Made by a program: the position numbers and the translations under genes
Notes under the pieces: generated by a model
Database searches by the model: none
Told to the model about the DNA's origin: nothing
What the model saw: the letters and a program-made list of their open reading frames with translations, nothing else
NCBI RefSeq assembly: GCF_011065895.1
Contig: NZ_JAALCR010000009.1
Coordinates: 1 to 64,000, forward strand
Origin: Paludisphaera rhizosphaerae
Lineage (GTDB): Bacteria > Planctomycetota > Planctomycetia > Isosphaerales > Isosphaeraceae
Length of the DNA: 64,000 nucleotides
Reading direction: 5' to 3'
In this document: positions 1-64,000 of the stretch, piece after piece
Numbering within the stretch: the stretch's first letter is position 1
Layout: the number at the start of each line of letters is the position of its first letter

Positions 1-27
1 CGGGCCCGCAGATCGTGCTCGGGAGGT

Positions 28-41
28 GAATAACGTTATTC
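28..41. repeat. Dispersed palindrome, copy A
   Basis: This is the perfect 14-bp palindrome GAATAACGTTATTC. Related copies (TGAATA-NCGN-TATTCA in general form) lie at 1688-1703, 7249-7264, 23922-23937 and 37303-37318. Four of the five sit beside mobile-element remnants. Its function is unknown. Confidence 0.7.
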
Positions 42-399
42 CCTTTCGCCGGGTCAATCTCCGATGTCGCGGAGGGGCTTCGATACGAATACCCGTCCCG
101 TGCTCGGGTCCGCCCAAACGGTGTCCCGGGGATCGCCTGCCCCTTCGCGTCCGACTCCGCCCATCCACTTGGTGCCCCCCGATCGGCTCGCACGTGCGGT
201 GTGGCGGCCGGGCTCTCGGAGGCCCCGAGGTGCCATCCCGGGAAAAAATGGACAGGTTGGGGTCCGGCCGGCCCGCGAGTCACGCCATCCTGGTGGCGTC
301 GACGACCGATCGTCGGTCGCGACGAACCGATCACCCCGGGGCCGCCACGCCCGCGGGCAAGCCGCGTCAGGGACGACGCCCACCAGGAGGAATCCCGAC
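42..399. other. Region without a supported gene
   Basis: Reading frames here overlap each other on both strands and none resembles a known family. The segment ends in a strong ribosome binding site, AGGAGG at about 385-390, which serves the next gene. I see nothing else. Confidence 0.5.
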
Positions 400-909
400 A
401 TGCACCACGAATCCCCTGACGGCGAAAGCCGGTCCGTCGTCCACACGCGCCTCAACGGCGAACGCGCGGGGGCCGAGACGCCCCACTCCGCAGCCCACGC
501 GCCGGACGGCTGGGGCCGGCCCGGCGGCGGCGTGAGCGTGGGCCCAGGGGCCCGGGTGCCCGGGCCCGCCTACGATCCCGACCTGGATTACTCGGGCGAG
601 TTGAGTACCGGCCCGTTCCAGCTGCGTTGGGAGTTCATCGGCCCCGCGGAGGCGGAGGCCATGCTCGGGCCGGACTTCGACGACCTCGAGCTGGACCATC
701 AACGCATCTCGTGGTTTCGCCGGATGATGTGGGGCGGTCGCTGGGAGTTGGACTTCGACGCGATCGGGGTCGACGTCCACGGCAGGGTCGTCGCCGGCCG
801 TCATCGCCTCTTCGCCGTCGTCGAGACCGGCGTGCGGCTCTGGTTCTTGGTCTCGCGCAGGCGCGCGGTTGAGCCGGGGGTTTCGCGCGTCGTCCCCCCC
901 GGCGTGTGA
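400..909 (+). CDS. ParB-like nuclease-fold protein of plasmid/phage type
   Basis: This is a 169-residue protein. The ATG at 400 was chosen because AGGAGG lies 9 bases upstream; the frame is open further upstream but without a comparable site. The first half is low-complexity and Gly/Pro-rich. From about residue 105 the protein carries the pattern typical of small ParB-like phage and plasmid proteins: a RMMWGGRW helix, then IGVDVHGRVVAGRHRLFAVV, matching the family layout of G-x-W, a strand, and G-(Q/R)-HRL. The family takes part in partition or DNA modification modules, but no activity can be assigned here. Its neighbours, a transposase remnant and a primase/polymerase pair, suggest it belongs to an integrated mobile element. 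The tail after residue 150 looks diverged. Confidence 0.6.
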   Translation: MHHESPDGESRSVVHTRLNGERAGAETPHSAAHAPDGWGRPGGGVSVGPGARVPGPAYDPDLDYSGELSTGPFQLRWEFIGPAEAEAMLGPDFDDLELDHQRISWFRRMMWGGRWELDFDAIGVDVHGRVVAGRHRLFAVVETGVRLWFLVSRRRAVEPGVSRVVPPGV

Positions 910-1043
910 CCGGGCGGCTCCCGAGGCCGGAGAATGGACCAAGTGGTTCAGGCCCCGGCCTTCGGCTTCTCGGGCCGGTACATGGAACCGGGACATTGGG
1001 TGACGGGCGTTCGGGGACATGGGTGACAGGTTGGGGATCAGGG

Positions 1044-1544
1044 ATGGCCTTCCGGAGCAGGCCCGCCGTGCCCCGGAGGGGCGCGTCCCACGTGTCGCCG
1101 CGATTGGAGTTCGAGGCCACGGCCTCCGCCGAGGGGGCCGACTCCCGGGAGCTTCGCCGGCGTTGCGACGTCGGCCCTGAGGCCGCTTGCAAGTGGATCG
1201 CCCGGCATCGCGAGATCGAGGTCGGGGTGCTCGGGCTCGGCGACGAGCACCCCGACCGGGGCGGTCGCAAGCCCCGCCGACGGCTGATCGGCATGGGCCG
1301 CCGCGACGCGTCCGCGGCCGGCATCATGAGCGCGAAACTCCGCCGCGACCGGCAGGCCGACGCCGCGGCCTTCGCCCGCTTCGAGCACGACGCGCTCGAC
1401 AGCCGGTGGCAGATGGACTTCAAGGGCGACTTCACCGCCGCCGGCCGCCACCCCCTGGCCGTACTCGACGGCCGCTCGCGGCTCGACCTGGGCGTGTTTT
1501 CGCCCACGGCGACGATCGGGCCCCCACAGCCCGCGGCCTCCTGA
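1044..1544 (+). pseudogene. IS481-family transposase remnant
   Basis: The frame keeps two recognisable pieces of an IS481 transposase. One is the N-terminal helix-turn-helix around EGADSRELRRRC and CKWIARH. The other is the start of the DDE integrase core, DSRWQMDFKGDF, followed by HPLAVLDGRSRLDLGVF, which holds the first catalytic Asp. The usual arginine-rich linker is shortened. The core stops just after the first Asp, so the second Asp and the Glu are missing. The remnant is therefore inactive. It lies between palindrome copies A and B. Confidence 0.75.
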
Positions 1545-1688
1545 CGACGCTGCCCCGCCGCCACAGCCTGCGCGAGCGGCCGCCTTCACGGGCTGCCCGA
1601 GCGGCCGCCCTGCGACGACGGCTCCACTGCGGGCCGCCGGCGAGGGCTCGCGGCACCGGGCGCCTCCAACAAGTGAGACCTGAAAGTT

Positions 1689-1702
1689 GAATAGCGTTAT
1701 TC
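1689..1702. repeat. Dispersed palindrome, copy B
   Basis: GAATAGCGTTATTC is copy A with one mismatch. It lies just downstream of the IS481 remnant and about 170 bases upstream of the primase start. The open frame of the primase extends back through it, but the best ribosome binding site lies well downstream. Confidence 0.65.
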
Positions 1703-1875
1703 CGCTTGCGGCCTTCAGCCGTGACTTCACCGAACGGCGTCGGCCCGGATGTAGGTCCCCTATTAGGTCGGCCCTGCCGTCGATGCAGAAGTCGCCTGAC
1801 GGCGAAACCGAGGACGCCCTTAGACTCTGCCCCGCCGTTGCGACGAGTCATGAGGGCCTTTTGAGGAGTATCGGA

Positions 1876-4794
1876 GTGCGAAGAAGTCCTGGAAACCATG
1901 ACGTCTGCGAGAGTCTTCAACCCGAGGCCACCGCCGAGGACGACCTCGTCGCGAGAGGAAGCGCCGGCCGGCCCCTTGATAGTCCTCGAAGCTTGGAGTT
2001 CGGCCCACATGGGCGAAGGGATGGAAAGGTCGAGGAAGGATCGACCGCTGCGGGAAAGGGCGTCGATCCATCGGCTTCGACGGACGCGCCGGGATCCGGG
2101 ACGTCGACCCCACCCCCACGGTCGGCTTTCTGGGATCTTGCGGAGGAGCCGTTGGACGAGGCCTCCGAATCGGCGGCCGCCCATGACGTCTCGATCGGCG
2201 ATCCTCTGCGATTCTCTTCCAGTCCGATCTCCTCGGTCCATCGTGAGAGCATCGCGGAATACGTCGGGGCGGGGACCAGGACCGAGCGAACCGTCGCGTA
2301 CGACTATCGCGACGCCGGTGGGAATCTCCTCTATCAAGTCGTTCGGGGGCCGTACAAACGCTTCTATCAGCGCCGTCCGGACCCGACGCGGGCGGGCGAG
2401 TGGATCAACGACCTGGAGGGCGTCGCCCCGATCCTCTATCGGCTGCCGGAGCTGAACTCCGCCGCTCCTTCGGCCCGCGTCTACGTCGCGGAGGGCGAGA
2501 AGGACAGCGACCGGCTGGGGTCCCTGGGCCTCGTGGTCACGACCAACCCGATGGGGGCGGGCAAGTGGAAGGCGACTTACAACGCCTCTCTGGAAGGACG
2601 CGACGTCGTCGTGCTGCCCGACGCCGACGAGGTCGGACGCAGCCACGCGAGGGCGGTCGCCGAGTCCTTGGCCGGGACGGCCGCGAGCGTCAAGATTCTC
2701 GAACTGCCCGGCCTGCCCCACAAGGGCGACGTCTCCGACTGGCTCGACGCCGGCGGGACCGTCGACGAGCTCGAGCGGCTCGCCGACGCCGCGGAGGTCG
2801 TCGCTGCCGTCGGGAGTGTTCGGAACGTTTCTCACGACGAGAAGACCGTCATGGAGGTGGTCCGGCCCCACTTCGCCCGATTGTCGGCCGACTTCGGGCT
2901 GAGGATCGTCGCCGATTCCCCGAACGATCACGGCTGGCTGACCTGCCGCGCCTTGTACCGTGACGACGCCCGACCGTCGGCGGGACTCAACGTGCGGTCG
3001 GGCGTCTATCACGACTTCGGATCGAAGGAGTCGCTGTCGTTCCCCGAGCTATTGGCGAAGTTGAGGCCTAACGCATTCCGCGACCGTCGGGCTGTGCTCG
3101 AATACCTGGCGGAGCGTTACGACGTCGCCCCCGTCGCCGACGCCTGGCTGACTCCCGTGCCGTTCGACCTCGCCGCCCCGCCCGTCTTCCCCGTTGAAGC
3201 CCTCTCCGAATGGCAGCGCGAGTTCGTCGAGGCGGTGGCGACCGCTACCCAGACCCCCGTCGACCTTGCCGCCATGCTGGCTCTCTCGGTCGTCGCCGTC
3301 GCCTGCGCGGGCAAGGTCGAGGTCGTCGTCCGCGCCGGCTACTCCGAACCCGTGAACCTCTTCACGGCAACGGCACAACCCCCCGCCAGCCGAAAGAGCG
3401 CCGTCTTCCGCGAACTCCTCGCCCCGGTGGAGGAGTTCGAGCGGACGCTGGTTGACCAGTCGAAAGCGGCGATCGCGGAGGCCCTCGCCCTCCGGGCGAT
3501 CGAGGAAAAGGCCTTGGAGAGCCTGCGGCGGCGGGCGGCGAAGGCCAAGGGGCCCGAACGGCAGAAGCTGGCCGCCGAGTCCCGGGCCCTCGCCCGCAAG
3601 CTGGCCGAGGAGGCCGTCCCTCGTCCGCCCCGCCTGCTGGCCGACGACGCCACGCCCGAGAGCCTGGGGTCCCTCCTGGCGGAGAACGGCGGCCGACTGG
3701 GAGTCTTCAGCCCCGAGGGGGGCGTTCTCGACATCCTGGCCGGCCGATACGCCGCTAACAGGGAAGCGGCGAACTACAGCGTCTTCCTGAGCGGCCACGC
3801 CGGCGACGCCCTCCGCGTCGACCGCAAGGGCCGGTCGTCGGAATTCGTCGCCCGCCCGGCACTGACACTCGGCCTCGCCGTCCAGCCCGAGGTGATCCGC
3901 GGCATGAACCGAATCCCCGGCGCGCGGGGGCGGGGCCTTCAGGCCAGGTTCCTCTACTCCGTGCCGGGGAGCCTCGTCGGACGAAGGGAAGTCGACCCGC
4001 CCCCGGCCCCTGAGCAACTTCGACGTGGGTACGGCGAACGCGTGCAGGCCCTGCTGGCCTGGAGGCAAGATGTGAAGGACGCCGTCAGGCTCGGCCTCAC
4101 GGATGAAGCGCGGACTCGCTGGAACGCGTTCGCCGCGCGGCTCGAACCCCGGCTCGGTCCGTCCGGCGAACTGGTCGTGATCGCCGACTGGGCCGGCAAG
4201 CTCGCCGGGGCAGTTGCACGGATCGCCGGCCTGCTCCACATGGCGGATCACGCGTCGAACTTGACGTCCGTCGGTGCTCCCCTCTCGGCCGAGGTCATCG
4301 ACCGGGCGGTCCTTATCGGCGACTACCTGATTCCCCACGCGAAGGTCGCCTTCGCGCTGATGGACCGGGACCCGTTGGTCGATGACGCCGAGCGGCTGCT
4401 GGGCTGGATCCGGCGCCGCGTCGAGGGCCGCGGGGCCGACCGCATGTTCACGAAGCGTGATGCGTTCGAAGCCCTCAAGGGACGGTTCAAGCGGTCGGCG
4501 GCCCTGGACCCGCCGCTGGAACTCCTCGCAAGCCACGGCTACATCCGACCGCGCGACAGTGAACGAGGACCCACGCGCGGCCGACCGCCGGGCCCGTGCT
4601 ACGAAGTCAACCCTCTCGCCTTTCTGGACGCAGCCGATAGGCCGGAGGGAGCTTCTGCGAGTTCAGCGAACTACTCGAGCTGGGACGCGGAGGGGTCGCC
4701 CGGGATTATTGCGAATTGTGCGAATGGTATTCAGGGGCATGCCCCTGATCTCGACGAGGAGGGAGACGGGTATGAGGAGGGAGAGATCCCATGA
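1876..4794 (+). CDS. Toprim/DUF3987 primase-helicase-like replication protein
   Basis: This is a mobile-element replication protein of 972 residues. The GTG at 1876 was chosen because GAGGAG lies 8 bases upstream; the frame is open from 1687, but no earlier start has a site. After a variable N-terminus, a Toprim-like segment reads VYVAEGEKDSDRL and later VVVLPDADEVGRSHA, which supply the acidic Glu and DxD metal ligands. It is followed by HKGDVSDWLDAGG. A middle and C-terminal DUF3987 region follows, with PPASRKSAVFRELLAP, a coiled coil rich in Ala, Lys and Arg, and GVFSPEGGVLDILAGRY. Such proteins prime or unwind DNA on plasmids, phages and integrative elements. Its stop overlaps the polymerase start as ATGA, so the two are translationally coupled. 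No zinc-binding domain is evident. Confidence 0.8.
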   Translation: MRRSPGNHDVCESLQPEATAEDDLVARGSAGRPLDSPRSLEFGPHGRRDGKVEEGSTAAGKGVDPSASTDAPGSGTSTPPPRSAFWDLAEEPLDEASESAAAHDVSIGDPLRFSSSPISSVHRESIAEYVGAGTRTERTVAYDYRDAGGNLLYQVVRGPYKRFYQRRPDPTRAGEWINDLEGVAPILYRLPELNSAAPSARVYVAEGEKDSDRLGSLGLVVTTNPMGAGKWKATYNASLEGRDVVVLPDADEVGRSHARAVAESLAGTAASVKILELPGLPHKGDVSDWLDAGGTVDELERLADAAEVVAAVGSVRNVSHDEKTVMEVVRPHFARLSADFGLRIVADSPNDHGWLTCRALYRDDARPSAGLNVRSGVYHDFGSKESLSFPELLAKLRPNAFRDRRAVLEYLAERYDVAPVADAWLTPVPFDLAAPPVFPVEALSEWQREFVEAVATATQTPVDLAAMLALSVVAVACAGKVEVVVRAGYSEPVNLFTATAQPPASRKSAVFRELLAPVEEFERTLVDQSKAAIAEALALRAIEEKALESLRRRAAKAKGPERQKLAAESRALARKLAEEAVPRPPRLLADDATPESLGSLLAENGGRLGVFSPEGGVLDILAGRYAANREAANYSVFLSGHAGDALRVDRKGRSSEFVARPALTLGLAVQPEVIRGMNRIPGARGRGLQARFLYSVPGSLVGRREVDPPPAPEQLRRGYGERVQALLAWRQDVKDAVRLGLTDEARTRWNAFAARLEPRLGPSGELVVIADWAGKLAGAVARIAGLLHMADHASNLTSVGAPLSAEVIDRAVLIGDYLIPHAKVAFALMDRDPLVDDAERLLGWIRRRVEGRGADRMFTKRDAFEALKGRFKRSAALDPPLELLASHGYIRPRDSERGPTRGRPPGPCYEVNPLAFLDAADRPEGASASSANYSSWDAEGSPGIIANCANGIQGHAPDLDEEGDGYEEGEIP

Positions 4795-7208
4795 CGGCCT
4801 ACGAACTCATCGTCGACTTGCGTCGCCGCGGCGTGGAACTCACGGGCCGGGCAGGGAGCCTCAGCTATCGGGCGAAACAGGGCGTGATGAAGCGGGAGGA
4901 CCGAGAGGCACTCAGTGTTCATAAAAGGGACGTCCTCTTACTGCTTAGCAAGGAGACTGCTGATCTCGTCACTCCCTCGAAAAACGTCGATGGTCTGACT
5001 CCCGAAGGGTCTGTGTGGTCTGACGGTGAGCGACCACTCCAGGGGAAATATCGATCCATCGGCTTGAAACCTAAGGTTCCGCCTCACGCCGACCATTCGC
5101 AGAATTCAATCAGAGGATCGGAAAGGTGCGTTTCGACTCCCGGAGTAAATTCGCGGAGTTCGCAAACATCAGGATCGCCTGCGACAGCCCGACCTTCAGA
5201 CTTCCATTCGCAATATTCGCACAAATCGACCGCGGTGGTCACGGCCGGCCTCGAACGGTCGCGGTCATCGGACGGGGATAGGGCACTCGAGCTTCCTATC
5301 TGGGACGGCAAGTCCCTAGCCGGTCAGCGCCTGGGTTTTCACGTCGAGCGAGTTTTGTCGGATCGAAGCGGGATCGTCCCATGGGGCCACGCGTCGTCCG
5401 GTCAGGGGTCGGCGAGTCGACGGATCCACCCCGACCGGCTCGGTGAGTTCGTCCGGCTCCATCGCGATCGGGAGTTCATCCTGCATGATGTCGCAGCCGG
5501 CTTCTGGCTCGTGGCTGAACATCTTATCGTGCGAAACGAGGCCGACGCGTTGAACGACTGGTGGTCGATCGCCGACCAGGGGCGGCTGCACGACCCCGCC
5601 CTGCTCGATCAGCTGATCAAGCTGGCGCAAACCGACGACGAGCCGCGCCCGCGAAGCCTCGCCGAGATCGCCGCCGAGTACGTCGGGGCCTCACGCGGAT
5701 CTGGGCTCGTCGACGCCGCGGCCGCCTCCTTGAGGGCCTATTCGGTCATGCAAAGGCTGGCGATCGATTTGATGGGGCCGTACCGTGAGCAGATCCTCCG
5801 CGATGCAGTCGAAACGTGTGGTGTCCTCACCGAGACCGTCCAGGTCAAGGCGGCGATCGCCTTGGCAGCCGCCTCCCGGAACGGGCTGCGTCTGGACGTC
5901 GCCCGCTTGGAAGCCGCCAAGTCGCGCCTCCGCGACAGCGTCGCGCGATCGGTTGAGACCATTAGGGCCCTCCCCGGATGCGACCGGCTCTTTCGGACCA
6001 CGCCGTCAGGGCGGTTCCTCGGGACGACGTCCGGCACTCCAAACCTGGACGTCGTCGAACTACGTCGGGTCCTCATCGGCGTGGTCGACGAGGTCGCCGC
6101 CGATTCAGGTCGATCGATCGCCGTCCCCCGCACGTCCTCCGGCGACGTTTCCACGTCGACCAAGCGCTGGGAGGCGATCGCGCCGTCGCACCCGTTCGTG
6201 TCGGCCTGGGCTGAACTCGGCAGGGCCTCCTCCCTGCTCCGTTGCGCGGCAAGCCTCGTCGGCCCCGTGGTCCGGCCGAATTACACGACCCTCGTCCGGA
6301 CGGGACGCACCACCGCCAGCGGGCCGAACATCCAGGCCCTGCCCCGCCGCGGCGGCCTTCGCGAGGCTTTCGTCCCGAGTCCAGGCCACGTCTTCCTGAT
6401 CGTGGACTACGTCTGCGCCGAACTGAGGACCCTGGCGGCGGTCTGCGAGGCCCGATTCGGCTCCTCGCGGCTGGCCCAGGTGCTCCGTGCCGGCGGCGAT
6501 CCCCACGCCCACACGGCGGCCCTGTTCGAGGGGGTCGAGCCCCGGGAGTTCCTCCGGCTGCGATCCGGGTCGCCCCGAGACCGTGAGCGATTCAGCGTCC
6601 TGCGGCGGCGGGCGAAGGCGATTAACTTCGGCATCCCCGGCGGACTGGGCGCGGAGGCGCTGGCGGTTTACGCCCGGACGAACTTCAACGTCGCCATGAC
6701 CGCGGCCGAGGCCGGGGAATTGCGGCGACGACTCATCGCCGAAGTGTACCCCGAGTTGGGGGCGTACCTCTCCGACGAGAGAGGCCCCCAGGGCGGGACC
6801 TCCCACGCCCCGCGCGGGATCGTCACGTCGAGCGGTCGCATCCGGGGAGTCGTGAACTACACCCAGGCCCGCAACACTCCCTTTCAGGGCGTCGCCGCCG
6901 ACGCCGCCAAACTCGCGCTCTGGCATCTGATCCGGGACGGGCATCGGGTCGTCGCCTTCATACACGACGAGTTCGTGGTCGAGCTCCCCAAGTCCGGCGT
7001 CGACCACCTGGCGGAGGCTCGAAAGATCGAACTGATCCTCAATCGGGCGATGGAGTCGGCGACGCCCGGAATCCCCTCGGCTTGCGAGTTCGTACTCTCC
7101 AGGCGGTGGTCCAAGGACGCACGGCCCGTGTACTCGTCGGACGGCCGCCTCCTGCCATGGGACGACCAGGTCGAGCGTCGATCGGAAACGGCGGCCTTCC
7201 GGCCGTAG
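4791..7208 (+). CDS. Family A DNA polymerase with TubC-like N-terminus
   Basis: This 805-residue protein has the three polymerase A motifs. Motif A is VDYVCAELRTLA, with the catalytic Asp. Motif B is RRRAKAINFGIPGG, with Arg, Lys and NFG. Motif C is AFIHDEFVVELP, with the second catalytic Asp. TTASGPNIQALP precedes motif A, as in the family. There is no 5' nuclease domain. The stretch around residues 170-300, with ILHDVAAGFWLVAEHL, looks like a decayed 3'-5' exonuclease domain. Residues 1-55 (LRRRGVELTGRAGSLSYRA...VHKRDVLLLL) resemble the TubC N-terminal docking domain found on several mobile-element replication proteins. The gene overlaps the primase by four bases. It is a replicon polymerase, not the housekeeping Pol I, which is larger and differently organised. 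Confidence 0.88.
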   Translation: MTAYELIVDLRRRGVELTGRAGSLSYRAKQGVMKREDREALSVHKRDVLLLLSKETADLVTPSKNVDGLTPEGSVWSDGERPLQGKYRSIGLKPKVPPHADHSQNSIRGSERCVSTPGVNSRSSQTSGSPATARPSDFHSQYSHKSTAVVTAGLERSRSSDGDRALELPIWDGKSLAGQRLGFHVERVLSDRSGIVPWGHASSGQGSASRRIHPDRLGEFVRLHRDREFILHDVAAGFWLVAEHLIVRNEADALNDWWSIADQGRLHDPALLDQLIKLAQTDDEPRPRSLAEIAAEYVGASRGSGLVDAAAASLRAYSVMQRLAIDLMGPYREQILRDAVETCGVLTETVQVKAAIALAAASRNGLRLDVARLEAAKSRLRDSVARSVETIRALPGCDRLFRTTPSGRFLGTTSGTPNLDVVELRRVLIGVVDEVAADSGRSIAVPRTSSGDVSTSTKRWEAIAPSHPFVSAWAELGRASSLLRCAASLVGPVVRPNYTTLVRTGRTTASGPNIQALPRRGGLREAFVPSPGHVFLIVDYVCAELRTLAAVCEARFGSSRLAQVLRAGGDPHAHTAALFEGVEPREFLRLRSGSPRDRERFSVLRRRAKAINFGIPGGLGAEALAVYARTNFNVAMTAAEAGELRRRLIAEVYPELGAYLSDERGPQGGTSHAPRGIVTSSGRIRGVVNYTQARNTPFQGVAADAAKLALWHLIRDGHRVVAFIHDEFVVELPKSGVDHLAEARKIELILNRAMESATPGIPSACEFVLSRRWSKDARPVYSSDGRLLPWDDQVERRSETAAFRP

Positions 7209-7248
7209 ATGCAGCTTCGACGGGCATGGCCGAGAAGACGCCGTCGGC

Positions 7249-7264
7249 TGAATATCGATATTCA
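7249..7264. repeat. Dispersed palindrome, copy E
   Basis: TGAATATCGATATTCA is a perfect 16-bp palindrome 40 bases after the polymerase stop. It shares the outer TGAATA/TATTCA arms with the other copies but has TCGA at the centre instead of ACGT. Confidence 0.55.
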
Positions 7265-7363
7265 TCCGCCACGGATGGCAGCCCGTCGACGTGCATCGAC
7301 GCGGCCGACGAACCGCAAGTCGAACGTCGTCCAGCCCGACCTCGGCTCGCCTCGGTCTAGTAC

Positions 7364-7489
7364 CAATGCTCGTTAGTTAAGGCACTCCACACTGGCTTTC
7401 GCACTTGCAGTTCCCGCGAGAAGCCCTGTGTTTTCGGCCTCATGACTTGGCCCTAAGTCGTCTCCGGGGCCTTAACTAACGGGCATTGG
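7364..7489. mobile_element. 126-bp MITE with 20-bp inverted repeats
   Basis: The left end CCAATGCTCGTTAGTTAAGG (7364-7383) and the reverse complement of the right end (7470-7489) differ at one position. Both sides are flanked by the same 8 bases, GTCTAGTA (7356-7363 and 7490-7497), a target-site duplication. No coding capacity fits in 126 bp, so this is a non-autonomous derivative mobilised in trans. An 8-bp duplication suits IS4/ISAs1-like transposases rather than IS630, but the parent element is not in this window. Confidence 0.85.
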
Positions 7490-7629
7490 GTCTAGTACTC
7501 GATGCGACTCCTGGACGTCGAGATCCCTTGATCATGCAACGAAGGGCTGCAGCGACGATGTAGGCCGCTCATGCGACCGATCGACGCTGCGCACGTTCGT
7601 CTTGCGACCCTTCGGCGGTCGCGACGGTA

Positions 7630-8820
7630 CCGATACTTGGCGAACGACGACGGGGCTGTCATACTATATCGCCTGGATTGCTATTCTTGGAGGTGGAGGC
7701 GTCCACCCGCGAGGAGGGTAGCATCATGTCGCGCATCTGGTTGCCGATCGTCGCCCATCTCAGCCCCGACGAGGTCGCCCGTCGCTACAAGGCTTGCCGC
7801 GACGGCCTGGAGAAAACCCACTGGCAGGTCGTCTGGCTGCTGACCCGCTCGCCCGAGCCGCCGACCCCGGCGGCGGTCGCCGCCCAGGTCGGGCTCACGC
7901 CGTGCTGGGTCCGGACCGTCCTAAAGCGGTGGAACGCCGAGGGCCCCGTCGGCCTGATCGACCGTCGTTCCATCTCCAACGGCGGCCGGCCCAAGCTGTC
8001 GGACGAGCAGCGGGCCGCCCTGTTCGAGGCCCTGCAGGGGCGGCCCGACGACGGCGGCCTCTGGAGCGGGCCCAAGGTCGCCGCCTACGTCCGCGACCGT
8101 TGGGGCGTCGAGGTCTGCGTCCAGACCGCCTGGAAGTGGATGACCCAGGTGGGCTTCAGCCTCCAGATACCACGGCCCAAGAACCCCGGGGTCGCCGACG
8201 CCGAGGAGCGCGGAGAGTGGAAAAGGCGCCCTGGCCGACCGGGTGGCGGCGTTGCGTCGCGACCGCCCCGACAAGGCCGTCGAGCTCTGGGCCGAGGATG
8301 AGGCCCGGCTGGGGCTCAAGCCGATCGCCCGCCGCGTCTGGTCGCCGCGCGGCGTCCGCCCCACGGCCCACGGCCGGACCAAGTACGAGTGGCTCTACGT
8401 CGATGGATTCGTCCGGCCCGTCGACGGGAGGAACCTGGAGTTGATCCTGCCGTCGGCGAACACGGATTGGATGTCGGCGGCCCTGGCCGAGTTCGCCCGC
8501 TGGGCCGACCCGGGCGACGAGAAGTTGCTGGTGCTCCTGGTCGACAACGCCGGCTGGCACCTGGCGGGCCGCCTGAAGGTGCCGCCGAACGTCGTCCTGC
8601 ACCGGTTGCCGCCCTGCACCCCGGAACTGCAGCCGGCCGAGCCTCTCTGGCTCCTGGTCCGCGAGTTCGCCGCCAACCGAGGCTTCGCCGACCTCGACGC
8701 CATGCAGGAACCCCTGGTCGGTCGCTGCGAATGGCTCATCCACCACCCCGAAGCCGTCCGCGGCCCCGTCGGCTTCCATTGGGCCCTCACCATCGATCGT
8801 TAGCCTTCAGGGCGATTCGG
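7630..8820 (+). mobile_element. IS630-family insertion sequence (boundaries tentative)
   Basis: The proposed ends are CCGATAC... at 7630 and ...GATTCGG at 8820. Each is flanked by TA (7628-7629 and 8821-8822), the IS630 target. The terminal repeat is short (CCGA/TCGG, with scattered matches beyond), so the ends are uncertain. The right end falls immediately after the stop codon of the leftward AraC gene. The transposase inside is frameshifted. Confidence 0.5.
7726..8803 (+). pseudogene. IS630 transposase, frameshifted into two ORFs
   Basis: The first frame (7726-8301) starts at an ATG preceded by GAGGAGG. It encodes the helix-turn-helix half, with VAAQVGLTPCWVRTVLKRW and GLIDRRSISNGGRPKLS, and GLWSGPKVAAYVRDRWG just before the catalytic core. 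The second frame (open from about 8222, to 8803) encodes the DDE catalytic half: WAEDEARLGL with the first Asp, LLVDNAGWH with the second, and TPELQPAEPLW with the Glu. The switch is at TGGAAAAGGCG near 8218-8228, where dropping one A restores a single frame. IS630 elements can use programmed frameshifting. However, the A run is only four bases and the shift needed is +1, so a simple inactivating one-base insertion is the more likely reading. Confidence 0.8.
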
Positions 8821-8822
8821 TA

Positions 8823-9725
8823 TCAGCCGATGGCCAGGCGAGTCCGCGTCTGCTCGACTTCTTCGAGCGGAGTCGCTCCGAAGAGTCGTTTGAACTCGCG
8901 GCTGAACTGCGACGCGCTCTCGTAGCCGACCGCCCGCGCGGCCTGGCCTGCGTTGAGGCCGTCGTGGGCCATGAGCCGTCGCGCTTGGTCGAGCCGGATC
9001 CTCTTCAGGTACTGGAGCGGGGAACTGGCCGTCACCAGCTTGAAGTAGTGGTGGAACGCGGCGACGCTCATCCCCGCCTTTCGGGCCAGGTCGTCGACGC
9101 CTACCGGGTTCGCGTAGTCCGAGTGGATGTAACGCAGGACGCGGGCGATCCGGGCGAAGTGGTCGTCGCGATTCGCGAACGCCCGGAGGGCACCGCCCTG
9201 CTCCCCCAGGAGCACGCGGTAGACGACCTCCCGGACAGCCTGCCGGCCCAGCATGCGGCTGTCGAGCGGGGATTTCAGGCATTCCAGCAGCCGGCAGACG
9301 GCCTCGCCAAGGTCCTCGGTCATCGGGGTCGAGGAGATTCCACGCGGCACGGCGGCCGGCGAAGGGGCGAGTTCGTCCATCTCGAGCAGCATCTCGCCGA
9401 TCGTCGTCGGATCGACGTCGATCGCCAGCAGGAGCATGGGCTCCTCGGGGGTCGCGTTCGTCTCGCATTCGGCCGGCATCGGCACGGCGAGTACGAGGTA
9501 GTTGTAGGCGTCGTACCGGTAGGTCTCGCCGCCCAGGTAGGCCTGCTTCGAGCCCTGCCCGACGAAGAGGATCTTCGGCTGATAGACGATGGGGGCGCGG
9601 ACGGCCGGATCCGACCTGCGGACGATCGACACTCCTTCGACACGCATCGGGTGGATGCCGTCGCATTCGGCCAACTCGCCGAGCATCAACGCGAGCCTCT
9701 CGCGGATTTCGCCTCGGCCTCTCAT
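8823..9725 (-). CDS. AraC-family transcriptional regulator, YqhC-like
   Basis: This is a regulator of about 300 residues. The N-terminal AraC-type sensor domain includes YQPKILFVGQGSKQAYLG and YNYLVLAVPMP. The C-terminal double helix-turn-helix includes VDDLARKAGMSVAAFHHYFK and AGQAARAVGYESASQFSREF, followed by KRLFGATP. The ATG at 9725 was preferred over the GTG six bases earlier because GGAGAG lies five bases upstream of the ATG. The closest known type is E. coli YqhC, which senses reactive aldehydes and activates aldehyde reductases. That fits the downstream operon rich in dehydrogenases and aldo/keto reductase. It is divergent from an RND efflux pair. The intervening DNA carries 21-bp-spaced direct repeats that are also found before the dehydrogenase operon. 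Confidence 0.88.
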   Translation of the reverse strand: MRGRGEIRERLALMLGELAECDGIHPMRVEGVSIVRRSDPAVRAPIVYQPKILFVGQGSKQAYLGGETYRYDAYNYLVLAVPMPAECETNATPEEPMLLLAIDVDPTTIGEMLLEMDELAPSPAAVPRGISSTPMTEDLGEAVCRLLECLKSPLDSRMLGRQAVREVVYRVLLGEQGGALRAFANRDDHFARIARVLRYIHSDYANPVGVDDLARKAGMSVAAFHHYFKLVTASSPLQYLKRIRLDQARRLMAHDGLNAGQAARAVGYESASQFSREFKRLFGATPLEEVEQTRTRLAIG

Positions 9726-9805
9726 GACCACTCTCCAGATTGCTCGTAGTGATTACGGAATCAAGCTACATGATACGGCATTCGGGAGCGAGTTCGCCCG
9801 GGTTG

Positions 9806-9872
9806 CTGGAGAAATAGGCAAACCTTCTGGAGAAACGGTCCTTTCCTCGGGCGATCATCCGGCCATTAATGA
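9806..9872. promoter_or_regulatory. Probable AraC operator between araC-type gene and RND operon
   Basis: CTGGAGAAA occurs twice, at 9806-9814 and 9827-9835. The spacing is 21 bp, two helical turns, as expected for AraC-family direct half-sites. The stretch from 9811 aligns without gaps to 14941-15002 upstream of the dehydrogenase operon. Matches include GAAA-AGGC, TCTGGAG, CCTTT and GGCC-TTAATGA. Binding is inferred, not shown. Confidence 0.6.
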
Positions 9873-10007
9873 CAGAGTCGGCAAACCTGCTGATCACGGC
9901 GCAGGGGGGCCGCTACGCGGAGCACAACGATCAAGCGGACGACCAGCCGCTGATGCGGGTTGGACTGCGATCGCTTCGGGAAATGTCATTGCTGGAGAGC
10001 GAGCTTC

Positions 10008-11219
10008 ATGCGTCACCCGATCGGACTGGTCCTGATCCTACTCTCGGGCCTCGGGCCCCTCGGTTGCTCGAAGCCGCCAGCGGCCGTCGTGGCATCGGCC
10101 CCGGCCGAGGTGCTAGTGAGCTTCCCCGTCGAGCGAGAGGTCGCCGAGTACGCTGACTTCACGGGTCGGCTCGAGGCGGTCCGCTCGGTCGAGGTCCGCG
10201 CCCGGGTTGGCGGCCACCTGGATCGGGTCCACTTCCAGGACGGCGACGAGGTGAAGGAGGGCGACCTCCTCTTCGAGATCGACCCCCGCCCCTATGAATT
10301 CGCACTCGAGCGTGCTGAAGGCACCGCGGCCCAGGCGGAGGCGCGGCTGGAACGGCTGGAGGTCGACCAGAGGCGGACCTCCAACCTCCTTAGCCGGGGA
10401 GCGAGCAACCGCGAGGAGTACGACCACGTCTTCGCGGACCTCAAGGAGGCCAAGGCCTCCCTGAACGTGGCCCGGGCCGACCGCGACCTTGCCAAGCTCA
10501 ACGTGGGATTCGCGCGGGTCGCCGCGCCGTTCGCGGGGCGGCTCAGCCGCAGGCTCGTCGACCCGGGGAACCTGGTGGAGGCCAATACGACGCCGCTCAC
10601 GACCATCGTGTCGCTCGACCGGATGTACGTCTATTTCGACATCGACGAGCGGACGGTCCTGACCATCCGCTCGCTCATCCGCGACGGCCGGGCGCAGTCC
10701 CGCACCGGTGGGTCCACGCTGCCGATCCTGGCCGGCCTGGCCAACGAAGAGGGATTCCCCCACCGCGGCTCCATCGACTTCAGCGACAACCGGCTCAACC
10801 CCAGGACGGGCACGCTCCGCGTCCGCGGGACGATCGCGAACCCGGTCATCGAAGGTCGGGGCATTCGGATGCTCTCCCCCGGGCTGTTCGCCCGCGTCCG
10901 GCTCCCCTTCGGAACGCCCCACCGGGCCCTGCTCGTCACGGAGCGGGCCGTCGACACTGACCAGGGCCAGAAGATTCTCTACGTGGTGGACGCCAAGGAC
11001 CAAGTCGCCGTTCGTCCCGTCCGCCTGGGAGCCGTCCACGACGGGCTTCGCGAGGTGGAGTCGGGATTAACCCCCGGCGAGCGGGTGGTCGTCGTCGGCC
11101 TTCAGCAGATAAGGCCGGGCGCGGTCGTCGCCCCGAAGGTCGTCGAGATGCCGGCCCTGTCGGTCGAGAAGGACTCCCTTCCCGCGGCCGCCGCGGGCGG
11201 GATCGCCAGCGTCGACTGA
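10008..11219 (+). CDS. RND efflux periplasmic adaptor lipoprotein (MFP)
   Basis: This is the membrane-fusion protein of a tripartite efflux pump, about 403 residues. The ATG at 10008 has GGAG upstream and begins a lipoprotein signal, MRHPIGLVLILLSGLGPLGC, with the lipobox Cys at residue 20. The mature part has the AcrA layout. A first lipoyl half follows the EVAEYADFTGRLEAVRSVEV start, GDLLFEIDPRPYEF begins the alpha-hairpin, and the second half is LNVGFARVAAPFAGRLSR with VDPGNLVEANT. A beta-barrel and membrane-proximal domain end in GLTPGERVVVVGLQQIRPG. It is followed after 44 bases by the permease. No TolC-like outer-membrane gene is present, so the pump probably borrows one. It is probably controlled by the divergent AraC protein. 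Confidence 0.92.
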   Translation: MRHPIGLVLILLSGLGPLGCSKPPAAVVASAPAEVLVSFPVEREVAEYADFTGRLEAVRSVEVRARVGGHLDRVHFQDGDEVKEGDLLFEIDPRPYEFALERAEGTAAQAEARLERLEVDQRRTSNLLSRGASNREEYDHVFADLKEAKASLNVARADRDLAKLNVGFARVAAPFAGRLSRRLVDPGNLVEANTTPLTTIVSLDRMYVYFDIDERTVLTIRSLIRDGRAQSRTGGSTLPILAGLANEEGFPHRGSIDFSDNRLNPRTGTLRVRGTIANPVIEGRGIRMLSPGLFARVRLPFGTPHRALLVTERAVDTDQGQKILYVVDAKDQVAVRPVRLGAVHDGLREVESGLTPGERVVVVGLQQIRPGAVVAPKVVEMPALSVEKDSLPAAAAGGIASVD

Positions 11220-11263
11220 ACGCGTGAGTCTCACTGAGGTCCGCATCACCCCGAGGTTGCTCA

Positions 11264-14200
11264 ATGCTCGCGCGCTTCTTCATCGATCGTCCGGTCCTGG
11301 CCTGGGTCATCTCCATCGTCATCGTGCTCATGGGCGGGATCGCCGTGGGCTTGCTTCCGATCGCCCAGTACCCGAATGTGACCCCGCCCACGGTCCGCGT
11401 CGAGGCCACCTACGCCGGGGCCAGCGCCCAGGTCGTGGCCGATACGGTGGCGGCGCCGATCGAGCAGGAGATCAACGGCGTCGAGGGAATGCTCTACATG
11501 TCGTCGCAGAGCGGCAACGACGGCTCCTACATCCTCGACGTTACGTTCGAACTCGGCACCGACATCAACATGGCCCAGGTCCTGGTGCAGAACCGGGCTA
11601 GCATCGCCCTGCCGAAGGTCCCCGCCGAGGTCAGGGCCGTGGGCGTGACGGTCAAGAAGCGGTCGCCTGACATCCTGCTGGTCGTCAACCTGTACTCCGA
11701 CGACGACAAGTCGACGGGAAAGCCCGTCTACGACCAGCTCTACCTGAGCAACTACGCGACCATCAACCTGCAGGACCAGCTGCGGCGGATCTCGGGCGTT
11801 GGCGACGTCTTCTCTTTCGGCGGCCAGGAATACAGCATGCGGGTCTGGCTGGACCCGAACCGGCTGGCCTCGCGCAACCTGACCGCGGGCGACGTGGTGA
11901 GGGTCCTCCGCGAGCAGAACATCCAGGTCGCCGCCGGGCAGATCGGACGACCGCCGGTCCCGGTCGGCCAGGATTTCCAGTACACCCTGCGCACGCTCGG
12001 CCGGTTGGTCGAGGCCGAGCAATTCGCCGACATCATCCTCGCCACGGGCGACGACGGCGAGGTCACCCGCCTGAGGGACGTCGGCCGCACCGAACTCCGC
12101 GCCCGGGCCGAGGACCAGAGCCTGTTCCTCGACGGCAAACCCTCGGTGGGGCTGGCGATCTTCCAGCTCCCCGGCTCGAACGCCCTCGACGTGGCCGACC
12201 TGGTCAAGGCCCGCATGCACGATCTGGAGGGTCGCTTTCCCGCCGGGCTCAAATACGCCATCGCGTATGACACGACGCCGTTCATCCGAGAGTCGGTGGG
12301 CGAGGTCGTCAACACCCTACGCGACGCCGTGATCCTGGTCGCCCTGGTCGTGCTGCTCTTCCTGCAGGACTGGAAGGCGTTGCTCCTGCCGGTCATTGAT
12401 GTGGGCGTGTCGCTGGTGGGCACCTTCGCGGTGATGATGATCCTGGGCTTCTCGCTCAACAACCTGACGCTGTTCGGCCTGGTTCTGGCCATCGGCATCG
12501 TGGTCGACGACGCGATCGTCGTGCTCGAGAACATCGAGCGCTGGCTGGAGAAGGGCCTGCCGGTGCGCGAGGCTACCATCGGCGCCATGAACGAGATCAC
12601 CGGGCCGATCCTCGCCATCACGCTGGTCCTCAGCTCGGTGTTCCTTCCGAGCGCCTTCCTGGGGGGCATCACCGGGCAGTTCTTCCGCCAGTTCGCCCTG
12701 ACGATCTCGGCGTCGATGATCATCTCGGCCATCAACGCCATGACGATGACCCCCGCCCGGGCCGCCTCGATCTTCGCCGGCCGCACGATCGGCCACGGCG
12801 GGGGTCACGGGGCGCACGGCGGCGACGGCAAGGAGGTGCTCCCCTGGTGGAGCTTCGCCCTGCTGGGCGGCTACATCTCCATCAAGTTCCTCACCCCGCT
12901 TGCCGCCGCCTGGATGGGCATCTCCGACGGGCATGGAGAAGGCCATGCCGCGGTGGCGGGCCTGAAGGATTCGCTGATCTCGCTGGCGACGAACGCGGTG
13001 CTCTTCATCCCCGGCGCCGTCGTGGGGGGCCTCGTGGGCCGGCTCGTCATCCGGCCCACGAACTGGATCCTGGGTAAGTTCTGCCGCGGCTTCAACTGGA
13101 TCTTCGACCGCGCGACCGACGCCTATGGCCGCGTCGTGGGCTGGTCCATCCGCCTGGCGGTCATGGTGCTGCTCGTCTACGGCGGCCTGATCGGCCTGAC
13201 GGGCTACGGCTTTACTCGGGTGCCCTCGGGGTTCATCCCCAACCAGGACAAGGGCCGCCTAGTGGCCAACGTCCAGTTGCCCGACTCGGCGTCGCTCGAG
13301 CGCACGTACGACGTGATGGACCGGGCCGCGGCGATCGCTCGCGACACGCCGGGGGTTGCCCACACGATCGCCAACCCGGGTCGGTCGTTCATCCTCAACG
13401 CCATCAGCTCGAATCTGGGCTCGATGTTCATACCGCTCGAGCCGTTCCACGACCGCCGGTCGCCCGACCTCACCTCCGACGCGATCGCGGCCAAGCTCCG
13501 CGAGCGGTTCCGCCGCGAGATCCCCGAGGCCAAGATCAACGTCTTCGGCGCGCCGGCCGTTGACGGGCTGGGGAGCGCGGGCGGCTTCAAGCTCATGGTG
13601 GAGGCCACCGGCGACGTCAACTTCGCCGCGCTCCAGGCCCAGGCCGACAACCTGGCGGCCCAGGGCGGCCGCCAGCCGGGGCTCGTGGGGCTGCTCAACG
13701 GCTTCCGCTCGAGCACGCCCCAACTCTACGCGGACGTGGACCGGACCAAGGTCCGCACGATGGGCATCGGCATCGCCGACGTTTTCGAGACGCTCCAGGT
13801 CTACCTCGGCGGCTACTACGTCAACGACTTCAATCGCTTCGGCCGCACCTGGCAGGTCAATATCCAGGCTGACGCCCCGTTCCGGGCCACCGCCGACGAC
13901 GCCCGTCAGTTCAAGGTCCGCAACGCCGACGGCGACATGGCCCCGCTGGGCGCCGTGGTCGACTTCCGCGACTCCTACGGGCCGGTCACCGTGACCCGCT
14001 ACAACATGTTCCCGGCGGCCACGATCTCCGGCGCGTCCCTGCCGGGGACGAGCACCGGCGAGGTGGTCCGGATGATGGAGGCCGTGGCGGACAAGGAACT
14101 GCCCCGGTCGATGACGTACGAGTGGACCGAGTTGAGCCTCCTGCAGAAGCAGGCCGGCAAGATCGAGAGCTTCCGCGACCTCCGCCAGAACCCCTTCAGC

Positions 14201-14818
14201 GCGTTCGTGCTGGGGGCGGTACTCGTGTTCTTCGTCCTGGCGGGGCTCTACGAAAGCTGGTCGCTCCCTCTGGCGGTGATCCTAGTGGTGCCGATGTGCC
14301 TGCTCAGCGCGCTCGCGGGCGTCGCCATGGCGGGCATGGATGTGAACATCTTCGTCCAGGTGGGATTCGTGGTGCTCGTGGGCCTGGCGTGCAAGAACTC
14401 CATCCTGATCGTCGAGTTCGCCCGAGACCGCCAGGCGGAGGGCGTCCCTCGCTCCGCCGCCGCGCTGGAGGCGGCCAAGGTGCGGCTCCGGCCGATCATC
14501 ATGACGTCCCTGGCCTTCATCTTCGGCGTCTACCCGCTGGTGGTCGCCGAGGGGGCCGGGGCCGAGATGCGCAGGACGCTGGGCACGGCGGTCTTCGCCG
14601 GGATGATCGGCGTCACCCTCTTCGGCATCTTCCTGACGCCGGTCTTCTACGTCGTGGTCCGGTGGTTCAGCGACCGGGGCGAAGCCTCCCACGTGGACGC
14701 GAGCGACCTGCTCCACATCGAACCCGCCCGCATCACCGATCCTCCGTCGCACTCCGACGGAGATGAAGAGGCATCCCACGGAGAGCTTGTCTCCCTGCCC
14801 TCCCAGGATCGCGATTGA
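11264..14818 (+). CDS. RND multidrug efflux permease, AcrB/HAE1 type
   Basis: This is an inner-membrane proton-driven exporter of 1184 residues, longer than the usual 1030-1060. It starts MLARFFIDRPVLAWVISIVI, the standard first transmembrane helix, and has LPIAQYPNVTPPTVRV after it. Helix 4 carries the proton-relay pair in GIVVDDAIVVLENIE. Near the end it has NSILIVEFARD and LGTAVFAGMIGVTLFGIFLTPVFY. The extra length is an insertion at about residues 505-620. It is rich in His and Gly at its start (GHGGGHGAHGG) and contains additional hydrophobic helices before the second half resumes. The substrate is unknown. Linkage to the AraC/YqhC-like regulator and the reductase operon suggests toxic organics or aldehyde-related compounds, which is an inference. 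Confidence 0.93.
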   Translation: MLARFFIDRPVLAWVISIVIVLMGGIAVGLLPIAQYPNVTPPTVRVEATYAGASAQVVADTVAAPIEQEINGVEGMLYMSSQSGNDGSYILDVTFELGTDINMAQVLVQNRASIALPKVPAEVRAVGVTVKKRSPDILLVVNLYSDDDKSTGKPVYDQLYLSNYATINLQDQLRRISGVGDVFSFGGQEYSMRVWLDPNRLASRNLTAGDVVRVLREQNIQVAAGQIGRPPVPVGQDFQYTLRTLGRLVEAEQFADIILATGDDGEVTRLRDVGRTELRARAEDQSLFLDGKPSVGLAIFQLPGSNALDVADLVKARMHDLEGRFPAGLKYAIAYDTTPFIRESVGEVVNTLRDAVILVALVVLLFLQDWKALLLPVIDVGVSLVGTFAVMMILGFSLNNLTLFGLVLAIGIVVDDAIVVLENIERWLEKGLPVREATIGAMNEITGPILAITLVLSSVFLPSAFLGGITGQFFRQFALTISASMIISAINAMTMTPARAASIFAGRTIGHGGGHGAHGGDGKEVLPWWSFALLGGYISIKFLTPLAAAWMGISDGHGEGHAAVAGLKDSLISLATNAVLFIPGAVVGGLVGRLVIRPTNWILGKFCRGFNWIFDRATDAYGRVVGWSIRLAVMVLLVYGGLIGLTGYGFTRVPSGFIPNQDKGRLVANVQLPDSASLERTYDVMDRAAAIARDTPGVAHTIANPGRSFILNAISSNLGSMFIPLEPFHDRRSPDLTSDAIAAKLRERFRREIPEAKINVFGAPAVDGLGSAGGFKLMVEATGDVNFAALQAQADNLAAQGGRQPGLVGLLNGFRSSTPQLYADVDRTKVRTMGIGIADVFETLQVYLGGYYVNDFNRFGRTWQVNIQADAPFRATADDARQFKVRNADGDMAPLGAVVDFRDSYGPVTVTRYNMFPAATISGASLPGTSTGEVVRMMEAVADKELPRSMTYEWTELSLLQKQAGKIESFRDLRQNPFSAFVLGAVLVFFVLAGLYESWSLPLAVILVVPMCLLSALAGVAMAGMDVNIFVQVGFVVLVGLACKNSILIVEFARDRQAEGVPRSAAALEAAKVRLRPIIMTSLAFIFGVYPLVVAEGAGAEMRRTLGTAVFAGMIGVTLFGIFLTPVFYVVVRWFSDRGEASHVDASDLLHIEPARITDPPSHSDGDEEASHGELVSLPSQDRD

Positions 14819-14935
14819 TCGACGCCGCGGTGTAGACGATCCGCCCTCAAGTCTTGGCTGAGCGCGAGGCGAGATCGCCCCTGCGCAGATTCGGGCTATC
14901 TCTTGCGGGATTCGGCGATCCGATCCTGCAAGCCC

Positions 14936-15002
14936 CAAGAGAAACAGGCTAGAACTCTGGAGGATCGTTCCTTTTCATCCCTCTTGAGCCGGCCTTTAAT
15001 GA
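14936..15002 (+). promoter_or_regulatory. Probable operator/promoter of the dehydrogenase operon
   Basis: This segment aligns gaplessly with the AraC/RND intergenic operator at 9811-9872. It has half-site-like elements AAGAGAAAC (about 14937) and TCTGGAGGA (about 14956), again about 21 bp apart, and shares GGCC-TTAATGA at the downstream end. It lies about 80 bases before the first dehydrogenase. Confidence 0.55.
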
Positions 15003-15081
15003 AACCGAAGGGCGAGGCGAGACCAGAGTAGACAACGCCTCCCCCCGAACCGAGCGTTCTTTGCATCGAGGAGAATGAGCT

Positions 15082-16143
15082 ATGTACAAGTCCAAGGCCT
15101 TCGCCGCCGGGAGCCCCAAGGACGTGCTAGCCGGGACGATCATCCCGCGGCGCGACGCGACCGAGCGCGACGTCCAGATCGAGATCCTCTTCTGCGGCGT
15201 GTGCCACTCCGACCTCCACACGGCGCGGGACGAGTGGCACGACATGATGCCCACCGTCTACCCGTGCGTCCCCGGCCACGAGATCGTGGGAAGGGTGACG
15301 AAGGTCGGAAGTTCTGTCAAAAAGTTCAAGGCGGGCGACGTCGTCGGCGTCGGTTGTCTGGTCGCCGCCGACCACGAGTGCCCGAATTGCAAGGACGGCT
15401 TCGAGCAGTTCTGTCCAAACGCCAGCTTTACCTACAACAGCCCCGACAAGCACGGGACGGCCCCCGTCACCTACGGCGGCTACTCGGACAGCATCGTGGT
15501 GGACGAGGGAGCGGTCCTCCGCATCCCGACAAACCTCGACCTCGCTTCGGCGGCCCCGCTCCTTTGCGCGGGCATCACGACCTACTCCCCGCTCAAGCGG
15601 AATCAGGTCGGCCCCGGCAAGAAGGTCGGCGTCGTGGGCCTGGGAGGCCTTGGGCACATGGGCGTCAAGTTCGCCCGCGCGATGGATGCGCGCGTCGTCG
15701 TGTTCAGCACTTCCCCGTCCAAGCGAGAGGACGCCTTGAGACTTGGCGCCGACGAGGTGGTCGTCTCGAAAGACGCCTCGGAGATGAGGAAGCACGCCGG
15801 CTCGTTCGACATGATCCTCGACTGCGTGTCGGCCGAGCACGACTTGAATGCGTATCTCGGCCTCCTCCGCCGCGGCGGCAACATGACGCTCGTGGGCGTG
15901 CCCGAGAAGCCGACGAATCTGAACGCCTTCGCCCTCGTCTACGGCAACAAGTCGCTCGCGGGCTCGATGATCGGCGGGTTCGCCGAGACGCAGGAGATGC
16001 TCGACTTCTGCGGCGACCACGGCATCGTCTCCGACGTCGAGGTCATCGCCATCCAGCAGATCAACCAGGCCTACGAGCGGATGCTCAAGGGAGACGTCAA
16101 GTACCGCTTCTCGATCGACATGGCGTCGCTCAAGTCAGATTGA
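15082..16143 (+). CDS. Zinc-dependent alcohol dehydrogenase / aldehyde reductase, YahK-CAD type
   Basis: This is a cytoplasmic NADP-type medium-chain dehydrogenase of 353 residues that would reduce aldehydes to alcohols. GAGGAG lies 8 bases before the ATG. Catalytic zinc ligands are visible in CGVCHSDLH, PGHEIVGRV and LCAGITTYSP. The Rossmann motif is [13 protein letters not shown]. The structural-zinc lobe is unusual. Family members have C-x2-C-x2-C-x7-C, but here the segment reads VAADHECPNCKDGFEQFC, so the first Cys position is Asp. Zinc may be bound by Asp plus three Cys, or weakly. It is the first gene of a tightly spaced operon and has two intact paralogues downstream. The substrate is not determinable from sequence. 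Confidence 0.9.
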   Translation: MYKSKAFAAGSPKDVLAGTIIPRRDATERDVQIEILFCGVCHSDLHTARDEWHDMMPTVYPCVPGHEIVGRVTKVGSSVKKFKAGDVVGVGCLVAADHECPNCKDGFEQFCPNASFTYNSPDKHGTAPVTYGGYSDSIVVDEGAVLRIPTNLDLASAAPLLCAGITTYSPLKRNQVGPGKKVGVVGLGGLGHMGVKFARAMDARVVVFSTSPSKREDALRLGADEVVVSKDASEMRKHAGSFDMILDCVSAEHDLNAYLGLLRRGGNMTLVGVPEKPTNLNAFALVYGNKSLAGSMIGGFAETQEMLDFCGDHGIVSDVEVIAIQQINQAYERMLKGDVKYRFSIDMASLKSD

Positions 16144-16188
16144 CTGGTCGCACAAGTTTAACAGTTGGATACGAGAGGGAGGCACCTT

Positions 16189-17406
16189 ATGAGAAACGCT
16201 TCGGACGAGAGTCGAGACGGTTCGACGACCAAGCTGGGACGGAGAGAGTTCGCGGTCACGGGAGCGAGCCTTGCGTTGACGCCGATGATCCTCGGCGGCG
16301 CCGTCGCGGCAGCCCATGACGGTTCCAACGAATCGAGCTCGGACACGTCTCCGATCAAGGCTCGCGCCTACGGCAGCACGAGAGCGGACTCCCCGATCGG
16401 CCCGATGCAGATCGAGCGGCGGGCCGTCGGGCCGAACGACGTGCTGCTCGACGTCCTCTACTGCGGCATCTGCCATTCCGACGTCCACCAGGCGCGGAAC
16501 GAGTGGTCGTCGTGGAATCCGACGCAGTATCCGTGCGTCCCGGGACACGAGATCATCGGCCGGGTTCGGGCGGTCGGCAAGAACGTGACCAAGTTCAAGG
16601 TCGGCGACGTGGGCGGCGTCGGCTGCATGGTGGACTCGTGCGGCAAGTGCGAGGGGTGCCTCGACGATCGCGAGCAGACGTGCACCCAGCCGGCCACCTT
16701 CACCTACAACTCGCCCGACCTCGTCTCGGGAGGCCACACGTACGGCGGCTATTCGACGGCAATGGTTGTGGCCGAACGCTTCGTCGTCCGCATCCCGCCG
16801 GGGATGGACCTCGCGGCGACCGCCCCGCTCCTCTGCGCGGGAATCACGACGTTCTCGCCCATCCAGCACTGGGAGCTTTCTCCGGGCCAGAGGGTCGGCG
16901 TCGTGGGCCTCGGCGGCCTCGGCCACATGGCCGTCAAGCTCGCCGGGTCGCGCCGGGCCGAGGTCACCGTCTTCACGACCTCGCCGGGCAAGCTGGCCGA
17001 CGCGAAGCGCCTCGGCGCAAAGGATGCCGTGCTCTCGACCGATGCAGACGCGATGAAGGGGCTCGCGGGCCGCTTCGACCTCGTCATCGCGACGGTCCCG
17101 AAGGCTTTCCCGATGCTCCCGTTCCTGAACGTCCTCAAGCCGGATGCGACCCTCGTCAACGTCGGCACCCTGGACATGCTCCAGGAGGTCAGCGGGCCGA
17201 GCCTCGTGATGGGACGGAGGAGCATCGCGGGATCGGCGATCGGCGGCATCGCCGAAACCCAGGAGATGATCGACTACTGCGCGGCCCGGAACATCAAGGC
17301 CGACGTCGAGGTCATCGGCCCCGGCGACATCAACAGGGCGTTCGACCGGGTCGTGAAGAAGGACGTCCGCTACCGCTTCGTCGTCGATATGTCGAAGACG
17401 GCGTGA
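16189..17406 (+). CDS. Exported (Tat signal) zinc alcohol dehydrogenase
   Basis: This is a 405-residue paralogue of the preceding gene with an N-terminal extension. Residues 1-45 contain a twin-arginine signal, [17 protein letters not shown], then a hydrophobic Ala/Gly-rich stretch. The enzyme is therefore predicted to fold with its cofactor in the cytoplasm and be exported. The ATG at 16189 has GAGGGAGG upstream. Catalytic-zinc motifs are [18 protein letters not shown] and [10 protein letters not shown]. The structural-zinc cysteines are complete in [18 protein letters not shown]. The cofactor motif is [13 protein letters not shown]. An exported NAD(P)-type dehydrogenase is unexpected because the periplasm lacks free cofactor recycling. 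It may carry bound cofactor or use a different partner. Confidence 0.88.
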
Positions 17407-17425
17407 TTCAGGAAAAGGGATCCCG

Positions 17426-17917
17426 ATGGGCGCCTGGCGACGCACAGCCCTCCTCATCGCGACGGCCTCGATCGGCGTCGCCGGCTGCGGCGAGGGGGAA
17501 TCGCCCCCACCCGTCGCGGCCGCCGAGCGGGTCGTCCCAAGAGAGGGGCCGAAGGACGAAACGAAGGGCGAGAAGATGAAGGTCACGATCGGCACGCGGA
17601 CGTTCTCGGCGAAGCTCGACGACAACCAGGCGACGGCCAAACTGCGCGAGATGCTCCCGCTGATGCTCGACATGAGCGAACTGAACGGCAACGAGAAGTT
17701 CGCACGCCTGCCCGAACCGCTTCCGACCAACGCCGCGAACCCGGGCACGATCCGGAGCGGAGACCTGATGCTCTGGGGGGCGGACACCCTCGTGGTCTTC
17801 TACGAGACGTTCCAGACCGGCTACAGCTACACGCGGCTCGGGAGGATCGACGATTCCGCCGGGATCGAGGAGGCGGTTGGACACGGAGGCGTGAAGGTCT
17901 CCCTCGAACTCGAATGA
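17426..17917 (+). CDS. Cyclophilin-like fold lipoprotein
   Basis: This is a lipoprotein of 163 residues. The N-terminus [21 protein letters not shown] is a lipoprotein signal with the lipobox Cys at residue 21. After a charged linker, the domain from about residue 50 ([27 protein letters not shown]) and [18 protein letters not shown] resembles the bacterial cyclophilin-like family found beside oxidoreductases. These lack the prolyl isomerase active site, and their biochemical role is unclear. It begins 20 bases after the exported dehydrogenase, so both products may act in the cell envelope. Confidence 0.75.
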
Positions 17918-17960
17918 CCGCGGCATCAACAAACACGAGTCCGACAGGACGGGTCGAACC

Positions 17961-18728
17961 ATGAAGAATACACTCGATTTCAGCGGCAAGGTCGCGCTCG
18001 TTACGGGCGCTGCGGCCGGGATGGGGCTCGCGACTGCGAGGGCTTTCGCCGAGGCAGGCGCGGCCGTGGTGCTTTCGGACTTCAGGGGGGAGGCCGCGGA
18101 AGCGGAAGCGAAGAAGCTGGTCGCGGCCGGGTGCAGGGCGATCGCCGTCCGGTGCGACGTGAGCGACGATGAGCAGGTGGCGTCGCTCGTGGAGACCACC
18201 GTGTCCGAGTTCGGCCGTCTCGACGTCGCGTTCAACAACGCGGGCGTCATGGCCAAGATCGCACCGACGGGGGAGAGCACGCGCGAGGATTGGGACCGCG
18301 TCATCGGGATCAACCTCCGGGGCGTCTGGAGTTGCATGAAGCACGAGCTGCGCCAGATGGAGCGGCAGGGCTCCGGCGCTATCGTCAACAACGCATCGGT
18401 CGGGGCGCTCACGGGCAACCCCGGCATCGGTTCGTACATCGCCTCGAAGCATGGGGTGGTCGGGCTGACGCGGACGGCGGCCCTCGAGTACGTCAAGCTC
18501 GGCGTTCGCGTGAACGCGGTTAATCCCGGATTGATCGACACCCAGATCGCCCGCGACGTCGTCTCCGGGGACGAACAGGCTTATTGCGAGATCGCCAAGG
18601 GCGTGCCGATGGGGCGCGCAGGCAAGCCCGAGGAGATCGCCGCAGCCGTCCTCTGGCTGTGCAGCCCAGGTGCGAGCTATGTCGTGGGACACGCTCTCAC
18701 CGTCGACGGCGGGATGACCGTGGTCTGA
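17961..18728 (+). CDS. Short-chain dehydrogenase/reductase (SDR)
   Basis: This is a classical SDR of 255 residues. The cofactor motif is VTGAAAGMGLATARAFAEAG, NNAG is at about residue 93, and the Ser-Tyr-Lys triad is formed by NNASVGAL, SYIASKHG. The C-terminal GASYVVGHALTVDGGMTVV is typical. Asp in VLSDFRG after the second strand favours NAD over NADP. The substrate is unknown; best annotated relatives are glucose 1-dehydrogenase-like or 3-oxoacyl reductase-like enzymes. It lies inside the redox operon, 44 bases after the lipoprotein and 28 before the aldo/keto reductase. Confidence 0.9.
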   Translation: MKNTLDFSGKVALVTGAAAGMGLATARAFAEAGAAVVLSDFRGEAAEAEAKKLVAAGCRAIAVRCDVSDDEQVASLVETTVSEFGRLDVAFNNAGVMAKIAPTGESTREDWDRVIGINLRGVWSCMKHELRQMERQGSGAIVNNASVGALTGNPGIGSYIASKHGVVGLTRTAALEYVKLGVRVNAVNPGLIDTQIARDVVSGDEQAYCEIAKGVPMGRAGKPEEIAAAVLWLCSPGASYVVGHALTVDGGMTVV

Positions 18729-18740
18729 TCACCCATCTAA

Positions 18741-19990
<1,250 letters not shown>

Positions 19991-20109
19991 GCAGGTCGAT
20001 CGTGATGTCATCCCGCAGGGCGTTCTTGACCACGGTGGGCGCGGTCTCAGCCCTGTTCACAATGCGTCGCGCTCTCGCGACCCTTTCATCCAAGATTCAG
20101 GAGGCAGAT

Positions 20110-20508
20110 ATGGAGATCACGCGGGCGGGATCGCAGCCGTCGAACAAGGGCCCGGCCGATTGGTTCACCGGATCGGTTCGCATCGACATGCTTTTCCAGC
20201 CGAAGGCCCCGGCGCGGGCGGCCGCGGCGCATGTCACGTTCGAGCCCGGCGCCCGCACGGCGTGGCACACCCACCCTCTCGGCCAGACCTTGATCGTCAC
20301 CTCCGGCTGCGGTTGGGTGCAGAAGCAGGGCGGGCCCGTGGAAGAGGTGCGCCCGGGCGACGTCGTGTGGTTCCCGCCGGGCGAGAAGCATTGGCACGGG
20401 GCGTCGCCTACCACGGCGATGACTCACATCGCCGTCCAGGAGGCCCTCGACGGCAAGATGGTCGAATGGCTGGAGAAGGTCGAAGACGAGCAATATCGGC
20501 GATCCTGA
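20110..20508 (+). CDS. Cupin protein of the hydroxynitrile-lyase-like family
   Basis: This is a 132-residue single-domain cupin. The ATG at 20110 has a strong AGGAGG five to six bases upstream, and the resulting length equals that of the Granulicella tundricola hydroxynitrile lyase family. The metal site matches that family: two His and Gln in [10 protein letters not shown] and a His in [27 protein letters not shown] is also a family signature. A longer form from GTG 19987 would add a twin-arginine-like leader ([15 protein letters not shown]), so export cannot be excluded. The reaction in vivo is unknown. Cyanohydrin cleavage yields an aldehyde, which would fit the neighbouring reductases, but most relatives are uncharacterised. 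Confidence 0.8.
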
Positions 20509-20721
20509 GTGTTGCCGCTGAAGGGTCGACCGGCGGACCTCCGACTCCCTGGCCAGGCACTACGACCACCGAGGCGACCGACGGCGTCTGGGCTGTTGAA
20601 GACCCACGCCGTCCCCTCGATACAACGACGAGATCAGCTCCCCTTGCGGGACGGGCTAGGCAACGCTCAGCCTGGTTCACTCGCTCCTCGATTGATTGAC
20701 TGCAGCGGAGAATCGAAGAGT

Positions 20722-21768
20722 ATGAAAACGTATCAGACCAGGGCCATCGGAACCGACGCCCCGTCGAAGCCCCTGACCGAGCGGAACATCCCCCGCCGGG
20801 ACCTCCTGCCGCACGACGTCCAGATCGAGATCCTCTACTGCGGGATCTGCCACTCGGACCTGCACGTGGTGAAGAACGATTGGGGCGGAACGACCTACCC
20901 CGTGGTGCCGGGACACGAGATCGTGGGGCGAGTCACCAAGGTCGGCGGCGAGGTCGGCAAGTTCAAGGTCGGCGAGGTGGCGGCGATCGGCTGCATTGTG
21001 GACAGTTGTCGGTCATGTGAGTACTGCCGGAGCGGCGAGGAGCAGTACTGCGAGAATGGCTGGAGCGTCGTCTTCAACAGCCCAGACAAACACCTGGGCG
21101 GTATGAGCTACGGCGGTTTCTCGAAGAGCATCGTGGCCGACGAGAACTACGTGCTCCGCATCCCAGAATTGCTCGACCCGGCGAGCGCCGCTCCTATTCT
21201 CTGCGCCGGCATCACCGTCTACTCGCCGCTGAAGCACTGGAAGGCCGGGCCGGGCAAGAAGGTCGGCGTCCTCGGCATGGGCGGCCTCGGGCACATGGCG
21301 ATCAAGATCGCCGCCGCGATGGGAGCCGAGGTTACCGTCTTCACCACATCTTCCGCCAAGGCGGCCGACGCCAAGCGGTTGGGGGCCTCCAAGGTCGTGG
21401 TCTCGACCGACGAGCAGCAGATGGTTGGCTGCGCGAAGCAAGACCTGATCGTGGACACGGTCTCCGCCGAACACGACGCCAACGCGTACCTGAAGCTTCT
21501 GAAGGTGGACGGATCGCTCGTACTCGTGGGACTGCCCGTCAAGCCGCTCGAAGTCGGCGCGTTCAACATCGTCGGCGGTCGGAAGAGCCTGTCCGGGTCG
21601 AACATCGGCGGTATCGCCGAGACCCAGGAAGTCCTCGACTTCTGCGCCCACCACAAGATCGCGGCCGAGATCGAATTGCTGCCTGCGGGCCGGGTCAACG
21701 AGGCCATGGAGCGCCTGGAGAAGGGGGACGTGAGGTATCGCTTCGTCCTCGATATGACCAGGCTTTGA
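20722..21768 (+). CDS. Zinc-dependent alcohol dehydrogenase, third intact paralogue
   Basis: This is a 348-residue cytoplasmic YahK/CAD-type dehydrogenase. Motifs are CGICHSDLH, PGHEIVGRV, the complete structural-zinc set in VDSCRSCEYCRSGEEQYC, LCAGITVYSPLKHW and GVLGMGGLGHMAI. It is close to the first gene of the cluster in length and lacks a signal peptide. It stands 214 bases after the cupin, a gap with no recognisable gene, so it may have its own promoter. The ribosome binding site is weak (GAAGAG). A broken fourth copy follows immediately, which suggests repeated tandem duplication. Confidence 0.9.
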   Translation: MKTYQTRAIGTDAPSKPLTERNIPRRDLLPHDVQIEILYCGICHSDLHVVKNDWGGTTYPVVPGHEIVGRVTKVGGEVGKFKVGEVAAIGCIVDSCRSCEYCRSGEEQYCENGWSVVFNSPDKHLGGMSYGGFSKSIVADENYVLRIPELLDPASAAPILCAGITVYSPLKHWKAGPGKKVGVLGMGGLGHMAIKIAAAMGAEVTVFTTSSAKAADAKRLGASKVVVSTDEQQMVGCAKQDLIVDTVSAEHDANAYLKLLKVDGSLVLVGLPVKPLEVGAFNIVGGRKSLSGSNIGGIAETQEVLDFCAHHKIAAEIELLPAGRVNEAMERLEKGDVRYRFVLDMTRL

Positions 21769-21831
21769 CGGCCCGACGACCTCGACCGGCGTTCACAGGA
21801 CCATTCCTCGACATCGGGAAGATGCACCCGC

Positions 21832-22200
21832 ATGCCAGACACCACACTCCGCCTCCGGGCGTGTCTGACGTCCCTGCTCTGCATCGCCCATGCCTGCTCC
21901 TCTCTCGCGCAGGAGAGGCGAGTCCCTGCCAAGGGATACGCCGCTTTCTCGCGGGACGGCAGCTTCGCTCCCCCACGAGTTCGCTCGGCGGGCCTTAGGC
22001 GACGGGGACGTGCTCATCAACGCTGGGGTCTGCCACAGCGACCTGCACGAGGCCCGAGGCGATTGGAACGAGAAGACATATCCGGATATGCGTGGTCATG
22101 AGATCGCCGAGCGGATCTCGCGCATTGGCGTAGGCATGACGAAATTCAAGCACGGCGACCTCGCAGGCGTCGGCTGCATGGTGAATTCGTGCGGCTATGC
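21832..22200 (+). pseudogene. Truncated, frameshifted alcohol dehydrogenase with signal peptide
   Basis: The first frame starts at 21832 with a secretion signal (LRACLTSLLCIAHACSSLAQ) and runs to about 21970. The dehydrogenase similarity then continues in another frame with VLINAGVCHSDLHEARGDW, MRGHEIAERI and LAGVGCMVNSCG. It stops near the structural-zinc loop, where unrelated transposase DNA begins. One frameshift plus a 3' truncation make it inactive. It shows that a fourth, exported member of this gene family once existed here. Confidence 0.8.
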
Positions 22201-22230
22201 TACAGTTGTGCATCGTCGCAGGACTCTTGC

Positions 22231-22401
22231 GCCGCGATTTCGGTAGTGGCACTCCTTGTCGTGCTGCTGGTGCTCCCGCCGCCACAGCGACCAGGCCAGG
22301 GCCCGCTCCGGCGGCGTCAGGCGGGCCCAGATCAGCCACAGCAACAGCACTCGGACTTCCGGCACTGTCAACGGGATCAGTCGCGGCTCCCCTTTTCTAG
22401 G
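22231..22401 (-). pseudogene. IS701-type transposase C-terminal remnant
   Basis: About 57 residues read RLIPLTVPEVRVLLLWLIWA and LAWSLWRREHQQHDKECHY. This is the usual C-terminal end of IS701 transposases (LTVPE-x-R-x-LL, then WSRWRRRHQ and CHY). The rest of the gene is absent. It abuts the truncated dehydrogenase. Confidence 0.65.
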
Positions 22402-23850
22402 GCGGCAAAACCCGCTTGATGAGCGAGTCCTCAAGCGACCTGGGGTGGGGTTCCGGGTCACGGCGGAAGCGACGACCCGACGTCCGGACGGCCTGCCTAC
22501 GTCCCAGGCGGTCACGCTTGTCCCGCCACGCCGAGACGTCGGACACGATCAGGTCCGCCACGTCGCAGCACCGGAACAGGCCCGCCCAGTAGCTCCGAGT
22601 GGCCTTGTGGAAGTGGTCGAACGCACCGGCTAGCGAACCCAGCGGCCCGCGGCACCGGGCCAACGCGGCGATCAGCCCCGGTGCCGACGCCGCACTGCCG
22701 CGGGACTCGCCCCCTTGTGTCGGCTAGGATCGCGCCGAACCGGCGGACCCAGCCGAACGCCGTCCTCATCTCCGGCTACGTCATCTCGGTCGTCTCCAGC
22801 TCCTTGGCCAGGATCGCCCGCAGCAGCGTCTGCTCCTTCGGAAGCCCCTTTTAGCACCGATTCGGTCGAGGCTGTCGGCGACCTTCGCCAGCCGATCCCT
22901 CAGCTCAGGCCCGAAGCCTTCAGCGGCGGGCGGCCGTCGTCGGTCAGGGCCGATCGCACTGTGGCGCAGTAGCCGCCGACCGCCTCGGCCTCAGCGTCGT
23001 CGCGGCCCTCGACCTTCCGCTCGATCGGCCGCACGCCGCGCACCTTCTTCTTGAGCTGGACCTTGGCGTGGTGGTCGGCCTCGTAGATCGGCAGGGCCAC
23101 CTCGCGCAGGTCGTGGAAGTGGCAGAGCTGGTGGTGGACGCCGTCGAGGGCTTCGGCCACGGCCTTGCGGATCGACGTCTGACTGTCGGAGACCACCGCA
23201 GCGATCGGACTTCGCCCAGGGCTCCCTTCACCTCGGTCATCAGCTTCGCCAGGTCGGCCGGCGTCCAGGACAGCTGGCTCGGGGCCAGGAGGACTTCGCT
23301 GCTGAGCACGTCGCGGATCAACCAGAGGACCTCGTGGCCGACGTCGGGCTGCAGGCCGTCGATCACCAGGATCACCCGCCCGGCCTCGGCCGTGATCCGC
23401 CGGAGGCGGCTGACATCCGAGGAGGACAGGGCCAGCAGCTCGTCGTAGCAGTTCAGCAGGTTGCCGACGCTCCGCACACAGATCGGGACGCTGCGGCGGA
23501 CCAGCTCGGCGTGGATCTCGGGCACGCTGCGGTGCTCGGCATGCCGCAGGCGGCCGACCGCGGCGATGACGTCAAGTCCGAACTCGTGCTGCGGCAGGGC
23601 ATAGCGGCCCTCCTGCTCGGGGCGGAGGCAGGCCCGATGCCGGGGGCAATCGGTGTTGCGACAACTGCGGATCTGGAGCCGCAGCAGCACAGAGCCGTCC
23701 AGAGTGACGACGGTCCGGCGGGTGGTGGCGGCCGACCACAGCGGCCCGGAGCAGGCCGGGCAGTCGCGCGTGTGGGCAGGCGGATCAAGAGTCTGTTCGG
23801 GGCCTCGCCACCCTGGAAACGAACAGAGTGGGCGGCATCTATCGAAAATG
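22402..23850 (-). pseudogene. Unclassified planctomycete transposase, multiply frameshifted
   Basis: Read leftward, the N-terminal part (about 23690-23200) contains CRNTDCPRHRACLRPEQEGR, a cysteine-containing zinc-binding segment, then VILVIDGLQPDVGHEVLWL. After a frameshift near 23190 it continues with VSDSQTSIRKAVAEALDGVH, HQLCHFHDLREVA and KKKVRGVRPIERK. After further shifts, ATRSYWAGLFRCCDVADL remains near the end. These pieces recur in order in planctomycete transposases of a group I cannot place confidently in an IS family. It is inactive. Confidence 0.65.
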
Positions 23851-23922
23851 GCCGAAAGGCCGAGGCCGCCCAGCTCGCCTTCGCATCCCCGGGGATCGTA
23901 GAAACAGGCAGGGCCGGAGAAT

Positions 23923-23936
23923 GAATAACGCTATTC
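23923..23936. repeat. Dispersed palindrome, copy C
   Basis: GAATAACGCTATTC sits inside the longer imperfect palindrome ATGAATAACGCTATTCAC (23921-23938). It lies at the promoter-side end of the transposase pseudogene, where recognisable similarity ends. Confidence 0.65.
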
Positions 23937-24164
23937 ACATTCCACGGTTGGTTGAACCGTCGGGGCCATCGGATGTCGAAGCTTCAAGTCGGTTCACGAC
24001 AACCCCTCGGTCTGTCATCGCCTTATCCTCCCACGGGCAATTCTGGCAAGCCGCCGTGTTTCCATCACCGGCAGGAGCGCTCCGATCGGCGCGAAGCAGT
24101 CGGTCTACTACGGTTGTAATTTGGTTTTGGGCCTCCTACCATTTCGTCGCAAGGAGGCCGAGAG

Positions 24165-24690
24165 ATGCCCGATATCCCAACCGCCGCGGACGTTCGCGAT
24201 TGGGCTGTGGAGCTGCAGGCGATCGAGCGGCTGATCGCTCATCGATTCCCACGGCAAGAGCCTCAGGAGCGGGCCGCGGCCTACCTGTGAGGGTTGCTCT
24301 CCGTCGTCGAACGCAACAACGGTTGGCAGTTCGCCGAGTCGGCCGGCGACGAGAACCCCTACGGCGTTCAGCATCTCCTCGGCCGCGCCGACTGAGAGGC
24401 TGATCGGGTCCGCGACGATCTGGTCGCCTACGTCCAGGTCCACCTGACCGGCCTCCGCAGGCTGCTGATCGTCGACGAGACGGGGTTACTCGAGAAGGGC
24501 GTCAAGTCGGCTGGGGTCCAGCGGCAGTATTCCGGGTCCGCCGGTCGGATCGAGAACTGCCAGGTCAAGGTCTTCCCGGCCTTCGCGGGCCTGGTGCCGA
24601 TCCAGCCGACTCGCCATCCGAAGGCGATGCGACCTAGTCCCCGTCTCGATGGCCCTTTCGTGCAGGCCGTGAGGCGGCTTGCGATCGGGT
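24165..24690 (+). pseudogene. IS701-family transposase N-terminal remnant
   Basis: From an ATG with AAGGAGG upstream, the frame gives DWAVELQAIERLIAHRFPR, then [31 protein letters not shown] and [20 protein letters not shown] with the first catalytic Asp. [18 protein letters not shown] follows. These are IS701 landmarks. Two in-frame TGA codons (24288-24290 and 24393-24395) and loss of the C-terminal half make it dead. It ends about 90 bases before cas3. Confidence 0.8.
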
Positions 24691-24775
24691 GACAACTGGA
24701 TAGGCTGGCGTCCTTCGGATTTGTCGGAGCTCAGAGATAGGCTTTCATTCGAATATTTTAGGAAGGCTTAATCGC

Positions 24776-27025
24776 GTGTACTACGCACATACAGCGAAGG
24801 ATCGTGACTGGGAGCCACTTAGGGAACATCTCGTTGAAACGGCGGATCGGGCGGAGGGATTCGCCTCGGCGTTCCATTCGGGGCCGTTGGCGAGACATGC
24901 CGGCCTCTGGCACGACCTCGGGAAATACAGCGAGGCGTTTCAGGCCTATCTGAAGCTAAGCGCGAGCCTCGGCGACGAGGTCCACCAATCCGACTTGCGG
25001 GGGACGGTCGACCACTCGACCGCCGGCGCCCAACATGCCGCCAAGCACGGGCCTGTAGGTCGGCTCCTGGCCTACTGCATCGCGGGGCACCACGCGGGTT
25101 TGCCCGACGGCGAAGGTGAAACAGTGTCATGCCTCAGGGGCCGGTTGGGCAAGGTGATCGAGCCGATCGAGGCGGCACCGGCTGACCTCAAGGAATTGGG
25201 CCGGTTGCCTATCCGCCCACTACAGACCAAGCACGACAGGGAGAAGCCTTTCGCCCTGGCCTTCTACACGCGGATGCTCTTCTCCTGCCTGGTCGACGCC
25301 GATTTCCTGGCCACGGAGAAATACCTCGACCCCGATCGCTCCGAACACCGGGTGGACGGGGCAACTTGCAACCAGTTACGCGAGAGACTCGATCGTTATC
25401 TCGCCGAAAAGGTCAACGACGCCACCCACGTCAACCGTCGACGCGCGGAGGTCCTGGACGCCTGCCGCGCGAAGGCGTCGCAGCCCCCGGGCTTTTTCTC
25501 GCTGAACGTCCCCACGGGAGGGGGCAAGACTCTTTCTTCGCTCGCCTTCGCCCTTAGGCACGCCGAGGAGCACGACCTGCGTCGGGTCGTCTATGCGATC
25601 CCGTTCACGAGCATCATCGAGCAGACGGCCGACGTCTTTCGCGAGGCGCTGGGCGACGAGGTGCTCGAGCACCACAGCAGCCTCGAACCCGACGATCCGG
25701 CCCGGCAGACCGTCCGCTCTCGACTGGCCGCCGAGAACTTCGACGCCTCGCTGATCGTCACGACGAACGTCCAGCTCTTCGAGTCCCTCTTCGCCTCCCG
25801 CACCTCGCGCTGTCGGAAGCTCCACCGCCTGGCGAAGAGCGTCATCATCCTTGATGAGGCCCAGACCCTCCCCCCCAAGTTGCTCGCCCCGACGCTCGCC
25901 GCGCTCCGGGAACTCGTCGTCAACTACGGGTCGACCGTGGTCCTCTGCACGGCCACCCAGCCGGCGATCGAGCACCGCGAGTCCTTCCCCATCGGCCTCG
26001 AATGCGTCCGCCCCATCATCGACGATCCCCACGCCCTCCACCGCGACCTGCGTCGAACCTCCGTCGAGATGGCGGGTGAGCTGACTGTGGAAGAACTGGC
26101 CGCTCGCTTGGAGGAGGAGAAGCAGGCCCTCTGCATCGTCAACTCGCGTCGCCACGCCGCCGCGATCTTCCAGGCCCTCGACGACCCCAACGCCCTCCAC
26201 CTGAGCGCCTCGATGTGCGCCGCGCACCGATCGGAGGTGGTCAGGGAGATCCGAAGGCGTCTGAGTCGGTGCCCCGACGAACCGTGCCTGGTCGTCTCGA
26301 CCCAGGTGATCGAGGCCGGCGTCGACGTGGACTTCCCGACCGTCTACCGCGCCGCCGCCGGGCTGGATTCGATCGCCCAGGCGGCCGGTCGCTGCAACCG
26401 CGAAGGCAAGCTCACCGGCCCAGACGATCTGGCACGCCTCGGCCGCGTCGTGGTCTTCGACTACGACGCCAAGTCCTTCCGGACCGTCCCGCTCATCGAA
26501 CGCGCCGCCTGCCGCTTCCACGAGGTCGCGCCCGATCACGCCAACGACCTGCTCGCCCCCGAGGCGATCGAGGCTTACTTCGGCCTCCACTACTGGAACA
26601 TCGGTGGCGATCTCGGTCAGGGCTGGGACAAGGGAGCCGAGGACCGGAGCGTCATGGAATGCTTCTCCCTCGACCGCTCCGTCGGCCTTCGCGCTCAGTT
26701 CCGCGAGGCTTCCTCCGCTTATCGGCTCATTGACGACGCCCAGACGCCGATCCTCGTCCCGTTCGGCGAGCAGGGCAAGCATCTAATCGAACGGCTCGAA
26801 TCCCTTCCCGAAGCCCCCGACCCGAAGGATCTTCGCGCCTTCGACCGAAGGGCGCAGCGCTACACGGTCGGTGTGTTCGATCGCGACCTGTGGAAGCTGG
26901 ATCAAAACCACGTCCTCCTCGAACGCCATGGGCGATTTTATCTGGGCAATCCTGGGGCATATAACGAGCAACTGGGCCTGGACTACAAAGTGCTCGGCCT
27001 GGATGCGGAAGCTCTGGTTATCTGA
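24776..27025 (+). CDS. cas3: CRISPR-associated helicase-nuclease Cas3
   Basis: This is the effector nuclease-helicase of a type I-C system, 749 residues. The GTG start at 24776 has AGGAAGG nine bases upstream. The N-terminal HD nuclease has LWHDLGKYSEAFQAYL, VDHSTAGAQH and AYCIAGHHAGL. The SF2 helicase has VPTGGGKTLSSLAFALRHA (Walker A), VIILDEAQTLPPK (DEAQ box), VLCTATQPAIEH and a C-terminal STQVIEAGVDVDF...QAAGRCNREG motif VI. Cascade recruits it to nick and unwind the targeted strand. It stands apart from the other cas genes, separated by a hairpin terminator, the antisense repeat-like RNA and a small ORF, so its expression may be independent. Confidence 0.96.
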   Translation: MYYAHTAKDRDWEPLREHLVETADRAEGFASAFHSGPLARHAGLWHDLGKYSEAFQAYLKLSASLGDEVHQSDLRGTVDHSTAGAQHAAKHGPVGRLLAYCIAGHHAGLPDGEGETVSCLRGRLGKVIEPIEAAPADLKELGRLPIRPLQTKHDREKPFALAFYTRMLFSCLVDADFLATEKYLDPDRSEHRVDGATCNQLRERLDRYLAEKVNDATHVNRRRAEVLDACRAKASQPPGFFSLNVPTGGGKTLSSLAFALRHAEEHDLRRVVYAIPFTSIIEQTADVFREALGDEVLEHHSSLEPDDPARQTVRSRLAAENFDASLIVTTNVQLFESLFASRTSRCRKLHRLAKSVIILDEAQTLPPKLLAPTLAALRELVVNYGSTVVLCTATQPAIEHRESFPIGLECVRPIIDDPHALHRDLRRTSVEMAGELTVEELAARLEEEKQALCIVNSRRHAAAIFQALDDPNALHLSASMCAAHRSEVVREIRRRLSRCPDEPCLVVSTQVIEAGVDVDFPTVYRAAAGLDSIAQAAGRCNREGKLTGPDDLARLGRVVVFDYDAKSFRTVPLIERAACRFHEVAPDHANDLLAPEAIEAYFGLHYWNIGGDLGQGWDKGAEDRSVMECFSLDRSVGLRAQFREASSAYRLIDDAQTPILVPFGEQGKHLIERLESLPEAPDPKDLRAFDRRAQRYTVGVFDRDLWKLDQNHVLLERHGRFYLGNPGAYNEQLGLDYKVLGLDAEALVI

Positions 27026-27053
27026 TGCGGAATCACCTCCAGATCCGGGAAAT

Positions 27054-27081
27054 GTGGTGGGAGGTCTCGTCCTCCCACCAC
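27054..27081. terminator. Hairpin after cas3, also 3' end of the antisense RNA
   Basis: GTGGTGGGAGG (27054-27064), a six-base loop TCTCGT and the exact complement CCTCCCACCAC (27071-27081) form a perfect 11-bp stem. It could end cas3 transcripts rightward and the repeat-like RNA leftward. No T-run follows on either strand. Confidence 0.65.
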
Positions 27082-27188
27082 AGACGCACCACTGCTATTC
27101 GCAACCCGTCACGTGTTTCAATCCACACCCGGTGAGGGTGACGCAAGCAATCGGCGGAATTCGAAGCGGGGCCTCTTGCCTCCGATCG
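27054..27188 (-). ncRNA. CRISPR-repeat-like regulatory RNA (CreR/CreA-like candidate)
   Basis: Read on the minus strand, 27142-27115 is a degenerate copy of the array repeat. It has GTCACCC, a five-base loop TCACC, GGGTG, then the intact 3' handle GTGGATTGAAAC. The stem pairs CACCC with GGGTG although its bases differ from those of the array repeat. The sequence then runs 33-34 bases (27114-27081), exactly a spacer length, into the 11-bp hairpin at 27054-27081. A -10-like TATGAT on the minus strand (27200-27195) could start the RNA near 27188. The first 17 bases of the pseudo-spacer match 27231-27247 with mismatches only at positions 6 and 12, next to a TTC PAM. Single degenerate repeat units of this kind are known as Cas-regulating RNAs or CreTA antitoxin RNAs in other type I systems. 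Transcription and processing by Cas5c are inferred. Confidence 0.75.
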
Positions 27189-27227
27189 CGACTAATCATA
27201 TCCTGAACCAGCCAGAACATAAACTCA

Positions 27228-27264
27228 TTCACGTGGCGGGTAGCGAAATCACTTTTTTGCTCGG
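27228..27264 (+). promoter_or_regulatory. PAM and protospacer-like target of the antisense RNA
   Basis: TTC at 27228-27230 is the type I-C PAM. The next 17 bases, ACGTGGCGGGTAGCGAA, match the pseudo-spacer start ACGTGACGGGTTGCGAA except at positions 6 and 12. Position 18 also differs and similarity ends there. The site lies between a -10-like CATAAA (27218-27223) and the ATG at 27274. Cascade bound here would block transcription into the small ORF and the cas5-cas2 operon. Confidence 0.72.
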
Positions 27265-27273
27265 AGGGTCAGC

Positions 27274-27525
27274 ATGAGTGCACGTCTTCTCAAGATAGCG
27301 ACCGAACTCTTGCGCGAGCTCAAAACCCCATTGGATCGACTTCCGTACACCGCAGAGTTCGAGCCGATTTACGCGCAGTTTCTCCAACGTGCTGGGGCGG
27401 ATCTGTCGCGACACGACGTTTGGTGGGCGCTACTCCACTCGCGTAAGCGGGGAGACGGACGCTCCTCCGATGGTCGTGGGCGTATGCGCGCTGGTCGGCC
27501 TGGACCGAGCGTGGCCAAGGCTTGA
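27274..27525 (+). CDS. Small protein of unknown function between cas3 and cas5
   Basis: This is an 83-residue protein with GGAGGG five to ten bases before its ATG. The core LLKIATELLRELKTPLDRLP, YTAEFEPIYAQFLQR and LSRHDVWWALLHSRKRG resembles short planctomycete proteins of the LPYT-x-EF type, which have no known function. The helical, basic C-terminus could bind nucleic acid. It is not Cas6, which type I-C lacks. It is the first gene after the protospacer-like site and is followed by an 8-bp-stem hairpin before cas5. It could be the repressed gene of a CreTA-like pair, a leader ORF of the cas operon or an unrelated passenger. The last 25 residues are low-complexity and may be out of the original frame. 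Confidence 0.6.
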   Translation: MSARLLKIATELLRELKTPLDRLPYTAEFEPIYAQFLQRAGADLSRHDVWWALLHSRKRGDGRSSDGRGRMRAGRPGPSVAKA

Positions 27526-27540
27526 ATCCTTCACCGCCGA

Positions 27541-27562
27541 GGCCGCCAGCCGTTTGGCGGCC
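27541..27562. other. Hairpin between the small ORF and cas5
   Basis: GGCCGCCA and TGGCGGCC form an 8-bp stem with a six-base loop, 16 bases after the small ORF stop and about 35 bases before the cas5 start. It may act as an attenuator or weak terminator separating the small ORF from the cas operon. No T-run follows. Confidence 0.45.
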
Positions 27563-27595
27563 TCCACCAATAACTCTGACCACCAGGGTGGCTTC

Positions 27596-28252
27596 ATGAG
27601 TGTTCGTCTTCGCGTTTGGGCGGGGCTCGGCTGCTTCACACGCCCCGAGATGAAGGTGGAGCGCGCTAGCTATGATGTAATCACGCCGTCGGCCGCCCGT
27701 GGTGTCATCGAGGCGATCTACTGGAAGCCAGAGATTCGCTGGGTAGTCACTCGGATTCACGTCCTCAAGCCAATCCGTTTCACATCACTCCGACGCAACG
27801 AGGTCGCGAGTAAGATCCCGGCGACGACAGCGGCGTCGGCGATGAAGGCCGGGAAAGGTCGTCTCGGCACGTATGTCGAGGAGGACCGGCAGCAGCGCGC
27901 GGCGACGATCCTCCGCGACGTCGACTACGTCATCGAGGCCCACTTCCAGATCCTGAGCGGCGAGGACAACCCGGCGAAGCATCTCGATCAGTTCAACCGG
28001 CGCGCCCGCGAGGGCCGGTGTTGGAGCCGGCCTTTCCTCGGCTGCCGAGAGTTCCCGGCGAGTTTCGCCCTGGTCGAGGAAGGTGAGGCCCTCCCCGCGG
28101 TTCCCGACGAATTGAAGGTAGAGCGCGATCTCGGGTTCATGCTCCACGACATCGACTTCAACGACGGAATGACGCCGCGGTTCTTCCGCGCCGTGCTTCG
28201 CGACGGTGTGATCGACGTCCCCCCCTTCGACTCGGAGGAGGTCCGCCGATGA
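27596..28252 (+). CDS. cas5: Cas5c (Cas5d), crRNA-processing Cascade subunit
   Basis: This is a 218-residue protein starting MSVRLRVWAGLGCFTRPEMK, the canonical N-terminus of Cas5 in type I-C. The frame is open upstream, but this ATG matches the family start. Further family segments are SARGVIEAIYWKPEIRW and CWSRPFLGCREFPASF. In type I-C it replaces Cas6 by cutting repeats to leave an 11-nt 5' handle, and it caps the Cascade complex. It overlaps cas8c as ATGA. The intact handle in the antisense repeat-like RNA would be its processing site. Confidence 0.93.
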   Translation: MSVRLRVWAGLGCFTRPEMKVERASYDVITPSAARGVIEAIYWKPEIRWVVTRIHVLKPIRFTSLRRNEVASKIPATTAASAMKAGKGRLGTYVEEDRQQRAATILRDVDYVIEAHFQILSGEDNPAKHLDQFNRRAREGRCWSRPFLGCREFPASFALVEEGEALPAVPDELKVERDLGFMLHDIDFNDGMTPRFFRAVLRDGVIDVPPFDSEEVRR

Positions 28253-30027
28253 ACCAGGCCGCACCCGCCAGTGGTCTGCTCCCCGCCCTGATCGCCTACT
28301 ATCATCGACTCGAAGCCGACCCGAATGCGGTGGTCGCCGATTTCGGGTTCAGCATCGAAAAGATCCACGCCCAGGTCGTGCTGGAGCCCGACGGCTCGCT
28401 TTTCGGTTTCGAGGACGTTCGGGAAGAGGTCCAGCGCGGCAAGAAGAAGACCACCGTCCCCAGGTCGATCCTCGTCCCCGATGGCGGCGGGCGAGCCGGC
28501 ACCGGCATGAAGCCGTTCTTCTGCTGGGACAACACCGGGTACGCCCTCGGCCGAGACACCAAGGGAAACCCTTCCCGAGCCGCCGAGATGTTCGCGGCCT
28601 TCCGCGACCTGCACCATTCGTTCCGCGACGAACTCTCCGACGACGTGGGCTTTGCCGCGCTCTGTCGATTCCTCGACGGCTGGGAGCCCGCCAGGGCCGC
28701 GGCGTTGCCGAACTGGGAAGAACTCGCCGGTCTCAACGTCGTCTTCAGACTCCGAGGGCGGGCGGGCTACGTCCACCAGAGCGAGAAAGTCAAGGCGGCC
28801 TGGCTGCGCCGATCGGCAAGCGACGCCGAGGCCGACCCCAGGCTGACCGGCCTCTCCCTGGTCTCAGGCGAGCGCGACGAACTTGCTCGGCTCCACCCGT
28901 CGATCAGCGGAGTCGCCGGCGCGAACACGACGGGGGCGGCGATTGTCTCGTTCAACCTCAATGCGTTCGAGAGCTACGGCAAGTCCCAGAGCTACAACGC
29001 GCCGGTCGGCGTTCGCGACGCCTTCCGTTACACCACGGCGTTGAACCGCCTCCTCGCCGACGACTCGCGGCGGGTCCGCATCGGCGACGCCACGGTCGTC
29101 TTCTGGTCCGATCGGGAGACGGCGGCGGATGCCGAGTCGGTGTTCACGGCCTTCTTCGCCGACGGTTTCAATGTGGAGGATCCGGCCGAACATAAAGCGA
29201 CCGTTGAGCGGGTCGAGGGTTTCTTGAAAGCCGCCCAGCAAGTTCGACTCGGCGACGCGATCACCGACCCCGAGGCCCCGTTCTACGTCCTCGGCCTCTC
29301 GCCCAACGCGAGTCGGCTTAACGTCCGCTACTGGCTCGTCGGTACCGTCCATCAGTTCGCCGAGCGATTGGCGACACATGTCAAGCAACTGGACATGATC
29401 GGTGCGCGGCAGAACGACCCGCTTTTCATCCGCCGGTTGTTGCTTGAGTCGGCCCGTGAGCCGAAGGACATTCCCCCACAACTGGCCGGGGAGTTCGCAC
29501 GAGCCGTCCTGAGTGGGCTCCGCTACCCACAGGCGATGTTCGGCGCGATCATCCGCCGTATCCGCGCTGACGCTCGGATCAATCACCCCCGGGCCGCGAT
29601 CCTTAAGGCCTTCTTGATCCGCAACTTCGATTTGGAGGTCCCCGTGGCACTCGATAAAAACCATCCGGACGAGGCGTACCAACTCGGACGACTGTTCGCG
29701 ACCCTGGAGAAGACGCAGGAGGATGCGACCGACGGGAAGCTCAACACCACCATCAAGGATCGCTTCTTCGGCTCGGCCGCCGCCACGCCCGCCAGCGTCT
29801 TCCCGAGGCTCTTGCAGCTTCATCATCACCACATGAGGAACCTCGAACACGAGGGCCACCGTATCGCGCGCGGCAAACTGCTGGGCGAGATCGTGGGGCG
29901 CATCGCCTCATTCCCCAGGCACCAGCCCCTCGAACGTCAGGGGCTCTTCTACATCGGCTACTACCACCAGCGTCAGGACTTCTTCACCCCTAAGTCCGCG
30001 AACGACAAGGACATGACCAATGAGTGA
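28249..30027 (+). CDS. cas8c: Cas8c (Csd1), Cascade large subunit
   Basis: This is a 592-residue protein of the type I-C large subunit family, of normal length. Typical segments are [13 protein letters not shown] at the N-terminus, [52 protein letters not shown] and ending with [18 protein letters not shown]. It recognises the PAM and initiates unwinding of the target; in type I-C an internal start usually also produces Cas11c from its 3' part. It overlaps cas5 by four bases and cas7 by eight, indicating one operon with coupled translation. Confidence 0.95.
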
Positions 30028-30964
30028 CGCCCTCTCCCACCGATACGACATCGTCTACTTCTTTGACATCACCGACGGCAACCCGAACGGCGATCCCGAT
30101 TCCGGCAACCTACCCCGACTCGACCCGGAGACTGGCCAGGGCCTGGTCACCGACGTCTGCCTGAAGCGGAAGATCCGCAACTTCGTCGGTCTCACCCACG
30201 GCGAGCAGCCGCCGTTCGAGATCTACGTCAAGGAGAAGGCCGTCCTCAACCAGCAGCACGAGCGAGCGTACTCGGCGCTGAAGCTGGACGCCAAGAAACG
30301 CTCGGCCAAGGGGAAGGACAAGGCCGAGGAGGACCGTCGGCTGACCCGTTGGATGTGCGACAACTTCTTCGACATCCGGACCTTCGGGGCCGTCATGACA
30401 ACCGAGGTCAACTGCGGCCAGGTCCGCGGCCCGATCCAGTTCGGCATCGCGCGCTCGCTCCACCCGATCATCACCCACGAGCACGCCGTCACGCGATGCG
30501 CCGTGACGACCCCCGCCGAGGCCGAGAAGCAGGACGGCGGCAACCGCACCATGGGCCGCAAGTTCACGGTGCCCTACGGCCTCTACCGGGTCCACGCCTT
30601 CGTCAATGCGAACCTCGCCAGCGGGTCAAACGGGACCGGTTTCTCCGAGGCCGACCTGGAGCTTTTCAAGCGGGCGCTCGACCAGATGTTCGAGAACGAC
30701 AAATCCGCCGCCAGGGCCAATATGAAGCCCGTGGCGTGCGTCGCCTTCCGCCACGAGAGCCCGCTCGGCAACGCCCGCTCGGACAAGCTCTTCGCCCGAG
30801 TCCAATGCGGCGTCAAGCCGGGCGTCCAGCCCCTCCCCGGCGACTCGGAGACGTCGGTCGACGAGGGCCGACCCCCGCGGTCGTTCGACGATTATGTCCT
30901 GACGGTCGACGAGGGCGGCCTCCCCCAGGGCGTGACCGTCGAGCGCTGGGTCGACTGGACCTGA
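30020..30964 (+). CDS. cas7: Cas7c (Csd2), Cascade backbone subunit
   Basis: This is a 314-residue member of the Csd2 family. Signatures are [53 protein letters not shown] and [14 protein letters not shown]. Several copies polymerise along the crRNA, and their thumb loops flip out every sixth base. Mismatches at positions 6, 12 and 18 are therefore tolerated, which explains the mismatch pattern of the self-target upstream of cas5. The start overlaps cas8c by eight bases. Cas4 follows after three bases. Confidence 0.96.
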
Positions 30965-30967
30965 GCC

Positions 30968-31615
30968 ATGCCATACTCCGAGACCGACCTGCTGCCGATC
31001 TCCGCCCTCCAGCACCTGCTGTACTGCGAACGGCAGTGCGCGTTGATCCACGTCGAGCGGCAGTGGGCGGAAAACCGGGAGACGGCCCAGGGGAACATCC
31101 TCCACAAGAAGGCCCACGGCGGGAAGTCGACCACGAGGCCCGAGGGGCGTTCCCTTCGGGCCTTGCCGCTGCGGTCGCTCGCACTGGGACTCTTCGGTGT
31201 GGCCGACGTCGTTCAGTGCCGGCCGGGCGAGCCGCCGGTCCCCGTCGAGTACAAGCGGGGACGTCCCAAGAAGAACGACTGCGACCGCGTCCAGCTCTGC
31301 GCGCAGGCCCTATGCCTTGAGGAGATGACGGGCCAGCCCGTCCCGCTCGGTGAGTTGTTCTACGGCAAGACGCGACGTCGCGTCGCCGTCGAGACGTCGC
31401 CGGGACTGCGTCGCGTGACGGCCGAGGCGGCGGCCCGGCTCCACGAGCTGATCCGCGACGGTCGCACGCCAACAGCTGAGCCCGGACCGAAATGCGAACG
31501 CTGCTCGTTGCGGGAATTGTGCCTCCCCCACCTCGGCCGACGCGGTTCCGCCCGATCGGCATTCGACCGGCTGCTCGACTCCGTAGTCGCCGCCGAGGAG
31601 GAAAACAGTCGATGA
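30968..31615 (+). CDS. cas4: Cas4 adaptation exonuclease
   Basis: This is a 215-residue RecB-like nuclease that trims prespacers and helps select PAMs during acquisition. The first iron-sulfur Cys is in LYCERQCAL and the last three in CERCSLRELC. The RecB motifs are GNILHKKAH, the VADVV segment and VEYKRG with the QL-x2-YA-like VQLCAQAL. Its length is normal. The stop overlaps the cas1 start (ATGA). Confidence 0.93.
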   Translation: MPYSETDLLPISALQHLLYCERQCALIHVERQWAENRETAQGNILHKKAHGGKSTTRPEGRSLRALPLRSLALGLFGVADVVQCRPGEPPVPVEYKRGRPKKNDCDRVQLCAQALCLEEMTGQPVPLGELFYGKTRRRVAVETSPGLRRVTAEAAARLHELIRDGRTPTAEPGPKCERCSLRELCLPHLGRRGSARSAFDRLLDSVVAAEEENSR

Positions 31616-32655
31616 AGACCCACCTCAACACTCTGTACGTCACGACCCAGGGCTCGTACCTCGCCAAGCAAGGGCTGACGGTGCAGGTCCGGATCGACGG
31701 CAAGCCCCGGGCCCAACTTCCGCTGCACAACCTTGAGGGGATCGTCTGCTTCGGCCGCGTCGGCTGCTCGCCCGCGCTGATGGGCGCCTGCGCCGATCAG
31801 GGGGTCGCGATCTCATTCCTCACGGAACGGGGCCGTTACCTGGCGTCGGTACGCGGAGCCTCTCACGGGAACGTCCTGGTGAGGCGACGGCAGTATCGGC
31901 TGGCCGACGACCCCTCGACAGCCCTCGACGTCGCACGTCGGATCGTCCTGTCCAAGGTGGCGAACTCACGAAGCGTGCTCCTCCGCGCGGCTCGGGACGC
32001 CGAGGGCGCGGCGAATCGCGTCGCGGAGCTTCAAGCCGCCGCCAACCGCCTGTCGGCCTCGGTTCACGAACTCCGCGGAGCGACGTCGCTCGACTCCATC
32101 CGCGGCCTCGAGGGAGAGGCGGCCACGCATTACTTCGGAGCCTTCAACGCCCTGCTCAGCAACGCCCCCGCGAGTGACACTTTTCGATTCACTCGGCGGA
32201 GCCGCCGCCCGCCGCTGGATCCGATCAACGCCCTGATCTCGTTTCTGTACACCCTGCTGCTTCACGACGCCCGATCCGCCTGCGAGGCCGTCGGCCTCGA
32301 CCCCTGCGTGGGCTTCCTCCACGCCGACCGGCCGGGCAAGCCCAGCCTAGCTCTCGACTTGATGGAGGAACTCCGAGCGTACGTCGCCGATCGCCTCGCC
32401 TACTCCCTGATCAACCGACGTCAGGTCTCCGCCGACGGCTTCAAACTCCTCGATAACGGGGCGATCGAGATGACCGACGCGACGCGCAAGGCCGTCCTCG
32501 TCGCTTACCAGGAGCGCAAACGCGACCCACTGACGCACCCCTTTCTCGCCGAGAAGACCGTCGTCGGCATGCTCCCCCACCTCCAGGCTCTCCTCCTCGT
32601 CCGCTGGATCCGCGGCGACCTCGACGCCTACCCGCCTTTCCTCTGGAAAGGTTGA
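31612..32655 (+). CDS. cas1: Cas1 integrase, type I-C
   Basis: This is a 347-residue spacer integrase. The start at 31612 overlaps the cas4 stop and gives the expected N-terminus, [15 protein letters not shown]. The catalytic Glu lies in [13 protein letters not shown], the His in [19 protein letters not shown] and the Asp just after it in the same segment. The closing SLINRRQV and [19 protein letters not shown] are typical of the subtype. It works as a complex with Cas2 at the leader-repeat junction downstream. All catalytic positions are present. Confidence 0.96.
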
Positions 32656-32734
32656 CGGGGCGCCGCGACCGTCGACCACGACCCGCCTGCTCGTTTCTCA
32701 GCCGGGACGGCCTTGCCTCAAGTCGGAGCCCTTC

Positions 32735-33025
32735 ATGTACGTCCTCGTGACTTACGACGTTCAGACGACCTCGCCCGACGGCAAGCGACGACTGCGACGC
32801 CTGGCCCGAGCCTGCCTCGACTACGGCCAACGCGTACAGCTCTCCGTGTTCGAGCTCAAGCTCGACCCCGCCCTTTGGGCCAGTTGCCGCGAACGCCTCC
32901 TCTCCATCATCGACCCCGAGCATGACAGTCTTCGGGTCTATCATCTGGGCTCCCGCTGGGAAGGCCTGGTCGAGCACCACGGAGCCAAGCCCGGCTTCGA
33001 TCTCGAAGGGCCCCTGATTCTCTGA
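32735..33025 (+). CDS. cas2: Cas2 adaptation subunit
   Basis: This is a 96-residue protein with the ferredoxin-like Cas2 fold. Beta-1 is [11 protein letters not shown] with the conserved Asp. [18 protein letters not shown], the arm VYHLGSRW and the end DLEGPLIL match the subtype I-C form. It bridges two Cas1 dimers during spacer integration. It is the last cas gene, 177 bases before the first repeat. Confidence 0.95.
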
Positions 33026-33202
33026 CGCGGACGCCAAGCGCGCACCAAATCCCGGGACGGTTCGCGGCCCTCGTAAACCTCTTTGGCAATACGGCTTGCA
33101 GAGTTTGCATGACCCTTTCGTAAGGCTTGAGAGTCGCCTTAGGTGCTGGTTCGCGAAATCCAGCACTTAAGGAGCAAGCTCAAGAGCACTTAGAATAGCG
33201 GA
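33026..33202 (+). promoter_or_regulatory. CRISPR leader
   Basis: This is the AT-richer stretch between cas2 and the first repeat. It contains a strong inverted repeat: CCTTA-G-GTGCTGG (33137-33149) pairs with CCAGCAC-T-TAAGG (33160-33172) around a 10-base loop. The loop contains TTCGCGAA. It probably holds the array promoter and integration-guiding signals. No clear -35/-10 pair is evident. Confidence 0.75.
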
Positions 33203-36200
33203 GTCGCCCCCCATGCGGGGGCGTGGATTGAAACATCACCCACGAGTACTTCGTCGACGAGATCGAGAGTCGCCCCCCATGCGGGGGCGTGGATTGAAAC
33301 TGCAACCGGGGTTCGAGCTGCGAGAGGCGGCGGGTCGCCCCCCATGCGGGGGCGTGGATTGAAACCTCCGGGGGACGGGGAGGCGAGGGATGAAGTTCAG
33401 TCGCCCCCCATGCGGGGGCGTGGATTGAAACTTTGCACAGATCGAGTATGGGGTGGGGCTCAAGTCGCCCCCCATGCGGGGGCGTGGATTGAAACGTGAA
33501 GAGGAGTGCTAGGGCGCAGCGAGCCTTCACGTCGCCCCCCATGCGGGGGCGTGGATTGAAACTCACGCAGCTCCTTGGCCGTGATGTGGCCGACGGTCGC
33601 CCCCCATGCGGGGGCGTGGATTGAAACCAGGCTCCTGAGTTGTAGAACCGCTTGGAATCTTGGTCGCCCCCCATGCGGGGGCGTGGATTGAAACCTCGAA
33701 GGTCGCTGCGAGCACACCCGCAAGGCGTAGTCGCCCCCCATGCGGGGGCGTGGATTGAAACTTACGTACGCCAACCCTGCCTTTCATCACGTCTCGGTCG
33801 CCCCCCATGCGGGGGCGTGGATTGAAACAAACTGACCGAGGCCAAGGCCCTGGGCGTCCCCCAGGTCGCCCCCCATGCGGGGGCGTGGATTGAAACTCGC
33901 CGTGCGAGTGGCGAAGCCTGGACGGCCTGGTGTCGCCCCCCATGCGGGGGCGTGGATTGAAACCCAGCCAAATCCAAGGTCGTCTCAGCCTCCCAGCGGG
34001 TCGCCCCCCATGCGGGGGCGTGGATTGAAACGCTGACGGCACGTCCTTTAGGATCGCCAGTGCTGGTCGCCCCCCATGCGGGGGCGTGGATTGAAACACC
34101 ATGCGGAGGTCGATCGCCCGAATCCGCTTCAGTCGCCCCCCATGCGGGGGCGTGGATTGAAACTTAGTACGGGTGTCCTAAAGCATGGCGAGTTGAGTCG
34201 CCCCCCATGCGGGGGCGTGGATTGAAACCTCGACAACTGAGACAGATCCGACTCCGCCGACGTCGCCCCCCATGCGGGGGCGTGGATTGAAACGTCTGAT
34301 GCCCTATATGCCACCCCCGGCACAATGTCGCCCCCCATGCGGGGGCGTGGATTGAAACCTCGCCACCGGCCGCACCGGGAGCACGCTGACCGTCGCCCCC
34401 CATGCGGGGGCGTGGATTGAAACATGGCTTCGCAAAGCGCGAAGTAATAGCCCTCCATGTCGCCCCCCATGCGGGGGCGTGGATTGAAACGCGATGTCCC
34501 CAAGGGCTTCGTCGCCGATGGAGCCGTCGCCCCCCATGCGGGGGCGTGGATTGAAACCAGTGAGCATGCTGTGTGATGTCAGACGGTCAGAGCGTCGCCC
34601 CCCATGCGGGGGCGTGGATTGAAACTCATGCACGCGGACAACCTGAAGCTCATGCCGAGTCGCCCCCCATGCGGGGGCGTGGATTGAAACCTCAAGCAGT
34701 CCTTGATTGTGCCGGCGGCGGCCCTGGTCGCCCCCCATGCGGGGGCGTGGATTGAAACGAGATGGTACAACAAACACTCCCTGGAGGCGAAGCGTCGCCC
34801 CCCATGCGGGGGCGTGGATTGAAACCACCGGGCTTACACCGGCGATGGCTACGTTCACGACGTCGCCCCCCATGCGGGGGCGTGGATTGAAACTACGGCC
34901 GAGCGGCGAGCGTCACTGAATGGCTGCTGTCGCCCCCCATGCGGGGGCGTGGATTGAAACCATCGGAGGCAGTCTCACGCTGGCCCCGGGGACGTCGCCC
35001 CCCATGCGGGGGCGTGGATTGAAACCTATGGTGGATATGGTGCATGGCATGGAAAACGAGTCGCCCCCCATGCGGGGGCGTGGATTGAAACCTTGGTCAA
35101 CCCGTTGAGCCACAGCCAGAGTCGAGTCGCCCCCCATGCGGGGGCGTGGATTGAAACCGTGGATTCCGAAGGCGTCTGCCCCGTGGCGATTCGTCGCCCC
35201 CCATGCGGGGGCGTGGATTGAAACGTTTGGTTTCCTCGCCAACGGGCCGCTCCCACATGGTCGCCCCCCATGCGGGGGCGTGGATTGAAACGTGTTGTCC
35301 GAGCCGTTGACGGCCCCGCTGGTGGAGTCGCCCCCCATGCGGGGGCGTGGATTGAAACTCACGTCTGGGGCCAGTCGTCCATGACAACCGCGTCGCCCCC
35401 CATGCGGGGGCGTGGATTGAAACACGAACGTCGCGGCCGACTGTCGCAAATACGCCGAGGTCGCCCCCCATGCGGGGGCGTGGATTGAAACGACTCGTTC
35501 GACGGACTTGATGGGGTTTGTGACTGTCGCCCCCCATGCGGGGGCGTGGATTGAAACCGCAATGGCTTTCGCGATCTTCCTGGCGTCGGCTTGTCGCCCC
35601 CCATGCGGGGGCGTGGATTGAAACGGCTTCCCCACGGTGGCCGTCGACACCCACGCCGGGTCGCCCCCCATGCGGGGGCGTGGATTGAAACCCAACGGTC
35701 GACTTCTCAAGCGACACCCCCCTTCGTCGTCGCCCCCCATGCGGGGGCGTGGATTGAAACGCTCTGGGCTCGCGGGCGAGGCGGAGCCCCTCCGCGTCGC
35801 CCCCCATGCGGGGGCGTGGATTGAAACCGTATCCCGGTTCACCGAGGACGCGAGGGTAACAAGTCGCCCCCCATGCGGGGGCGTGGATTGAAACGTCTCG
35901 GCCTCGATCGACTCGACCGGCGCGACGGGCGTCGCCCCCCATGCGGGGGCGTGGATTGAAACCGCTCCACCCTGGCGACTCACCGGACCTTATCTGGTCG
36001 CCCCCCATGCGGGGGCGTGGATTGAAACCATCCAGTACCAGCCTGGTTCAGTCGGAAGCCCTTGTCGCCCCCCATGCGGGGGCGTGGATTGAAACCAGTA
36101 TGGACCCAACCCCGACTCCAACAACGGCCAGTCGCCCCCCATGCGGGGGCGTGGATTGAAACTCGCTGCGTGGCGGGGAGACAACGCGGATGACGGGTCG

Positions 36201-36633
36201 CCCCCCATGCGGGGGCGTGGATTGAAACTTTGACGAGGGGCGGGACTACGTAGAAATGCCCTTGTCGCCCCCCATGCGGGGGCGTGGATTGAAACGCAGT
36301 TGGTGCAGTTGATCCCATCGGGCCAACTGACGTCGCCCCCCATGCGGGGGCGTGGATTGAAACTGCCTCCCGAACGTCAGCGTCAGTCCGGCTACCTATG
36401 TCGCCCCCCATGCGGGGGCGTGGATTGAAACGAGCCGCCGACCTGCTGCCGGTTCAACTCGCGGAGTCGCCCCCCATGCGGGGGCGTGGATTGAAACGCT
36501 CGGAGCCGATGAACACGGCCTGGCCATAAGGGGTCGCCCCCCATGCGGGGGCGTGGATTGAAACGGCGAACGATTCCGCTCCCCATTCGGCGGGAGATGT
36601 CGTCGCCCCCCATGCGGGGGCGTGGATTGAAAC
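33203..36633 (+). CRISPR. Type I-C CRISPR array, 52 identical repeats
   Basis: The 32-bp repeat begins GTCGCCCCCCATGCGGGGGC and ends GTGGATTGAAAC, the standard type I-C form. By eye I count 52 copies with no sequence variation, with start-to-start periods of 64-69 bases (spacers 32-37 bases). A further degenerate repeat start, GTCGCCCCCATCGAGTGG, lies at 36670 after the last spacer and marks the distal end. Transcription runs rightward from the leader beside cas2. The uniform repeats and large spacer number suggest recent, active acquisition. Open frames across the array encode repeated RPRMGGD-type peptides and are artefacts. Confidence 0.98.
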
Positions 36634-36994
36634 CGCTCGTGGGGGCGATCGCGTCGAAGCGGCCGGAGTGTCGCCCCCATCGAGTGGCGGGAGCAATCGG
36701 CGGGTCGCCGATCCGCCTGGTTCCTCCTCACGCGACACGTCGGAGTAGGACCGCAGCTTCGGAAGTCGAACTCGGCCCGGACCTCGCAGGGCGGCCGCAA
36801 GATCCGCGCGGGGGCCAACGGGCCGATTCGTGGGAGAGCCTGACGCTCCGCTCACACCGCCCCAGCCCGAACCGAGGAAGGCCTTCTGACAGCCAGACGA
36901 AGGCGATCGGAGAATCGAACGCCGTGATCCATCAGGCGACGCGGAACCGCGGCCCTCCTCTGGGGCCGGCCCACGGCTAAAGAGAAGTGCAGTC
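36634..36994. other. Array-distal region without a supported gene
   Basis: It holds the last spacer (to about 36669), the degenerate terminal repeat, and then DNA whose open frames match no family. It ends at the terminator of the leftward cassette. Confidence 0.5.
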
Positions 36995-37027
36995 GCCCCC
37001 GCCGCGACCAGAAGTCGCGGCGGGGGC
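36995..37027 (-). terminator. Strong hairpin after the leftward five-gene cassette
   Basis: GCCCCCGCCGCGAC (36995-37008) pairs perfectly with GTCGCGGCGGGGGC (37014-37027) across a five-base loop. It lies 11 bases beyond the stop of the last leftward gene. It separates this cassette from the CRISPR array, which is transcribed towards it. Confidence 0.7.
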
Positions 37028-37038
37028 GGTCTTGGAGA

Positions 37039-37596
37039 TCAGCGTCTGCTGGGTCTCGGACGGATGTTGCCGGCGACGACGCTGCAGGCAACGAAGCCCG
37101 CCATCGCCAGGATGAAAACGAGCCAGCTGCCGCAGGCGCCACCGACGACGGCGGCGAGCAGCAGGCAGCCGTTGAAGTACGCGAGGTTTAGTTTGGTTCG
37201 GGCGTTCAAGCTACGTGGCCTCCTCCGCAAGAAGTGGATCTTCGGACCGCTCGCCGCACCGGTCGAGGCGGGGAAGTTCCGGCGACGGCCGAATCGAGAA
37301 AATGAATAACCGTATTCATCTGAGCGTGCTGAAACGGACTCAAAGACTGCTCGGCCGACTGAAGCTAGCCAGTCTCGTTCGATCCAGGCGACTTCGGCTT
37401 CCAGGGCCTGGACCCGGCGATCGAAAGGGCCCAGGATCGGGCCGCCGACGGGAGACAGGTCGGCCGCCCAGCGACCATGGGCGTCGGGCTCCACGAAGCT
37501 TGCGCGAGCGATCGCGAGCCGGCCCAAGGCGGCGAGTTCCAGCGCCTCGTCATAGATGCAGCGCACACGGCCGCGAGGGTCCACGAGGAGTCGCAT
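37039..37596 (-). CDS. Small conserved cassette protein, possibly fused to a membrane-protein tail
   Basis: The first about 80 residues (MRLLVDPRGRVRCIYDEALE, LAALGRLAIARASFVEPD, SPVGGPILGPFDRR) match a short protein that in planctomycetes and mobile elements follows Ycf46-like ATPases. The frame stays open beyond its usual end, through palindrome copy D, into a second part. That part begins with a basic stretch and has two hydrophobic helices (LAYFNGCLLLAAVVGGACGS, WLVFILAMAGFVACSVVAG). Either this is a true fusion or two neighbouring small genes whose separating stop was lost when the palindrome arrived. The ATG at 37596 overlaps the upstream stop (TGATG). The function is unknown. Confidence 0.6.
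   Translation of the reverse strand: MRLLVDPRGRVRCIYDEALELAALGRLAIARASFVEPDAHGRWAADLSPVGGPILGPFDRRVQALEAEVAWIERDWLASVGRAVFESVSARSDEYGYSFSRFGRRRNFPASTGAASGPKIHFLRRRPRSLNARTKLNLAYFNGCLLLAAVVGGACGSWLVFILAMAGFVACSVVAGNIRPRPSRR
37303..37318. repeat. Dispersed palindrome, copy D
   Basis: TGAATAACCGTATTCA keeps both TGAATA/TATTCA arms but has a non-palindromic centre, ACCG. Unlike the other copies it lies inside an open reading frame. Confidence 0.6.
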
Positions 37597-38576
37597 CACG
37601 AGCCCTCCGAGGCGGCGGCCTGCCGCAGGATCCGACGCCGAGGGCGATCGATCATCAGGTGATCGAGGGCCGCCTGGACCTGGACCAGCTGACGGGCCAC
37701 TCGTTCGCGTAGGTCCGACGCCTCGCGGAGGTCATGGGCCGCGATCCCCCGCACGGCTTGACGCGCCCTCTCGACCAGCTCGTCGAGCTGGGCGTCGCCT
37801 TGGACGTTGAGTTCGCGGAAGCGGTCGAAAAACGTCGTCAGGTTGTCGACGACCGAGTCGCGGAAGACCTTGGGCCGGCCGTCGTCGCCGACGCCTTCGA
37901 GCCGCTCGACGAGACGTTCCACAAGCCGGGCGAATTCCTCGGTGAAAGCACGCTCGGCGAGCGTCACCGCTTCCGCGAACCGCGACTCCATCCGCACCCT
38001 CTCCCGCTCATAGAGCGCCGGCGAGAGCCGCAGCAGGTAGTCGGGAGGGGCGACCGAAGGGAAGTCGCAGGTCACGGCGAAGAGCCCGACGAGCGTAGGC
38101 GGGTAGTCGGCAGGGTCGTAGAGCGAGCCCAACCGCTCGGCCGCCGCGCCACGCAATGCGTCGTAGCGGCGGTCGAGCTCCGCCACGGCGTCGTCCAGCT
38201 CCAGTCGGAAGTCGGCGATTCGCCGGGCGAATTCGTCCACGCGATCGCGGCGGATCAGCCGCACGCCGGGCTCGGGGAACGGCAGCGAGGACTCGCGCCA
38301 GTACGAACGAATCCGCCCTCGCACCGCGGTTACGGCCCGGAAGGCGGGATGTTTCACGTCCAGCAGCCGCTTGCCGGCGCTGAGGAAGCCGCCCTCGGCG
38401 GCGAAGGCCTCGGCGGCCCGATCGCGCTGCGACGGGGTGAGGGCCTTCTTCGTGCCCAGCCAGGTGAAGGAAACGCGCGCGGCCGCTGTCTCCTCTCGAA
38501 GTCGCCGGGCGGGCCCTGCGAGATCGTCCGGCGAAGTCGCCGCGGGAGGGATCATGACGTCGATCAAGGTGCTCAT
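37596..38576 (-). CDS. Helical protein of the Ycf46-type cassette, unknown function
   Basis: This is a 326-residue cytoplasmic protein. The ATG at 38576 has a perfect AGGAGG upstream. After SFTWLGTKKALTPSQRDRA it contains FLSAGKRLLDVKHPAFRAV, RIRSYWRESSLPF and YPPTLVGLFAVTCDFPSV. The C-terminal half is long, charged and helical (LVERLVERLEGVGDDGRPKV, then QVQAALDHLM). The middle weakly recalls the DUF3150 proteins of integrative elements, but I would not assert that. It sits between the AAA ATPase and the small terminal protein, with a one-base stop/start overlap to the latter, so it is probably a dedicated partner or substrate of the ATPase. Confidence 0.7.
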   Translation of the reverse strand: MSTLIDVMIPPAATSPDDLAGPARRLREETAAARVSFTWLGTKKALTPSQRDRAAEAFAAEGGFLSAGKRLLDVKHPAFRAVTAVRGRIRSYWRESSLPFPEPGVRLIRRDRVDEFARRIADFRLELDDAVAELDRRYDALRGAAAERLGSLYDPADYPPTLVGLFAVTCDFPSVAPPDYLLRLSPALYERERVRMESRFAEAVTLAERAFTEEFARLVERLVERLEGVGDDGRPKVFRDSVVDNLTTFFDRFRELNVQGDAQLDELVERARQAVRGIAAHDLREASDLRERVARQLVQVQAALDHLMIDRPRRRILRQAAASEGS

Positions 38577-38659
38577 CGATCCTCCTGAGAAATGAGAAAG
38601 GGCGACGGACTGCATGACCCGTCGCCCTGGTGAAACATTCATGGAATCACAAGTGCCGA

Positions 38660-40153
38660 TCAGTTGTTCGACGGGTCGCCGCGGCGGACGCTCCGGCGAG
38701 GGCCGTCGGCCGGGCCGAGACGCGAGTAGACGCCGGGCCGATCGGCGGCCAGGCAGCGGCCGGCGGCCCACGACCGCAGCCGCTCGATCGACTCGCCGGC
38801 CGAGGTGGCGACCGGCACGACGTGCCGCGCCGCCTCGACGAGCGGCGAGTCCAACAGGGCCGCCAGCCGGCAGCAGGACCGGATCTCGGCCCCCGTCCAA
38901 TCGGCGTCGCGAGGACGCCGCTGCGAGCGATCGAGGTCGAAACGGCCGAGGTGCAGCTCCCAGATCGCCTCCCGCTCGCGTGACGAGGGAAGGTCGAGGA
39001 AGTAGACCGCGTCGAACCTCTCGGCGCGGCTGAACTCCGTCGGCAGGCGCGAGACGTCATTCGCGGTGCAGACCACGAAGGCGTCGCTCTCGTGGTCGGC
39101 CAGCCAGGTCAACAACGCGCCGAACAAACGAGTCGAGACGCCGCCGTCGGACCGCCCGCCGGACTCGACGCCGGCGAGCGCCTTCTCGACCTCGTCGATC
39201 ATCAGGACGCACGGCGACATCGCGTCGACGAGTCGCAAGACCTGGCGGACGTTGGCCTCCGTCGCGCCGACGAGCGAGCCCATCAACGCCCCGACGTCCA
39301 GGGACAGCGTCGGCCGGCCGGTCTCGTTGCCGAGGGCCCTGGCCAGCGCGCTCTTGCCAGAGCCCGGAGGCCCGAGCAGGAGGACGCCGCGGGGTCGGAC
39401 GCCCTCCGGCCGCCCTGCCCGCAGCGCCCTCGAGCAGAACGACTTGAGGGCCTCCAGTCCGCCGAGGTCGGCGAACGTCTCGCCGCCGCGGTGCAGGTCC
39501 AGCAGGCCCGACTTCTTCAACATGCCGCCCTTGATCTCCCACAGCGGCTCCGCGGCCAGCCGACCGTGACGTACGAGCGACAGGCTGAACGCCCCCTCGG
39601 CCTCGTGTCGGGTGAAGCCGGCCGCGGCGTCCAGCACGCGATCCCAATCGTCGCCCTCGGGGATCTCGCCCGGCTCAACGGCGATCGAGCGTGCGATCGC
39701 CTCGAGTTGGTCGCGGCCGGGAAGGTCGTGCTCCAGCACGACGAACTGCTTCTCCAGCTCGACGGGGATCTGCACGACCGGCGACAACACGACCACGAAC
39801 GTCCGGGCCTGCTTGCCCGCGCAGATCCGGGAGTCCAGGGCCTGGACGACTTCAGGGCTGCCCAGGAACCGATGGAAGTTGAGCAGGATCAGCAGCCCCG
39901 CCCCGTCGGGGGCGGCCATCGCGTCCAGGGCCCGGATCGCCGCCAGCGGATCGCCCGCGTCGACGGGCGTCGGCTCCCCCGCCCCGCCGAAGGCTCGCAA
40001 GCCGCGGTCGACGTCCCAGGCGGCCAACGACCATCCGTGCCCGCGGCAGGCGGCCGCGATCTCGGCCAGGGCGTCCTCATGCTCGAACGATCGAATCCAC
40101 AATCCCGTGAAGCAGGCGCGCACGTACTCCACGAGGGCCTCCGAAAGACCCAT
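38660..40153 (-). CDS. AAA+ ATPase, Ycf46-like
   Basis: This is a 497-residue protein. The N-terminal about 200 residues form a degraded ATPase-like domain (GLLILLNFHRFLGSPEVVQA, FVVVLSPVVQIPVELEKQFV). The C-terminal AAA domain has Walker A GPPGSGKSALARALGNE, Walker B CVLMIDEVEKALAG, sensor FVVCTANDVSRLP and arginine-rich second region FSRAERFDAVYFLDLPS. This double arrangement is that of cyanobacterial and plastid Ycf46. The genes for DUF1257 (Ycf35-like) and DUF2997 immediately upstream complete a set that recurs in cyanobacteria, planctomycetes and some mobile elements. Its biochemical role is unknown. SD GGAGG precedes the start. Confidence 0.85.
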   Translation of the reverse strand: MGLSEALVEYVRACFTGLWIRSFEHEDALAEIAAACRGHGWSLAAWDVDRGLRAFGGAGEPTPVDAGDPLAAIRALDAMAAPDGAGLLILLNFHRFLGSPEVVQALDSRICAGKQARTFVVVLSPVVQIPVELEKQFVVLEHDLPGRDQLEAIARSIAVEPGEIPEGDDWDRVLDAAAGFTRHEAEGAFSLSLVRHGRLAAEPLWEIKGGMLKKSGLLDLHRGGETFADLGGLEALKSFCSRALRAGRPEGVRPRGVLLLGPPGSGKSALARALGNETGRPTLSLDVGALMGSLVGATEANVRQVLRLVDAMSPCVLMIDEVEKALAGVESGGRSDGGVSTRLFGALLTWLADHESDAFVVCTANDVSRLPTEFSRAERFDAVYFLDLPSSREREAIWELHLGRFDLDRSQRRPRDADWTGAEIRSCCRLAALLDSPLVEAARHVVPVATSAGESIERLRSWAAGRCLAADRPGVYSRLGPADGPRRSVRRGDPSNN

Positions 40154-40268
40154 CTTCGCCTCCGTCGTTGTTGAAGTTTTGAAGGACCGTGAAGCGGCGT
40201 CCGGCGAGGCCCTTCGCGCCGCCTCGATGATCGGCGGCCGGTCGCCTCGTCGAGCTGGACTCCGCCGC

Positions 40269-40463
40269 TCAGCGGGACTGCCGCTGTTCCGCCTCGATCG
40301 TCGCGTCGCGGTGGTAATCCGAGGTGAGCGTCTCGGCGGTCCGCCGTCCGAGGGCCTCCTCGACGAATCGACTCGCCTCGCGACACCCCGAGCCGGCGAA
40401 GCCCTTGGTCCTCACAGTCGTCTCGCCCTTGGGCCCGACGATGATTTCGACGACTCGACTCAA
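40269..40463 (-). CDS. DUF2997 small protein
   Basis: This is a 64-residue protein beginning with a TTG codon that overlaps the upstream stop as TTGA, so its translation is coupled. VVEIIVGPKGETTVRTKGF, then GCREASRFVEEALGRR, is the DUF2997 signature: a short beta-hairpin and a helix with a Cys. These proteins always accompany DUF1257 and Ycf46-like genes. The function is unknown. The start is not an ATG, so automatic calling may miss it. Confidence 0.78.
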   Translation of the reverse strand: MSRVVEIIVGPKGETTVRTKGFAGSGCREASRFVEEALGRRTAETLTSDYHRDATIEAEQRQSR

Positions 40464-40828
40464 TCCCCACCCCCGACCGCGACGGTCAGCAAGATCGAGC
40501 CGTCGGCCAGCGTCTTCTCGACGACCGAGTGCCCGCGGCGGCGGGCCTCGATCCGTGCCTTCTCCACGGCGTAGGCCTGCAGCAGCCGGTCGAGTTGGAT
40601 TTGGTCGCCCCAGGCCCCGCCGTAATCGTCGAAGCGGATGCGGCCCGTGGTCGTCTCCGCCGCCACCGGGTAGACCCAACCGGGCAGCCTCACCAGCAGC
40701 CCGACCACGTCGCCCGAGTACAGCCTGGCCGTGCCGAACGTCGGCTCGGGCAGCCCCAACCGCCGACACGCCGCCGCGACCGCGGCCGGGTCGCGGACCT
40801 CCGTCGCGATCGTCACCACGTGACTCAT
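40460..40828 (-). CDS. DUF1257 (Ycf35-like) protein
   Basis: This is a 122-residue protein. The ATG at 40828 has GGAGGA six bases upstream and yields the family start MSHVVTIATEVRDPAAVAAA. CRRLGLPEPTFGTARLYSGD, VVGLLVRLPGWVYPV and FDDYGGAWGDQIQLDRLLQA followed by YAVEKA define DUF1257. The end, GHSVVEKTLADGSILLTV, is also typical. It is the first gene of the leftward five-gene operon. Homologues include plastid Ycf35. No activity is established. Confidence 0.85.
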   Translation of the reverse strand: MSHVVTIATEVRDPAAVAAACRRLGLPEPTFGTARLYSGDVVGLLVRLPGWVYPVAAETTTGRIRFDDYGGAWGDQIQLDRLLQAYAVEKARIEARRRGHSVVEKTLADGSILLTVAVGGGD

Positions 40829-41442
40829 GCTTCGTCCTCCGAGGCGAGCCGCCGCGTCGCGAAAAGCCGGAACCGCCCGGCCTTCTGCAACGGCTAATCC
40901 CGCCTCCGAGGATCTATGACGCGTTTTCGAGCCGAATTCAGCGCCGCCGCCCGCGCCCGCGATCACTCGCCGGGCGTCCCGGCGCGAGGCGCTCTCGGAA
41001 TCGGCGGCTGCACGGTCCGATGGGGATTGGGGGCCTGACTCCGAGATCGATCGGGTTGGGAACCACGACTCGCGAGCCGGATGCAGAGGCCTCGAAATCC
41101 GCGACCGAACAGGTCGCGGGGAAGTCGCCTACTTCCGGTGAGCGGTTCAATTTTCATGCACGCGAGCCTAAATTGGAGCTCTCAAGCTCGAGAAACGGAT
41201 TCGCTCCCGGGTGAATATGCCACGCGGATCGGGGCGGCGATCCTCACCCGGAGGGGAATTCGTCCGACCCGACTTCCCCGAGGGCGCCTGAATCTAGCCA
41301 AGCGTGCCGCATCTCTGCTAAGATCCCTAGATCGGTTCCCGACCGATCTTAGCCAAGAACCTTAGCCAGGCCGATTTAGCCAGAAAAACTGCCGATCTGG
41401 AATTGACGCAAGGCGGGACGGTTATTATCGTTAGGAATACCT
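40829..41442. other. Intergenic region before tRNA-Ser
   Basis: It holds the promoter side of the leftward cassette and no supported gene. A hairpin AGATCGGT-TCCCG-ACCGATCT lies at 41329-41349. It is followed by three closely spaced TTAGCCA elements between about 41349 and 41385, with a related CTAGCCA near 41295. These may be tRNA promoter-associated or remnants of a repeat. Confidence 0.5.
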
Positions 41443-41530
41443 GGAGAGGTGACCGAGAGGCCGAAGGTGCGGCACTGGAAATGCCGTGTACGCTAACCCC
41501 GTACCGAGGGTTCGAATCCCTCCCTCTCCG
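41443..41530 (+). tRNA. tRNA-Ser (anticodon GGA)
   Basis: This is an 88-base gene with acceptor arms GGAGAGG and CCTCTCC, an anticodon loop CTGGAAA with GGA at 41477-41479, a long class II variable arm and a T arm GGGTTCGAATCCC. The 3' CCA is not encoded. A terminator-like hairpin follows at 41548. tRNA-Ser genes are common integration targets, but I see no repeated 3' end elsewhere in the window. Confidence 0.95.
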
Positions 41531-41547
41531 CTGAATTCGATTCTTTG

Positions 41548-41586
41548 CAAGGGCTTACGTCTTTCAGAGGCGAGCCCTTGGATTTT
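41548..41586 (+). terminator. Terminator-like hairpin after tRNA-Ser
   Basis: CAAGGGCT (41548-41555) pairs with AGCCCTTG (41573-41580) and is followed by GATTTT. The 17-base loop makes it moderate in strength. Confidence 0.55.
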
Positions 41587-41590
41587 CGAC

Positions 41591-41632
41591 CTGTTAACTG
41601 CTGCACTCGTTCGGCCCACCTATGGTTAACAG
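41591..41632. repeat. Spaced inverted repeat CTGTTAAC/GTTAACAG
   Basis: The two 8-bp arms (41591-41598 and 41625-41632) are exact complements 26 bases apart. They lie between the tRNA terminator and the antiporter gene. They may be an operator for the antiporter or a fold in its leader. The rest of the 359-base interval up to 41889 shows no gene. Confidence 0.4.
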
Positions 41633-41888
41633 CGTCTTCCCCCTTCCCCGCCGCATCTCTGAGAACGAGCTCTATCTGAAGCTCTTCATCACCAATGGCG
41701 GCGGCTGGTGACTCGGTCTCGTTTCGAGGCTTGCCTGCGCCGCTGTCGCCCGAGCTGAGCCTCGTTCACGCTGTTTCGGCCACCATCGGAACCGCCTCGC
41801 CCCTGGACGAAGACGTCCCCGCACGGGGTCGCCGTCCGTCGAGACGACATCCGCCCGAGGCACCCTGAGACTCCGGAGGGACGACCCC

Positions 41889-43610
41889 TTGCCGCCACAA
41901 CAATCGGCCGACGCCAGCCAGCCCGTATCGAATCGGATGCGTAAGGATTTCACCTCCATCCTCCTCGGTCAGACCGTCGAGCAGGCGCTGAATTTGTTGC
42001 GTCGCAATCCGAATGGAGACGCGGTCGTCTATTTCTACGTCATCGACGAGGAAGGCCGGCTGCGGGGCGTCGTACCGACCAGACGGCTGATCCTCAGCCC
42101 TCCGGACGCCCCGGTGACGGACATCATGCTCAAGGACCCGATCGCCGTATCCGAATCGGCGACCGTTCGGGAAGCCTGCGAGCTTTTCCTCCGGTACCGC
42201 CTCCTGGCGTTCCCAGTCGTGGACGAGGAGCAACGGCTCCGCGGCGTCGTGGACGTCGACCTTTACACCCGCGAGTTGGAACGGCCGGAAGGTCCGACAG
42301 TGGTCGGCCGGCTGGTGCAGCCGTTCGTCCGGTTCATGCACATCGAGTCGTCCGGCGGGCTCGTGCTGCTGGCCGCCACGGCGATCGCGCTCGCCCTGGC
42401 GAACTCCCCCTTTGCGGAACGCGTTCATGAGTTCTGGGAAACACCGGCCGGGGTGACGTTCGGAAGCTTCGAACTCATCGAGCCGCTGCTGCATTGGGTC
42501 AACGACGGCCTGATGACCCTCTTCTTCTTCGTCGTTGGGCTGGAGATCAAGCGCGAGCTTGTCTCCGGGGAGTTAGCCGATCCAAGGAAGGCCCTGCTGC
42601 CGATCGTCGCCGCCTTCGGAGGTATGGTCGTACCGGCGCTCGTCTATTCGATCGTGCTCTGGGGACGGTCCGGGAGGGAGGGATGGGGCGTGCCGATGGC
42701 CACGGACATTGCGTTCGTGGTCGGCTTTCTGACGCTGCTCGGCCCGCGCGTCCCGAACGGCCTGAAAGTCATGCTCCTGAGCCTGGCCATCGCCGACGAC
42801 ATCGGTGCCGTGCTCGTTATCGCGGCCGCCTACAGTGGGCCGATCGCCCGCGAGCCCATCGCCCTGGCCGGCGCGGGGTTCCTGCTGATCCTCCTCCTGC
42901 GATGGCTGGGGGCGCGGAACGTCGTGACTTACACCGTCGTTGGGGTAGGGATCTGGTACGCCGTCCTGAAATCGGGCGTCCATCCGACCGTGGCGGGAGT
43001 TGTGCTCGGCCTGCTGACGCCGGCTCGCCCGCTGATGAACCGAGGCGTCCTCATCGACGCCGTCGGCGATCTTTACAACCGTATCCGCGGCATCAAGGAA
43101 GGGGAGCCGCAGGAAGCCCCCGAAGTATCGTCCCCCGCCGAGCGGCTGGAGCATGCGCTGCATCCGTGGGTCGCGTTCGTCATCATGCCGGTTTTCGCTC
43201 TGGCCAACGCGGGCGTCTCTGCCGAACCCAGTGCACTGACGACGCCCGTGGCTCTGGCGGTCGCGGCCGGCCTGGCGATCGGCAAGCCGATTGGGATCGT
43301 GTTGTTCAGCTGGCTGTCCGTCCGGATCGGCCTGACCCGGCTTCCCCTCGGAGTCGACTGGCGCATGATGATCGGGGCGGGCTGTCTCGGAGGCATCGGC
43401 TTCACGATGTCGTTCTTCATCGCCGGCCTCGCCCTTCAGGGGGAACTGCTGGACGATGCGAAGATCGGCATCCTCGTGGGCTCCGGGCTCAGCGCGATGC
43501 TCGGTTGCTTGCTGCTGATCAGGGCGTTGCAACGTTCCGGCGGCGACTCAGGCTCTCTGCATCGCGAAGCGCCGGTCGGCCCTTCAGAGGCGGTGGCTTC
43601 GGGCGTTTGA
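41889..43610 (+). CDS. nhaA: Na+/H+ antiporter NhaA fused to N-terminal CBS domains
   Basis: This is a 573-residue fusion. The TTG start has GGAGGG eight bases upstream; an ATG at 41937 is the alternative. Residues about 15-130 form a CBS pair, with GQTVEQALNLLRRNP, VYFYVIDEEGRLRGVV, DIMLKDPIAVSESATVREA and FPVVDEEQRLRGVVDVD, as in MgtE-type sensors. From about 150 it is a full NhaA: SSGGLVLLAATAIALALANS, FFFVVGLEIKRELVSGEL, ATDIAFVVGFLTLLG (Asp133 equivalent) and LSLAIADDIGAVLVIAA (Asp163-Asp164). It exchanges sodium for protons across the inner membrane. The CBS part probably senses a nucleotide or ionic signal to gate transport. Standard NhaA lacks it. Confidence 0.93.
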   Translation: MPPQQSADASQPVSNRMRKDFTSILLGQTVEQALNLLRRNPNGDAVVYFYVIDEEGRLRGVVPTRRLILSPPDAPVTDIMLKDPIAVSESATVREACELFLRYRLLAFPVVDEEQRLRGVVDVDLYTRELERPEGPTVVGRLVQPFVRFMHIESSGGLVLLAATAIALALANSPFAERVHEFWETPAGVTFGSFELIEPLLHWVNDGLMTLFFFVVGLEIKRELVSGELADPRKALLPIVAAFGGMVVPALVYSIVLWGRSGREGWGVPMATDIAFVVGFLTLLGPRVPNGLKVMLLSLAIADDIGAVLVIAAAYSGPIAREPIALAGAGFLLILLLRWLGARNVVTYTVVGVGIWYAVLKSGVHPTVAGVVLGLLTPARPLMNRGVLIDAVGDLYNRIRGIKEGEPQEAPEVSSPAERLEHALHPWVAFVIMPVFALANAGVSAEPSALTTPVALAVAAGLAIGKPIGIVLFSWLSVRIGLTRLPLGVDWRMMIGAGCLGGIGFTMSFFIAGLALQGELLDDAKIGILVGSGLSAMLGCLLLIRALQRSGGDSGSLHREAPVGPSEAVASGV

Positions 43611-43800
43611 CGCCAGGCCCGAACCTCTCTCGGGGGGCCCAGCGGCCGACAGCGATGATCCGTGATCCTGCAAGGACTCGACGTCGGTCTCCGGGGCGAC
43701 GCAACGACCGGGCGGACCGCGCCGGCGTCGCCTTGGGGCGAAACGACGCCTCCTCAGCCGCGTCGTCGTCGTCAGGCCGTCTCGCCCCGAGGCCTTTGTG

Positions 43801-43829
43801 TTGACTAATCAACCGTTATGGCATATAGT
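43801..43829 (+). promoter_or_regulatory. Near-consensus promoter/operator of the second RND operon
   Basis: TTGACT (43801-43806) and TATAGT (43824-43829) are separated by exactly 17 bases. TGACTAATCAAC overlaps the -35, and GCATATAGTTG covers the -10. Both elements recur in the same spacing upstream of the DUF1264 gene. The TTGA-N4-TCAA symmetry suggests a dimeric repressor site, plausibly for the ArsR protein encoded nearby. Confidence 0.75.
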
Positions 43830-43915
43830 TGTTTTCGGCGAAGTCGGGTGTTCTCGGGAGGAATCGGCCTCTCGAAGGAATCGCCCAGGAGTCTGTGACG
43901 ATGAAGAGGTGAACG

Positions 43916-45055
43916 ATGACCTCCGCGTCGAGAGGGGCGGCCGATCGGGGCCGGCGCTACAAACGGGTGTTCTTGACGGCGACGCTCGCGACGGCGTTCA
44001 CGATCGGGGTGGCGGTCCTGATGATGGAGCTGGCCGGCGTCTTCGAGCCGAAGGTCAAGGTCGGGACGTCGCCGTATGCGGCGGCGCCGCCGGCGCCGAC
44101 CGGGTCGGAGGTGGCGGCGGTGAAACGGGTCCGTCGGCCCCGCCGAGAGTCGGCCGTCGGGACCGTCCGCGCCGTTCACGAGGCGGTAGTCGGTTCCAAG
44201 ATTCTCGCGCGGGTCGAGGAGGTCCGTGTGAAGGCGGGCCAGGACGTCAAGCAGGGGGACGTGCTGGTCGTTCTGGACAAGGCGGATCTCCAGTCCCGGC
44301 TGCAGCAGGCTCTCGCCGAGGAGGCGGCGGCCGAGGCCAAGTACAACCAGTCGGAAGTCGAGCTGGGGCGGGTTCGGCGGCTCCGAGCCCGAGAGGCGAG
44401 CACGCAGAGCGAGCTCGACCAGGCGGCCACATCCCAGCAGACGGCCAAGGCCGAGCGCGACCGCGCCCACCGGGCGGTGGAGGAGGCCCGGATCATGGAG
44501 TCGTACGCCACGGTGCTCGCACCGATCGCGGGGCGAATCGTGGACAAGCAGGTCAACGCCGGCGACACCGTCAGCCCTGGACAGGCGCTGGTAACCATGT
44601 ACGACCCGACCCGGATGCAGATGATCGCCACGGTGCGCGAGTCGCTCGCCGTGCATTTGAGCCCCGGGCAGGAACTGGCCGCGCGGCTGGACACGCTCGA
44701 CGTGGAATGTCACGCGACGGTCAGCGAGATCGTTCCCGAGGCCCAGGCCGAGAGTCGGTCCTTTCAGGTCAAGGTGACCGGTCCGTGTCCGCCCAACGTC
44801 TACAGCGGCATGTTCGGCCGGATCTTCATCCCCCTGGAGGATGAGGAGGTTCTGGTTCTGCCGTCTGCGGCCGTCCGTCGGGTCGGCCAGCTCGACGAGG
44901 TGGACGTCGTCGAGGACGGCCGAGTCAATCGCAGGGTCGTTCAACTGGGCCGCACCCTCGGCGAGGGCCGGGAGGTCCTCTCCGGGCTGAAGGAAGGGGA
45001 ATCGGTCGTTCTCCTCAGGGGCGATGCCGCCCACAAGGCCGGGGGTGGATCATGA
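43916..45055 (+). CDS. RND efflux adaptor (MFP), second system
   Basis: This is a 379-residue periplasmic adaptor. It has a single N-terminal membrane anchor (VFLTATLATAFTIGVAVLMM) instead of a lipobox. Lipoyl halves are VGSKILARVEEVRVKAGQDV with LVVLDKADL, and TVLAPIAGRIVDKQVNAGDT. Between them is a coiled coil with REASTQSELDQA. The membrane-proximal part ends in GLKEGESVVLLRG. It is translationally coupled to the permease (ATGA). It lies behind a strong promoter at 43801-43829. Confidence 0.9.
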   Translation: MTSASRGAADRGRRYKRVFLTATLATAFTIGVAVLMMELAGVFEPKVKVGTSPYAAAPPAPTGSEVAAVKRVRRPRRESAVGTVRAVHEAVVGSKILARVEEVRVKAGQDVKQGDVLVVLDKADLQSRLQQALAEEAAAEAKYNQSEVELGRVRRLRAREASTQSELDQAATSQQTAKAERDRAHRAVEEARIMESYATVLAPIAGRIVDKQVNAGDTVSPGQALVTMYDPTRMQMIATVRESLAVHLSPGQELAARLDTLDVECHATVSEIVPEAQAESRSFQVKVTGPCPPNVYSGMFGRIFIPLEDEEVLVLPSAAVRRVGQLDEVDVVEDGRVNRRVVQLGRTLGEGREVLSGLKEGESVVLLRGDAAHKAGGGS

Positions 45056-48000
45056 GCCGAGGAGATTCCGACGAGGCGCGCCAGGACGCCGCCGAGCCGA
45101 AGCGGCACGACCTGCTCAACGGGATAGTCCACGTCTTCCTCGACAACAACTTCTCGCTGATCCTGATCGTCGTCTCGGTCCTGATCGGCGTCGCGGCCCT
45201 GCTGGTCACGGCACGAGAAGAGGACCCGCAGATCGTCGTGCCGCTGGCCGACGTGCTGGTCAGCATGCCTGGCTTCTCCGCTGAACAGGTCGAGCAACTG
45301 GCGGCGACGCCCCTGGAGAAGGTTCTCTATCAGATCGACGGCGTGGAATACGTTTACAGCACGTCCAGGGAGAACCAGGCCGTCATCACGGTCCGGTTCT
45401 ACGTTGGGCAGGACCGCGAGCGGAGCCTGGTGAAGCTCTTCAAGAAGCTCGACGAGAACCAGGACGTGATTCCAGCCGGCGTTGCAGGGTGGGTCGTCAA
45501 GCCGGTCGAGATCGACGACGTGCCGATCGTTACGCTGACGTTGACGGGGGGCGAAGGGGACGGGTACACACTCCGTCGCGTTGGCGAGGAAGTGGTTCAG
45601 CGCCTGTCGGCGCTTCCGGGGGTGTCGCGGGCCTACACCGTCGGCGGCGAACCCCGGTCGATCCGGATCGACCTCGACCCGGAACGGCTCCAGGCTTACG
45701 CGCTGAGCCCCCTGGAGGTTCAGAAGGCCCTGCAGGGGGCCAACGTCACCCGCCCCGCCGGCGAGTTCACGCGGGACGATGCGGTCGTTCACGTCGACGC
45801 CGGCGTGGCGGTGGATCGTCCGGAACGACTCAATGAACTGGTCGTGGGAGTCTTCCAGGATCGGCCGGTCTTCCTCCGAGACGTGGCCGCCGTGCGCGAC
45901 GGCCCCGCCGAGGCGACTAGCTACGTCCGGCACGGCTGGGGGCCGGCCCGGGGCTTCGAGGCGCCGGAGGGTTTTCCCGGCGAGGTCATCGGCGAGGACG
46001 AAGGCTCGCAGGATTCTCACCCGGTCGCAGGGGGCTCGCGGCCGGCGGTCACCCTGGCCGTCGCCAAGCAGAAGGGGACCAACGCGGTCGGCATCGCCGA
46101 ATCCGTCCTCGAAGCCGCCAGGACGCTACGGGCCGAGGTCATCCCGACGGACATGCAACTGATCGTCACCCGAAACTCGGGCCTGACGGCCGACGAGAAG
46201 GTCAACGAGCTGGTCGAGGGCTTGTGGGTGGCGATCGCGATCGTGATCGCCCTGTTGACCCTGAGCCTGGGCTGGCGCGAGGCAGTGATCGTCGCGGTCG
46301 CGGTGCCGGTGGTCTTCGGACTGACGCTCGGGGTCAACCTGCTCTTCGGCTACACCATCAACCGAGTGACGCTGTTCGCTCTGATCCTCTCGCTGGGCCT
46401 CCTGGTCGACGACCCGATCGTCGACGTGGAGAACATCGCGCGGCACTTCGCGATGCGCGGCCGGGCGACGAAGGACATCGTGCTGGAGGCCGTGGCCGAG
46501 ATCCGGCCCCCCCTGATCAGCGCCACGCTGGCGGTGATCGTGAGCTTCCTGCCGATGTTCTTCATCACCGGGATGATGGGCCCGTACATGGGCCCCATGG
46601 CTCTGAACGTCCCGGTCGCGATGCTGATGTCGATGGTCGTCGCGTTCACGATCACGCCCTGGCTCTCGTACCAGTTGCTTCACAAGAAGCATGGAGCGGA
46701 CGGAGCGGCGGCCAACGGTCACTCGGACGAGGACGACGTCGAGGCGATTCGGGCGACGCTCCTCTATCGGTTCTTCCGGCCGCTGATGGCCCCGCTGATC
46801 AGCTCCCGGCTGGCCGCGCTGACGTTTCTGACGCTGATCGCGCTGTTGACCGCGGCAGCAGCCGGCCTTGCGGCCCTGCGCGTCGTGCCGCTGAAGATGC
46901 TCCCCTACGACAACAAGAACGAATTGCTCCTGGTGGTCGACTTCGACGAAGGGACGACGCTCGAACGGGCCGATGCGGCGGTCGTCGACCTGGAGGCCGA
47001 GCTGGCCAGGGTCCCCGAGGTCGTCCAGTACGTGAGCTACGTCGGGACCCCCAGTCCGATGGACTTCAACGGCCTGGTGCGGCATTACTACCTGCGGCAG
47101 GCCCCGCACAACGCCGAGATCCGGGTGAACCTCGTGGGCAAGAAGCACCGCGAGGCGCAGAGCCACGCGATCGCCCTGCGGCTCCACGACGGCCTGACCG
47201 AGCGGGCGGAACGGCACGGCGCGCGGCTGAAGATCGTCGAGCTTCCGCCCGGCCCACCGGTGCTCTCTTCATTGGTGGCGGAGGTCGCCGGCCGACCCGA
47301 CCAATCGTACGACGATCTCGTGGCGGCGGCCGGCGTCGTCGCCAGGCGGCTGGCCGTCGAGCCGGGAGTCGCCGAAGTGGATGACACGGTCGAGGCGCCG
47401 GCGCGGAAGCTGGTGTTCGTGACCGATCAGGAGAAGGCGGCGTTGAACGGGGTGTCGGTCGATGAGATCGCCCGAACGCTCCAGGTCGTCCTCTCCGGAG
47501 GCGACGGCGGGACGGTCCGCGTCCCCGGCGAACGGAACCCTCTGCGGATCGAGGTCCGCCTGCCGCGGCCGATCCGCTCCAGCCGGTACGACCTGGCGGT
47601 CGTCCGGGTTAAGGGCCGGTCGGGGCATTTCACTCCGCTCTCGGAGCTGGGCCGCTGGGAGGAAACGCGCGTCGATCAGTCGATCTACCACAAGAACCTG
47701 GAGCGCGTGGTCTACGTCACCGCCGAGACGCTTGGCAGGACGCCCGCGGAATGCGTCCTCGACGTGACCTTCGACCAGCAGTTGGACGGATCGTCCGCGC
47801 CGGACGCGTCGTGGCGGTCTCCGGGGGGATGGGTCGCCGAGGCTTCTCCGCGTCCGCTGGCGGAGCGGACGTTCATCCACAACGGCGGCGGCGTGGGCTG
47901 GTCCGTCCCCGAGGGAACCCGCGTCGGATTTCGCGGCGAGGGGGAATGGAAGATCACGATCGACGTCTTCCGCGACCTGGGGATCGCCTTCGGCGCGGCG

Positions 48001-48519
48001 ATGGCGATGATCTACGTGATCCTCGTCATGCAGACCGGATCGTTCCTGATCCCGATCGTCGTGATGCTGGCCATTCCCCTGACGGTTCTCGGCGTGATGC
48101 CGGGGTTTTGGCTGCTGAACGCGATGAACGGACAGGTCGTCGGCGGTCACGCAGACCCGGTCTTGTTCACCGCGACGGCCATGATCGGCATGATCGCCCT
48201 GGCGGGCATCGTGACCCGAGACGCCATCATCCTGGTCGACTTCATCGGCCAGTCGGTGAAGAAGGGGCGGCCCCTGTTCGACGCGATCATGGAAAGCCGC
48301 GTGGTACGGATGCGGCCGATCTTACTAACCGCCGGCGCGGCGATGCTCTCCAGCATCCCCATCACGCTCGACCCGATTTTCTCCGGTTTGGCGTGGTCGT
48401 TGATCTTCGGGCTCTTCGCCTCGACGATCTTCACGCTCTTCGTGATTCCCGTGACCTACTGGCTCCTCCACTCGGGCGATTCGGGCCGCGACGCCGCGGA
48501 TCTCGAACCGGCTGCGTGA
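45052..48519 (+). CDS. RND efflux permease, second system
   Basis: This is a 1155-residue inner-membrane exporter of the AcrB superfamily. It begins with a cytoplasmic tail and first helix (FSLILIVVSVLIGVAALLV), then EEDPQIVVPLADVLVSMPG. Helix 4 has the acidic pair in LLVDDPIVDVENIARH. The second half has NNKNELLLVVDFDEGTTLER-like porter sequence and closes with TRDAIILVDFIGQS, RMRPILLTAGAAMLSSIP. A segment near residue 925-965 (WVAEASPRPLAERTFIHNGG) is an unusual insertion. The substrate is unknown. The downstream ArsR and rhodanese genes suggest sulfur or metalloid stress, which is inference. Confidence 0.92.
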   Translation: MSRGDSDEARQDAAEPKRHDLLNGIVHVFLDNNFSLILIVVSVLIGVAALLVTAREEDPQIVVPLADVLVSMPGFSAEQVEQLAATPLEKVLYQIDGVEYVYSTSRENQAVITVRFYVGQDRERSLVKLFKKLDENQDVIPAGVAGWVVKPVEIDDVPIVTLTLTGGEGDGYTLRRVGEEVVQRLSALPGVSRAYTVGGEPRSIRIDLDPERLQAYALSPLEVQKALQGANVTRPAGEFTRDDAVVHVDAGVAVDRPERLNELVVGVFQDRPVFLRDVAAVRDGPAEATSYVRHGWGPARGFEAPEGFPGEVIGEDEGSQDSHPVAGGSRPAVTLAVAKQKGTNAVGIAESVLEAARTLRAEVIPTDMQLIVTRNSGLTADEKVNELVEGLWVAIAIVIALLTLSLGWREAVIVAVAVPVVFGLTLGVNLLFGYTINRVTLFALILSLGLLVDDPIVDVENIARHFAMRGRATKDIVLEAVAEIRPPLISATLAVIVSFLPMFFITGMMGPYMGPMALNVPVAMLMSMVVAFTITPWLSYQLLHKKHGADGAAANGHSDEDDVEAIRATLLYRFFRPLMAPLISSRLAALTFLTLIALLTAAAAGLAALRVVPLKMLPYDNKNELLLVVDFDEGTTLERADAAVVDLEAELARVPEVVQYVSYVGTPSPMDFNGLVRHYYLRQAPHNAEIRVNLVGKKHREAQSHAIALRLHDGLTERAERHGARLKIVELPPGPPVLSSLVAEVAGRPDQSYDDLVAAAGVVARRLAVEPGVAEVDDTVEAPARKLVFVTDQEKAALNGVSVDEIARTLQVVLSGGDGGTVRVPGERNPLRIEVRLPRPIRSSRYDLAVVRVKGRSGHFTPLSELGRWEETRVDQSIYHKNLERVVYVTAETLGRTPAECVLDVTFDQQLDGSSAPDASWRSPGGWVAEASPRPLAERTFIHNGGGVGWSVPEGTRVGFRGEGEWKITIDVFRDLGIAFGAAMAMIYVILVMQTGSFLIPIVVMLAIPLTVLGVMPGFWLLNAMNGQVVGGHADPVLFTATAMIGMIALAGIVTRDAIILVDFIGQSVKKGRPLFDAIMESRVVRMRPILLTAGAAMLSSIPITLDPIFSGLAWSLIFGLFASTIFTLFVIPVTYWLLHSGDSGRDAADLEPAA

Positions 48520-48584
48520 CCCGCCGACGGCGCGCGACGCGGCGCGTCGTCCGGTGGGAGGGGCGTGGGTGCCTGGCCCGCCGA

Positions 48585-48947
48585 TCAGCCGGTTCCCCGC
48601 TTTCCTCGCCAGGTTTTCAGCATCTTCCGATTCGCCTCGACCTGCGACTCGGCCTCGCGGACGATCGAGGTGCAGACCAACTCGCAAAGCTGCTCGATGA
48701 GCGGATCGCCCAGCGAGTAGAAGACCTGGAGGCCCTCCTTGCGGCGGAGGACCATGCCGGTCTCAGCCAGGAGCTTCAGGTGTTTCGAGACGTTCGCCTG
48801 GTTCTGGCCCGTCTCGGAGACCACCGTCCCCACGCTCTTCTCCCCGGTCGTCAGCGCGCGGAGGATCGACAGCCGGGTCGGATCGGCCAGCATCCGGAAT
48901 TTCTCGGCGACTCGGACCAGGAACTCGTCGGGGATGGTGGCGGCCAT
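48585..48947 (-). CDS. ArsR-family transcriptional repressor
   Basis: This is a 120-residue winged-helix repressor. The helix-turn-helix is TVVSETGQNQANVSKHLKLL with the wing GMVLRRKEGLQVFYSLGDP. It lacks the arsenic CVC motif. Two Cys near the C-terminus (LIEQLCELVCTSI) could be a thiol switch or metal site. BigR/SqrR/YgaV-type sulfur sensors use two distant Cys, and the N-terminal one is missing here. It is convergent with the efflux operon and divergent from a YgaP-like rhodanese, the classic YgaV-YgaP arrangement. It probably represses itself and the promoters sharing the GACYAATC core. Confidence 0.88.
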   Translation of the reverse strand: MAATIPDEFLVRVAEKFRMLADPTRLSILRALTTGEKSVGTVVSETGQNQANVSKHLKLLAETGMVLRRKEGLQVFYSLGDPLIEQLCELVCTSIVREAESQVEANRKMLKTWRGKRGTG

Positions 48948-48956
48948 GGGATTCGC

Positions 48957-48986
48957 TTCTATATCCGATTGGTCGTATAGTAGATT
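48957..48986. promoter_or_regulatory. arsR-rhodanese intergenic operator
   Basis: CGATTGGTCG (48966-48975) is an imperfect palindrome. Its complement CGACCAATCG shares the GAC-Y-AATC core with TTGACTAATCAA at the efflux and DUF1264 promoters. TATAGA on the minus strand (48963-48958) is a -10 candidate for arsR. Confidence 0.5.
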
Positions 48987-49076
48987 TAGTGCTTTGTGCA
49001 ATTGTACCTTCGGACGTCGGGGCGTCCAGCGGCGGATTTTGAAGCTGCGGCCCGACGCGATGGACGGATTCTCTCC

Positions 49077-49655
49077 ATGAACACGCCTTCGGGTTCTTCC
49101 GTGCGGACCATCACGCCCCAGCGTCTCCACGATCTGTTGCAGGCCGCCGGGGAGATCGAACTGATTGACGTTCGCACTCCCGCGGAATTTCGGTCGGCCC
49201 ATGCCCCGATCGCGCAGTCCACGCCTCTGGGCTCGTTCGACCCGAAAGCGCTGATTGCGGGCCGGAGACTTCCGGGAGAGCCACTCTACGTCATGTGCCG
49301 CAGCGGCGCCCGCTCGTCGAAGGCCTGCGCAGCCCTGGCGGCGGCCGGAACGGGCGTCGACGTGGTGAACGTGGAGGGGGGATTGCTCGCCTGGGAGAAG
49401 GCCGGCCTGCCGGTCGAACGGGGTAGGTTCGCCCTCCCCCTGGATCGGCAGGTCCGCATTGTGATCGGCGCTCTGGTGATTCTGGGCGTGACGCTCGGCT
49501 ACCTGGTCGATCCCTGGTTCAACTGGCTGTCCGGCCTCTGCGGGGCGGGCCTGGTCTTCGCCGGGATCACGGATTTCTGCCCGCTGGCCACGATGATGGC
49601 GAAGATGCCCTGGAATCAAGCCCCCGTCGATGCAACAGCGTGCCAACGGCCGTGA
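49077..49655 (+). CDS. Membrane-bound rhodanese sulfurtransferase, YgaP-like
   Basis: This is a 192-residue protein. Residues about 10-115 are a rhodanese domain with IELIDVRTPAEFRSAHAPIA and the active-site loop MCRSGARSSKAC, whose first Cys carries the persulfide. The C-terminal part has two transmembrane helices (VRIVIGALVILGVTLGYLV, WLSGLCGAGLVFAGITDFCP) as in the DUF2892 tail of E. coli YgaP. It moves sulfane sulfur at the inner membrane. The ribosome binding site is weak. The neighbouring ArsR-type gene is its probable regulator. Confidence 0.9.
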   Translation: MNTPSGSSVRTITPQRLHDLLQAAGEIELIDVRTPAEFRSAHAPIAQSTPLGSFDPKALIAGRRLPGEPLYVMCRSGARSSKACAALAAAGTGVDVVNVEGGLLAWEKAGLPVERGRFALPLDRQVRIVIGALVILGVTLGYLVDPWFNWLSGLCGAGLVFAGITDFCPLATMMAKMPWNQAPVDATACQRP

Positions 49656-49681
49656 GCTTGGGGCAAGCCGGCTGAATTAGT

Positions 49682-49846
49682 TCATCGGTCCGGGTGCGTG
49701 CGCGGGGGAACCTCCTGCGCCTCAGTCTGCGGAGGCAGCCCGCAGCCGCCGCTCATGCAGGTCGGGATCCCCATCCAGGGCAGGATCCAACGGAACAGGG
49801 CGATCCACAGAGCGAGGATCGCAAGGGGCAGCAAGGCGTCCAACAT
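49682..49846 (-). CDS. Small Cys-containing membrane peptide
   Basis: This is a 54-residue frame, too short for usual calling. The ATG at 49846 has AAGGAAG six bases upstream. One hydrophobic helix (LLPLAILALWIALFRWILP) is followed by GIPTCMSGGCGLP, a C-x4-C motif, and a hydrophilic tail. It lies 84 bases downstream of the DUF1264 gene on the same strand, so it probably shares its promoter. The paired Cys near a membrane helix recall small thiol or metal-binding accessory peptides. No family is recognised. Confidence 0.6.
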   Translation of the reverse strand: MLDALLPLAILALWIALFRWILPWMGIPTCMSGGCGLPPQTEAQEVPPRTHPDR

Positions 49847-49930
49847 GCTTCGCTTCCTTTCGATGCGGCAACCGCGATCGGCGACTCGGCTTTGAGTCGA
49901 GGGACTCAGAGCCGAGCCGCCCAGCGCGGG

Positions 49931-50578
49931 TCATTCTCCGCGCTTGGCTCGTCGCTCCTCCAGTTCGATCGGGAGGACCACCTTCGGGTCGAGCACGAAG
50001 GGCTCCTCGCCGGTCACCGACCAGAAGAGTTTCGGTGGGCCGACGGGATAGCTCTTGCCCGTCGCCCAGGTGTGATAGACCTTTCCCCAAAGGGTGCGGA
50101 CCACGGCCATGGTCTTCTTCTCCTCCTCGCCCGACTGTGTGAGGCTCTTGAGGAGGCCGGCGTCGACCTCGTACTTGTGGTCGTGCCAGTACAACTTCTC
50201 CTCGGCGGGCATCTTCTGGTAGACGGCGTCGCTGACGAGATACTCCACGCCGATGAGCCTGGCGTCCGGCCCCGTCCCGTCGTAGAGGACGCACTGATTC
50301 AGGTCTTCGTTCACGGGCTTGCAGAAGTGGTAGGCGATCTGAGGAAACTCAGGCAGATCCTTGAGCAGATGGACCCCCGCGAAGGCGAGCGGGCAGTGCA
50401 TGATCTCCTGGATTGGCGCCTTGGCGCTGGCGGGGACCGCCCCATGGCCCGCTGGGGCCTGGTAAGCCCCGGCGAGCGACGAGGGCGTCGAGTGCGAGAC
50501 CAGGACTCCGCCGACGAAGCCCACCGAGCAGGCCAAGAGAACCACGACACCCGTCCGGCTGGAAAGCGACGTTCGCAT
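49931..50578 (-). CDS. DUF1264 (OBAP-like) protein with N-terminal anchor
   Basis: This is a 215-residue protein. The ATG at 50578 has AGGAG seven bases upstream. The N-terminus is a signal or anchor (GVVVLLACSVGFVGGVLV). The DUF1264 domain reads IAYHFCKPVNEDLNQCVLYD, GPDARLIGVEYLVSDAVYQK, then EEKLYWHDHKYEVDAG and KVYHTWATG. The His/Asp-rich motif is also seen in plant oil-body-associated proteins. The bacterial function is unknown. A promoter about 200 bases upstream (50817-50789) shares its operator with the RND operon, which points to a common stress response. Confidence 0.88.
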   Translation of the reverse strand: MRTSLSSRTGVVVLLACSVGFVGGVLVSHSTPSSLAGAYQAPAGHGAVPASAKAPIQEIMHCPLAFAGVHLLKDLPEFPQIAYHFCKPVNEDLNQCVLYDGTGPDARLIGVEYLVSDAVYQKMPAEEKLYWHDHKYEVDAGLLKSLTQSGEEEKKTMAVVRTLWGKVYHTWATGKSYPVGPPKLFWSVTGEEPFVLDPKVVLPIELEERRAKRGE

Positions 50579-50788
50579 GAAAGAACTCCTGGAAATGAGA
50601 CGTCGGCGGATCAACCTTACATCGCAGCCCTTTCAAACCCGGCCTCAAGCAGGTCGTCGTACCCCTGACGCATCGGCCTCGCGTCAGTCGATCAATCGGG
50701 TTGGGAACAGATCCTCCAACCGATTCTCCAGGCGGTGCGTCCCTTCGCTTACCGCCGAGGGCCGGCCGACGTTGCCGGATTTTGGTCA

Positions 50789-50817
50789 ACAATATGCACG
50801 ATCAGTTGATTAGTCAG
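50789..50817 (-). promoter_or_regulatory. Promoter/operator of the DUF1264 gene
   Basis: On the minus strand CTGACT and TATTGT are separated by 17 bases. Between and over them are TGACTAATCAAC and GCATATTGTTG, aligned without gaps to the RND promoter at 43801-43829. The 392-base interval between this gene and the next (50579-50969) otherwise shows nothing. Confidence 0.68.
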
Positions 50818-50969
50818 GATTACGCTTTCGTCGGCCGGGGGCCGGAATTAGTTGGCAAGGGGAAAGGCGTTTGCATCGTCCGCCGCTGGATTTTAGAGAA
50901 CGCCTCGCACAGGGACTGCCGGCCGCGCCCCCCTCGAACAGGCCCATCGGGGAGCCACAGCGGCTTCCA

Positions 50970-52412
50970 TCAGTGGAGTGTGTCGGAGGACAGGTCGACC
51001 AGGCCGATGCCGGGCGATGGGTCGAATCGTTGGTCGATGAACTCATAAGTCGTGCAGTGAGAGGAGCGGATTTCCTCCCAGAGGCTGCGTGCTTCGTTGT
51101 TCGGGGCCGGATCCGCGATTCCCTGGATGGCGACGAATCGGCTGCAGCTGCGGGCGGCCGACCACTCAGCGCGGGGGTCGCAATCGTTGCGATAGGCGTC
51201 GATGAAGGTCAGGTCGACGTGGCCGCCTCTTCCCATGAGTTCGCGGAGGCCGTCGGCGGCTCCGTCGGCGCGGATGAGGTGGGCCGATCGTTCTCGGGAG
51301 ACGTAGTCGAGGAGGAACGGCGGCAGGCCGCCGCCGACGGCCAGCGAGAAGTCCAGCGGTTGGAAGCGGCGGAGATACTCGACCGTCGTGATGAACGCGC
51401 CCCCTTCGCCGACGCCGATCTCGGCGTACGATCGAAGCGGGGGCCGGCTCGACAGCCAGGTCAACATCGCTGCGAACTCCGCGGGCCGTCGACGCACGCC
51501 CAGACCTTTGCCCGCGTACGGCAGAAGCTCGATCGGCAGGTCGTCGTCGCCGGGGTCGTCGAGGCCGACGTTCAACAACAGCCGTTCGACGCTCTCGGGG
51601 TCTCGTAGTGCGGGAAGCGGCTCGGCTCGGATGAGCTCGACGATCGGTCGGACCCAGGCCACGGGCGGGTCGATGACGTAGCGAGCCAGCGGCCCCATCG
51701 GGATAAAGCCGCTGCAATGGATCAGGCAGGGGCGCGTCCCGGTTTCGCGGTTCACCACTCGGCGCCCCTCGAACACCAGGTCGGGATTCTCCTGGTAGAC
51801 GAGCGAGTCGGAGCGAGACATGTTCTGAAAGACCTCGCTGCGGGAGTCGAGGACGACGTCGCACTCGCCGTTGACGTAAAGGTCGCTCCATGCGGCCTGG
51901 TCGCAGTCGAAGATGTGGTGACCGGAATAGCCGCGTTCGAGGGGCTCGCCTCTCTGGGCTCGTTCCTTGGCGCACATTAGGTCCCAGGCCGACAGCCAGG
52001 CTCCCCGCGAGGCCATGACGACGCCGGCGTTGAGGTACCGGTAGCTCGTCCCCAGGTCGGGGCTGCGGGGCTTGAACGACGGCATCGGCCAGCAGGCTCG
52101 CTCGGCGGAGGCGACGACGCCTCGGCCGAAGGCGAGGTACTTGTGAAAGATCTCGCGGATCGACGCGCAGAAGACGACGTCGCGGAGGTCGACCTGAAGG
52201 ACGTACCGATACTCGAGGTGCTCGCGCAGATGGTCGGCCACGAGCCGGGTCTTGATCCGATGGCACGGGTACGACTGCCCCTGGCCGAGGAGCGTGACCT
52301 CGATCCCGTTGCGGCGGGCGCTCTCCAGCATCCACTCGGCCGACGGCGGCAGCTTCTTGTAAGAGGCGATCGTGGCCACCAGGATCCCATGCTTGCGCTG
52401 GAACGTCGTCAC
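50970..52412 (-). CDS. Glycosyltransferase (PLOD/procollagen type) with SAM-like C-terminal domain
   Basis: This is a 480-residue cytoplasmic protein with a GTG start (SD GGAG). Residues about 1-270 form a GT-A glycosyltransferase domain like that of procollagen-lysine glycosyltransferases: ILVATIASYKKLPPSAEW, a DxD-like VLQVDLRDVVFCAS, YLNAGVVMASRGAW and IFDCDQAAWSDLY. Residues about 320-480 resemble a class I methyltransferase-type fold (SYAEIGVGEGGAFITTVEYL, VDLTFIDAY), although the usual S-adenosylmethionine loop is imperfect. It is followed by another glycosyltransferase gene, so the pair may build a surface glycan. Acceptor and donor are unknown. Confidence 0.78.
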   Translation of the reverse strand: MTTFQRKHGILVATIASYKKLPPSAEWMLESARRNGIEVTLLGQGQSYPCHRIKTRLVADHLREHLEYRYVLQVDLRDVVFCASIREIFHKYLAFGRGVVASAERACWPMPSFKPRSPDLGTSYRYLNAGVVMASRGAWLSAWDLMCAKERAQRGEPLERGYSGHHIFDCDQAAWSDLYVNGECDVVLDSRSEVFQNMSRSDSLVYQENPDLVFEGRRVVNRETGTRPCLIHCSGFIPMGPLARYVIDPPVAWVRPIVELIRAEPLPALRDPESVERLLLNVGLDDPGDDDLPIELLPYAGKGLGVRRRPAEFAAMLTWLSSRPPLRSYAEIGVGEGGAFITTVEYLRRFQPLDFSLAVGGGLPPFLLDYVSRERSAHLIRADGAADGLRELMGRGGHVDLTFIDAYRNDCDPRAEWSAARSCSRFVAIQGIADPAPNNEARSLWEEIRSSHCTTYEFIDQRFDPSPGIGLVDLSSDTLH

Positions 52413-52449
52413 AGGCTTCTCCGAGGGGCGTCCAGGGCGTTTTCCCCGT

Positions 52450-54399
52450 TCACTCAGGCGAATAGAGGGCGATCTGGTTGGGGTTCACAAAGAGTCGGCC
52501 GGCGCTACGAAGCTTGCCGGCCTTCAAGTAAGCCGTTCGATGGACGCCCAGGCCGCCTCGGGGCGTCGTGATCGGCGTCATCGATTGGCCCCGCTTCGGC
52601 GGCTCCGAGGGACGGGCGGCGAACCACCGAGAAGGACTGGCTTCCTTGAGAACCCAGGGGCCGACGACGGTTTGCTCGGCCGGCCCTCGGATCAGGTCGC
52701 ACGAGCCGACGAAGTCCCAGTCGTCGTCGCCGAAGGTGTGGGCCAAACCTTCGTAGCTCCAGCCCCCCGCAGCCTCCGCATCAACGACGACGGCGTATTC
52801 GAAGTCGGCCGAGGCCGGGATTACATGGCGCTGAAAGCATGCGGCGATATCGCTCGCCTGGGATTCCACGATCCCGACGCGGGGGTTCGAGGCCCGCCAG
52901 TCGTCGAGGAATTCGCGGGTCGCGTCGGTCGATCCTTGATCGAGCGCCGTGATCCGATAGTCCTCGAACAGGCTCCCTAGCCGTTCCGCGCGAGCGGCCA
53001 ACCGGGGGAGCAGTCGGCGGGCGTCACGGCAGTTCGCGATGACGGCGACGGACGATCTTCGCATGCGCTCCCACCCCCGCTCGACTCGTCGTAGATAGTC
53101 GTCGCTGTCGGCGGGGTCGCAGGGGAAGGCCTCTTCCGGGAAGCGGGCGAGGTCTTCTTCCAGGGCGAAGGCCTCGTCGACGCCGCCGGTGAACCAGGGG
53201 GCGCGGCGGTCGGAGGTGAGAGCGGCCTCGTCCCAGATCGCGCTGACGTCGCCGACGTGCTGCACGAGACTGGGCGTCGTGTGCCAGCAGTCGATCGAGC
53301 GGCGGGCGAGCCAGATGTTGAGGACGTCCGGGATCGGAGTGTGGTGGTCGGCCGACGAGTCGAGGACGGCTCGAACGACCGTCGGATCGGCGACCAGCGC
53401 GCGGGCCAGATCGGGGGGGAACAACAGTGCTTGCGCGCTGAGCCGGTTGGGATCGACGTTCAGCCGCCATCCCCACGTCGCCTCAGGCCCGATGTGGAAG
53501 AGCGAGACCAGCCCCGGCCGATCGCCCGGCCAGAGGACGCGTTCCAGGTAGTCGCGGAGCGGTTCGTGATCGTGGAGCGCGACGTCGTCCTGGATCATCA
53601 GGTAGGCGTCGGCCTCGGGACGCTGGACGATCAACTCGGTCAATGACAGGAACCACGCGGGCCAGGCGCCGACGGCCTCCTCACGCCAGGAGGTCGGCAG
53701 ATGGGCGTGGCGAGCGGGGATGCGGACGGTCCCGTCGAGGAACAGGCGGGGGGCGTCCCAGCCGGCCCGGACGATTCCGTCGAGGCAGCCGTCGAGCGTC
53801 GGCCGGCGCCTCGGCGCGGTGGTGACGCCGACGGCCCAGTTGCGGACCGGTCGGCCGTGCCGCCGCGGAGGAGGAGGGACCAATTCGTCGAGCGACCGTC
53901 GGGGGGAGATCGGGCGACGTCGGGTCCAGTCGCGGCAAGCCTGGCATCGCGAGGCCGAGGCCAGGTCATGATCGGGGTGTTCGCAGCGGTGGATCGGGCC
54001 TTCGTCGTCCGCCAGGTCGACAGGCCCGCCGCGCCAGGCGCAGGGGAGGACGTCCCGGGCGGGGGTGAGTCTGTACGCTTCGGGCGTCTGAACGGTCAGC
54101 GCCGACTCGGCCGTCGCCAGGGCGAGGGCGGCGTCGGGGTCGTCTCCCAGCGTCAGGACGCGCAGGGCGGCTCCGTGCAGGAGGCCGGCGACGACCGGGT
54201 TGAGCGTCCGTCGCGTCGGCGGGAACGAACGACAGCACGCCTCGCACGCGTCGTCGTCGACGACGACCGGGCCCGCGGCCGCCCGACCCATCAGCGACGT
54301 CGCCAGTCCGCACTCGGCCTGGGCGTGCGCGCCGGAGGGCCGTCGCCAGCGACACGTTTCCACGGTCGGCAGGACGAGCTTGGAGTTGAGTGACGACAT
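52450..54399 (-). CDS. Large multidomain glycosyltransferase-like protein
   Basis: This is a 649-residue protein. The N-terminal about 170 residues carry Cys pairs (VDDDACEACCRSF, HRCEHPDHD, SRCQACRDW) that suggest zinc ribbons. A GT-A domain follows: WAVGVTTAPRRRPTLDGCLD, AWFLSLTELIVQRPEADAY, LMIQDDVALHD with a DD metal motif, and LFHIGPEATWGW. From about residue 460 a second domain (VAVIANCRDARRLLPRLAAR, ITALDQGSTDATREFLDDW) resembles the GT69 mannosyltransferase group. Two catalytic domains in one protein suggest sequential sugar additions. It lies 38 bases upstream of the previous gene on the same strand. Confidence 0.7.
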   Translation of the reverse strand: MSSLNSKLVLPTVETCRWRRPSGAHAQAECGLATSLMGRAAAGPVVVDDDACEACCRSFPPTRRTLNPVVAGLLHGAALRVLTLGDDPDAALALATAESALTVQTPEAYRLTPARDVLPCAWRGGPVDLADDEGPIHRCEHPDHDLASASRCQACRDWTRRRPISPRRSLDELVPPPPRRHGRPVRNWAVGVTTAPRRRPTLDGCLDGIVRAGWDAPRLFLDGTVRIPARHAHLPTSWREEAVGAWPAWFLSLTELIVQRPEADAYLMIQDDVALHDHEPLRDYLERVLWPGDRPGLVSLFHIGPEATWGWRLNVDPNRLSAQALLFPPDLARALVADPTVVRAVLDSSADHHTPIPDVLNIWLARRSIDCWHTTPSLVQHVGDVSAIWDEAALTSDRRAPWFTGGVDEAFALEEDLARFPEEAFPCDPADSDDYLRRVERGWERMRRSSVAVIANCRDARRLLPRLAARAERLGSLFEDYRITALDQGSTDATREFLDDWRASNPRVGIVESQASDIAACFQRHVIPASADFEYAVVVDAEAAGGWSYEGLAHTFGDDDWDFVGSCDLIRGPAEQTVVGPWVLKEASPSRWFAARPSEPPKRGQSMTPITTPRGGLGVHRTAYLKAGKLRSAGRLFVNPNQIALYSPE

Positions 54400-54490
54400 C
54401 GGCGCGGAACCGGACGAGGTTCACGAGGAGCACGGACGGACTGCGAGAGTCGCCCGTGCGGACGAGCCGGGACCGATCGAAGGCGTTGGA

Positions 54491-54799
54491 TCAGGACGAC
54501 CGACGGACCACGACCCAGGTCTTGACCACTTCCCCGCCGAAGGCGCCCGAGTACGACGGCGCCGGGCCGGGGTCGACGTCTTTCGGGACGTCGGACGAGA
54601 TCATCTCCCAACGGCTCTCGCGCCATTCCCAGACGGTGGAATACCGTGTGGGGCCCTTGGCTCCTGGAACGTGAGGGTTGATGTGTCCCATGATTCCGAA
54701 CCGCCTCTCTGGCGACGTCCGGAGATCGACGGCGATCCACAACAGGACCGCCAGGATTGCATAGATGCCAGCGACTCCGAAGAGCAGAAGGAAATTCAC
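54491..54799 (-). CDS. Small single-pass membrane protein
   Basis: This is a 102-residue protein with a GTG start preceded by GGGAGGG. One N-terminal helix (FLLLFGVAGIYAILAVLLWI) is followed by a soluble part with TVWEWRESRWEMISSDVP. No family is recognised. It follows the giant kinase gene by 18 bases in the same direction and may be co-transcribed. Confidence 0.6.
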   Translation of the reverse strand: MNFLLLFGVAGIYAILAVLLWIAVDLRTSPERRFGIMGHINPHVPGAKGPTRYSTVWEWRESRWEMISSDVPKDVDPGPAPSYSGAFGGEVVKTWVVVRRSS

Positions 54800-54817
54800 G
54801 CCTGATACCCTCCCGTG

Positions 54818-57800
54818 TTATTGGCCCGCTGGAATGGTGCGGACGATCCGGAAACCCGTGAAGCTGTAATGGAAGCCGTCAGAGTGATAGCTGCGAAATG
54901 AACCAACCGTTTTGGCGGGCCAATTGTAACACCCGCCCCGTGATACTAATGGGCTGCCATCCACCCGTTGTTCGTGTTCGCGAATCGCGCCGGTGATGCC
55001 TCGAGGATCCTCGTGGCACCACTCGGTCGTGTTTCCGAGGAGGTCGAACAGACCGAGGGTGTTCGGCCGCAACTTTCCGATCGGGTGGATGATTCCGCCG
55101 GAGTTGGCTAAGTACCAGGCGAACTCGGGAAGCTGTTGTTCGTCCCAGCCGGTGAACCAGGGTGTTCCGGCCTTGCCGAGTCCCTGTTCCCACTCCGCCT
55201 CGATGGCCAGGCGATAACCATGCCGTCGGAGTCGATCCGGAGTGAGGATCGCATGTTCCTCCTTGATCTCATCGATGTCGGGGTAGCACATCTGATCCTT
55301 GGGGATCTCTTCCTTTTCGCTAAGCCAGCGGCAGTACTGCATCGCGTCGATAAAGGTGATGCTGAAAGCCGGGAGCGAGTTGTCGGTGTCCGCTCTGGGC
55401 AGGCCGTCATTGGTCGGCGCGGGCTCGCGGAAGCTCCGGAATTGACCGAGGCTCACTTCGTGGGCGCTGATCGCGAAGCGGCCTCCCCCGGGGCCGTTCA
55501 GGATGACCATCGTATGCCCATGTGGGGTGGTCCACCAGTCGCGCCCCGCGAGTTCCTTAGTCGTGGGAGGCGTCGGACGGCCAGGCGGCTCCGGCGGGGT
55601 GGGGAGATCCACGCCCCACCGGTCCAACAGCCAGCGGGCCGCGGAGCGTTCCGACTGGTTGAGGGCGTCGAGGGCCGAACTTCGCAAGTGTTCCACGAAC
55701 GAGGCGCGGACCCCGGCAGGCCATTCGCGAGCCTGGTAGGGCTCGAGGGCCAGCAGCAGGGCCTGACGCGCCGTCGGCTCGCTCCAGCGGCCGAGGAGAT
55801 CGAAGAGGGGTTCGGGCGGTACGCCCAGATCCCGGATCTCCAGGATCACTTTCGTCCGAACGGTCGGATCGACCGAGTCGGCGAGGAACGCCTGGAGGTC
55901 GTCGCTGCGGCCGAGTTGGATGAGGGCCGCGACGGCGTTTCGGCCTCGCACGGCCAACTCGCGGCGGTTGCCTTCGTGGGCGGTCTGCCAGTCGACGAGC
56001 GCCTTCCTCGCCGCCGCGACGACGTCGTCACGGTGGTTGCCGGCGGCGGAGAAGAGGATGACGAACTCGGGAGCGTCCGCGCGCAGCAGCAACTCGGAGA
56101 ACAGCTTGGCGTCCGCGAGTCGAGACAGCACGCGGGCCGCGTTCACGCGAGCGGCGGACGTGGCCGAGGGGTCGAGGTACAGGCTCTGGAGCAGTGGCGT
56201 CAACCGGTCGGTCGCGGGACGGAGCAGATTGGCCCAGGCGTCGAGGTTGAGCGTCTGGGCGGTCAGCAGGGTCTCGACGATCGGCGGCGCCAGGCCTTGC
56301 CAGCGGTCGCCCTCCGAGTCGAAGGCGGCCAGCAGCGCCGCAATTCGGAGCTGCGCCAGAGGCTCGGCGGGCTTCTGTTCGGCCTGCCGCCAGAGCGAGC
56401 CGATCAGCGTGGATGCGAACGGGGCGAGTCGCTCGCGGATCGCCGCGAGCTCCTCCGGGCTGGCGGTGGTCGCGAACTCCACCAATCGGTCGGCGTCGGG
56501 GCCGGCGCGGTCGACGATCGTGTAAGTCGCACGCAGCCGTTCGCTCTGAGAATTGCGAGGATCCTCGGCGACGGCCCGGAGCCTGTCGATGATCGACTCC
56601 GGCTCCCGCCGCACGTCCTCGGCCAGTCCGGGAAGCTCGACGACGCCGGCGACGCGAACGCGCTCCACCAACGTCTCGGCCCGGTGCTCGCTGCGGATCT
56701 GCTCTTCCCGCCAGAATCCGGCCAGGATGAGAGCCAGAGCCCCCGCCGTCGCCGCACCGCTGAAGGCCAATCGCAGCCCGTGCGTCCGGCCGGCCCGACT
56801 CATCATTTCACGCTGGGGCTGGGTCCATTGCGAGCGGTCGGTCCGGGTTCGGACCTCGGTCCATTCCCGGAGCGTCGGCAGCATCCGCCGTTCGCGACGG
56901 GAGGACCAGATGGCCTCGCACTCCTCCAGGCGCAGTTCGGCGCGGCCGCGGCGGGTCTCCCGCTGCCGCCGTGTGAGCCAGGTGCGGAGCGACGGCACGA
57001 GGTAGTCGTGCGTCAACTGCCAGTATTCCGGGGCCGTGTCGCCCTCGGGGGAGGCGGGCTGACCGGGAGGGTCGGTCGGCGTAATCAGCCGCAACTCGCC
57101 GTCGAGCACGCGCATCAGGGCCGCGAACTCCAGGGGCCGGCTGGTCAGCCCGCAGGCCTCGCGCAGCTCGATCGAGGACCGCATGTTCCCCTTGATGTCC
57201 GAACCGATGCGCGGCAGCAGGGCTTTGAGGATCTCGCGGGCGGCGTCGGCTGTCAGGCGGTGGGCGGGGTTGGCCCACCTCGACTCGAACGTCTCCTCCA
57301 GGAAGTTGACGCCGATCCCCTCGGTCCCCCCTGCCTCGTCGAGAGTCGCCGGGGTCCACGGCCGGTTCTTCACCATCTCAGCGAACAGCGCGAGGCGGAC
57401 CGGCACGACCTTGCCGTCGCGAGCCAGCCCCGAGGCGACCGCATCGAGGAACCGCCGTTGCTCGTCGGACGGCCCCGGCGATCCTTCCGGGAGCCGGCCG
57501 AACGCCTGGCCGAAGCGTTCCAGGACCATCCGAGCGTGGTCGACGTCGAAGGTGTCGACCGCGACGAAGTTCTTCCCCTGCACGATGGGCGCATCAAGCG
57601 CCGCCATGAACCGGGCCGTCGCCATCGCGAAATCGTCGCGGATCGCGAGGATCGCCTGGACGCGGCCGCCGTCGCACTGTCGCAGGGCGTCCACCATCTG
57701 GGACGAGGGGTCTCCCGCGTGGAAGGCCAGCCATTGCTCGAACTGGTCGAGCACGACGAGGACCTTGGGATAGTCGCCGACCCGGATCGCGGCGAAGCTT

Positions 57801-59401
57801 TCCGCCAGCCCCAGGTTTTTAGGGAGGTTCGGGAGCCGCTTCCGCAGCTCGTGCTGGATGCGGGTTTCGGTGTCGTCGGGGACGGCGTTGACGTTGGCCA
57901 CGACGATCTCGTCGTCCAATCGAGGAAGCAGCCCCGCCCGCAGCAGCGAGGACTTGCCGCATCCCGAGGGCCCGTACAGCAGCCCGACCGAGAACGTCTC
58001 GTCGCCGTCGCGCTCCTCGATCCGGGTCTTCCAAAAACGGATCGACTCCGGGAGGCCGTCGCGGTCTCGGGATCCGGGGAGCAGATCCAGGAAGCAGCCG
58101 GCGTCCTCCTTCTCGAAGGCTCGCAGCCCCTTGGGCTCAAGCCGGCGCGTCTCCGGCTGGAACGTTCCGGAGGCGATCTCCAAGGCGTTCGAGCTCAGCC
58201 AGGCCCGCAGGTCCTCCGCCAAATCCAAGGCCGACCCATAGCGGTCGGACATCCGCTTCACCAGGCATTTGAGGCAGATCCGCTCCAGTTCCCTGGGGAT
58301 CTCCTCGTTGATCTGCCGGGGGGGCTTCGGCTGACGACGGAGGATCTCGTCGAAGAGCGTCGAATGGCCCCGATCGCCGAACGGCGGGCGGCCTGTCAGG
58401 AGTTGGTAAAAAATCACGCCCAGGGCCCAGATGTCCGTCCCCCCCTTCAGGCGGTGGGACTCGCCCCGGACCTGTTCGGGGGCCATGTACATCGGCGTGC
58501 CGGCGACCTGCCAGGGGACGTCTTCCCGACCGGCCTCGGTGATGGCCAGACCGAAATCCGCCACTCGCACCCGCCCCCGGACGTCGATCATGAGGTTTGA
58601 GGGCTTGAGGTCGCGATGGACCAGGCCCGCCTGGTGGGCGTGGTGCATGGCCTCGGCGGCCTCGGCGATCAACGAGGCCGCCCGAACCAACTCCACGCCC
58701 CCTTGACGCAGGATCTCGGAGAGCGTCGGTCCTTCGACGTACTCCATGACGATGAACGCTGGGCCGTCGCCGTCGCTGCGGACCACGTCGTAGACGCAGA
58801 CGATCCCGGGGTGCTGGAGCCCGGCCGCCAGCCTCGCCTCGGAGAGGAGCGTCTCCAGGTGGCCTGGGAACGACATTGCCCGGCTCGTCGGCACCTTGAT
58901 GGCCACGGGGCGGTCGAGGTCGTCGTCGTAGGCCAGATAGACGTTCCCGAAGCCTCCACGTCCCAGCCAACGCAGAACCCGATAGCGACCCAGACGTATT
59001 GGAAGCGGCTCTTCGTCCTCGTAAATCTGAACATCGACGGGAGGGACGTCGCCGAGCGTATCGACGGCCTCGACCCAGACGCTCGGCGCCGCGTCGGGGC
59101 CGGGGGCTCCCAGCATCGAATCGAAGGCCGCCTCGATCGCCAGGACGTCGTCCGGGAACCTCTCCCGGTACTCCTCGCAGGTGGGGAGGTCCCCATCGGC
59201 GGACCGCAACTCAACTTCCAGGGAGACCAGCTCTTGCAGCACGGCCGATCGCTGAGTCGTCTTCAACCCCTGAAGGTAGGCCTCGATCGTGGGCCGAGGA
59301 GCATGCCGCCACGCCATCTGGAAGCTCTCGCAGGCTGAGACGATCAGCCGCTGAGGTTCAGGCGTGAAGGCCGTAGAGGCGTCCTCGGGCCGGCGGCTCA
59401 T
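54818..59401 (-). CDS. Ser/Thr kinase - STAND ATPase - HEAT-like - FGE-sulfatase fusion
   Basis: This is a 1527-residue signalling protein. Residues about 1-135 are the planctomycete N-terminal domain. The kinase (about 145-400) has LGRGGFGNVYLAYD, VAIKVP, LVHRDLKPSNLMID and VADFGLAITEAG, all catalytic residues present. An nSTAND-type ATPase (about 450-830) has Walker A LLYGPSGCGKSSLLRAGLLP and Walker B VLVVLDQFEQWLAFH. One transmembrane helix (LRLAFSGAATAGALALILAG) is near residue 880. Repeat-like helices follow, and the C-terminus (about 1290-1525) is a formylglycine-generating-enzyme/sulfatase-modifying domain with HEVSLGQFRSF, YRLAIEAEWEQ, LGLFDLLGNTTEWC and VSRGGCYNW. The FGE-like domain lies beyond the membrane and is usually a ligand-binding version. 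Such fusions are planctomycete hallmarks, and some STAND proteins act in defence. Confidence 0.9.
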   Translation of the reverse strand: MSRRPEDASTAFTPEPQRLIVSACESFQMAWRHAPRPTIEAYLQGLKTTQRSAVLQELVSLEVELRSADGDLPTCEEYRERFPDDVLAIEAAFDSMLGAPGPDAAPSVWVEAVDTLGDVPPVDVQIYEDEEPLPIRLGRYRVLRWLGRGGFGNVYLAYDDDLDRPVAIKVPTSRAMSFPGHLETLLSEARLAAGLQHPGIVCVYDVVRSDGDGPAFIVMEYVEGPTLSEILRQGGVELVRAASLIAEAAEAMHHAHQAGLVHRDLKPSNLMIDVRGRVRVADFGLAITEAGREDVPWQVAGTPMYMAPEQVRGESHRLKGGTDIWALGVIFYQLLTGRPPFGDRGHSTLFDEILRRQPKPPRQINEEIPRELERICLKCLVKRMSDRYGSALDLAEDLRAWLSSNALEIASGTFQPETRRLEPKGLRAFEKEDAGCFLDLLPGSRDRDGLPESIRFWKTRIEERDGDETFSVGLLYGPSGCGKSSLLRAGLLPRLDDEIVVANVNAVPDDTETRIQHELRKRLPNLPKNLGLAESFAAIRVGDYPKVLVVLDQFEQWLAFHAGDPSSQMVDALRQCDGGRVQAILAIRDDFAMATARFMAALDAPIVQGKNFVAVDTFDVDHARMVLERFGQAFGRLPEGSPGPSDEQRRFLDAVASGLARDGKVVPVRLALFAEMVKNRPWTPATLDEAGGTEGIGVNFLEETFESRWANPAHRLTADAAREILKALLPRIGSDIKGNMRSSIELREACGLTSRPLEFAALMRVLDGELRLITPTDPPGQPASPEGDTAPEYWQLTHDYLVPSLRTWLTRRQRETRRGRAELRLEECEAIWSSRRERRMLPTLREWTEVRTRTDRSQWTQPQREMMSRAGRTHGLRLAFSGAATAGALALILAGFWREEQIRSEHRAETLVERVRVAGVVELPGLAEDVRREPESIIDRLRAVAEDPRNSQSERLRATYTIVDRAGPDADRLVEFATTASPEELAAIRERLAPFASTLIGSLWRQAEQKPAEPLAQLRIAALLAAFDSEGDRWQGLAPPIVETLLTAQTLNLDAWANLLRPATDRLTPLLQSLYLDPSATSAARVNAARVLSRLADAKLFSELLLRADAPEFVILFSAAGNHRDDVVAAARKALVDWQTAHEGNRRELAVRGRNAVAALIQLGRSDDLQAFLADSVDPTVRTKVILEIRDLGVPPEPLFDLLGRWSEPTARQALLLALEPYQAREWPAGVRASFVEHLRSSALDALNQSERSAARWLLDRWGVDLPTPPEPPGRPTPPTTKELAGRDWWTTPHGHTMVILNGPGGGRFAISAHEVSLGQFRSFREPAPTNDGLPRADTDNSLPAFSITFIDAMQYCRWLSEKEEIPKDQMCYPDIDEIKEEHAILTPDRLRRHGYRLAIEAEWEQGLGKAGTPWFTGWDEQQLPEFAWYLANSGGIIHPIGKLRPNTLGLFDLLGNTTEWCHEDPRGITGAIREHEQRVDGSPLVSRGGCYNWPAKTVGSFRSYHSDGFHYSFTGFRIVRTIPAGQ

Positions 59402-59659
59402 GGCGGCTGGGCTCCCCCCTTCCCTTGCGTGCAGTGCGGCACTGATCGGTTCGCAGTCGCTCCGGGGGCTTTTGTGCCGGTCGTGCGCGAACTTCGATCC
59501 CTTCGTGAACGTCAGCGTATCCAGTAGGAAGCGGGGACGGAAGATCCTATCGTTAAAGAATGGAAAAGTAAGAAACAGGCCGCTCGGGAGCCTCGCCGCT
59601 GCATCCTCTTGACTTCAGCCTCTTCGACGACTCCGACGACGTGGCCGGGCCGGCTGGGG

Positions 59660-61597
59660 TTAGGGTTTTCGCGACAGCACGGCGACGAACCCTCCCCGAG
59701 GTCTCACGGCGAGGTCCAGCGTCGCGCCGGGCTTCAGCTCGACCGAACGGTCCGAGAGGCCGCCGGGGCCGGAGCCGTCCTCGATGACCGTAGCCGACCA
59801 CGATCCATCGCCGAGGAACGGCAGCTTCAGCGCTAGCTCGCGGGCCGTCCCCGCTCCTTCGAGACCGGCGAGGTACCAGCGGTCGCCCGAGCGTCGAGCG
59901 AGCACGCACAGGTCGCCGGGCTCGCCCTGGACGAACCGGGTGTCGTCCCAGGCGGCGGGGACCGTCTTGAGGAAGTTCCTGGGGACTTCGGCCAGCTCGC
60001 GGTATTCCTCGGGGCCGCCGGCGAAGTGGAGCCAGCCAGTCTCAAAGACGACGGCGGTGGCCATCTCGTGGCCGGCCGTCGTGCGGCGGGGGTTGCGATT
60101 GTTGCGGAGCATGACCGGGGTCATGTCCATCGGGCCGACGACGTTCCGGGTGAACGGCAGGATCGCGTTGTGCTTCGGGGCTTTCTCGGGATACGACTTG
60201 TTGAACTGGTAGTTCTCCTCCCCCTGCACGGCTTCCAGCGTCATGAGGTGGGGATAGGTCCTGGACCACCCGCGCGGCAGGGTGCAGCCGTGGAAGTCGA
60301 CCATGATCTTGAAGTCGGCGGCGTCCTTGAGGATGTCGTGATAGAGGGCGATGACGTTCTGCTTGTCGCTCTGGAAGAAGTCGATTTTCACGCCCTTGAC
60401 GCCCCACTCGGCCAGCCGCTTGAACTCGGCCCGACGGATGGGCTTCTGGTCCATCAGGCCTCGGGGACGCTCGGTCACGGGGTTGTGGGGACCGCCCGAG
60501 TTGTACCACATCGTGATCCCCACGCCCTTCGATTGGGCGTGCGCGATCACGTCGTGGACGGTGCCGTGCTTCATGATGTCCCAGTTGGCGTCGATCAGGG
60601 AGTATTCCCAGGTCATCTCGGCGGCGAGGTCGACGAACGCCTTGAGCTTCGTTGCGTCCTGCGGGCTGTCCGGGTCGAACAGCCAGCTCCACGAGGCCCG
60701 ACCGGGCTTGATCCAGCTCTCGTCCTTGACGAGCGACGGCGGATTGAGACTCTCGACGACCGTCGTCTCGACGATCGGCGCGAGGGAATCGCCCACGATC
60801 ACGACACGCCAGGGGCCGGCCCAGGGAAGTTTCGACTTCGGCGCGACGTCGCCCACGCTGTTCCCTTCGCCGGCGTCGGGAAAGCGGATGGCGTAGGTCG
60901 TCCCCTCGGGCTTCTGGCCGAGTCGCGTGCCGCAGTAGGTGCCGTCCGTGGCGGCCTCGGTGATGAGTCCCCAGCGCTTGTTGGGGGTCTCGAACAGGAG
61001 GGGGAACGACCATCCGGCCGCCCTGGGGGCGGGAGTCCCGGCCGCGAGCGGGCCGAGCCAGGTCTCCTCATAGGCCGGGGTGTAGCCCGAGGGGTCGTCG
61101 TGCGGGTGGGCCCAGACCTTGGTCCCCGGCGGCAGGCGGAAGGCGGTCCGCTCTCCCTTCACGACCCGCATCTGGTCGTCCTGCTCGGGGAAGCGATAGC
61201 GGAACGCAACGGCGTCGTCGAAAGCTCGCAGATGAAGCTCCAGCGCGTGCCCCGCGCCGTCGCGGAAGGCCAGCACCCGGCCGTTCCAGCGGTCGACGAC
61301 CTTCATCCGCTTGCCGTGCGGCTTGGAATACGCCTCCTCGCCCGCCTCAACGGCCCCGGCCTGGACCAGCGACAGCCCTTCCCGGAGGTCCGCGTCCTCG
61401 CGGACGATCCCCAGCGGCGAGTTCTCGATGACAGTCAACCCGCCGCAAACGGCCGAGTACGACAGCCTCCCGTCCTCCAACCTGACGACGATCGCCGCCT
61501 TCCCCCCCGGCGAGCCGACGGTCCACTCCTCCGCCGAGGCCCCCTGCCCGATCGCCGTAGCCACCGTCGCCGCCGCCAAGATCCGCATCGCGTTCAT
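59660..61597 (-). CDS. GH97-family alpha-glycosidase, secreted
   Basis: This is a 645-residue enzyme. The ATG at 61597 gives a signal peptide (MRILAAATVATAIGQGASAE). The N-terminal beta-sandwich has WTVGSPGGKAAIVVRLEDG, VVKGERTAFRLPPGTKVWAH and ETWLGPLAAG. The catalytic barrel has SWSWLFDPDSPQDATKLKAF, EYSLIDANWDIMK, ITMWYNSGGPHNPVTERP, GVKGVKIDFFQSDKQN and MVDFHGCTLPRGWSRTYPHL. The Asp in KIDFF suggests the retaining branch of GH97. It would cleave alpha-glucosides or alpha-galactosides outside the cytoplasm, calcium-dependent in characterised members. No Sus-type uptake genes are adjacent. Confidence 0.93.
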   Translation of the reverse strand: MNAMRILAAATVATAIGQGASAEEWTVGSPGGKAAIVVRLEDGRLSYSAVCGGLTVIENSPLGIVREDADLREGLSLVQAGAVEAGEEAYSKPHGKRMKVVDRWNGRVLAFRDGAGHALELHLRAFDDAVAFRYRFPEQDDQMRVVKGERTAFRLPPGTKVWAHPHDDPSGYTPAYEETWLGPLAAGTPAPRAAGWSFPLLFETPNKRWGLITEAATDGTYCGTRLGQKPEGTTYAIRFPDAGEGNSVGDVAPKSKLPWAGPWRVVIVGDSLAPIVETTVVESLNPPSLVKDESWIKPGRASWSWLFDPDSPQDATKLKAFVDLAAEMTWEYSLIDANWDIMKHGTVHDVIAHAQSKGVGITMWYNSGGPHNPVTERPRGLMDQKPIRRAEFKRLAEWGVKGVKIDFFQSDKQNVIALYHDILKDAADFKIMVDFHGCTLPRGWSRTYPHLMTLEAVQGEENYQFNKSYPEKAPKHNAILPFTRNVVGPMDMTPVMLRNNRNPRRTTAGHEMATAVVFETGWLHFAGGPEEYRELAEVPRNFLKTVPAAWDDTRFVQGEPGDLCVLARRSGDRWYLAGLEGAGTARELALKLPFLGDGSWSATVIEDGSGPGGLSDRSVELKPGATLDLAVRPRGGFVAVLSRKP

Positions 61598-62168
61598 GTC
61601 GCACCATCCCGTCGAATCCGGTCGGATCGGACCTCCCCGATCCTCCCGCACTCTAGCGCGCCCCACCCCCCGCCGCCACCCGCGCGCCGGCTTCGTTTGC
61701 GGAGGCCACTCATCGAACCCGTCGGACGGAACCTCATAGCGGATCGGGTTTTGATGGCAGAAAAGGGTCGTCGTGCAATGGCTTCGTTCGGCCGGTTTTC
61801 GCGGCGTCTTCACGTCATTTCTTCCCATCTCAGCTCGTCCTGGGTGCCATGGCCACCCTTGGGTGGCCATGCGATCGGCGACGCTTTCCCAACCACCCTG
61901 CGTCGGCTCCGTTTGCCTGACCCGACGACCGAACCCATCGGCCGCAACCCCCTGATCTGACGGGAGTTGATCGGGGAAAACCGCCTCGAATTGGTGGGTC
62001 CGTTCGATCACTTTTCGACCCTGCGAATCGTCATCTCCGCGTCTCGCTCGAACTGATGCGGTTCAGTGCTCTCTACAGATATAATGGTCTCGGTTTGCAA
62101 TTCCTGTTCGGGCGATTTGCGACGAACGGACGAGGCAATTTCGACGCCTCGCTTTGCGGGGACGAACG
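61598..62168. other. Intergenic region with partial direct repeat
   Basis: There is no supported gene. Two related stretches, CGGCTTCGTTTGC near 61690 and CGGCTCCGTTTGC near 61909, are each followed by a GAACCCRTCGG motif, so a decayed direct repeat brackets the palindrome at 61849-61870. Confidence 0.45.
61849..61870. repeat. REP-like perfect hairpin
   Basis: ATGGCCACCC and GGGTGGCCAT form a perfect 10-bp stem with a TT loop. Similar GCCATGGCCAC hairpins recur in planctomycete intergenic regions as far as I recall. Only one copy is in this window. Confidence 0.6.
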
Positions 62169-62489
62169 ATGATGGCCAGAATTTCGAGTTGGCTGACCAT
62201 CGTGATGCTCGTCTTCATCGTGGCGATCGTCCTCACTCCTCGCTGGCAGAGGGATCGTCTCTCCTGCCACACCTGCCGGGCACGGAAGGACGTCCAGACG
62301 ACGTGGTTCCTGTTCTGGCCGATCTCACGGGAGGAGATGGTCCGCTACGCTGGTCGGCCGAATATCGGCCACGAGCACGCCTGGTGGCGTTATTCCTATG
62401 TTCACGGCGACGGCTTCCCAACGTGCGGCGTTGTTCGAGGGGTCGCCTGCAACGTCGATCGTTACGCTGACGGGACTGTCATGCCCTGA
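62169..62489 (+). CDS. Small membrane-anchored protein, unknown
   Basis: This is a 106-residue protein from the first of two adjacent ATGs (62169, 62172). One N-terminal helix (WLTIVMLVFIVAIVLTP) is followed by RLSCHTCRARKDVQTTW with a C-x2-C pair, and two more Cys near the end (FPTCGVVRGVACN). Family unknown; similar short proteins with a CHTC motif occur in planctomycetes. The promoter is not evident. Confidence 0.55.
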   Translation: MMARISSWLTIVMLVFIVAIVLTPRWQRDRLSCHTCRARKDVQTTWFLFWPISREEMVRYAGRPNIGHEHAWWRYSYVHGDGFPTCGVVRGVACNVDRYADGTVMP

Positions 62490-62532
62490 ACTCGATGCGG
62501 GTGACTGAACCCGCACCCTTCGGAGGGAACCG

Positions 62533-63180
62533 ATGTCCAAACTACGCGTCCAGAGCTTCGCGACGTCCCTCGACGGCTTCAGCGCCGGGCCGAATCAGAG
62601 CCTGGAGAATCCGCTTGGCGTGGGCGGGTTCGAGTTGATGGAGTGGTTCTTCCCGACGCGGGTCTGGAGGACGATGCACGGTCAGGGCGACGGCGAGACG
62701 GGCGTCGACGACCGGATGGCGGCGAAGGGGTTCGAGAACTTCGGCGCCTGGATTCTGGGGCGGAACATGTTCGGCCCGATCCGGGGGCCCTGGCCCGACG
62801 AGAACTGGAAGGGCTGGTGGGGCGACGAGCCGCCCTATCACGTCCCCGTCTTCGTGCTGACGAATCACCCTCGCCCGACTCTGGAGATGGCCGGCGGGAC
62901 GGTCTTCCACTTCGTCACCGAGGGCATCCACGAGGCGCTGAGGCGAGCGAAGGAAGCCGCCGGCGGTCGCGACGTCCGCCTCGGCGGCGGGGTCGCAACC
63001 ATCCGGCAGTATCTTCAAGCGGGGCTCGTCGACGACCTGCATCTCGCCGTTCGGCCGGTCCTGCTGGGCTCGGGCGAGAACCTGATGGCCGGGCTCGACC
63101 TGAAGGCCCTGGGATACCGGTGCGTCGAGAGCGTCGCCGGCGAACGGGCGAACCACGTCTTCCTCAGCAAGAGCGCGTGA
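62533..63180 (+). CDS. Dihydrofolate-reductase-like (RibD C-terminal family) protein
   Basis: This is a 215-residue protein of the RibD-C/YyaP group. MSKLRVQSFATSLDGFSAGP is the typical start, with SLDG. GFENFGAWILGRNMFGPIRG and VFVLTNHPRP follow, then VRLGGGVATIRQYLQAGLVD and DLHLAVRPVLLGSGENLM. These proteins bind NADPH and reduce unknown pterin-like or other substrates. GGAGG lies about six bases before the ATG. It is convergent with the DoxX gene. Confidence 0.88.
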   Translation: MSKLRVQSFATSLDGFSAGPNQSLENPLGVGGFELMEWFFPTRVWRTMHGQGDGETGVDDRMAAKGFENFGAWILGRNMFGPIRGPWPDENWKGWWGDEPPYHVPVFVLTNHPRPTLEMAGGTVFHFVTEGIHEALRRAKEAAGGRDVRLGGGVATIRQYLQAGLVDDLHLAVRPVLLGSGENLMAGLDLKALGYRCVESVAGERANHVFLSKSA

Positions 63181-63186
63181 CGGCGC

Positions 63187-63597
63187 TCAGGCGGCAGCCT
63201 CCAGGATCGTCGCCGGCGTGGTCGAGACGATCGACAGCCTGCGGCTCGCCGGCCGGAGAGCCCACGAGGCGGCGACGATCCCCAGGATGACGAGCGGCGT
63301 GATCACCTTGGCCGTCGGATGGCCGACCGCGGCGTGGGACGCGGCCGCGCTGGTCATGTTGAAGGCCATCCCGGCGTAGGCCCATTCCTTCAACAGCGGA
63401 CAGCGAGGAGCGAGCACGACCAGCGCCCCCAGGATCTTCCAGACGCCCAGGATCGTGGCGAAGTAGGCGGGGTAGCCCAGTTCGGTGATCCCCAGCACCG
63501 CGGGCGCGGCGCCGATGGACTGCATCACGCCTCCCGACAGGAAGACGAAGGCGGTGAGGACCGTGGCGACCCAGTAAGCGATCCCTCGCGGATTCAT
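63187..63597 (-). CDS. DoxX-family membrane protein
   Basis: This is a 136-residue protein with four predicted helices: IAYWVATVLTAFVFLSGGVM, YFATILGVWKILGALVVLAP, WAYAGMAFNMTSAAASHAAV and VITPLVILGIVAASWAL. ELGYPAYFATILGVWKILGA is the DoxX-like signature. The ATG at 63597 has GGAGG upstream (AGGAGGTTCTC). It lies 33 bases downstream of the SRPBCC gene on the same strand, a common pairing. The function is unknown; relatives take part in quinone- or thiosulfate-linked redox. Confidence 0.85.
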   Translation of the reverse strand: MNPRGIAYWVATVLTAFVFLSGGVMQSIGAAPAVLGITELGYPAYFATILGVWKILGALVVLAPRCPLLKEWAYAGMAFNMTSAAASHAAVGHPTAKVITPLVILGIVAASWALRPASRRLSIVSTTPATILEAAA

Positions 63598-63629
63598 GAG
63601 AACCTCCTGATTCTTGGAAATATTGCGGC

Positions 63630-64000
63630 TCAGCCCAACTCGGCCGCGACGCGTTCGAGGCCGTCGACGAACTTCGGCCAGCCGTAGCCCGCGCCCTTGT
63701 AGAAGCCGTCGTCCTCGGCGCGGAAGCCTGCGTGTTCCATCCTCACGAGGGTGCCGCCCACGGCGGGCTCCAGCGTCCAGGTGACGACGGTGTCCAGGCC
63801 GTCGGCGGCCTCCTCGCCCGAGGACCGCCAGCGGTAGGAGAGCTTTTTCAGAGGCTCGACGGTCAGCACCTCGCAGTCCGTCACGCCGTTCCACTGGGGA
63901 CGCGGCTCGGCTCGGAAGTTGAAGCGATGGCCCGGGACCGGCTGGAAGTCGTTCGCCATGAGCCAACGCTCGATGAGAGGGCCCTCGGTGAGCGCCCGCC
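63630..64000 (-). CDS. SRPBCC (AHSA1-like) protein, 5' end outside window
   Basis: The frame runs off the window edge. It reads RALTEGPLIERWLMANDFQP in the last bases before 63959, then GHRFNFRAEPRPQWNG, LSYRWRSSGEEAADGLDT and GTLVRMEHAGF. This is the Activator of Hsp90 ATPase homologue 1-like branch of the SRPBCC fold, which binds hydrophobic ligands. Internal ATG 63959 is not the true start because the upstream residues fit the family. It is probably co-transcribed with the DoxX gene and often also with an ArsR regulator beyond the window. Confidence 0.85.
   Translation of the reverse strand, partial: RALTEGPLIERWLMANDFQPVPGHRFNFRAEPRPQWNGVTDCEVLTVEPLKKLSYRWRSSGEEAADGLDTVVTWTLEPAVGGTLVRMEHAGFRAEDDGFYKGAGYGWPKFVDGLERVAAELG

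Follow-up and report, generated by a model that had tools for sequence, protein, structure and literature searches.

Our analysis of a type I-C CRISPR locus in the planctomycete Paludisphaera rhizosphaerae points, with high probability, to a single-repeat RNA of the CreA/CreR type that directs the Cascade encoded by the same locus to the leader shared by a small ORF and cas5, so that this unit is repressed without cleavage. The window, i.e., the whole stretch of DNA analyzed here, comprises 64,000 nucleotides of the contig NZ_JAALCR010000009.1. Type I-C is one of the commonest CRISPR subtypes; it has the smallest Cascade, and Cas5c replaces Cas6 in it. The window contains a complete locus of this type on the plus strand, with an array and all seven cas genes in order, each scoring above the NCBIfam cut-off: cas3, coding for an HD nuclease and helicase (24776..27025; TIGR01587, TIGR01596), cas5c (27596..28252; TIGR01876), cas8c/csd1 (28249..30027; TIGR01863), cas7/csd2 (30020..30964; TIGR02589), cas4 (30968..31615; TIGR00372), cas1c (31612..32655; TIGR03640) and cas2 (32735..33025; TIGR01573). 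The plus-strand array (33203..36633) has 52 repeats of 32 nt (GTCGCCCCCCATGCGGGGGCGTGGATTGAAAC) and spacers of 33-36 nt. The cas3-cas5 interval is 570 bp long and contains an 83-codon small ORF. An Rfam search of the window returned a tRNA as its sole match.

The minus strand of this interval carries the three parts of the candidate guide RNA gene. The first is a degenerate CRISPR repeat, GTCACCCTCACCGGGTGTGGATTGAAAC (27115..27142), which is shortened relative to the array repeat and shares its final 12 nt, so that the handle GTGGATTGAAAC is intact; its stem is CACCC/GGGTG. Across relatives this stem stays complementary via double changes, with pair 4 appearing as T-A, A-T or C-G. In the 8.05-Mb genome, the handle occurs in the 52 array copies and at a single other place, the pseudo-repeat itself (27115-27126, minus strand). 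The second is a 32-nt guide, ACGTGACGGGTTGCGAATAGCAGTGGTGCGTC (27083..27114), and the third is a perfect 12-bp hairpin with a 6-nt loop (27053..27082; arms 27053-27064 and 27071-27082). The initial annotation had described this repeat, its handle and its stem, followed by a spacer-length segment and a perfect hairpin; the sequence agrees on each, save that the hairpin had been given as 11 bp. Nearly all planctomycete relatives likewise have a strong hairpin beyond the guide, at about 30-35 nt, and in several of them (L069, L070, L071, L078, L090 and L102) it is followed by a T-tract; the hairpin in the window is trailed by a short T-run, TTT only. This recurrence suggests a gene built of one repeat and a terminator, in which the hairpin is likely to form the 3′ end of the guide RNA, taking the place of a second pseudo-repeat.

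The first 17 bases of the guide recur on the plus strand at 27231..27247 (ACGTGGCGGGTAGCGAA), directly behind a TTC PAM (27228..27230). Mismatches fall at positions 6 and 12 only, and then at position 18, so that 15 of the 15 contact positions match. Hence, the claim of a TTC-preceded match with these mismatches, amounting to an effectively perfect 15-contact seed, was re-found at every position. When the guide was shuffled 20,000 times, no shuffled version found a site behind TTC between cas3 and cas5 with 2 or fewer contact mismatches, as against 0 mismatches for the real guide. The sequence TTCACGTGNCGGGTNG has one mismatch-free occurrence genome-wide, with no second exact site.

An ad hoc scan picked out two promoter-like elements, each a weak match with 8 of 12 consensus positions: TTGCCT-N17-TATCCT for the small ORF (27176..27204, plus strand) and TTTATG-N17-TATGAT for the guide RNA (27195..27223, minus strand). 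The two are divergent and overlap each other; a promoter/terminator tool with a stricter scan returned nothing at its thresholds. A -10-like hexamer also lies 24-30 nt ahead of the PAM in four other loci (L066, L069, L070 and L071). The target stands between these predicted elements and the start of the small ORF. The placement of the target in the promoter region, as first proposed, can thus be kept for the upstream region of the small ORF and cas5 and refined within it: the target probably sits in the leader, about 17-20 nt past the start site that the scan predicts and off the -10.

We then compared 136 type I-C loci collected via Cas5c, which comprised relatives of the window locus, members of its phylum, 80 named genome contigs spread over many phyla and five plasmid loci. 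A pseudo-repeat was called where a near-exact handle lay at most 1.4 kb upstream of cas5, and a target where the same locus had a site behind TTC, GCC or GTC with at most 2 mismatches in the 15 contact positions, positions 6 and 12 being ignored. This yielded 43 pseudo-repeats near cas5, of which 27 have guides that match a PAM-flanked site within the locus they come from; 5,805 guide/locus swaps gave 2 hits; under a stricter requirement for a 10-of-10 seed the figures are 22 of 43 and 1 of 5,805. The 27 matching guides all differ in sequence, and since their loci are partly related they do not represent 27 independent events. The paired pseudo-repeat and target that the initial annotation had asked for in other I-C loci is therefore present in close and distant relatives alike, each with its own guide sequence, and on these comparisons the match is not a product of chance.

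The distribution of mismatches over guide positions 1-20 in these 27 loci is 1, 0, 0, 0, 1, 23, 1, 2, 2, 0, 2, 19, 3, 1, 3, 4, 8, 16, 20 and 22. Position 6 is mismatched in 23 of the 27 (85%) and position 12 in 19 (70%); as the search was blind to both positions, this is the level of unconstrained bases. Cascade flips out every sixth base, and mismatches at 6 and 12 are, as a sequence pattern, the signature of Cascade. Guide-target pairs also go with the width of the cas3-cas5 gap, being found in 24 of 41 loci with a wide gap and 3 of 93 with a narrow one (Fisher p ~1e-12, computed ignoring relatedness). By the first criterion, 16 of the 43 pseudo-repeats are without a target, and include some far pairs, decayed pairs and chance motifs in genes. 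The supposition that all unmatched pseudo-repeats are false proved partly wrong: in two loci (L063 and L204) the target match is confined to guide positions 1-11, and six loci of a second clade use GCC or GTC. A handle-free search of wide-gap loci lacking a pseudo-repeat (L064 and L068) found internal repeats only.

On sequence criteria, at least five phyla have type I-C loci with differently spelled self-matching pairs. Among the Planctomycetota they occur in the window's genus (L069), in Tautonia sociabilis (L142, on the same contig as L071), in other families (L078, L100 and L102) and in the Phycisphaerae (L158 and L192). Beyond these, they are seen in Desulfobacterota-type genomes (L148, L193, Desulfonema magnum L161 and Solidesulfovibrio alcoholivorans L182), Verrucomicrobiota (Opitutus L175, and L200), Bacillota (L196, Paenibacillus sabuli L213 and Pelosinus propionicus L216, with the last pair lying upstream of cas3) and Pseudomonadota (L219, plus L204 with a seed-only match). 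The PAM is TTC in every pair of the canonical clade; it is TTT in S. alcoholivorans.

Several variant architectures also came to light. Another I-C clade of planctomycetes (L082, L084, L085, L086, L090 and L092), which has repeats of 37 nt and whose Cas8 and Cas7 score as I-C in the family models, shows the same architecture with targets behind GCC or GTC, which suggests that this lineage uses a different PAM. In two loci of the window's own genus (L080 and L081, from genomes G005 and G001), the pseudo-repeat is on the plus strand just upstream of cas5, within the 900 bp before it, and is preceded by an ORF of about 200 aa with a sigma-70 region 2 (PF04542), upstream of which lies the guide target; the cargo here may be a sigma-factor-like gene. 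In L171 and L168 (Neisseria sp. and Neomegalonema), a repeat-guide-repeat unit stands directly ahead of cas5, with no target found in the interval. In L066 (G009; from -1184 to cas5), the target is followed by a 171-aa ORF with no assigned family, and then by roughly another 570 bp before cas5.

We propose that the I-C Cascade here very probably represses genes instead of cutting DNA. By analogy with the CreA/CreR literature, the minus strand of the interval would be transcribed into a solitary crRNA-like RNA comprising the degenerate repeat, the 32-nt guide and the hairpin end, which Cas5c would process and which would load into the locus's own type I-C Cascade. The loaded guide would then pair with the template strand at 27231-27247, just downstream of the small-ORF promoter, using the TTC PAM and the seed positions 1-5, 7-11 and 13-17. 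As the match appears too short to license Cas3, Cascade would stay in place as a roadblock and repress the transcription unit of the small ORF and cas5. More free Cascade would mean stronger repression, and competing crRNAs, an anti-CRISPR or the loss of Cascade would release it. For CreA, a seed-only match is known to permit Cascade binding and repression with no cutting by Cas3, and mutating any of positions 1-5 or 7-11 of haloarchaeal CreA breaks repression, while mutating 6 or 12 does not (PMC8501985). This precedent makes repression by the locus's own Cascade the likeliest mechanism, and the same pattern of needed and free positions is the one preserved in the sequences of the I-C guides. 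The earlier proposal of a CreR/CreA-like guide aimed upstream of the small ORF and the cas5-cas2 operon is thus supported by the pairs in relatives.

What this repression might serve depends in part on the small ORF (27274..27525, plus strand; GGAGG at 27263-27267). It codes for an 83-aa protein with the pattern PLDRLPYTxEFxxxYxxF...RHDVWWxLLxxRKRG, which is conserved as a protein in 8 loci at 27-58% identity to the window copy, with the invariants D..PYT..F...G...W...RKRG. Searches with Pfam, NCBIfam and PADLOC gave no match, and in Pfam there was none up to E = 1, and hence no KilA-N. An AlphaFold model built from 4 sequences (pLDDT 73) has three helices; Foldseek gave E > 3 for it, and the best VIA Z was 5.4, with mixed rows of helix-turn-helix, homeodomain and unrelated structures. 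The close subfamily of this protein occurs beside guides only, namely in G000, G003, G017, G033, G034, G038 and G095 and in the Phycisphaeraceae locus L192; the guide of G017 is that of L063, with its match limited to positions 1-11. Guides also exist without the small ORF and above other cargo. In the window, the small ORF is co-directional with cas5 across a 70-bp gap, in which a hairpin without a T-tract, GAGGCCGCC...GGCGGCCTC (27539..27564, plus strand), may serve attenuation or processing.

The same domain turns up in other settings too. In Planctomycetota (among L226, L229, L231, L245 and L248) argininosuccinate lyase ends in a tandem pair of it and AAA_14 ATPases carry it as a repeat at the N-terminus; no Pfam model covers it. 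Distant relatives of the small ORF in L116 (3835-5297) and L118 (3830-5223) overlap the end of a Fic-domain gene, their start codon lying inside its stop codon (ATGA); the domain is thus found in Fic operons too.

Other loci have other cargo. In Paenibacillus sabuli, positions -284 to -173 (counted from cas5), between the target and that gene, code for a Hol_Tox peptide (PF16935, E 3e-9), and a strong hairpin lies downstream of it. In the Opitutaceae locus L200 (from -950 to cas5), a solitary repeat and guide adjoin a PIN-domain gene, and the target separates this gene from one for a FitA-like antitoxin. In L193 and L219, short hydrophobic peptides are encoded under the target.

Two accounts of the purpose share the above mechanism, and we place the likelihood of either somewhat below even. 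One, for which we would give not quite an even chance, is pure autorepression as in CreR: the promoter would be that of the cas5-cas2 operon, the guide would fix the set point of Cascade production, and the small ORF would be a passenger or helper. Indeed, the target is always upstream of cas5 and in the same direction, there is no credible ORF between the two in six loci (L100, L148, L161, L175, L182 and L196), and no convincing promoter of its own was found for cas5 in the window (best 7 of 12). Moreover, CreR is known for I-B, I-E and V-A (PMC13131331). However, autorepression leaves unexplained the absence of the small ORF from loci that lack a guide. It also does not account for the separate cas5 leader conserved in the genus g17, where the last ~160 bp before cas5, including a TGGACA-N17-TAAAAG element in the same place, are kept both in a locus with the cassette (L065) and in two from which it is absent (L064 and L068), so that the cassette is separable there and cas5 may have its own promoter. 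The initial annotation's view that the guide silences the locus accordingly survives as one of two live readings, though not as the exclusive one.

The other account, to which we assign a chance somewhat short of even, is that the guide keeps the small ORF off and the small protein harms the cell once Cascade goes missing or an anti-CRISPR blocks it, as in CreTA or CrePA; the cassette would then make the I-C system addictive or trigger abortive infection. The restriction of the close subfamily to the vicinity of guides (seven loci and L192), the presence or absence of the g17 cassette before an unchanged leader, and the Hol_Tox, PIN/FitA and hydrophobic-peptide genes under targets elsewhere all speak for it, as does the I-F CreTA of Acinetobacter, which occupies the same place, between cas3 and csy1, with an ORF divergent from creA (PMC10097628). 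Against it, the repeats of the domain on argininosuccinate lyases and AAA ATPases are not toxin-like, and the small ORF seems to share an operon with cas5 in four cases, namely the window, L070, L078 (with a 4-bp overlap) and L192. The linkage of the small ORF to guides, together with the retention of the g17 leader, makes the sequence arrangement more like CreTA/CrePA. A more specific proposal, which we advance tentatively and regard as rather doubtful, is that this is an I-C addiction cassette with a protein cargo, wherein Cascade, led by a guide RNA with one repeat, keeps a new small helical protein in check. Between cas3 and cas5, different I-C loci would then have taken up many such cargos, each exchangeable for another (Hol_Tox, PIN, hydrophobic peptides, sigma-factor-like). 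The small protein would in that case be the stand-alone form of the planctomycete domain fused to argininosuccinate lyase and AAA ATPases.

Repression by Cascade, whichever purpose it serves, has also to be set against two accounts that dispense with it. It is very improbable that the pseudo-repeat and guide are a relic, i.e., a repeat-spacer unit broken off an old array with an accidental self-match: the cell's own chromosome can supply spacers and arrays do leave solitary repeats behind, but such a unit should match over its full spacer and not in 15 contact bases with 6, 12 and 18 free, and the recurrence of the pair with new sequences in 27 loci, judged by the swap test, refutes this in the main. 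Least probable of all is that the two segments act as an antisense RNA, a plain terminator or an inverted repeat, through RNA-RNA pairing or a DNA cruciform. Guide and target do form a DNA inverted repeat in the divergent loci, but the guide RNA reads in the same direction as the leader of the small-ORF mRNA; it can therefore pair with the template DNA only and not with the mRNA, which led us to reject it as an antisense RNA. In L080, L100, L161, L182 and L213 the two are direct rather than inverted repeats, and the PAM, handle and period-6 pattern would be left without a role.

If the I-C loci of many phyla run self-aimed guides, then the I-C Cascade would be a native transcriptional repressor. 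Anti-CRISPR sensing by lost repression may then be general, and new small toxins or regulators could be sought simply by looking in the cas3-cas5 gap. The guides provide a test of themselves as well, in that sequence evolution has recorded the free positions 6 and 12.

On every sequence feature tested, the guide in the window works like CreA/CreR. In its setting it is close to the Acinetobacter I-F CreTA (PMC10097628), which is likewise inserted between cas3 and the next Cascade gene in an operon that is unbroken in other strains and species, and which has a divergent guide gene, a PAM-flanked partial match and a small ORF with a Shine-Dalgarno sequence downstream of the target; its start site too is upstream of the target, that of the window being predicted. 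It differs in using Csy4 and a CC PAM, in having two pseudo-repeats instead of one and a hairpin, and in its 11-codon mini-ORF/RNA toxin, the counterpart of which here is a conserved protein of 75-90 aa. With the haloarchaeal I-B CreTA/CreA (PMC8501985, PMC9458426) it shares the TTC PAM, pairing over 1-5 and 7-11 with 6 and 12 free, and a degenerate repeat bearing the handle, and creA of Haloarcula hispanica also consists of one repeat and a terminator (PMC8501985); the haloarchaeal systems are distinguished by an 8-nt handle processed by Cas6, a tRNA-sequestering RNA toxin and an archaeal host (PMC8501985, PMC9458426). CreR of I-B, I-E and V-A, as cited by PMC13131331 and PMC12737573, is comparable in directing a guide of limited complementarity to a cas-locus promoter and in its expected response to crRNA load and anti-CRISPRs; unlike in CreR, a small ORF intervenes between target and cas5 in the window. 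CrePA, described in PMC12737573 as CreA with a protein toxin that is typically, and not universally, KilA-N, is similar in that the guide would repress a protein-coding gene, and differs in that the small protein of the window has neither KilA-N nor another Pfam match. We found no I-C CreR or CreTA in the open-access literature, and the primary CreR and CrePA papers may still predict I-C cases. Thus, we judge from its sequence that the window locus represents a new subtype, I-C, and a new cargo for the known CreA/CreR-type guides.

Follow-up and report, generated by a model that had tools for sequence, protein, structure and literature searches.

The cassette described here lies in a 64,000-nucleotide stretch of the Paludisphaera rhizosphaerae genome (the whole stretch that was analysed, hereafter the window) and consists of five open frames, all on the minus strand (Table 1). 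It is flanked on one side by the array of a type I-C CRISPR-Cas system and on the other by a tRNA-Ser gene, and with the frames and the tRNA gene now located, the arrangement proposed in a sequence-only reading of this DNA is borne out. That reading also described the genes as tightly coupled; this holds for A and B (TTGA) and for D and E, each pair overlapping by four bases, whereas no other pair overlaps, and gaps of 115 bp and 83 bp separate B from C and C from D, respectively, the latter gap containing a hairpin. The terminator described with a 14-bp stem is a strong stem-loop at the end of the cassette, with a longer stem and without a T-run directly after it. In blastn comparisons, the homology of the window to the related loci L036 and L056 ends at 36994-36997, which is at this closing stem-loop. 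The core of the cassette is present in a single copy in the genome of the window.

Table 1. Features of the cassette and its surroundings in the window
Feature	Position	Strand	Basis or remark
A: DUF1257/Ycf35-like protein, 122 aa	40460..40828	-	Pfam 14.4 bits, below cut-off
B: DUF2997 protein, 64 aa, TTG start overlapping A	40269..40463	-	Pfam 52.9 bits
C: AAA ATPase, 497 aa, Walker A GPPGSGKS	38660..40153	-	Pfam; phrog_8638 1e-82
Terminator-like hairpin in the C/D gap, 12 bp	38599..38628	-	4 sites of this type in the region; shuffled expectation 2.8
D: DUF3150-like helical protein, 326 aa	37596..38576	-	Homology to a PF11348 member
Fifth frame (E and fused part), 186 aa	37039..37599	-	Open frame
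E proper, residues 1-81 of the fifth frame	37357..37599	-	Conservation in relatives
Read-through/deletion region; about 2.5 kb of L032 and L036 (F, clamp G, H) missing	37211..37377	-	blastn breakpoints 37378, 37210
Remnant of gene I (small membrane protein in relatives), joined to E	37039..37210	-	Comparison with relatives
16-bp stem-loop closing the module	36994..37028	-	-47 kcal/mol, z -6.8
Type I-C CRISPR-Cas: cas3, cas5, cas8c/Csd1, cas7, cas4, cas1, cas2	24776-33025		Pfam
CRISPR array, 52 repeats	33203-36633		
tRNA-Ser, opposite side of the cassette from the CRISPR array	41443-41531		

B belongs to PF11211 (DUF2997; cut-off 24.1 bits). A remains below the curated Pfam score of PF06868 (DUF1257/Ycf35; 22.2 bits), and when profiles are compared it matches a Pfam-confirmed DUF1257 protein weakly (E 0.005, prob 7); a homologue of A with 42% identity adjoins DUF2997 and AAA genes on a Thermovibrio plasmid. 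Since the evidence consists of a sub-threshold Pfam match and this plasmid homologue, A is called DUF1257-like only, a weaker assignment than the DUF1257 identity first given to it. Pfam finds one AAA domain in C (PF00004, 92.2 bits), with Walker motifs that are invariant or nearly so, rather than the two domains previously claimed, and the supposed second domain is, judged by eye, probably a degenerate N-terminal region. C matches the phage family phrog_8638 across nearly its full length. C is not clamp-loader-like, with about 16 bits for RFC models against 72 bits for CDC48, and it belongs to the classical AAA group. C is presumably Ycf46-like, a label that comes from annotation usage and not from an alignment with a Ycf46 sequence. 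D itself gives no match to PF11348 (DUF3150) at E values up to 1. A protein of locus L073 matches PF11348 with 37.7 bits (cut-off 24.9), and through its alignment with this protein (BLASTP E 5e-13, hhalign E 7e-15) D is homologous to an accepted DUF3150 member. Neither D nor E is assigned to a Pfam family, and the fold of D has no PDB match at E 0.001.

The fifth frame and the exchangeable downstream slot

The fifth gene, earlier taken for that of a small protein, encodes a fusion, in which residues 1-81 are the conserved E and residues 126-186 correspond to a membrane protein of 56-57 aa (gene I) that is separate in relatives and encoded up to about 3 kb downstream. The blastn alignment of the window with the same-genus locus L032 is continuous from 40822 to 37378 and resumes at 37210-37061 with DNA lying 2.5 kb onward, and the comparisons with L036 and L056 jump in the same way. 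This jump indicates that the stop codon of E has been lost, that E has been fused to the membrane protein and that the intervening genes are gone. The read-through fusion in the window copy is thus the product of a deletion of about 2.5 kb. In the relatives, the intervening stretch encodes F (73-101 aa), G and H, sometimes followed by a gene for a RecB/Cas4-like PDDEXK_1 nuclease (109 bits). A copy with F, clamp, H and the nuclease is that of the cultured planctomycete strain Pan216 (L055/L137). The AlphaFold model of G (pLDDT 85) shows a DnaN-like clamp fold, with Foldseek matches to beta-clamps at E 3e-21 and a PDB match by hmmsearch at 1.5e-6.

The loss of the slot between E and gene I and the fusion of the fifth gene raise the question of whether the window copy is a decaying relic that became non-functional after the deletion. 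This is somewhat unlikely, as A to D and residues 1-81 of E are intact, the ATPase motifs are kept and dN/dS lies between 0.18 and 0.53 against relatives. Comparison with four same-genus copies indicates purifying selection on C (dN/dS 0.30-0.35) and D (0.18-0.21), in pairwise values that do not date a recent loss of function.

At other loci, a different set of genes follows E or F, encoding a ubiquitin-like (Ubl) protein, an E2-like protein, a JAB protein and an E1 protein. The Ubl protein scores 18.7 bits with ThiS, below the cut-off of 22.5, and does not end in Gly-Gly, and the E1 protein matches ThiF with 75 and 86 bits. The JAB protein scores 23 bits with Prok-JAB, below the cut-off of 25; its JAMM residues are invariant and its best PDB matches are to Rpn11 (E 0.005). 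The E2-like protein, which has no Pfam match, contains an invariant HPHV-x5-C motif, which we take to be an E2 active-site pattern and from which it is named, and, towards its C terminus, a series of CxxC pairs that match B-box/RING domains (B-box of Midline-1, E 8e-4).

Among the 61 loci whose downstream sequence exceeds 7.5 kb, the slot contains the clamp in 21, the Ubl kit in 18, neither in 22 and both in none, and the 18 kit loci have the gene content of a bacterial ubiquitin-like conjugation operon. The mutual exclusion of clamp and kit has a Fisher p of 9e-5, in a test confounded by phylogeny and BLAST sensitivity, and at least 8 switches between them occur on the tree of C with 49 labelled rows. 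In an independent count in 118 genomes, 23 of 35 E2 genes share the strand of D and lie downstream of it at a distance of 956-2435 bp; the other 12 are not beside D, and five of these are in genomes without D. The kit is located upstream of A instead in L090, and the viral contig L160 carries a recombinase, A-F and the whole kit. Large viral contigs have A-E without clamp or Ubl kit in the stretch examined and, together with the 22 loci that have neither, this suggests that the core can act without slot modules. No Ubl, E2, JAB or E1 gene is found among the genes called beside the cassette in the window, and the E2-type protein is absent from the genome of the window at E 1e-20.

The clamp fold and the nuclease are compatible with a phage-derived module for replication or recombination, in which the AAA protein would load the encoded clamp and the RecB-like nuclease would process ends, and homologues of C occur in 91 phage records in addition to its phrog_8638 match. 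However, the clamp is present in about a third of the loci with sufficient flank while the core is near-universal, the Ubl kit takes its place in others, and the PF00004 and RFC scores of C point to a classical AAA protein. Such a module is therefore distinctly unlikely.

Conservation and mobile carriers

A, B, C, D and E are one conserved unit. In 102 distinct loci, almost all planctomycete, which remained from 113 pooled loci after the removal of 11 by deduplication, C is accompanied, where flanks allow, by A in 79 of 80 cases, B in 80 of 80, D in 78 of 85 and E in 77 of 85. The order A-B-C-D-E recurs in the loci compared in detail, 33 of which are ortholog loci and 7 of which belong to a distant paralogue group. 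Flanking genes were obtained by codon-usage gene calling, in which small genes are uncertain. The scan of named genomes, in which the best 80 of 272 relatives were kept, gave records nearly all labelled as planctomycetes. A few record titles in the scan point to other bacteria, among them MAGs of Emcibacter and Variovorax.

Orthologs of C with 54-80% identity are present in a subset of 59 genomes, several of them with more than one copy, and D is present in 40 of 118 genomes of the class, with 84 copies in total and up to 7 per genome. The ortholog of C is absent from two genomes of the same genus (G002 and G005) and copies lie in different places in three others (G001, G003 and G004), and hence the unit does not keep the one strict chromosomal position that the sequence-only reading had named as evidence against a mobile or defence-related system. 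In the tree of C (112 rows; three with a C shorter than 440 aa were dropped), the copy of G003 groups with 100% SH-aLRT with that of G014, which matches a record of Singulisphaera sp. GP187, and not with the other same-genus copies. The gene for C is interrupted by the same 604-aa protein, presumably a transposase, in L037 and L044. Homologues of the cassette genes are found in cyanobacteria and plastids, as would be the case for a host housekeeping set of the Ycf46/Ycf35 kind without a mobile role, of which the window copy would be an ordinary member. The limited and multicopy occurrence of D, the absence from two same-genus genomes and the foreign genes inside some copies make such a set highly improbable.

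Serine recombinases are encoded in the flanks of 14 of the 102 loci, and TniA, TniB and TniQ of the Tn7/Tn5053-like kind in those of 5, 6 and 7, respectively. Family matches back these calls, namely to resolvase/recombinase for a viral copy, Mu-transposase C for TniA, TnsC and TniQ. Frames at the end of L032 were read by eye as a tyrosine recombinase. A relative of D is encoded by 45 viral contigs, 16 of which carry A-B-C-D-E in the order of the window, and other viral contigs have the same families reordered, such as C-D-A-B-E in L178 and L181. A terminase is found in 4 of 20 viral records, including that of L160, the remaining records being putatively viral. Plasmid homologues of C occur in 736 records with up to 39% identity, beside genes annotated as DUF1257, DUF2997 and, once, DUF3150. 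The patchy distribution, the multiple copies per genome, the nearby recombinases, the viral and plasmid copies and the grouping of the G003 copy with that of G014 support a mobile cassette, in agreement with the earlier proposal as far as it concerns mobility.

A connection with tRNA genes is not general, a tRNA gene being found in the fetched flank of only 5 of 33 planctomycete loci. This proportion, together with the lack of any repeat of at least 13 bases of the tRNA-Ser gene elsewhere in the window, led to the rejection of the tRNA-Ser gene as the attachment site of a tRNA-integrated island. No clean empty site could be identified, because at the threshold used G005 is the only other same-genus genome with an orthologue of NhaA and its region upstream of that gene is not homologous to the window.

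Defence genes around the cassette

A cas1 gene lies within 13 kb of 4 of 36 copies and an N6-methylase gene within 10 kb of 5 of 36, numbers for which uniform placement predicts 0.09 and 0.17, with p-values that refer to distances picked after inspection and that leave out a partial cassette near a methylase in G036. In six loci (L047, L049, L050, L053, L055 and L058), type I restriction-modification (RM) or DISARM-like genes are placed divergently and directly upstream of A, and some upstream neighbours are pairs of an SNF2 helicase and a methylase; the label DISARM-like is based on one SNF2 helicase (L058), one Eco57I methylase (L049) and BLAST clusters. The module occurs next to different systems: the 91% identity of L047 and L049 covers 7.9 kb of the module and does not extend into the flanks. 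The module of L047, together with an HTH gene, recurs in L050, but of these two loci one is bordered by a DISARM-like helicase and the other by HsdM. These observations support the view that the module travels among defence genes, and the neighbourhood speaks for its location and not for a function in defence.

A stand-alone anti-phage system of defence islands, with an ATPase that senses or dismantles phage complexes, would account for this company, and C matches ten PADLOC models, the best being IetA. The IetA match is confined to the AAA domain, A, B, D and E have zero matches, and PADLOC finds no system in the cassette; moreover, the cassette is also carried by viral contigs, the core families are clustered on plasmids, and mobile elements gather in islands anyway. 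Such a system is therefore unlikely, and from the earlier suggestion of a defence-related ATPase what stands is the above-chance proximity to CRISPR, type I RM and DISARM-like genes. Targeting of the cassette by the adjacent CRISPR array was also considered and rejected: the Walker B region in some of the C genes has 20 bases in common with spacer 1, and the match is treated as chance because the best full-length match of this spacer, 23/34, is also reached by other spacers.

Proposed mechanism and comparison with known systems

The preferred reading, held with a probability of roughly 0.4, is that mobile elements of planctomycetes and some of their viruses encode an AAA+ protein-remodelling complex with an exchangeable targeting part, and that the cassette represents its conserved core. 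Since A, B, D and E travel with C and are constrained, and C keeps its ATPase motifs, a complex of A-E is likely, in which A and B would serve as adaptors, D would be a helical partner and C would remodel or extract protein complexes. The downstream slot of full copies would be the targeting part: the clamp homologue would act at DNA, whereas the Ubl kit would mark proteins, and the RecB/Cas4-like nuclease at times comes after the slot module. The exchange of clamp and kit thus suggests two ways of client choice and allows a concrete hypothesis on the aiming of such an ATPase. The likely use would be competition between genetic elements or element maintenance. Counting against this reading are the loci and large viral contigs that have neither slot module, the lack of a PDB match for D, the Ubl protein without a terminal Gly-Gly and the 12 E2 genes located away from D.

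The window copy has kept A-E under purifying selection and has lost the slot by deletion. With the slot lost, this copy would be either a minimal version acting alone, as the slot-less viral copies may, or an orphan, which may work with parts supplied elsewhere; as it has no targeting part, the mechanism may not apply there, and it is a useful natural minimal version. A more far-reaching proposal, which is speculative and unlikely as a whole, is that these genes are a bacterial counterpart of Cdc48/p97 on mobile elements, in which one AAA+ core (the Ycf46-like C with A, B and D) would serve interchangeable modules in inter-element conflict, either the clamp for DNA-bound complexes or a Ubl tag served by an Rpn11-like protease and by an E2-RING ligase made of a single chain, and that plastid Ycf35 and Ycf46 derive from the same complex.

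No description of the arrangement appears among the open-access papers listed for DUF1257/DUF2997, Ycf46/Ycf35 and ubiquitin-like operons, and searches of the same literature for DUF3150 and for these families in combination with mobile genetic elements or defence give no match; priority for the E2-RING kit is uncertain. The literature on Ycf46 and Ycf35 concerns mainly plastid genomes among the matches listed.

G of the relatives shares the three-domain fold of the DNA polymerase III beta clamp (DnaN) in its predicted structure and differs from DnaN by a sequence identity of 13-20%, an extra helical tail and its place within a mobile module, and it is deleted in the window. The kit loci share the row of Ubl, E2-like, JAB and E1 genes with bacterial ubiquitin-like operons, as represented by Iyer 2006 (PMC1779556) and the PADLOC E1-E2, JAB and BilD models, from which they differ in a solo E1, an E2 fused to a RING-like zinc cluster and the AAA, DUF1257, DUF2997 and DUF3150 partners. 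The main text of Iyer 2006 is free of the strings AAA, planctomycet and pirellula.

The same core families are clustered in AAA-DUF1257-DUF2997 sets on plasmids of Candidatus Manganitrophus (with DUF3150), Thermovibrio and Geminocystis, and IncC plasmids carry DUF2997 and a protein starting with MSHIV that is not a Pfam DUF1257 match. The plasmid sets differ from the cassette in that the homologues of C have 29-39% identity and that no clamp or Ubl kit was found in them. A JAB protein of Manganitrophus was considered as a Ubl protease and rejected, the protein being RadC. The homologues on IncC plasmids make the system testable in laboratory E. coli.

For Ycf46, the function given in PMC7496141 is limited to a cited CO2-use phenotype, and a DUF2997-ycf35-fed7 cluster is named in PMC4284462. 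The cassette shares the AAA family and homologues of DUF1257-like and DUF2997 proteins with the Ycf46, Ycf35 (DUF1257) and DUF2997 set of cyanobacteria and plastids, whereas in the cassette they belong to one operon-like unit with the DUF3150-like D and with E, on mobile DNA. The ycf35, ycf46, DUF2997 and DUF3150 families are thereby tied together and, since they form one gene unit where they occur on mobile DNA, they become testable as one complex.

Genes on either side of the window cassette

Adjoining the tRNA-Ser gene, on the side of the cassette away from the CRISPR array, is a frame interpreted as encoding an antiporter of the NhaA kind, together with an AcrB-type efflux pump (471 bits). 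The CRISPR side holds a type I-C CRISPR-Cas locus.

Coordinates of the features, numbered within the window or within each related locus
Feature	Locus	Coordinates
Type I-C CRISPR-Cas, complete, 52 repeats	window	24776-36633
NhaA-like frame and AcrB-type efflux pump	window	41889-48519
604-aa presumed transposase inside AAA gene	L037	8645-12570
604-aa presumed transposase inside AAA gene	L044	8117-12036
Recombinase-to-E1 run	L160	4020-14191
E2-like/zinc-cluster polypeptide	L099	11735-12754
AAA, MSHIV-starting protein, DUF2997	L075	8782-10942
~204-aa protein	L087	8758-9399

Related cassettes at other loci and the ubiquitin-like kit

On a viral contig (L160), a serine recombinase, genes A to F of the cassette, and Ubl, E2, JAB and E1 genes form one run, and a terminase lies outside this run on the same contig. 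In L099 and 11 aligned relatives, an E2-like protein and a RING/B-box-like zinc cluster form a single polypeptide. An IncC conjugative plasmid carries an AAA gene, a protein starting with MSHIV and DUF2997 in a row. Close to a distant AAA/DUF2997 group (L065 and L067; about 30% identity) lie frames interpreted as coding for type IV pilus and prepilin-like proteins.

Insertions and additional genes

The AAA gene is interrupted by the same presumed transposase in two different planctomycete genomes, at a different codon in each. A further protein, found in L087 and 17 other loci and often positioned between B (DUF2997) and C (the AAA ATPase), shows weak similarity to part of GajA (4e-4).
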